Source: a virus
IMG/VR virus record: IMGVR_UViG_3300044617_002326
Location: 1 to 21,380 of that record
DNA: 21,380 bases
Strand: one strand, 5' to 3'
Part shown: one piece after another, positions 1-21,380 of the stretch
How positions within the stretch are numbered: the stretch's first letter is position 1
How the letters are laid out: every line of letters begins with the position of its first letter
Made by a program: the position numbers and the translations under genes
The notes under the pieces: generated by a model
What the model was told of the DNA's origin: nothing
The model's input: the letters and a program-made list of their open reading frames with translations, nothing else
Database searches by the model: none

Positions 1-266
1 ATCTTTTTCTTTTTTGTTTCTAAATCCGTAAATGAAAACTCGCACAAAGGAGCGTATCTTTTTGGTTTTACTGCTGAATAAAACCATTCAATGCTTGATT
101 CTTTTTTTATGGGATTGGAGTTTTTTTGAATGTCTGAGTCTGAAGAAAATTGAAACTTTTCTCTATATAATTTAGCTGTGTCTTTTATATTATTTAAAAG
201 TTGCTTAGGAAGAGTTCGAAATTTAGATTCAAAAATTCTAGTGCACAAAAATTTAAAATTGTTCAT
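1..266 (-). CDS. Unknown protein, 3' end cut by the window edge
   Basis: An ATG at 266-264 opens a minus-strand frame of 88 codons with no stop before base 1, so only the N-terminal part is present. The visible protein is basic and helical in character, begins MNNFKFLCTRIFESKF and contains SIEWFYSAVKPKRYAPLCEF near residues 58-77. I do not recognise the family. It follows the dCMP deaminase stop by 26 nt and is probably the next gene of the same transcription unit. No strong ribosome binding site is visible before the ATG. The frame is also open upstream, so a slightly earlier start inside the deaminase gene is possible but has no ATG. Confidence 0.6.
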   Translation of the reverse strand, partial: MNNFKFLCTRIFESKFRTLPKQLLNNIKDTAKLYREKFQFSSDSDIQKNSNPIKKESSIEWFYSAVKPKRYAPLCEFSFTDLETKKKK

Positions 267-292
267 TAATGTATTACTTAATGGACAATGCG

Positions 293-739
293 TTAAATAA
301 AAATTTGTTCGAAATCGATGTTATTAAACTTGAAAATGTTTAACGCTTCTGAATCCTGTTCGTAATTTTCGATGTAGACAATTTTTTTAATGTCATGAGC
401 CACAATAGAATTAGCGCAACAACGACACGGAAGCAGAGTGCATGCCAGTATTTTACATTCGCCTCTTTTAAAAAGGGAAAGCAAATTCGTTTCTGCGTGA
501 ATTACATACGGTCTTCTCTTATCGCGATCCAACCAGAATTCTTTTGATGCTTCTAGTCCAGATTTAAGACCATTATAAGAACATCCAATAACTCGATTAT
601 TAAAGTCTAAAGCACAGGCTCCTACTTTTTTATATGGATCAGGGCTTCTTAGTGAGGCTACTTGTGCTAATTTTAAAGCATAAACTTCCCACGAAATTCG
701 GTCAGTTTGCTTATCATCTAAGTTGAATGTTTTTGTCAT
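293..739 (-). CDS. cd: dCMP deaminase (T4 Cd-like)
   Basis: 148 residues of the zinc-dependent cytidine/deoxycytidylate deaminase fold. The zinc site is HAE at residues 81-83 with the catalytic Glu83, plus PCRCC at 104-108, where Cys105 and Cys108 fit the PCxxC motif. SYNGLKSG at 54-61 matches the substrate-side SYNG loop of dCMP deaminases. Known role: conversion of dCMP to dUMP, feeding thymidylate synthesis and balancing pools for an AT-rich genome. It is shorter than T4 Cd (193 residues). Its start overlaps the end of the upstream 72-residue gene by 26 nt, implying translational coupling. No thymidylate synthase is in the window. Free cytidine or tRNA-type deaminase activity is less likely given the SYNG loop. 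Confidence 0.85.
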   Translation of the reverse strand: MTKTFNLDDKQTDRISWEVYALKLAQVASLRSPDPYKKVGACALDFNNRVIGCSYNGLKSGLEASKEFWLDRDKRRPYVIHAETNLLSLFKRGECKILACTLLPCRCCANSIVAHDIKKIVYIENYEQDSEALNIFKFNNIDFEQIFI

Positions 740-932
740 TTAGAGTTAAATATAGCTCTTTTCTGATTTGTTCGTAAATTGCTCGTTCTGTACGATTCGT
801 GGATTGTAATTGAATGTGATCGATTAGATAACTATCAAACTGTTTTACTGCGTTTTTTAAAGACGTTCCTTCTAAAGCATCACTAAGAAACTTTTGTTCT
901 TCTGGCAGACTAAAAGTTAAAGTCGATGTCAT
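714..932 (-). CDS. 72-residue phage protein, copy A of a paralogous pair
   Basis: A small acidic, helical protein that starts MTSTLTFSLPEE and contains IYEQIRKELYLTLNDKN near the C-terminus. It aligns without gaps, over all 72 residues, to the gene at 1217-1435. About 22 positions are identical, including the LPEE motif, Gly22, Asp33, the IYE..R..L block and the final N..L. I recall similar short proteins with an N-terminal L.F.LPEE signature from many phages, but know no function. It lies 1 nt after the AbrB-like gene stop and overlaps the deaminase start. A TTGACA site with a 16-nt spacer lies just upstream. Confidence 0.7.
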   Translation of the reverse strand: MTSTLTFSLPEEQKFLSDALEGTSLKNAVKQFDSYLIDHIQLQSTNRTERAIYEQIRKELYLTLNDKNIQLR

Positions 933-933
933 A

Positions 934-1215
934 CTATAATGCGTTTTTAAGCTGTTCTGTCAATATGTTTATAATGACTTCATTTATAGTTAAATCCTTT
1001 TCAATTGAATCAATTATTAACATTTCCAAAACTTCTCTTGAAAAATCTGAAATGTTTATTTCTAGCGGAACAAATTTTTTTAAAAGTATTCCATCATTTT
1101 CAATTTCTAATGAAAGCTTATCTCCTTGCTTTAGGCCTAATTTTGCTAATTCTTCATCTGAAAATTGGATGTATAAATCTTCAGATCTTTTAACTGTTTT
1201 TGCGATTGAGTTCAT
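934..1215 (-). CDS. AbrB/MazE-like swapped-hairpin DNA-binding protein
   Basis: 93 residues. Residues about 13-47 carry the SpoVT-AbrB pattern: a strand, then EELAKLGLKQGDKLSLEIEN, then DGILLKKF. This is the usual LGLxxGDxlxlex..dGIllk signature of AbrB transcription factors and MazE-type antitoxins. The C-terminal half (about 55-93) is helical and acidic, and could bind a partner or dimerise. No MazF-like toxin is adjacent; the neighbours on both sides are the paralogous 72-residue proteins, spaced by 1 nt each. I infer a DNA-binding regulator, or an orphan antitoxin-like protein aimed at a host toxin. The fold is fairly clear, the function is not. Confidence 0.65.
   Translation of the reverse strand: MNSIAKTVKRSEDLYIQFSDEELAKLGLKQGDKLSLEIENDGILLKKFVPLEINISDFSREVLEMLIIDSIEKDLTINEVIINILTEQLKNAL
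936..963 (-). promoter_or_regulatory. Possible sigma70-like promoter before the 72-residue gene and dCMP deaminase
   Basis: Minus strand: TTGACA (963-958), 16-nt spacer, CATTAT (941-936), then AGT and ATG. The -35 is perfect, the -10 has two mismatches, and the site is inside the C-terminal codons of the AbrB-like gene. It shares the 16-nt spacing of the other sites here. Confidence 0.35.
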
Positions 1216-1216
1216 T

Positions 1217-1435
1217 TTAATATAATTCTAAATTTTCTTCATTTATTAAATCCCACAAGCGAGTTCTAGTCTTTTCGTAAATTTCATATTCTACATCAGA
1301 AATATCCTCGTATTTTAACTTAGATCTAAGAAAATTATCAAGCTCACAAAGAATTGACTTGTACTTCCCTCCATTGCAAGCCAGTTCAAACTCATAATTT
1401 TCTTCTGGTAAATTAAAAATAAGTTTTGATTTCAT
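1217..1435 (-). CDS. 72-residue phage protein, copy B of a paralogous pair
   Basis: Starts MKSKLIFNLPEENYEF and shares the LPEE, central Asp33 and IYE..R..L features with the equally long gene at 714-932; identity is roughly 30% without gaps. It looks nearer to the form of this family I recall from other phages (LPEE..EFE.A.NG.KY), so it may be the ancestral copy. A possible Shine-Dalgarno AAGAAG lies about 9 nt before the ATG. The ATG overlaps the upstream gene's stop by 4 nt. Function unknown. Confidence 0.7.
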   Translation of the reverse strand: MKSKLIFNLPEENYEFELACNGGKYKSILCELDNFLRSKLKYEDISDVEYEIYEKTRTRLWDLINEENLELY

Positions 1436-1743
1436 ATTGTTTGCTTCTTATCATTAATAGAATTTACTTCTTTCCACAAAGAGGGAATATCGTAACAAAT
1501 TTCGTTGTTATCATTGTCCCAAGCTTTTTCAGTTGTTCCGCTAAATCCTTCTCTTTCATAAAGAAACCACGAAATCCAATCATAACCCTCAGGAGTAAAT
1601 GTCTCCTTTAAAAGAAGGTCTATAATGTATTGATAAGGCTCTTGATAATTCATCAAATCTACTCCGAGCTTGTAACATTGGTGAGAATTTTTTAATGTTT
1701 GCTGGAGGCTTTTTATAATAGTCTCGAACGTTTCGTATTTCAT
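1432..1743 (-). CDS. Unknown 103-residue phage protein
   Basis: A soluble, helix-rich small protein. The N-terminal half reads as one or two amphipathic helices. The middle holds an aromatic cluster, GYDWISWFLYEREG, at about residues 53-66, followed by an acidic WDNDNNEICYDIPSLWKEV stretch. I recall similar short phage proteins with a conserved Trp-Ile-x-(W/Y)-F-hydrophobic-Tyr-Glu motif but know no function. Both ends overlap neighbouring genes by 4 nt (ATGA type), so it is translated as part of the 3234-293 operon. No signal peptide or membrane segment is visible. Confidence 0.6.
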   Translation of the reverse strand: MKYETFETIIKSLQQTLKNSHQCYKLGVDLMNYQEPYQYIIDLLLKETFTPEGYDWISWFLYEREGFSGTTEKAWDNDNNEICYDIPSLWKEVNSINDKKQTI

Positions 1744-2342
1744 GCTAAATATCTGTTAACAAACATTTGTGCTCGACTAACTAGGTTTGAAAGCTTATAC
1801 AAACCCTTGCTCATGTGTCTCCAAAACCAACTCCATCCCAAATAAGAAGCATAATGCTTGAATCTGTTCCATGGATGTTTTGCTCGTCTCTTGTGTTCTT
1901 CTTCCCATTTCTTATTTTGAATCTTGCGATCTTTATCCAGCTTAAACTCTTTCAATTCGATTTTATCAAGTTTGCCATAAACAAAATAAGATTGAAACTC
2001 TACCCAAAAATCGGTGTCGTCATCTAATTCATCATATGTATAAAAAATTAGAGTCCCGTGATAATTTACTTGTTTGTCGTATGAGTTTTTTTCAATTACA
2101 TCTTTCCAGAAATTCCAGCCTTTATTTTTTTTACTCTTTTTTTCTTTTTCTGTAAAAGGAACGTACTCTCTTTCTATAACATGCTCGAACAATTCTCCTT
2201 TTTCCGAAATCCAATAATCGAATAAACAATTATCTAAATCTTTTGTTTGAAAAGTATACTCTTTCCAATTTTTTTCTAATTGTTTTAATTCTTCGGGTAA
2301 AGGCAAGTCTTGCTTTATAATAATATTATCAAACATTCCCAT
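1740..2342 (-). CDS. Unknown 200-residue phage protein with an MGMFD start
   Basis: Begins MGMFDNIIIKQDLPLPEELK, an opening I associate with a widespread phage protein group of unknown function. The first 150 residues are charged, with a run of aromatic-rich beta-like segments (HGTLIFYTYDELDDDTDFWVEF, about 95-116). The C-terminal 50 residues are strongly basic and aromatic (HKRRAKHPWNRFKHYASYLGWSWFWRHM), which could bind nucleic acid or a membrane surface. AAAGGA lies 11 nt before the ATG. The gene follows the reductase stop by 1 nt and overlaps the next gene by 4 nt. Function not assigned. Confidence 0.6.
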   Translation of the reverse strand: MGMFDNIIIKQDLPLPEELKQLEKNWKEYTFQTKDLDNCLFDYWISEKGELFEHVIEREYVPFTEKEKKSKKNKGWNFWKDVIEKNSYDKQVNYHGTLIFYTYDELDDDTDFWVEFQSYFVYGKLDKIELKEFKLDKDRKIQNKKWEEEHKRRAKHPWNRFKHYASYLGWSWFWRHMSKGLYKLSNLVSRAQMFVNRYLA

Positions 2343-2343
2343 A

Positions 2344-3234
2344 TTAATTTTGTCCTTTCATGTTTATTGAAAATTTACCAATTGCTGATTCTAAACTATC
2401 TTTAATAGAAGGCAACCCTAAATTAAGCTTTTCTAACTTCTCTGTTGAGAGAATGCAATTGCTTCTCTCTACTCGAAAGCTAGCTTCTTCTGTAGTAACA
2501 AATTTCCAATTGTGATTTGTTATACCGTATTTTTTAAGCAAATCGACAACTTCAGATCCATCAACCGAACCTTTATTAACTACGTTGTATACACCGTAAA
2601 ATTGATCTCTGTATGAAGGATCACAGTAGCGAACTAAAAATTTTTCTATAAAAACAAGTAGGTCGTCTACACAAGTAACAGAGTTTTGTTTAGAAATAAG
2701 ATTATTATAATTATAAATCTTGTATAGATAGTTTTTTGGCTCGTAAATGCTGTTAAAAGGGATTCTAATGCGAAATATGACACGTTTCATATCTCTGCTT
2801 AATTTTTCAAATGTATCTTTGGTTTTAGAATACGTAGAAGAATTAAAACTGTCTGCTCCAAAATTAGTTGGATCATCTTCTGTATATATTTTATCGTATC
2901 CTGAATATACACAACCAGATCCAATATGAATAATTGGAATGTTCAGTTCGTTGCAAACCTTTGTCATATAAAGGGGTGCCGTAACATTGTAAAAATAACA
3001 TTCATCCTTATAATCTTCGCATCCATCTACATTGGGGGTTCCAGTAAATCCACTGGTATTGATTATCCAATCAATTTCTCCTTCAGTATTTTTGAGATAA
3101 TTTTTTAATTGTGTTGGATTTGTATAGTCAAATACCTGCTTTGAGAAGTGAAATACGTTATTGGAACGGTCTAAGCTCAAATGCTTTGCTAAATAGTTTC
3201 CAATATATCCTTTGCCTAATATTAATATATTCAC
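2344..3234 (-). CDS. RmlD-like NAD(P)-dependent nucleotide-sugar reductase/epimerase
   Basis: 296 residues of the extended short-chain dehydrogenase fold. ILGKGYIGNYL near the N-terminus is the GxGxxG dinucleotide loop. INTSGFTGTPNVDGCE follows in the second Rossmann segment. HIGSGCVYSGYDK and the YSKTKD motif give the catalytic Ser/Tyr/Lys set. The overall pattern resembles dTDP-4-dehydrorhamnose reductase and the reductase/epimerase used by giant viruses to make UDP-rhamnose, so a 6-deoxyhexose donor is a fair guess; the exact sugar cannot be read. It starts with GTG directly behind a TTGACC-N16-TAAAAT promoter and heads the operon running down to the dCMP deaminase. Three glycosyltransferase-like genes lie immediately upstream. 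Confidence 0.8.
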   Translation of the reverse strand: MNILILGKGYIGNYLAKHLSLDRSNNVFHFSKQVFDYTNPTQLKNYLKNTEGEIDWIINTSGFTGTPNVDGCEDYKDECYFYNVTAPLYMTKVCNELNIPIIHIGSGCVYSGYDKIYTEDDPTNFGADSFNSSTYSKTKDTFEKLSRDMKRVIFRIRIPFNSIYEPKNYLYKIYNYNNLISKQNSVTCVDDLLVFIEKFLVRYCDPSYRDQFYGVYNVVNKGSVDGSEVVDLLKKYGITNHNWKFVTTEEASFRVERSNCILSTEKLEKLNLGLPSIKDSLESAIGKFSINMKGQN

Positions 3235-3268
3235 AATTAAATTTTAAATTAAATGAATAAAAGGTCAA
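3235..3268 (-). promoter_or_regulatory. Sigma70-like promoter of the reductase operon
   Basis: The minus strand reads TTGACC (3268-3263), a 16-nt spacer, TAAAAT (3246-3241), then 6 nt to the GTG start. The -35 begins right after the TAG stop of the GT8 gene, so the promoter fills the whole intergenic gap. Transcription would begin at or next to the GTG, predicting a leaderless mRNA. Confidence 0.55.
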
Positions 3269-4219
3269 CTAAGATTTGAATTGTAATTGGTGATTAAATT
3301 TTTGAAGTTCTTTGTAAAAACTAGTGTTTTTAGCGTATTTCCAAAAATAATGTCCTAATGACGAATTTGAATAAAGCCAGGGTTTCGAAAGAACTCCTGC
3401 ATAATGAATTATACTAGGATTGTCATAGGCTGTCATATAATCAATGTAAACGTTCTCGGAAACAGCTGAACGTAAGTGTTTTGTTGAATTAATGACATTT
3501 AAATCTAAATTCCATTTCATATCTAATTCATATATGTCTTCGCTATACAAAGAGTTTAAAACATCTTGATCGCAAAGAATTGGTTGTTTTAATTCTGTTA
3601 GTTTTTTTATGCAAGATTGCACAAAATTATTTTTAATAGCTTTTTTTACATTTAATAACAACACTCCAGCATTAAAGTATTTTTCTTTTTTAACTTTTAT
3701 CTTGTTGTTTAGCCAATCCGCGAAAGTGGAACATTCTACACATAATTTTTTCATCATAACATCTCTAACTGCTCCGAGAATGTGATCTTTAATATTTATA
3801 TTGTAGAGTTCCGCAGCGTCATTCATTAAAACTAAATCCGAATCTAAGTATAAAACTTTATCGAAATTAGCAAATATGCTTGGTATAAACAACCTATAAT
3901 ACATTGCTATGTTTGCGTGTTTTGGAATAAAAAATATATTTGTGTCCAAGTGTTGCGTATAAACCCTCATATCAATAAACCTAACATTTGAGTTAGTAAT
4001 GCCTTTAATTTGTAACGTTATTTTGTTTTTTCCTTCTTCAGTAAAATCATCATTTAATATAAAAAAATCGTAGTTGTTCTTGTCGCATCCATTCTCTACG
4101 ATTGATTGCATAGTTACTGCTAAATAAGGAGCGTAATTGTTGTTGCAATTAAAAACTATTGGTATGACGTTATTTGCAAAGCTTGGCAATATGTTTTGCG
4201 TTGATTGATTTGACTCCAT
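3269..4219 (-). CDS. GT8-family glycosyltransferase (LPS galactosyl/glucosyltransferase type)
   Basis: 316 residues of GT-A fold. VIPIVFNCNNNYAPYLAVTMQSI (about 18-40) is the nucleotide-sugar entry of GT8 enzymes. KVLYLDSDLV (121-130) holds the metal-binding DSD at 126-128. YFNAGVLLLN (181-190), CDQDVLN (216-222), WNLDLNV (236-242) and IHYAG...KPW (271-281) complete the family pattern seen in RfaJ/WaaJ-type LPS transferases. No membrane segment is present. It probably transfers a hexose from a UDP-sugar to host surface polysaccharide or to a virion protein; the acceptor is unknown. It lies with two other DxD transferase-like genes upstream and a sugar reductase downstream. The 67-nt upstream gap has TATAAA 6 nt before the ATG but no convincing -35. 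Confidence 0.85.
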   Translation of the reverse strand: MESNQSTQNILPSFANNVIPIVFNCNNNYAPYLAVTMQSIVENGCDKNNYDFFILNDDFTEEGKNKITLQIKGITNSNVRFIDMRVYTQHLDTNIFFIPKHANIAMYYRLFIPSIFANFDKVLYLDSDLVLMNDAAELYNINIKDHILGAVRDVMMKKLCVECSTFADWLNNKIKVKKEKYFNAGVLLLNVKKAIKNNFVQSCIKKLTELKQPILCDQDVLNSLYSEDIYELDMKWNLDLNVINSTKHLRSAVSENVYIDYMTAYDNPSIIHYAGVLSKPWLYSNSSLGHYFWKYAKNTSFYKELQKFNHQLQFKS

Positions 4220-4286
4220 ACGCTCTTTATATTACATTTATTTAATTGTTTAAATATTTAAAAAATATTTTAAAACATATAAGCTG
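4220..4286 (-). promoter_or_regulatory. AT-only spacer with a possible -10 before the GT8 gene
   Basis: This 67-nt gap is almost entirely A and T. On the minus strand TATAAA (4231-4226) lies 6 nt before the GT8 ATG, the same spacing as the other promoters in this region. The -35 position reads TTAAAC, a poor match. AAATATTT-type short inverted repeats occur but have no GC, so I do not call a terminator. Confidence 0.3.
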
Positions 4287-5060
4287 TTAACAAATTGCGA
4301 GCTTTTCAGTAAATCTTTTTATTTGATTTTTCCAAAAAATGTGATGTTTTGCATCAAAAAAATGGGTAAATCCCTGCTTATAATAAATTGTGTCTGGATT
4401 AGATATATTTTCTATAGGTATATTACCTTCGTAGCGAATTTTGCTGAGTATTTGATATTGGAGAATAGACGTTTTGGATGTATTGTTTTGAGCTTCTTCT
4501 TTAGACCATTTTGTTTGAAAAAAGCTTTTATTGTTGTTGTTTAAAATTATGTTTAAACATTCTTTAGAGAAAGAATCTAAGCTTGTTAAATCTGTTCCTC
4601 CAATAATGTTTGGAAGAAAATTAACGCTGCTTGCATTATTGAGTGTATGATACGGACATTGAGTTAAAAAAAGAAATGTTTCTGGATATGATTCGTTTAC
4701 AATATCTTGTACAAAAAGCTTAGAGTATTCAAAATGATTAGGAATCTTATTCCATAAAAACACATCGTAATCTAAATGAATAAAAGGAACTCCTCTGTTT
4801 ACAGCTTCTTGTATTCCATATAATCTGGCTATATTTGGATGTTCCTTGTATATTGGTGAAAGGTTATCCAATGAAGTTAATGTCGAAATAGATGTAAATC
4901 CACAATCTCGAAATGCGTTTGCTCCATATGAATCTGTTAATAAATGACAGACTCCATAATGTTGCTTTATAAAATAACATGAAATTTTATGCATTAATAT
5001 TAAGTGATTCAAATCACAATATTCTCTACTACCAAACCAAAATGACATATATGGCACCAT
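4287..5060 (-). CDS. DxD glycosyltransferase-like protein, copy A of a tandem pair
   Basis: 257 residues. The HLDYDVFLW motif (95-103, DYD at 97-99) fits the metal and nucleotide-sugar binding DxD of GT-A enzymes, and NIIGGTDL at about 151-158 resembles the conserved GG turn further on. The start MVPYMSFWFG, LLTDSYG (40-46) and the C-terminal GFTHFFDAKHHIFWKNQI block are all shared with the next gene downstream in sequence coordinates (5068-5868). I recognise a phage/bacterial family of small predicted glycosyltransferases with a YSFW start and TD..G motif, without a known acceptor. The gap to the upstream paralog is 7 nt. No signal or membrane segment was seen. Confidence 0.6.
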   Translation of the reverse strand: MVPYMSFWFGSREYCDLNHLILMHKISCYFIKQHYGVCHLLTDSYGANAFRDCGFTSISTLTSLDNLSPIYKEHPNIARLYGIQEAVNRGVPFIHLDYDVFLWNKIPNHFEYSKLFVQDIVNESYPETFLFLTQCPYHTLNNASSVNFLPNIIGGTDLTSLDSFSKECLNIILNNNNKSFFQTKWSKEEAQNNTSKTSILQYQILSKIRYEGNIPIENISNPDTIYYKQGFTHFFDAKHHIFWKNQIKRFTEKLAIC

Positions 5061-5067
5061 TGGTTTG

Positions 5068-5868
5068 TTATGTTAAATTTAAAATTTTTGCAAGAAATGC
5101 AATTTGCTGGTCCCAAAATGAGCTATTTTTAGCTCCCCAAATGTGAGTGTATCCGTATTTAATACAATCTTCTTCTAGGGGAACTGCATTTGTTTGCATG
5201 CGATTTCTATCAAAAAGAGTTGTTACAACATTTTGCTTTTTTTGTTCCCAACACGCTAACAACCATTGCTCAGCAATAGCTGCTCTTTGCCAGTGTCCAA
5301 TTCCTCCATCAATAAAAAAATCTTTATTAAGTGGATGAAAAACAATGTCTAAAGAAAAATCGCAATAATTTTTTATAAAAGAACTGTTTTTTCCTCCAAA
5401 AATTCCCATGTTGTATGAATGGTTTGATATGTTGTTCTCTAATGTTGTTTTATACTTGCAATTGTTTAACATATAGTCAATTCCATAAAAGTGTGTAGCA
5501 TCATGTTCTATACTTTGTACAAAAATGTCAGCGTCTTGAATAAAATAAGGCAATTTTTGAAATAAAAATACGTCATAATCAAGGTGTAAAAAATGAATGT
5601 TATTTTCAGCTAAATGTTTGAAACAAAGTATTTTTCCCAAAGACCATGTTGCAGAATATTCGCTCGGAACGCTGTCTAGTTCTTTTAGTATTTGAACTTC
5701 AGTAAATCCACAGTCTTGAAATAAAGAACTTCCCTCAGAATCCGTCACTAAATAACAAGCTCCGTAGTGTTTTTTTGCAAAATACGCGGCTATTTTATGC
5801 ATTAATAATACAGTTTCCGATGGCTGTTTTTTATAGCCCTTGGACCAATAAGACAAATATGGAATCAT
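5068..5868 (-). CDS. DxD glycosyltransferase-like protein, copy B of a tandem pair
   Basis: 266 residues, paralogous to the gene at 4287-5060 along its whole length. Shared features include MIPYLSYW at the start, LLMHKIAAYFAKKHYGACYLVTD (21-43), DCGFT at 52-56, HLDYDVFLF with DYD at 97-99, GIFGGKN in the second half, and GYTHIWGAKNSSFWDQQI near the end. The identical DYD position in both copies supports a recent tandem duplication. It is first in the sugar cassette. The upstream sequence reads AGTAAGTA then AATAA then ATG, a weak variant of the late-promoter arrangement seen elsewhere here. Donor and acceptor are unknown. Confidence 0.6.
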   Translation of the reverse strand: MIPYLSYWSKGYKKQPSETVLLMHKIAAYFAKKHYGACYLVTDSEGSSLFQDCGFTEVQILKELDSVPSEYSATWSLGKILCFKHLAENNIHFLHLDYDVFLFQKLPYFIQDADIFVQSIEHDATHFYGIDYMLNNCKYKTTLENNISNHSYNMGIFGGKNSSFIKNYCDFSLDIVFHPLNKDFFIDGGIGHWQRAAIAEQWLLACWEQKKQNVVTTLFDRNRMQTNAVPLEEDCIKYGYTHIWGAKNSSFWDQQIAFLAKILNLT

Positions 5869-5907
5869 TTATTTACTTACTATATTTCACTATCGAGAGC
5901 TACACGT

Positions 5908-6312
5908 TTAATTTTTAATGAATCTACGATGTAGATATCTTAGACCTCTTAAATTTAAATTTCTAGGCAATGTTTCTCCCTTAAAACCCTTTATCAATGT
6001 GGGGTCAAAATAAGCCTTTTCGATATAATCGTCTAATTTTTTTTCTTTATCTTCTTGGTTCAAATCATTTGACCATCTTTGACTTTTACTAACTAACTTC
6101 ATTAGCTCTCCTCTGAGACTATTTAATTCACTTACATCAATCGAATCGTTTGTTTCTCTAGATTGCTTTTTTGCTTTGTCTACTTCTACGTTTGTTTCTT
6201 TTGCAAAATCTAACAGACTTTCAAGCTTTCTTCCAATAACTTCTGCTTGTTCTGATAATAATACCAACTCAGTTCGAAATAAAGCTTGTTCTATTAGATA
6301 ATTGAAGGTCAT
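5908..6312 (-). CDS. Unknown 134-residue helical protein
   Basis: The N-terminal 45 residues (FNYLIEQALFRTELVLLSEQ and following) form a long amphipathic helix, probably a coiled coil. A charged middle (about 45-100) is followed by a basic tail ending RGLRYLHRRFIKN. I do not recognise the family. Upstream, AATAAGTA lies 6 nt before the ATG, identical in sequence and spacing to the element before the tail sheath gene; part of it is the stop of the preceding mini-gene. About 40 nt separate it from the glycosyltransferase-like gene downstream. Confidence 0.55.
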   Translation of the reverse strand: MTFNYLIEQALFRTELVLLSEQAEVIGRKLESLLDFAKETNVEVDKAKKQSRETNDSIDVSELNSLRGELMKLVSKSQRWSNDLNQEDKEKKLDDYIEKAYFDPTLIKGFKGETLPRNLNLRGLRYLHRRFIKN

Positions 6313-6321
6313 TTTATTTAC

Positions 6322-6458
6322 TTATTCAACCTTAATATCTTTTTTAGTTTTGGCAAAGTCATATAAAAAAACCGAAATGCTAGAGCTTCGATCACGAACT
6401 TGAATTTTAATTGCAGGTGTTTCATATGAGCTATATGCTATAATGTTTGTTTGGACAT
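6322..6458 (-). pseudogene. Frameshifted mini-gene (about 45 codons)
   Basis: An ATG at 6458-6456 gives MSKQTL and an immediate TAG. The -1 frame from codon 4 or 5 continues as NIIAYSSYETPAIKIQVRDR, then a hydrophobic SSSISVFLYDF and a basic tail ending DIKVE before TAA at 6324-6322. That second frame has no ATG, GTG or TTG of its own. Read together with one shift, it gives a natural-looking 45-residue protein. A perfect TATAAATA late octamer lies 8 nt upstream of the ATG, and the gene sits 9 nt before the next start, as expected for a real gene in this compact genome. A single-base deletion, a sequencing error or programmed frameshifting would all explain it. No classic slippery heptamer is present. 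Confidence 0.45.
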
Positions 6459-6466
6459 TACAACAT

Positions 6467-6474
6467 TATTTATA
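6467..6474 (-). promoter_or_regulatory. T4-type late promoter octamer (TATAAATA)
   Basis: An exact TATAAATA on the minus strand, overlapping the TAA stop of the 124-residue gene and lying 8 nt before the ATG of the frameshifted mini-gene. It matches the T4 late -10 consensus. It could drive the mini-gene, the 134-residue gene and the sugar cassette late in infection. Confidence 0.5.
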
Positions 6475-6844
6475 TTGTTGATTTTTTGTTGTCAGTTTTT
6501 AACTTTAAAAAATCTTTCCAAAATTGGATGTTGTCGCTCATTCTGTCACAATATTCCCAATCTCTCATTTGAATAGAATCTTCTAGACTTTTTTCATGGT
6601 TTTCTAAAAATTTTTTAGAGGCTTCCTTAAAGTCAGAAGTTACTAGTTCCTTTAACAAATCTAATACAGGCTTTACATCGTTATCATCCATTTGAAATGT
6701 AATTTCTGTTCCGTCATATTTTGATCCGTAATTAAACGACAATTTGAGTTCAACAGGAACTCCGAATTCTCCAAAAGACTTTCCGGAAATATCTGAAAAA
6801 TATACTGCTTCCTCTTTTTCTGCTGGCTTAATAACTTTTTTCAT
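6470..6844 (-). CDS. Unknown 124-residue acidic protein
   Basis: The N-terminal half looks like beta strands: AVYFSDISGKSFGEFGVPVELKLSFNYGSKYDG (about 13-45) and TEITFQMDD. The C-terminal half is helical and charged (PVLDLLKELVTSDFKEASKKFL and onward). I do not recognise the family. It has no signal peptide or membrane segment. The start lies 2 nt after the stop of the secreted small protein upstream, and its stop overlaps a TATAAATA octamer, so it closes a small unit with the lipoprotein and secreted protein. Confidence 0.55.
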   Translation of the reverse strand: MKKVIKPAEKEEAVYFSDISGKSFGEFGVPVELKLSFNYGSKYDGTEITFQMDDNDVKPVLDLLKELVTSDFKEASKKFLENHEKSLEDSIQMRDWEYCDRMSDNIQFWKDFLKLKTDNKKSTI

Positions 6845-6846
6845 GG

Positions 6847-7131
6847 TTAAAACTCTATTCCAATTGTAGTAAATACATTGACTCTAATCTCATTTTGAAA
6901 ATGGTCAATTTCTGGGTTTATTACGTTTGTTAACACAACTGACCATTTCTTATGATTTGGCTCGTAAATTTTGTGATTAATTTGCATGTTTAATTCTGTT
7001 TTAAGACTCTCGGAGTTGCTTTTTGAAAAATTAGTTTCCCCAAACATCTTCATGAGTTTTGGTTCATCTATAGACGGAGAAGAAAATACATTAAGAGCTG
7101 TGCAGAGAAAGCAAATAATAAAAGCTTTCAT
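6847..7131 (-). CDS. Small secreted protein (94 residues)
   Basis: MKAFIICFLCTALNVFSSPS is a Sec signal peptide with a short basic n-region, a hydrophobic core and a likely cleavage after residue 17-18. The mature part is about 76 residues, with alternating polar and hydrophobic strands; it ends NEIRVNVFTTIGIEF. The alternating strand and terminal Phe resemble the last-strand signal of outer-membrane beta-barrel proteins, but the protein is too short for a barrel alone. It directly follows the lipoprotein gene (7 nt gap), so the two may act together in the envelope. Function unknown; this is inference from sequence features only. Confidence 0.55.
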   Translation of the reverse strand: MKAFIICFLCTALNVFSSPSIDEPKLMKMFGETNFSKSNSESLKTELNMQINHKIYEPNHKKWSVVLTNVINPEIDHFQNEIRVNVFTTIGIEF

Positions 7132-7138
7132 GTTTTTA

Positions 7139-7519
7139 CTAATCTAAAAATTCTGCAAAATTTACGTTTCTGTCCTCGTGTCTAGCGGCAACTGCTGCTC
7201 TAGCAATCTGTAGTGGATTATCGACATATGCTCTAACCCTATAACTTCCCCAAAAATCATAAGTCCAAAGTATATTTTGTCCAGGAGGATATAGGTATGC
7301 AACTATTGCGTGTCCGTTGTATTTTTGTTTTTTAGGATCGTACCAAGTGTATCTAACTACTTTTGCCCATATATCGTATTTTTTAAGTCCTTGCTTAAAT
7401 GCAATTGCGGTAGGAAGACAAGCGTTTTTCTTTGTTTCCATCCAACTCTCTGGGTTTTTTGGTGTTGTTTGGCATCCCACAAAAAATATGCATGTAAAAA
7501 AAAGACATAGTGTTTTCAT
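7139..7519 (-). CDS. Lipoprotein with a Cys/His/Asp set (transglutaminase- or papain-like candidate)
   Basis: 126 residues. MKTLCLFFTCIFFVGCQTT is a lipoprotein signal with lipobox FVGC and lipidated Cys16; Gln17 at +2 suggests outer-membrane sorting. The mature domain carries ACLPTAIAF with Cys34, NGHAIVAYLYP with His70 and LWTYDFWGS with Asp88, in the order and spacing of a papain/transglutaminase-like catalytic triad. A phage lipoprotein of this kind could modify cell-wall or surface proteins or block superinfection; that is inference. It is the first gene of a pair with the secreted 94-residue protein. An exact TATAAATA lies 5 nt before the ATG. Confidence 0.6.
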   Translation of the reverse strand: MKTLCLFFTCIFFVGCQTTPKNPESWMETKKNACLPTAIAFKQGLKKYDIWAKVVRYTWYDPKKQKYNGHAIVAYLYPPGQNILWTYDFWGSYRVRAYVDNPLQIARAAVAARHEDRNVNFAEFLD

Positions 7520-7524
7520 ATAAC

Positions 7525-7532
7525 TATTTATA
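7525..7532 (-). promoter_or_regulatory. T4-type late promoter octamer before the lipoprotein gene
   Basis: An exact TATAAATA on the minus strand, followed by GTTAT and the ATG. With T4 late initiation a few nt downstream of the octamer, the mRNA would start at or very near the AUG. It overlaps the C-terminal codons of the macro-like gene. Confidence 0.55.
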
Positions 7533-7929
7533 CTAAATTATCTTTCCAACAAAAAATTACATTGTCATATTTCTCTAAAGTGAGAACTAGATTGTGATGA
7601 ACTAATAATTCCCAAATTCTGTATTTGTTGGCTAAACCAGCTCCAAGCTTAGATATATAAAACGTTTTATTAGGATGCTTTTTAACAATAGCTTCTAATT
7701 TTTTAAGCTCTTCAAAAAAAATTAGCGAATATTCTTCCGGTCTGTAGAACGAACCCTCGTTGTTGTCTGGAAATTTTTTTGTAATAAAACCTATTGCATG
7801 AGGATGATCTCGAAGACAAACTGCTCCGCCCTTACCTCGTCTTTGTAAATTATCTCCAAAAACAAAATAACTTGTCGGATTATTGTCTAAAAATTGCCAA
7901 TCAATTGTTATATCTTTATACTCAGCCAT
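7528..7929 (-). CDS. Macro-domain-like phage protein
   Basis: 133 residues. VFGDNLQRRGKGGAVCLRDH (23-42) resembles the Asn and Gly-rich ligand loop of macro domains (xGNxxGRGGAA type). FYISKLGAGLANKYRIW (90-106) resembles their second glycine-rich loop. I recall a phage/bacterial family with this FGDN...GGKGGA signature but no proven activity. Macro domains bind or remove ADP-ribose, so reversal of a host ADP-ribosylation defence is a possible role. The gene lies between the nuclease and the lipoprotein gene. Confidence 0.5.
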   Translation of the reverse strand: MAEYKDITIDWQFLDNNPTSYFVFGDNLQRRGKGGAVCLRDHPHAIGFITKKFPDNNEGSFYRPEEYSLIFFEELKKLEAIVKKHPNKTFYISKLGAGLANKYRIWELLVHHNLVLTLEKYDNVIFCWKDNLV

Positions 7930-7956
7930 AATTTTTAATTAAATATTAATCGAGAA

Positions 7957-8313
7957 TTACTTGATAGTATATCTTACAGCTAAACCTTCTTCAATCAACT
8001 GCTCATTAACACTTTTGGTAGTGTTGGGAAGAAAGAGCTCGGCCAACCAACGTCCATATTTTTCTTTATTATCTTTGTGTGTTTTGATGATAATATTTTT
8101 TTTATTTACTAATTGAATTAAGCGTTCTTTAGCAATGTTTGCTTGATTTTTAGATGAACCCTTTAATTCAGGAGCATTTATGCCCAGCAAGCGAAAAGAC
8201 TGTTTTTTAAGGCATACACCAAAACCAAGATCTACGTCAGCTGTAACCGTATCTCCATCATAAACATCGATTATGAATGCAGAATAGGTGAATGACTGCT
8301 GATTGTTCATCAT
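7957..8313 (-). CDS. Staphylococcal-nuclease-like endonuclease (TNase/SNase domain)
   Basis: 118 residues, a nearly minimal SNase (OB-fold) domain. DVYDGDTVTADVDLG (16-30) holds the metal-binding Asp at 19/21. FRLLGINAPEL (40-50) gives catalytic Arg41 and Glu49. EKYGRWLAELF (84-94) gives Arg88. These match Arg35, Glu43 and Arg87 of staphylococcal nuclease. NEQLIEEGLAVRY closes the fold. No signal peptide, so it probably acts in the cytoplasm, for example on host DNA or RNA. The start is uncertain: two ATGs are adjacent and AAGGA touches the first, so the second is slightly better spaced. It follows gp19 by 26 nt. Confidence 0.85.
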   Translation of the reverse strand: MMNNQQSFTYSAFIIDVYDGDTVTADVDLGFGVCLKKQSFRLLGINAPELKGSSKNQANIAKERLIQLVNKKNIIIKTHKDNKEKYGRWLAELFLPNTTKSVNEQLIEEGLAVRYTIK

Positions 8314-8339
8314 TCCTTTTTAGCTTAAACTTTTAAATA

Positions 8340-8906
8340 TTAACTTGGGAAAGGTGCTCTGTCGCTTTCGTTAGTTTTTCCTGCAGAAGTAACTCTCCAG
8401 TATTGATATGCTATTGTAGCCTGGATTTGAACAACGGTTCCTGTATCGCCAATATTGTATGCGGCATCACCAAGATTTTGAACCCAGACACCATACATGA
8501 TGTATGTTCTAATCATAGCTCTTTGTTTATCCATTAAATGGAAAGACAATTGAGAGTTTGTTCCAGGAATTCCATATCTACCCTTAGAGTTCGCATCATC
8601 AAACAATATTCTTAGCGACTCCTCTAAGCGAGACCTAATATAATAACTTTGATCACATCTAAATGTAAGTTGGTAACCAGCAGAACCTGGATATTGAACG
8701 GTTCCAGGAACGTTAAAGGAAAGTCCCATGTATGGAACTGGCACGTTTGTTATTTGCTTTCCGGGTAGTGAGGCTGTCTCTACATAAACCAAATCTTCAT
8801 CTTTGAGAAAATTTGTTGTTCCTATTTGCCCTAAAGCAAATTGAAACTGTCTAGCAAAATCATTCTTTACTGCTGCTGAGTAGAAGGCTGTAATATCTTG
8901 GTTCAT
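8340..8906 (-). CDS. 19: Tail tube protein gp19
   Basis: 188 residues (T4 gp19: 163). DITAFYSAAVKNDFARQFQFAL opens as in T4-type tube monomers. VYVETASLPGKQITNVPVPYMGLSFNVPG (about 41-69) is the conserved core with the ASLPG loop, and YQLTFRCDQSYYIRSRLEESL matches the second tube segment. Many copies stack into the inner tube of the contractile tail. It follows gp18 by 24 nt, as in T4. GATAAATA, one base from the late octamer, lies 10 nt before the ATG. Confidence 0.9.
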   Translation of the reverse strand: MNQDITAFYSAAVKNDFARQFQFALGQIGTTNFLKDEDLVYVETASLPGKQITNVPVPYMGLSFNVPGTVQYPGSAGYQLTFRCDQSYYIRSRLEESLRILFDDANSKGRYGIPGTNSQLSFHLMDKQRAMIRTYIMYGVWVQNLGDAAYNIGDTGTVVQIQATIAYQYWRVTSAGKTNESDRAPFPS

Positions 8907-8916
8907 AATGTAATTT

Positions 8917-8924
8917 TATTTATC
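8917..8924 (-). promoter_or_regulatory. Late-promoter-like octamer before gp19
   Basis: GATAAATA on the minus strand, in the 24-nt gap between gp18 and gp19 and 10 nt before the gp19 ATG. It has one mismatch to TATAAATA. Confidence 0.4.
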
Positions 8925-8930
8925 TAATTG

Positions 8931-11240
8931 TTAAATTAATTCCTGGAAGTCTTGTCCTGTACGAGTGGCAATAAAGTTGACCAAAATAAACTCAGCTGTT
9001 CTGACCGGTTTAATGTAAATATCAACAATCAACTCGTTTTGATCAATAGTATCAGGAGTGTTATTTCTTTGATCAGCTACAATCAAATAATCGTAAAGGC
9101 CTTCTGTTTGTTTGGCCATTTCAAATATTGGAGTAATGACTGCTACTAAACGTGATCTAGTAAAGTCGGTATTTGGCTCAAAAACAAAGTATTTAAGAGT
9201 TCTTTGAGTTGCTCTTTCTAAATATAAAAATAATCTACGAACGTTTATTCTGTCAAATGCTGATGGTCTGGTTTGTAGTGTTTTTTGTCCCATTACCACG
9301 TGACCATCTCCGTTAAAGAAAACAACAGGATTTACTGAAATTTCATAGAGTCTGTCTCGTTGCTTTTGATTTGGATTAAATGCTATATCTAATGCATTAA
9401 ACACACCTCTAGTTAAACCAGCAGGAGCAGACCAAGGTTGAGCAACAGCATCATTGCGAGCAAATATAGCTGAGGCATATCCAGAAAACGGCATCCAAAA
9501 CCTTCTGCTAGTAAACATATCCATAATTTTAATCCAATTACCGTACATTGCAGCATAATTGGATTCAAACGCTGATTGTTCTCTAAGAGGTTTGTAGATA
9601 TCTGAAGTAAAATCTTTACTCTTTAATTCTGCTATCTTTGCATCTCTTCCGTTAACAAATGTTTGTCTTAGAGGATCAATAATAGCAACGCAGTCTTTAC
9701 GTACGTTTTGAGCGAAATTTATTAATGTTGTTGTAATTGCTTTCCAATTCTGTAATAAGTCTTTATTATCTGGCTTTGCAACAAACTTTTCATCGTCGAA
9801 TGCTATGTCTTTATTTGTTTCAGTATTAGCAAATATTGTAGAAAGTCCACAGTCTGTTATAACGTCTATTTGTATATCATCTACGCACTCTAAAGGCCTT
9901 AAAGCTCTATCGAGCTTAAATTGAACGTTTCCTATGCGCTTGCTGTTTTCAGCTGCTCTTGTGTCAGGAGAATAAATTCCTAAAGGCATCAATACTTTAG
10001 CACTTTCGTGTACCGTAAATCTAGCAGTTGGAAAAGGACTTCCATTACTTGTCCAGTCAAACTGCTTAGAAATTATAGGATTAATAAACATTTTTACTGT
10101 AGGAGAATTGCTGTTGATTAGATCTTCTACAAAAGCGTTTGAAAGAAGTCCTCCATTTGGGCTGACCTGTCTTCTATTATAGTCAAATGAACCAATATAT
10201 TTTTCTGATCTTCCTAAAGTCAGTAATGCTGGATCGGCTGTGGATCTACGAATCTTGAAAATGCCTAAAGAAACATGATCTTGATATCTCTCAGTTTCGT
10301 ATCCAACGAATCCTACCTTTTCTAAACTTTCTGAAATTGAAGTAATTCCTCTTTCACTTTCTAATTTTGTGGTATCCAGTTGAAAGTCCAAACGATTTTC
10401 AGGAATATCTGCTTGTATTGGAGTACCGTCAATCGGATCTGCTCCAATAAACGTATTCATTGCTCTAATGGAATCAAAGTCAGGAGAAGTTGATGAAAGA
10501 GTTGCAAGATTGTCTGCAAATCCTATATAATGACCTTCTGCTAACTCATTGATGTTTGATTGTATGTCGTTAAACACGACAAACCCAGCATCAATTGTCC
10601 CTACATCTATTACAATTTTTCTTCCATTAGAATCTACTGCAGGAAGTCCTGTAGTTGGGTCTATTTCATATACTGCGTTCCACTGAGATGATCCGGGATT
10701 TACGACCATGTTCAAACCAGTAATTGGATCGCTATCGAGTGTAGGATTAACTGATGTATTTCCCCAAGGAATTCCAGCCGTTTTAAACATTTCATATTGC
10801 TCTTCGGTAAAGGTAAATGCTCGAGGAGCTCCAACTTGCCACTCTACAACTGCTGGTGAAATAACTATAGTGGATCCAGTTACAGGATCTAGACCAGTCA
10901 CTTCTGGTCTGATACCAGATGCCATTGGATAAAACAAACCAGTTGTTCCTGCTGAAAAATCAGATCCTTTGTTATCACCATAGGGTAGACGAAGGGCTGC
11001 AAGAACACCAGGAGAATTCAAAACTTCTCTGCACGAATAATAGAAATAACGTTCTGCTGGAGAAGTAGGAATTCCGAACACAGCTTCTAATTCACTAGCT
11101 GATGTAATAATTAATGGCTCATTAACTGGACCTTGTGGAGCAAAACCAATGACGAGGCACGTTGTTCCAATTGGTAAATTTGCTCTTAAGGAAAGATCTT
11201 TTTCAGTAATTTGTACTCCAGGCGATTGAATAATTCTCAT
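8931..11240 (-). CDS. 18: Contractile tail sheath protein gp18
   Basis: 769 residues, about 110 longer than T4 gp18 (659). The N-terminus IIQSPGVQITEKDLSLRA is typical of sheath proteins (xxSPGVxxxExD). YRxxNPVVFF-like SVNPVVFFNGDGHVVMGQKTL (about 646-666) and the INVRRLFLYLERA segment near residue 680 are the conserved C-terminal sheath domain that forms the contractile fibre. Residues about 115-275 hold four DP-x-(T/D)-G motifs (DPVTG 118, DPITG 171, DPTTG 194, DPIDG 268) in what looks like an inserted surface region. AATAAGTA lies 6 nt before the ATG as a weak late-promoter match. It follows the tube-like virion protein by 12 nt. Confidence 0.93.
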   Translation of the reverse strand: MRIIQSPGVQITEKDLSLRANLPIGTTCLVIGFAPQGPVNEPLIITSASELEAVFGIPTSPAERYFYYSCREVLNSPGVLAALRLPYGDNKGSDFSAGTTGLFYPMASGIRPEVTGLDPVTGSTIVISPAVVEWQVGAPRAFTFTEEQYEMFKTAGIPWGNTSVNPTLDSDPITGLNMVVNPGSSQWNAVYEIDPTTGLPAVDSNGRKIVIDVGTIDAGFVVFNDIQSNINELAEGHYIGFADNLATLSSTSPDFDSIRAMNTFIGADPIDGTPIQADIPENRLDFQLDTTKLESERGITSISESLEKVGFVGYETERYQDHVSLGIFKIRRSTADPALLTLGRSEKYIGSFDYNRRQVSPNGGLLSNAFVEDLINSNSPTVKMFINPIISKQFDWTSNGSPFPTARFTVHESAKVLMPLGIYSPDTRAAENSKRIGNVQFKLDRALRPLECVDDIQIDVITDCGLSTIFANTETNKDIAFDDEKFVAKPDNKDLLQNWKAITTTLINFAQNVRKDCVAIIDPLRQTFVNGRDAKIAELKSKDFTSDIYKPLREQSAFESNYAAMYGNWIKIMDMFTSRRFWMPFSGYASAIFARNDAVAQPWSAPAGLTRGVFNALDIAFNPNQKQRDRLYEISVNPVVFFNGDGHVVMGQKTLQTRPSAFDRINVRRLFLYLERATQRTLKYFVFEPNTDFTRSRLVAVITPIFEMAKQTEGLYDYLIVADQRNNTPDTIDQNELIVDIYIKPVRTAEFILVNFIATRTGQDFQELI

Positions 11241-11246
11241 AAAAAT

Positions 11247-11254
11247 TACTTATT
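11247..11254 (-). promoter_or_regulatory. Weak late-promoter-like element before gp18
   Basis: AATAAGTA on the minus strand, 6 nt before the gp18 ATG; two mismatches to TATAAATA. The same eight bases with the same 6-nt spacing occur before the 134-residue gene at 6312. Called only because of position and recurrence. Confidence 0.25.
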
Positions 11255-11879
11255 ATTTCTTTGGATATTTTTTTGGACGATACATATTTAATTGTCCGAA
11301 ATGAAAATCGGCTGTAGTTTCATTAAGTTGGCTATCTCTGTAAGAATAAGAAATTCCTTTTAAAGAAGTTATAAAGCAATTCATATACATAAATTCCATA
11401 ATGACGTCATTATATTCATTGAGAGCTAAGATAGATAAATTAGTTTGATATTCAGCGTTTCGTCCAGATTCTGCTATATCCATACGATTAGAGGGTGGAG
11501 CAGAATATGAACTATTAATAGGGTCGTTTAATATCGAAAGCCATTTCCATAAAATATAATAATTTTTAAAGTCGTTATCAATAATAAAGTTAACCGTTAA
11601 AGGAGGATATGAAGGTCTACTATAAGATGACCAATTTGTACCTTGTCCGCCAAATCTCAATTCGATTGGAGAAACTATTGAATCAGGAACAATTGTTCCA
11701 TGAACAGTTGCTTGTAAATAATCAACGTCCAAATCAGGATCTTGTTTGCTCATTTTTCGCAAAACTTGTGGCAAAGTCATTACCAATAAAAATTTATCTT
11801 TTGCTGATGTGTTTAATGGTGATTGAAACAAAGGATTAGTGCAAAAAGGTTTTCCGTCTGTGCAAATTTGTTGTTGCAT
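11253..11879 (-). CDS. Probable tail-tube-like virion protein between gp17 and gp18
   Basis: 208 residues. After a Cys-containing N-terminus (CTDGKPFCTNPLF), the body reads as a beta-rich domain. It contains VDYLQATVHGTIVPDSIVSP, PLTVNFIIDNDFKNYYILWKWL (about 94-115), then TNLSILALNEYNDVIMEFMYMNCFITSLKGISYSYRD. The pattern of a strand with a conserved (F/Y)xNYYxLWKWL helix and a C-terminal LKGI.YSYRD strand pair is what I expect from gp19/gp54-type tube-fold proteins. I therefore infer a tube paralog, perhaps a tube initiator or tail terminator. T4 has no gene between 17 and 18. TATAATTA lies 5 nt before the ATG. Confidence 0.5.
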   Translation of the reverse strand: MQQQICTDGKPFCTNPLFQSPLNTSAKDKFLLVMTLPQVLRKMSKQDPDLDVDYLQATVHGTIVPDSIVSPIELRFGGQGTNWSSYSRPSYPPLTVNFIIDNDFKNYYILWKWLSILNDPINSSYSAPPSNRMDIAESGRNAEYQTNLSILALNEYNDVIMEFMYMNCFITSLKGISYSYRDSQLNETTADFHFGQLNMYRPKKYPKK

Positions 11880-11884
11880 AAACC

Positions 11885-11892
11885 TAATTATA
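11885..11892 (-). promoter_or_regulatory. Late-promoter-like octamer before the tube-like gene
   Basis: TATAATTA followed by GGTTT and ATG on the minus strand. The 16 bases from octamer to start codon differ at one position from those before the small gene at 14274. A perfect TATAAT plus a TTGACA 19 nt upstream (11917-11912) could also make a sigma70 site, although that spacer is long. Confidence 0.45.
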
Positions 11893-13879
11893 AAAACTTA
11901 AATCCTAAATCTGTCAAATCGTCTACATCTAAATCAAATTTATTAAGTATTTCATCCTCATTAAAAACAGATGTATAATAATTTGATGTTGGTTGCTTTT
12001 CTGTTAATTCAAACTCTTCAACTTGTTTGTTGTTATTATTTAAATCCTTAATTCCATAATATTCTGGATAGACCTCCCAATAATTATTACTGACTATAGA
12101 AAGAGGCTTGTTTTGAGCATCAAAGTGCTCAATTTGGAAATATTGTTCGCAAAGTGAAGGCTCTAAAATGAAGAGAGCCCAAACTAAAGACATTACCCTA
12201 TCGTCAAAAAAGGAGTCACTTTTCTTTTTGAATACTCCATGCGGAAATCTTACAAACGTCTCGAATTCTGAAATGGTACTAGCATCGTTAATTTTTACAC
12301 ACTGTAAATGATTTACCCAATATCTCATGTTTTGGATTCCGTCAAATTTAATATTTTGATGAGATAAAATTCCTAAAGATCTAGTTTTATTGTATCTGTC
12401 TTGTTCTGATACCTTTGAATATCCAACAATCTTCTCGTATTGATGAGTGTAATAAAGAGCATCAATAACTTGTGCTCCACAATTATTTCTTTCAATTAAA
12501 ATTGGAGGTAACCCCCAAGATTCAATTAGTAGTTTGAGTTTGTTTGCGAAATGGAAAGGTTCGATGTCTGGTGAAGCATATATAGCAACTTGTTCAATAT
12601 TTTTTAAATCTGTTATGTCTAATACTTGTGCTACAGAAGATGCTCTGCCTATTCCTTCTCCAACATCAACACCTATAACATAAAGTTTTTTTATATCTGG
12701 TTTTTGAAAGACTTTGTAAGTTCCATCTTCAGAAATCCATATAGGATCTTTTTTAGTTTTTTTAAAAAATTCTATAATATTGCTTCCTACAGCTGTTGAA
12801 TAGCTGTCTAAGAAAGTATTACCAAATTCTTGTTGAAATCTTTCCTCTGATCCAAGTAATTGTATTTGATTGGATTTCCACACTTCATCTCGTCCTGGCT
12901 TATCCCACCAATCAATTCTTGAAGCATGCCAATCCGGTAAAGTTCCGCTTTCTGCTCCTGAGAATATTTCATAAAATTTATTTCCAACTCCGTTTGGCGT
13001 ACTGACTAATAAAATTTTAGATGTTTTACCGGATGAAGTAGCTGGAATAACAGAAGACCAAAATTCTTCTAAAATATGACTTTCTATAAAAGCTACCTCA
13101 TCAATAGCTAAAGTATTTAAGCTGTCTCCTCTAATTGATGTAGCGGTTGTGGTCGATACAACAATACTTGAATCGTTAGCAAAAGTTACTCCTGTTTTTC
13201 CGTAGTCTTTAACTCCTGGTTTGATGTAGTTTGGCAGTTGTTCATAAGCCATTCTAACTCTCTTAAAAATATTAATTGCAGTAGATTCTTTGTTTGCGAC
13301 AATTGCTGCTCTATGATCGTCATTGAAGCAGGTCATCCAAAGAACAAAAATTGTTAAAAGGGTCGATTTCCCAGATTGTCTTGAAGCTAAATTAACAGTA
13401 AATCGGTTATTCACCATATTTAACAACATATTTTTTTGAGCTTCATATAATTTGATTTTTTGCTTACCGTTGTCTATATTAACAATGTAAAAAAAGTTTT
13501 CAGCAAAATGTACAACATCTTGTTTGCACTTTTCAAGTTGCTCAAGCATTGTTAGCGTATATTTGTAGGGAGCTCCAGCTATTGGAATATTTTTTGAACC
13601 TCTATAATAGTAAGATGGATCGATTGGCTCTGAAAAAATTTCTGATTCTTTTTGGAGTTGAACGTATCCGGGCTCTAAAAACTTTTCATCGGATAATTCC
13701 TGTTTAAAGATATTTTCTTCTTGTTTGTTATTTTGTAAATTTGCAGCAGTTGATAGTTCAAAATTACTCTTTGCTGGTCTTCCTCTTTGCTTGTTCTGTT
13801 TTTCTTTTTTGGGTCGACCTCTTTTGGGTTTATTTTTTGAACCTTTTGGTCTGCCTGGTCTCTTTATAAAAGGGTTCAT
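11888..13879 (-). CDS. 17: Terminase large subunit gp17 with N-terminal AT-hooks
   Basis: 663 residues (T4 gp17: 610). ATPase domain: Walker A SRQSGKST at 166-173, Walker B LAIDE at 257-261, and a coupling segment VSTPNGVGN at 292-300. Nuclease domain: VIGVDVGEG with Asp405, LIERNN with Glu463, and FFDDRVMSL with Asp559/560, the RNase H-like metal triad. It drives genome packaging and cuts concatemers at the portal. Unusual feature: residues 1-37 carry three AT-hook cores (GRP at 9-11, 21-23, 33-35) in a Lys/Arg-rich context, exactly 12 residues apart. The start overlaps the upstream small gene by 4 nt. Confidence 0.95.
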   Translation of the reverse strand: MNPFIKRPGRPKGSKNKPKRGRPKKEKQNKQRGRPAKSNFELSTAANLQNNKQEENIFKQELSDEKFLEPGYVQLQKESEIFSEPIDPSYYYRGSKNIPIAGAPYKYTLTMLEQLEKCKQDVVHFAENFFYIVNIDNGKQKIKLYEAQKNMLLNMVNNRFTVNLASRQSGKSTLLTIFVLWMTCFNDDHRAAIVANKESTAINIFKRVRMAYEQLPNYIKPGVKDYGKTGVTFANDSSIVVSTTTATSIRGDSLNTLAIDEVAFIESHILEEFWSSVIPATSSGKTSKILLVSTPNGVGNKFYEIFSGAESGTLPDWHASRIDWWDKPGRDEVWKSNQIQLLGSEERFQQEFGNTFLDSYSTAVGSNIIEFFKKTKKDPIWISEDGTYKVFQKPDIKKLYVIGVDVGEGIGRASSVAQVLDITDLKNIEQVAIYASPDIEPFHFANKLKLLIESWGLPPILIERNNCGAQVIDALYYTHQYEKIVGYSKVSEQDRYNKTRSLGILSHQNIKFDGIQNMRYWVNHLQCVKINDASTISEFETFVRFPHGVFKKKSDSFFDDRVMSLVWALFILEPSLCEQYFQIEHFDAQNKPLSIVSNNYWEVYPEYYGIKDLNNNNKQVEEFELTEKQPTSNYYTSVFNEDEILNKFDLDVDDLTDLGFKFL

Positions 13880-14274
13880 GGCCGATTACTAACAATTTCG
13901 ATAAAAGTAGATCTCAATAAATCGACCAAAGCTGCCTCATCTTTTGATGTAGGTGTGTTAAATACAACTACTTTTTCGTTTTCTAAGGAATATCCTATTA
14001 GTGCAAAACAGCTCATGTACTCTTCTGTTAAAGAGGCTAAATGAGCGAATTCTTTAAATTTTGTTTTTTTATCGTTGATGTAATCGTTTTTATAACGAAG
14101 AAGAGCTTGAGCCAACAATTGTTCTACTAAATTAGGATTGTTTTTAACATTTTCGCTTAAGCTTGGCGTCTGAGTTGCTTGTAAGTTGTTGGTGAGGGAA
14201 TTGGTAGAGATCTTGCTCTTCTTTTTTTGAGGAGATTTGCCTTTTTTTTTATTTGATGAGTTCGGCTCAGACAT
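13876..14274 (-). CDS. Unknown 132-residue protein upstream of gp17 (small terminase candidate by position)
   Basis: I place the start at the ATG of MSEPNSSNKKKGK. A TTG 21 nt upstream is also in frame, but it would place the start codon upstream of the late octamer. The first 45 residues are Lys/Ser/Asn-rich and disordered. Residues about 50-132 are a compact domain with a helix (NLVEQLLAQALLRYKNDYIN), then YMSCFALIGYSLENEKVVVFNTPTSKDEAALVDLLRSTFIE. T4 gp16, the small terminase (164 residues), occupies this slot, so that role is possible. I see no gp16 signature, and it may be an unrelated conserved phage protein. It overlaps gp17 by 4 nt and has an exact late octamer 5 nt before the ATG. 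Confidence 0.5.
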   Translation of the reverse strand: MSEPNSSNKKKGKSPQKKKSKISTNSLTNNLQATQTPSLSENVKNNPNLVEQLLAQALLRYKNDYINDKKTKFKEFAHLASLTEEYMSCFALIGYSLENEKVVVFNTPTSKDEAALVDLLRSTFIEIVSNRP

Positions 14275-14279
14275 AAACC

Positions 14280-14287
14280 TATTTATA
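14280..14287 (-). promoter_or_regulatory. T4-type late promoter octamer before the gp17 operon
   Basis: An exact TATAAATA on the minus strand, then GGTTT and ATG. It is placed where the late packaging and tail genes begin, and again the predicted transcript start coincides with the start codon. It also argues for the ATG at 14274 over the upstream TTG. Confidence 0.6.
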
Positions 14288-14324
14288 ACAAACAAAGATT
14301 AAAGTTACATGTAAAATACACATT

Positions 14325-14651
14325 TTACTTGTGGACATCATAATTTATTGGATTATTTCCAATAATTCCGTGTTTCACTAAGTGCTCTACCAAAACTTCA
14401 AACGAAGATGTTTGTATTTTTAATCTATTAGGTAAAAATTGATTCCCATCAAAAAGTTCAAAAAACGTTTCTCCAACAAACGGGTCGTTAATATAGCACG
14501 TACAAAAAATAGAGCTAGTTCCTGGATTAATTATTATGGTCCATGATCTTGGGTCTCCTGTTCCATAGTCAGCAAAAAGTTTATTTGCTATGTAACCTGA
14601 ATCTCTAAATCTTTTAAGAACGTATCCTAGTGTAGTAAGCTTGTTAGCCAT
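14325..14651 (-). CDS. Unknown conserved-looking 108-residue protein
   Basis: A small globular protein starting MANKLTTLGYVLKRFRDSGY. Its middle reads DPRSWTIIINPGTSSIFCTC (about 33-52) and it then runs into FFELFDGNQFLPNRLKIQTSSFEVLVEHLVKHGI. I believe I have seen this pattern (LKR.RDSGY, DPR.WTI.I.PG, FE.FDG.QF.P) in T4-like cyanophage genomes, but know no function. It is not RegA. It follows gp45 by 37 nt; a TATAAT sequence (14680-14675) in that gap could be a -10. Confidence 0.55.
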   Translation of the reverse strand: MANKLTTLGYVLKRFRDSGYIANKLFADYGTGDPRSWTIIINPGTSSIFCTCYINDPFVGETFFELFDGNQFLPNRLKIQTSSFEVLVEHLVKHGIIGNNPINYDVHK

Positions 14652-14674
14652 GCAGGATATTTAATCAGCCGTGC

Positions 14675-14680
14675 ATTATA
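14675..14680 (-). promoter_or_regulatory. Possible -10 element after gp45
   Basis: A perfect TATAAT on the minus strand, 23 nt before the ATG of the 108-residue gene. No good -35 is present at 16-18 nt, so this is weak. Confidence 0.25.
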
Positions 14681-14688
14681 GTCTAGTG

Positions 14689-15408
14689 CTATTTAACCAG
14701 TCCGAAGATCATATAGCAAGTAAATTGTGTTTGAAATTTAAAAATTTTTAATTCGTGATTTACGTTTGCTTTTATATGCTCATTCGTAAAAGTAGTCAAA
14801 ATCAAACTTTGAGAGTTTATTACAAAAGTTGATTCTGGTAAAGGTTTTCCGGTAAATTTGTTCGAAACTTCTATGCGAACTTCATTAATATTTGCTTTTT
14901 GGTCGTCAGCCAACCTACAAAAAACGGACGAATCCTCGGTGTGAAAGTACATTTTTTCTGAGTCAGGAATAATTGTATTGAGTCTCAACAACTCTGAGAA
15001 TTGTTTTTTTGAAATAGTAAACTCAGTATCATACTCGACTGATTTTAACTTATTTTCGTTTAGTCCCTTTTTACTAATTGAATACACTTCATCGAGCAAG
15101 TGATATTTGAATGAAATGAGTTTGTGTTTATATACAATTTTGTTATCAGTGATGACAAAAACTGGCTCATTTTCCTCTATAGTATTAACGAGCCTAACAA
15201 ACGATTTGCAATCAGGAATAATGCACTTGATTGGATCTCCTTCAATATCACACGGAGCATTACAAATTAAAACTACAGAATTGTCTGCAGAAGAAACAAT
15301 TGTAGAGATTTCTTTAACCTTAAAATCAATAGTTACATTGTCGGTAAGTTTTGATATCGGAATTAAAAAACTATCCAAAAATATCTTTTTGTCAATTTTA
15401 ATTGTCAT
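14689..15408 (-). CDS. 45: Sliding clamp gp45
   Basis: With the start at the ATG of MTIKIDKKIF the protein has 239 residues (T4 gp45: 228). A TTG 36 nt further up is in frame but lies deeper in the preceding gene, and MTIKIDKK fits clamp N-termini. The chain has the two-domain beta-alpha-beta clamp layout: KIFLDSFLIPISKLTDNVTIDFK, STIVSSADNSVVLICNA near residue 35, and in the second half TEFTISKKQFSELLRLNTIIPDSEKMYF, closing with FKFQTQFTCYMIFGLVK. It is the trimeric processivity ring for the polymerase and, in T4, the activator of late transcription. It overlaps the upstream 154-residue gene by 11 nt. Clamp loader genes 44/62 are not in the window. Confidence 0.8.
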   Translation of the reverse strand: MTIKIDKKIFLDSFLIPISKLTDNVTIDFKVKEISTIVSSADNSVVLICNAPCDIEGDPIKCIIPDCKSFVRLVNTIEENEPVFVITDNKIVYKHKLISFKYHLLDEVYSISKKGLNENKLKSVEYDTEFTISKKQFSELLRLNTIIPDSEKMYFHTEDSSVFCRLADDQKANINEVRIEVSNKFTGKPLPESTFVINSQSLILTTFTNEHIKANVNHELKIFKFQTQFTCYMIFGLVK

Positions 15409-15862
15409 GGCGAATGCTGCTATTTCTTTTAAAAACGTTATCAAAAATTTCGATGTTGTTAGCTATTTTAGTCAAGTTTTGATTAATTGACTTCAGCTCG
15501 TTTATGAGCAACGAAAATGAATCATTTGAAATTGAAATAGAAGAGTTATTCGTTTGGAGCTGAGAATTGTTAGGAGATCCTGTTTGATGGGGAGTGTTGC
15601 TAATTGGATCATTTTCTTGAGGAAGTGGATAGGATGCCTCTGCAGCTCTTTGTAATTCTTCAATCATTCTTTTTTCAGAAGAGTTATTGTGTGAAAAAGG
15701 CGATGCTTCTCCTTCAAGAAGGATTTTTTTAGGATCTAATCTTAATGAGTTCCTAACCTTGTTGCCTTCGCCGTCAAAAGTATTTTCATCGACTCTCAAG
15801 AGTTCACTTCCAAATATTTGGGCAATTGTTGCTGCTGCTATTTTATCTGATTTATTATTCAT
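15398..15862 (-). CDS. Unknown 154-residue protein translated with gp45
   Basis: The N-terminal 55 residues (SDKIAAATIAQIFGSELLRV through PKKILLEGEASPF) look ordered. Residues about 80-110 are Asn/Ser/Gln/Pro-rich and disordered. SLLINELKSINQNLTKIANN at about 120-139 is a leucine-patterned helix, probably a coiled coil. I do not recognise it. It is first in the gp45 operon, directly behind a terminator and promoter, and its end overlaps gp45. A clamp or late-transcription partner is conceivable, but no gp33- or gp55-type clamp-binding C-terminus is visible. Confidence 0.6.
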   Translation of the reverse strand: MNNKSDKIAAATIAQIFGSELLRVDENTFDGEGNKVRNSLRLDPKKILLEGEASPFSHNNSSEKRMIEELQRAAEASYPLPQENDPISNTPHQTGSPNNSQLQTNNSSISISNDSFSLLINELKSINQNLTKIANNIEIFDNVFKRNSSIRHDN

Positions 15863-15868
15863 GGTTTC

Positions 15869-15896
15869 ATTCTATTTTGTATTTTTGTTATGTCAA
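15869..15896 (-). promoter_or_regulatory. Sigma70-like promoter of the 154-residue gene / gp45 operon
   Basis: Minus strand: perfect TTGACA (15896-15891), 16-nt spacer, TAGAAT (15874-15869), then GAAACC and ATG. It lies immediately downstream of the FolE2 terminator. The predicted start of transcription falls on the ATG, implying a leaderless mRNA. Confidence 0.65.
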
Positions 15897-15897
15897 C

Positions 15898-15937
15898 AAA
15901 AAATCCCCTCTTTTGCTTTTTGACAGCAAAAGAGGGG
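15898..15937 (-). terminator. Rho-independent terminator after FolE2
   Basis: A perfect 13-bp inverted repeat, CCCCTCTTTTGCT (15905-15917) with AGCAAAAGAGGGG (15925-15937), around a 7-nt loop. On the minus strand the stem is followed by ATTTTTT, giving the uridine tract; on the plus strand no T-run follows. It closes transcription from gp32 and FolE2, 25 nt beyond the FolE2 stop. Confidence 0.9.
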
Positions 15938-15962
15938 TGTTTATCAATACAACAACGTACAA

Positions 15963-16808
15963 TTAATGAAGTTCTCTGCCAGCATTAATAACGCTTACAG
16001 CAACTGATTCATGGATGCTTTCGTAATGGTTAACTACAACCAAGTAATCCTTGATGCGCTTGTCAAGATCGACTTGAAGTTTTTCGGCTACTCTTCTGAC
16101 CATGTCTTCCACGAAGACAGGATTTTCATACATAAGTTCTGTTTGGTAGGCTTCATCAACTCGCTTTAATGCGTTAACCATTGGAGCTGATGCACTTTTT
16201 TCAACTGCCTCAATCAACTCTTCAAACCAAAATATATTATTGTTTGCCTTGTTCTCCTTGTTTAACTCAACTGTTACATCAGCATACGATTGTTGATTGT
16301 GTGCTCCGTAATCACTTATTTCTTTCGAACAAGGACAAAGTGAGGCATATAGCACATTTGCACTCAAATAATATCTCTTAACGCCGTTAATAAGACGTCC
16401 TTCATATGCTCCGGAATATGACATATGTGATTTGATTTTAGAAACAGGAGCCTCTTTCAGCATAAAATAATCGAACTTGATCTTAACGTATGCATTTTGA
16501 GATTTCAGTCTTGATTGACACTCATCTAGTATAAGAGATACTAATTCATCAATTCTATGAGTTTTGTTTGCTATAGCTTCCTCAACAAGGATTCTATATC
16601 GACTCATGTTCGTTCCCTTAACTTCAGGAGTTAAGTCTGTATACAAGCTGATTGTTGCTTTTGTTGGATTGACTGTCCCATCTCTCTTAATTATTTCCAT
16701 CGGAACAATAATATTTCTAGATCCTACTTTTGGTATATACAGCTTTGGAAAGCCGTCAACCGTATTTTGAATATCTGGAATATCTGTATTTGTTTTTATT
16801 CTAGGCAT
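15963..16808 (-). CDS. folE2: GTP cyclohydrolase IB, FolE2 type
   Basis: 281 residues, full length for the family. ASLCPCSKEISDYGAHNQQS (155-174) is the FolE2 signature; Cys158 and His170 are 12 apart like the metal-binding Cys/His pair of bacterial enzymes. NPVFVEDMVRRVAEKL (229-244) and VVNHYESIHESVAV (258-271) supply the conserved Glu and His residues near the active site. Known reaction: GTP to 7,8-dihydroneopterin triphosphate, the first step of tetrahydrofolate and of queuosine/7-deazaguanine synthesis. It sits between gp32 and a terminator. No QueD, QueE, QueC, transglycosylase or thymidylate synthase is in the window, so the pathway it serves is undecided. The family is typically less dependent on zinc than FolE. 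Confidence 0.93.
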   Translation of the reverse strand: MPRIKTNTDIPDIQNTVDGFPKLYIPKVGSRNIIVPMEIIKRDGTVNPTKATISLYTDLTPEVKGTNMSRYRILVEEAIANKTHRIDELVSLILDECQSRLKSQNAYVKIKFDYFMLKEAPVSKIKSHMSYSGAYEGRLINGVKRYYLSANVLYASLCPCSKEISDYGAHNQQSYADVTVELNKENKANNNIFWFEELIEAVEKSASAPMVNALKRVDEAYQTELMYENPVFVEDMVRRVAEKLQVDLDKRIKDYLVVVNHYESIHESVAVSVINAGRELH

Positions 16809-16841
16809 ATAAGTGTATGTTAAATTATTGAGGTCTAAATT

Positions 16842-17777
16842 TTACAGGTCAGCCAAAAGTTTTTTTAGAGCTTCGTCCGTTTCTTCAGAACTGTCGTCTT
16901 TAGAAGAATTTTCTGATGAAGACTCATAATTTCTTGTCATAGTGTTTCCGTTTTGCTTTACTGACGTTGGTTTGAATTCTCGAGTCTCTGTGTCCGTGTC
17001 TGAGTCATTATCATCATTGTCATTTGATGAACCAGTCGTCAAATTAAAAAAGTGTTCATCCAACATTCTTTGCATTTCTGCTGGTGTTGTTCTTTTGTTC
17101 AAGGATTTTAAATCATGAACAGAGGAATAAATCGACTCTAACTGTTTTTCGTTAATTTCTAGACTAGAAGGAGCCAAAAACTTAGAAGAGGCGTATGTCA
17201 CATATTGCTTAGATCCCTTTCTGTCACCTGTTCTAGATTCACATTTAATGCGGAGAGTACATCCATTGACGACATCAAAGATTTTTTCTACTCCAAAGTC
17301 GGAAGCATCGTCTCCAGTCAATGCACTTTGAATAATTTTATCTAGCTCTTTGCCGTATCTTAAAATCTTAACGGTTCCATCATTTTCGGGATTTACGGGA
17401 TCCGAAACCACATAAACATTTACTAGCCAGCCTTCTTTTCTAGAAAGAACAGATGAAGAACTTTTTTCTGTTTCAGTTCCTGTACGATAAGTTTTCAAAT
17501 AATAAGCGTCGATTGGGCAGCTTTCTCCAAAGGTTGTGGGACACAAAGCTGTTACAAACTTTCCTGTAGAATTTGATGTCCAAGCATGGTTGTAATAATG
17601 AAAAATAGTCTCTTTTGGTGAAGAAACGTTAGGCAAAAGTCTTACTAAATACGTATTGCCTGTATTGAATTTAAGAACCTCCTTGTAAAGGGAGTTGTTG
17701 TTGTTTCCTTCCTTGTCAGTGGAAGATAGGGATTGTTTGATTGCATCAAACATTGTTTTTGTATTGATTGTGCTCAT
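16842..17777 (-). CDS. 32: Single-stranded DNA-binding protein gp32
   Basis: 311 residues (T4 gp32: 301). LVRLLPNVSS...IFHYYNHAWTS (44-67), GWLVNVYVVSDPVNPENDGTVKILRYGKEL (about 115-145) and the OB-fold core match T4-type gp32. The zinc subdomain keeps His64, Cys79 and Cys87, but the fourth ligand position (Cys90 in T4) is Asp90: CPVC has become CPID. The tail from about 255 is Ser/Asn/Asp-rich and acidic and ends EALKKLLADL, the usual protein-interaction tail. It coats ssDNA in replication and recombination. It has its own TTGACA-N16-TATTAT promoter. Confidence 0.92.
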   Translation of the reverse strand: MSTINTKTMFDAIKQSLSSTDKEGNNNNSLYKEVLKFNTGNTYLVRLLPNVSSPKETIFHYYNHAWTSNSTGKFVTALCPTTFGESCPIDAYYLKTYRTGTETEKSSSSVLSRKEGWLVNVYVVSDPVNPENDGTVKILRYGKELDKIIQSALTGDDASDFGVEKIFDVVNGCTLRIKCESRTGDRKGSKQYVTYASSKFLAPSSLEINEKQLESIYSSVHDLKSLNKRTTPAEMQRMLDEHFFNLTTGSSNDNDDNDSDTDTETREFKPTSVKQNGNTMTRNYESSSENSSKDDSSEETDEALKKLLADL

Positions 17778-17792
17778 ATAATTTCAAATAAA

Positions 17793-17820
17793 ATAATACT
17801 CAAATAATATAAAGTGTCAA
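17793..17820 (-). promoter_or_regulatory. Sigma70-like promoter of gp32
   Basis: Minus strand: TTGACA (17820-17815), 16-nt spacer, TATTAT (17798-17793), then 15 nt to the gp32 ATG. The -35 overlaps the TGA stop of the upstream gene. The short leader has no clear Shine-Dalgarno. Confidence 0.6.
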
Positions 17821-18482
17821 CTGTTTTTGATTTGTTTGTAAATAAAATTTTCGACACTCGGAATGGCTTTTTTTAGAAAGTCTTTTAATTTAGTAGAGTT
17901 GTTATAGAGTGAATGTAGGTTATTAAATTGTTCTACAAATTCTCCTATAAAAAACTTTTGAGTTTCTTCCACTAATTGATCTAATGACGAAAATAAATCA
18001 GGAAATTCAAAAAGAGAATATAAATTAATTTTATTTTGTTTGTAATGAATCATCCAAGTAAATACATCTGTTGTTCTGTGATGAATGTATTGGTGGAAAT
18101 ATATTTTATTTTGAATACAAAAGTTCGAAATAAAGCAAAGGGACTCCTTTACTGATTCTATTTGTTTATCTGGATCTTGTAGAAACAAAGTTTTTTTATA
18201 AAGAGTATAAGACTTAATCGCTCTCATTGAGGCAAAATACTCTAAACTGAAGTATTCTACATCAGAATACAATTTATAAGGAGCTTGAAAAAAAAGGTCT
18301 TGATCGACTTCAGGATGCTTTTTGAACAGTGTGGATATTCTATATAAAAACTTGTGCTTATCTGTGTTTATTATATCGCTGAAGTCTTGCTTTCTCTTAA
18401 ATGGTTTATTTTTTAAAATGCGACTAACAGCTAAATGTTTATTGTAAATTGTTTTTTCAAACTCTGTTAATTGGCCTAGCAT
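17817..18482 (-). CDS. Unknown 221-residue basic helical protein upstream of gp32
   Basis: The whole chain reads as helices rich in Lys, Phe and Tyr: RKQDFSDIINTDKHKFLYRI (30-49), YFSLEYFASMRAIKSYTLYKK (about 77-97), CFISNFCIQNKIYFHQYIHHR (about 116-136). No membrane segment long enough and no enzyme motif is visible. Size, basicity and all-helical character are like T4 gp59, the helicase loader (217 residues), which is encoded next to gene 32 but on its other side. I cannot match gp59 motifs by eye, so this is only a candidate. It overlaps the upstream 107-residue gene by 26 nt. Confidence 0.5.
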   Translation of the reverse strand: MLGQLTEFEKTIYNKHLAVSRILKNKPFKRKQDFSDIINTDKHKFLYRISTLFKKHPEVDQDLFFQAPYKLYSDVEYFSLEYFASMRAIKSYTLYKKTLFLQDPDKQIESVKESLCFISNFCIQNKIYFHQYIHHRTTDVFTWMIHYKQNKINLYSLFEFPDLFSSLDQLVEETQKFFIGEFVEQFNNLHSLYNNSTKLKDFLKKAIPSVENFIYKQIKNS

Positions 18483-18780
18483 GTAATTTTTTTAAAGCTA
18501 ATTTAGTAAACTTAGACTTTACTAAATTTGGATAAAAATACAACATGGACGATAATGCATCTTTAAAATCTTCTGACGATGTTATTTCGATAAAAATGCG
18601 ACGATAATGTTCATTTTCTAATAATAGTGTAAATAAAGTTGTCGAATTAATTTTTTTGTTTTCTAACATTGAAATTAGAGAACCGACTTTGTGCAAACCC
18701 TTGACGAACTCTTTTAAGTAAACTAAATTTTCAGGAGATCCACTACAAGTTTCATTTATGTCTAACAACATAGGATACAT
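18457..18780 (-). CDS. Unknown 107-residue protein
   Basis: Starts MYPMLLDINETCSGS, followed by amphipathic helices (NLVYLKEFVKGLHKVGSLIS, then NSTTLFTLLLENEHYRRIFIEI) and a basic C-terminus ending LHARPINRV. I do not recognise it. It lies 43 nt after the DHH gene and overlaps the next gene by 26 nt, so it is probably made with the 221-residue protein. A weak TTGAAA is present in the upstream gap without a good -10. Confidence 0.5.
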   Translation of the reverse strand: MYPMLLDINETCSGSPENLVYLKEFVKGLHKVGSLISMLENKKINSTTLFTLLLENEHYRRIFIEITSSEDFKDALSSMLYFYPNLVKSKFTKLALKKLHARPINRV

Positions 18781-18823
18781 AATGTTGTTTAATTATGTAT
18801 CTATAATTTCTTTTCAACACTGC

Positions 18824-19708
18824 TTAGTTTTTAACCTCAGAAAGCAACTTGGTAAACTCTTGAAATTCTTCTGTTAAATATCCTCCTGCTGCATGTTCAC
18901 TTCCACCTCCTGAAGCTATTTTTTGAACAAATTGTCTCACATCAATATTATCTACATGTTTATTTCGTCTAACTGCTATTCTTTTTTGTTCCAACATGAC
19001 AACTATAGCTAACTCTGGATTGTGTAAATTAAAGATAAATTCACAACACTCTTCTATGTATTTGTCGGAAAACACGGCTACTACTTTTATTGGTTTTTCT
19101 TCGAAAGTGACAATGCCAGAGAAATATTTGAGATTGTTTAAGTGAAGATTACAGTGTTTTTTATATAAAGTGATAGTATTTTCTTTAAATTTATCAAAGG
19201 GAACAAATCCTTCAAAATAATCTTCTATAAAAGAATTAAATTTATTAGTAAGCGAATGGTAAATAATGTTTAATCCTCTGGAAAGAGGTGTTCTATTGCT
19301 TTGAGATGACCAATCGTCTGCTAACGCAATAAGAGTTTTTTGATTGTTTGTTATCGTTTTATTGGTTGTTTTGAATAAAGAATCATATACTAATTTTGCA
19401 CAAGATGTTTCATTATATATTCTGACAAATGCGTTTTGAAATGAGAATAGAGTTTGGTTTTTAACGTTATCAAAAATAACTGTTTGTTTGCTGTCAATAT
19501 AGGAACCAATTTTTGTGACATCTAATCCGAGAAAATACACTTTTTCATAATCTTTTATGACTTGAAATGAGTTATTAAAGTCTGTTTCCAACTTTGACGG
19601 AGTAGTTGCTAAAAATGGAATTTTGTAATTATAAAACCAACACAGAACCAAATAGCTTACTATTCCATCTAAATCTCCATGAAAAACACAAAAACTTTTT
19701 TTATTCAT
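18824..19708 (-). CDS. DHH/RecJ-like phosphoesterase with an altered DHH motif
   Basis: 294 residues. Motif I is intact: FCVFHGDLDG with His10, Asp12 and Asp14. Motif II Asp is in FLGLDVTK (Asp63). The motif III site reads VIFDNVKNQ at 77-85, where Asp80 is kept but both His of DHH are replaced (DNV). LIALADDWS supplies a motif IV Asp (131/132). The DHHA1 part has IAVRRNKHVDNIDVRQF and GGGSEHAAGG (267-276), the GGGHxxAAG-type motif with two extra residues before His272. Family members degrade ssDNA, short oligonucleotides or cyclic dinucleotides. The context next to gp41 and UvsX suggests DNA processing. GGAG lies 12 nt before the ATG; the gap to gp41 is 5 nt. Confidence 0.75.
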   Translation of the reverse strand: MNKKSFCVFHGDLDGIVSYLVLCWFYNYKIPFLATTPSKLETDFNNSFQVIKDYEKVYFLGLDVTKIGSYIDSKQTVIFDNVKNQTLFSFQNAFVRIYNETSCAKLVYDSLFKTTNKTITNNQKTLIALADDWSSQSNRTPLSRGLNIIYHSLTNKFNSFIEDYFEGFVPFDKFKENTITLYKKHCNLHLNNLKYFSGIVTFEEKPIKVVAVFSDKYIEECCEFIFNLHNPELAIVVMLEQKRIAVRRNKHVDNIDVRQFVQKIASGGGSEHAAGGYLTEEFQEFTKLLSEVKN

Positions 19709-19713
19709 ATATA

Positions 19714-21084
19714 CTAATTCTCCTTTTCTTCGGTAAAGTTGTTCAAAGCTGTCTCAGCATCTTTAATGTTATTTTCTGTTGAATTATCATCTGGTGCAAA
19801 GTAATCAGGATTCGTTTCTTTTAGAGTCAAAGTATCATAATTGCAACGAAAGGCTGCAGATCCAAAATTTGGACCAAATCTATTTTTCATAAAGCTCATA
19901 TTTATAACTCCTAATTCCTTACCTTCGTCATCTTGCCAAATAGAACAAATAGTATCACAAGTTGCTGCAGTTCCGAGGCTTTCTGAAATATTTTCCATTC
20001 CTGGAGAAGCTACTCCAACGCCTGATCGGTTTACTTGAGTTGCACTAACTACTGGCAAATTATACTTAAATGCTAAAGCTCTAAGCTGTTCGCAAATCTC
20101 TTTGACTGACTCGTATGAATTTAAGTTTTTTGATACTGGTTGAATGAGGTTTATATAATCTACTACAATTATGTCTGGATTAAAACCTTTGTGCTTTAGC
20201 TTGGTAATGAACGCATCGATTTGTCGAACCGTAACTGTTTTTGGGGGATATTCTTTAACAACAAGTCTGCTTTCAATATTTCTTTTTATGTGAGTGATTT
20301 GTTGTTTAAGTTCGTCTGTAAATACCTTAAGAGAGTTGTGAGGAATTTGAGTCAATTGTGTACTAATTCTTTTAGAGTACATAAACTCCGACATTTCCAA
20401 AGAAATGAGTAACACATTTTTATCAGATAATAACATGTTGGTGGCTATATTTCCGAGCACAATAGATTTTCCCACATTCACTTGTCCAGCAAATACATTT
20501 AGAGTTTTTGGAAAAAGACCTCCTTCTGTTTTTTGGTCATAAAAATCCCATCCTGTAGGTAGTGGATTGTAAACTGTTGTTAGCTCTTGTATGTGTTTGT
20601 CAATGTCTTCAAAATACCAATGTCCTAAATTTTCTCTTAAAGTGATGTTGTAAGCTTTTTCGAAATCTGCTAGCACTTCATCTAAATTAAAAGATTGATC
20701 TGAAAATTTTTCAGCCACATTTAAAATAGTTTTGTATACAAATCTTTCTTTTAAGAATTTTTCTGTATTTGCAATCAGTTCATCTTTGTTAAAGTTTTGT
20801 TCTAAAGAACTAATTTTGGTTTTAATGTCAGCGAGAGCCTTTTTGTCTTCTTCAGAAGTCATTCTTGCCTTAAGCTCAGTAAGAGTTGGGACAGAACCTC
20901 TCTCAGTAAAAAACTCACTCAGACGGTTTATTATTCTTCCTATATTTTTATCTGAAAACAAAGAAGAGCTTAAATGTGAAATAATAGAACTTAAATATTG
21001 AGTGTCAATCAAAGCATTGTAAAGTAATATTGACTCAAAATAATCTAAGTCGAGTTTTGATTGAACTTGTTGAGATTTGCTCAT
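19714..21084 (-). CDS. 41: Replicative DNA helicase gp41 (DnaB/RecA-fold)
   Basis: 456 residues (T4 gp41: 475). An N-terminal helical region (1-170) is followed by the RecA-like motor: GQVNVGKS at 200-207 (Walker A), LLISLEMSE at 225-233 with the catalytic Glu, DIIVVDYINL at 304-313 (Walker B), SATQVNRSG at 347-355 (sensor) and MKNRFGPN at 399-406 with the Arg finger. The acidic C-terminal tail could bind a loader or primase. It unwinds the fork as a hexamer ahead of the polymerase. The ATG overlaps the last base of the UvsX stop (TAATG), so translation is coupled. T4 has gene 40 between these two; here it is absent. Confidence 0.92.
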   Translation of the reverse strand: MSKSQQVQSKLDLDYFESILLYNALIDTQYLSSIISHLSSSLFSDKNIGRIINRLSEFFTERGSVPTLTELKARMTSEEDKKALADIKTKISSLEQNFNKDELIANTEKFLKERFVYKTILNVAEKFSDQSFNLDEVLADFEKAYNITLRENLGHWYFEDIDKHIQELTTVYNPLPTGWDFYDQKTEGGLFPKTLNVFAGQVNVGKSIVLGNIATNMLLSDKNVLLISLEMSEFMYSKRISTQLTQIPHNSLKVFTDELKQQITHIKRNIESRLVVKEYPPKTVTVRQIDAFITKLKHKGFNPDIIVVDYINLIQPVSKNLNSYESVKEICEQLRALAFKYNLPVVSATQVNRSGVGVASPGMENISESLGTAATCDTICSIWQDDEGKELGVINMSFMKNRFGPNFGSAAFRCNYDTLTLKETNPDYFAPDDNSTENNIKDAETALNNFTEEKEN

Positions 21085-21380
21085 TATTCGGTTTCAGTAG
21101 ATGTTTGTTGCTCGCTTTTAAAACAGAGTTCTTTTTGTAGCTTTTCCTCTAACACTGGTAGAATTTTATTCCAAACTTCTTCATTGTCTTTAAAATCTTT
21201 AAAAAACCCAAGATTTTCACCATTAAAAACATAGCGGTGACCTTGTTTTTCTAAAACTCCGTATCCTTCTGCCATTTCAAGTAATCCCGAAAACTTATTA
21301 AGGCCTGTTTTAAAATTTAAATACATTTCAATTTCTAAAAACGGAGTTACGAATCGGTTTTTTGTGGTGAAGGCTCTAAG
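21084..21380 (-). CDS. uvsX: UvsX/RecA-like recombinase, C-terminal 98 residues
   Basis: The frame is open to the right edge of the window. The residues before the internal Met at 21326 read AFTTKNRFVTPFLEIE, matching the RecA/UvsX KNRxxxPFxxxE block. It continues FKTGLNKFSGLLEMAEGYGVLEK and YVFNGENLGFFKD, the C-terminal region after loop L2. An ATG at 21326 would begin an 80-residue protein, but it lies inside this conserved block and is not the start. UvsX pairs homologous DNA in recombination-dependent replication. The ATP-binding core lies outside the window. Confidence 0.85.
   Translation of the reverse strand, partial: LRAFTTKNRFVTPFLEIEMYLNFKTGLNKFSGLLEMAEGYGVLEKQGHRYVFNGENLGFFKDFKDNEEVWNKILPVLEEKLQKELCFKSEQQTSTETE

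Follow-up and report, generated by a model that had tools for sequence, protein, structure and literature searches.

The stretch analysed here, called the window below, is the complete 21,380-bp IMG/VR fragment IMGVR_UViG_3300044617_002326 (32% G+C). It comes from a T4-superfamily phage, as seen from its homologues of gp17, gp18, gp19, gp32, gp41 and gp45. Every one of its main genes lies on the minus strand, in the series partial uvsX, gp41, a DHHA1-type protein, gp32, FolE2, gp45, an ORF in the gp16 position and gp17. The series continues with a gp3/tail-tube-like gene, gp18 and gp19, which are followed by accessory genes. Genes were called mechanically as the longest ORFs from the first ATG. 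A DNA-level search of named phages with the window gave no match, and the gp17 protein shares at most about 35% identity with named phages. Family searches returned no match for the ORF in the gp16 position or for the 126-aa ORF downstream of the tail genes. Scans of the window and of relatives yielded no tRNA genes, and the window matched no Rfam family. A longer, TTG-started frame of the gp16-position ORF (14295) would start upstream of the octamer that precedes the ATG. The features are collected in Table 1, where d denotes the number of nucleotides between a motif and the start codon.

Table 1. Genes and promoter-like elements of the window considered in this analysis
Feature	Position	Strand	Basis or context
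Octamer variant AGTAAGTA	5874..5881	-	d = 5, ATG 5868
Octamer variant AATAAGTA	6319..6326	-	d = 6, ATG 6312
Exact octamer TATAAATA	6467..6474	-	Overlaps stop codon of ORF 6470-6844; no leaderless gene start
126-aa ORF, lipoprotein-like N-terminus (MKTLCLFFTCIFFVGC)	7139..7519	-	Sequence; predicted leaderless
Exact late octamer TATAAATA	7525..7532	-	GTTAT (5 nt), then ATG 7519
Tail tube gp19	8340..8906	-	PHROG 45, E 2.1e-22
Octamer variant GATAAATA	8917..8924	-	d = 10, tail-tube gp19 ATG 8906
Tail sheath gp18	8931..11240	-	PHROG 23, E 2.5e-73
Octamer variant AATAAGTA	11247..11254	-	d = 6, tail-sheath gp18 ATG 11240
Weak octamer variant TATAATTA	11885..11892	-	GGTTT (5 nt), then ATG 11879 of gp3/tail-tube-like gene
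ORF in T4 gp16 (small terminase) position, upstream of gp17	13876..14274	-	Position only; predicted leaderless
Exact late octamer TATAAATA	14280..14287	-	GGTTT (5 nt), then ATG 14274
Octamer variant ATTAAATA	14658..14665	-	d = 6, ATG 14651
Sliding clamp gp45	14689..15444	-	Iterative HMM including T4 gp45
Sigma70-type promoter TTGACA-N16-TAGAAT	15869..15896	-	6 nt between -10 end and ATG 15862; non-late, predicted leaderless

The sequence-only reading had noticed strings resembling the T4 late-promoter octamer a few nucleotides before several start codons. All of the strings that it quoted are present where it placed them, and GGTTT-ATG follows at both 14274 and 11879. It had also counted the ATG at 6458 as a gene start, and this part has to be dropped. 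That ATG opens a six-codon frame only (ATG TCC AAA CAA ACA TTA TAG), so the octamer at 6467..6474 is intergenic; the only other frame on its 3' side has roughly 35 codons and lies near 6425. Further sites were found beyond those noticed earlier, namely TAAGTA variants before gp18 and upstream of the gene-start ATGs at 6312 and 5868, as well as ATTAAATA before the ATG at 14651. ORFs related to the 14651 gene (MANK...) in the relatives L006, L007 and L008 have TAAATA at 5 nt, and the gp18 element stands at 6 nt in the same three. A possible TTGACA-N19-TATAAT promoter overlaps the weak variant before the gp3/tail-tube-like gene, and the motif at this gene is kept in few relatives (6/50). The start of gp45, whose T4 counterpart activates late transcription, carries no late octamer.

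We examined the position of TAA[AG]TA (TAARTA), the core of the T4 late-promoter octamer, relative to the window's genes. It stands 5-10 nt before 7 of the 31 genes against 0.59 expected, and none of 3000 dinucleotide shuffles reached 7. The exact octamer lies at exactly 5 nt from two genes, against 0.007 expected. The number of exact octamers as such is not enriched in the window (5 versus 3.0 expected on both strands, with 15 of 100 shuffles reaching 5). The coding strand carries all five, two of which lie inside genes (3793 and 19899). The excess thus concerns the position of the motif relative to gene starts, not the number of octamers. In a permuted-octamer test, TATAAATA gave 6 matches at d = 5 as compared to a mean of 0.57 across all 56 permutations, most of the next-best permutations overlapping this motif or being shifted versions of it.

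Relatives of the window were collected in two scans, which listed 24 and then 80 loci, some of them in common; the second scan yielded 571 confirmed terminase relatives. The longer contigs were read whole, and about 80 related contigs were used in total. A first set of 17 de-duplicated contigs comprised 254 genes; here the distance from TAAATA to the first ATG was never 3 or 4 nt, and it was 5, 6, 7, 8 and 9 nt in 23, 16, 10, 8 and 6 cases, respectively. For TAA[AG]TA in another 64 contigs (949 genes), there were 4 cases each at d = 3 and d = 4, and 65, 62, 38, 29, 36 and 34 cases at d = 5 to 10, respectively; the counts drop to 11 at d = 14 and are low beyond it. Because the contigs are partly related to one another, these counts are not independent, and the Fisher p-values given below overstate significance. 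When any start codon was considered, ATG rose from 5 cases at d = 4 to 121 at d = 5, and ATT, ATA and ATC showed no such step. GTG and TTG were found at d = 5 in 12 cases and 1 case, the AUG preference that is expected of leaderless mRNA. The near-complete genome G013 (217 kb) has 31 genes with d = 5. The genome-wide motif search that the sequence-only reading had suggested, run here on the relatives, thus gave a positive result.

Within the clade the octamer has the core TAARTA, its second base is A in 60% of cases and its first base is free. Directly 3' of it lies an A/T-rich segment, as in promoters of the T4 type. This composition can be followed in the genes with d of at least 10, in which positions -5 to -1 relative to the predicted start are A/T-rich. 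G makes up 2-5% at four of these five positions and 13% at -2, as compared to 9-18% in genes without the motif. At the predicted +1 of the genes with d of at least 10, A accounts for 60% and G for 12%. Values of d between 10 and 14 are seen in relatives from some sub-clades, whose messages would have short leaders instead of being leaderless.

With about one third G+C, TAAATA might come to lie near ATG through A/T-rich spacers and TAA stop codons, and the unenriched octamer count in the window would agree with such an artefact. Of 764 motif sites, 82 do include the stop codon of the preceding gene, so a minority of sites may be incidental. This number is too small for a stop-codon artefact, which we rejected. 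The shuffles, the permuted octamers and the other T4-like genomes all contradict an origin by chance, and the early-gene control described next already refutes it. We regard chance as extremely improbable.

Using iterative profile searches, we assigned homologues of T4 genes and divided them into virion genes and replication or nucleotide genes, so that "late" and "early" here denote homology to T4, not expression. In the first contig set, the motif at d = 5-9 was found before 47 of 107 virion genes and 0 of 79 replication genes (p = 3.5e-14, inflated by kinship). A separate contig set gave 105/312 and 1/164 at the same distances, and 149/312 and 2/164 at d = 5-14 (p = 7e-32, likewise inflated by kinship). 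By gene, the motif in this separate set preceded gp19 in 38/40, gp18 in 38/43 and gp13 in 5/5 cases. The element is absent from gp23 in G013-G015. The earlier suggestion that the sites fall on late and not on replication genes is borne out by both sets. A motif that stands before virion genes and almost never before replication genes points to a promoter rather than a ribosome-binding element.

Nine longer contigs (G002, G003, G004, G011, G013, G014, G015, G018 and the Paludibacteraceae-MAG contig) encode the late sigma factor gp55; the 21-kb window itself does not. For G013, the gp55 match was E 1e-17 to the PHROG late sigma factor and E 0.002 to T4 gp55 in the PDB (7d7c). We identified both gp55 and gp45 from their sequences. 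For the co-activator gp33, which is small and fast-evolving, no significant match was found even with filters off and with the long contigs included. The share of genes preceded by a Shine-Dalgarno-like motif is 0-11% in individual long clade contigs and 4.6% in the second set, as compared to 61% in T4.

This near-absence of Shine-Dalgarno motifs could also be taken to mean that TAARTA 5-9 nt before the ATG is a ribosome-binding element of another kind, with transcripts beginning further upstream, and Shine-Dalgarno-poor Bacteroidota do make use of an A-rich context upstream of start codons (PMC6847099). A general translation element was rejected on the early-gene control, since the motif marks about half of the virion genes and almost no replication genes of the same genomes. 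Moreover, the composition downstream of the motif stays anchored to the motif at ATG distances of 10-14 nt, the sequence is that of a known late promoter, and gp55 is encoded. We consider a ribosome-binding element very unlikely.

In the textbook system of T4 late transcription, the promoters are followed by leaders that contain Shine-Dalgarno sites. The T4 octamer begins at -13 (PMC2988020). It spans -13 to -6, and an ATG at d = 5 therefore has its A at +1. In T4 (Straboviridae), late promoters TATAAATA are served by gp55, gp33 and gp45, and the clade likewise has the octamer core together with gp55 and gp45 (PMC2988020, PMC7892883). The A/T-rich segment just downstream of the octamer and the restriction to late genes are also common to both. 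In T4, however, the nearest TAAATA before late genes is mostly 12-46 nt away and a Shine-Dalgarno motif is present at 28 of 35 late genes, whereas in the clade the octamer is 5-14 nt from the ATG, almost no Shine-Dalgarno motifs are present, the first octamer base is not conserved and gp33 was not detected.

We favor the interpretation that these elements are gp55-type late promoters yielding leaderless or ultra-short-leader mRNAs, and from the sequence evidence we put its probability at roughly 0.86. The promoters would be of the T4 kind, with the clade consensus NATAA[A/G]TA followed by an A/T-rich stretch, and would be recognized by host RNA polymerase together with gp55, the late sigma factor that the phage itself encodes. 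Each late gene or small late operon would tend to have its own promoter. Transcription would start, as in T4, at the sixth base after the octamer, which is the A of the AUG or a base no more than about 9 nt further upstream. The resulting late mRNAs would be leaderless or ultra-short-leadered, too short for a Shine-Dalgarno helix, and ribosomes would start by recognition of the 5'-terminal AUG. The sequence-only reading had predicted T4-type late promoters with mRNAs starting at the AUG. The edge at 5 nt, the contrast of late and early genes, gp55, the scarcity of Shine-Dalgarno motifs and the purine at the predicted +1 agree with this prediction, but many family members have d = 6-14, for which "leaderless or ultra-short leader (0-9 nt)" is the more exact term.

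It is also conceivable that the promoters are real but that initiation differs slightly from T4 or that most transcription is read-through, so that most late mRNAs are ordinarily leadered. Read-through from upstream promoters must occur among such tightly packed, co-oriented genes, and the gp23 genes mentioned above have no abutting octamer. Yet an edge at exactly 5 nt is to be expected if +1 lies at that base, and messages made by read-through would also be without Shine-Dalgarno sites and have no evident advantage. There is little probability in our view that ordinary leaders prevail. If late mRNAs are instead leaderless or nearly so, a large environmental T4-like clade appears to fuse its late promoters with its start codons. 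A replication-coupled phage sigma factor would then be linked to leaderless translation, and much of the virus particle would be made from messages without the usual ribosome-binding leader. The motif would also be an internal signal for late-gene status and for the true start codon, improving gene calling in clade genomes. No prior report of abutting late promoters was found in the open-access literature, to which our search was confined.

TAAATA at d = 5-8 was found in none of T4, KVP40, S-PM2, Syn9, XG4 and phiM9. The late promoters of the cyanophages S-PM2 and Syn9 (NATAAATA) resemble those of the clade in their degenerate first base and T4-type machinery (PMC2984593); unlike in the clade, TAAATA before their late genes is mostly 15-40 nt away and never at 5-9 nt. 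As in the clade, TAAATA is found at exactly d = 5 in the Pelagibacter phages HTVC008M (11 genes) and Mosig (6 genes), virion genes included. Nine of the d = 5 cases in the cultured HTVC008M were checked and are deposited gene starts. The two pelagiphages differ from the clade in that only a small subset of genes is affected and Shine-Dalgarno motifs are kept at about half of the genes. Rhizobium phage RHph_I1_18 has few such genes (4 at d = 5). In a gp17 tree with nine reference phages the clade is monophyletic (100/100) with G013 as the sister of the window, and the pelagiphages group with the cyanophages outside it. This position suggests a separate origin, and the abutting arrangement probably arose at least twice. 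HTVC008M, being in culture, makes a late programme on leaderless mRNA directly testable.

A second type of promoter, which the sequence-only reading had not noticed, also abuts start codons, as at ATG 15862 of the window (Table 1). TTGAC occurs 28-34 nt before the ATG 89 times in the clade against 14.9 expected, and 31 times against 10.2 in the Paludibacteraceae-MAG contig; the clade's TAnnnT hexamers end 6-7 nt before the ATG. With the usual sigma70 geometry, these promoters are predicted to be leaderless too. The TTGAC peak before the ATG is absent in T4, KVP40, S-PM2, Syn9, XG4 and phiM9, and small in Mosig. The commonest annotated early gene with such a promoter nearby is gp32 (12 cases, with the -10 hexamer 4-15 nt before the ATG). 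The abutting architecture may therefore be a property of the whole genome, and probably of the host's translation, not a peculiarity of the gp55 promoters. We suggest, tentatively and as a less than even possibility, that the clade has dropped leadered translation almost entirely. Host-type (TTGAC-N16..20-TAnnnT) and gp55-type promoters would both have their start site at or just before the AUG, and early, middle and late proteins would be made from leaderless mRNAs, perhaps through or by exploiting host ribosomes that favor 5'-terminal AUGs.

In leaderless genes of Actinobacteria, Deinococcus-Thermus and Archaea, a single helical turn separates the promoter -10 element from the AUG, and no Shine-Dalgarno site is present. 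Those are cellular genes with housekeeping sigma factors, whereas the clade would use a phage late sigma factor and sigma70-type promoters in a T4-like phage. The Bacteroidota sigma-A box TAnnTTTG is not enriched before clade genes (170 versus 165 in shuffles). Flavobacteria, candidates for a Shine-Dalgarno-poor host, have only 5.5% leaderless mRNAs (PMC9723704). A search of bacterial genomes for the host with the FolE2 protein gave no match. In the terminase alignment, no other match was found among 296 genomes of the phylum of the Paludibacteraceae MAG, and the one bacterial-genome contig that did match is a 375-kb, phage-like contig in that MAG.

Besides the T4-type late octamer, start codons in this clade of uncultured T4-related phages are also abutted by sigma70-type promoters (TTGAC-N16..20-TAnnnT). 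Because their -10 hexamers end 6-7 nt upstream of the ATG, the non-late mRNAs made from them are predicted to be leaderless as well.

An exception to the octamer pattern is gp23 (major capsid) of G013, G014 and G015 (near-complete contigs; L260-L288), which has no abutting octamer; an A-rich stretch containing a AAGGAAAA-like sequence lies upstream. The octamer of the gp18 sheath gene is 11-16 nt from the ATG in some sub-clades (L172-L200 and other clade contigs), and thus the predicted leader length varies between sub-clades. In the near-complete contigs G013, G014, G015 and G018, the late sigma factor gp55 and the sliding clamp gp45 are present, and a search for the co-activator gp33 found none. 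By eye, the T4 clamp-binding ending (SLDFLYE) was not obvious at the C-termini of clade gp55 proteins.

Features of the window (gene names in the 2344-5868 cluster were assigned by eye, DUF6734 excepted)
Feature	Position	Remark
Nucleotide-sugar epimerase/reductase-like gene	2344-3234	adjoins the glycosyltransferase-like genes
Three glycosyltransferase-like genes in a row	3269-5868	one DUF6734
Sigma70-type promoter abutting start codon	15869-15896	further cases in other clade contigs
FolE2-type GTP cyclohydrolase	15963-16808	PF02649, E 2e-66

The FolE2-type gene is placed between the gp32 and gp45 genes, and its product might serve to modify DNA bases or to supply folate. Window genes 11253-11879 and 8340-8906 both match one tail-tube PHROG (45), and in iterative searches the former additionally matches T4 gp3; the tube and terminator/stabiliser genes therefore look paralogous.

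The bin of a Paludibacteraceae MAG from yak cecum includes the 375,692-bp contig JAGBVI010000001.1 (L239, L241-L259), on which structural and replication genes of the T4-like type are found. In this contig gp17 (terminase) and several further genes are split, gp17 by a single in-frame TAG, which suggests that this jumbo T4-like phage recodes TAG. The contig contains 52 promoter-like TTGACA...TAnnnT sites.
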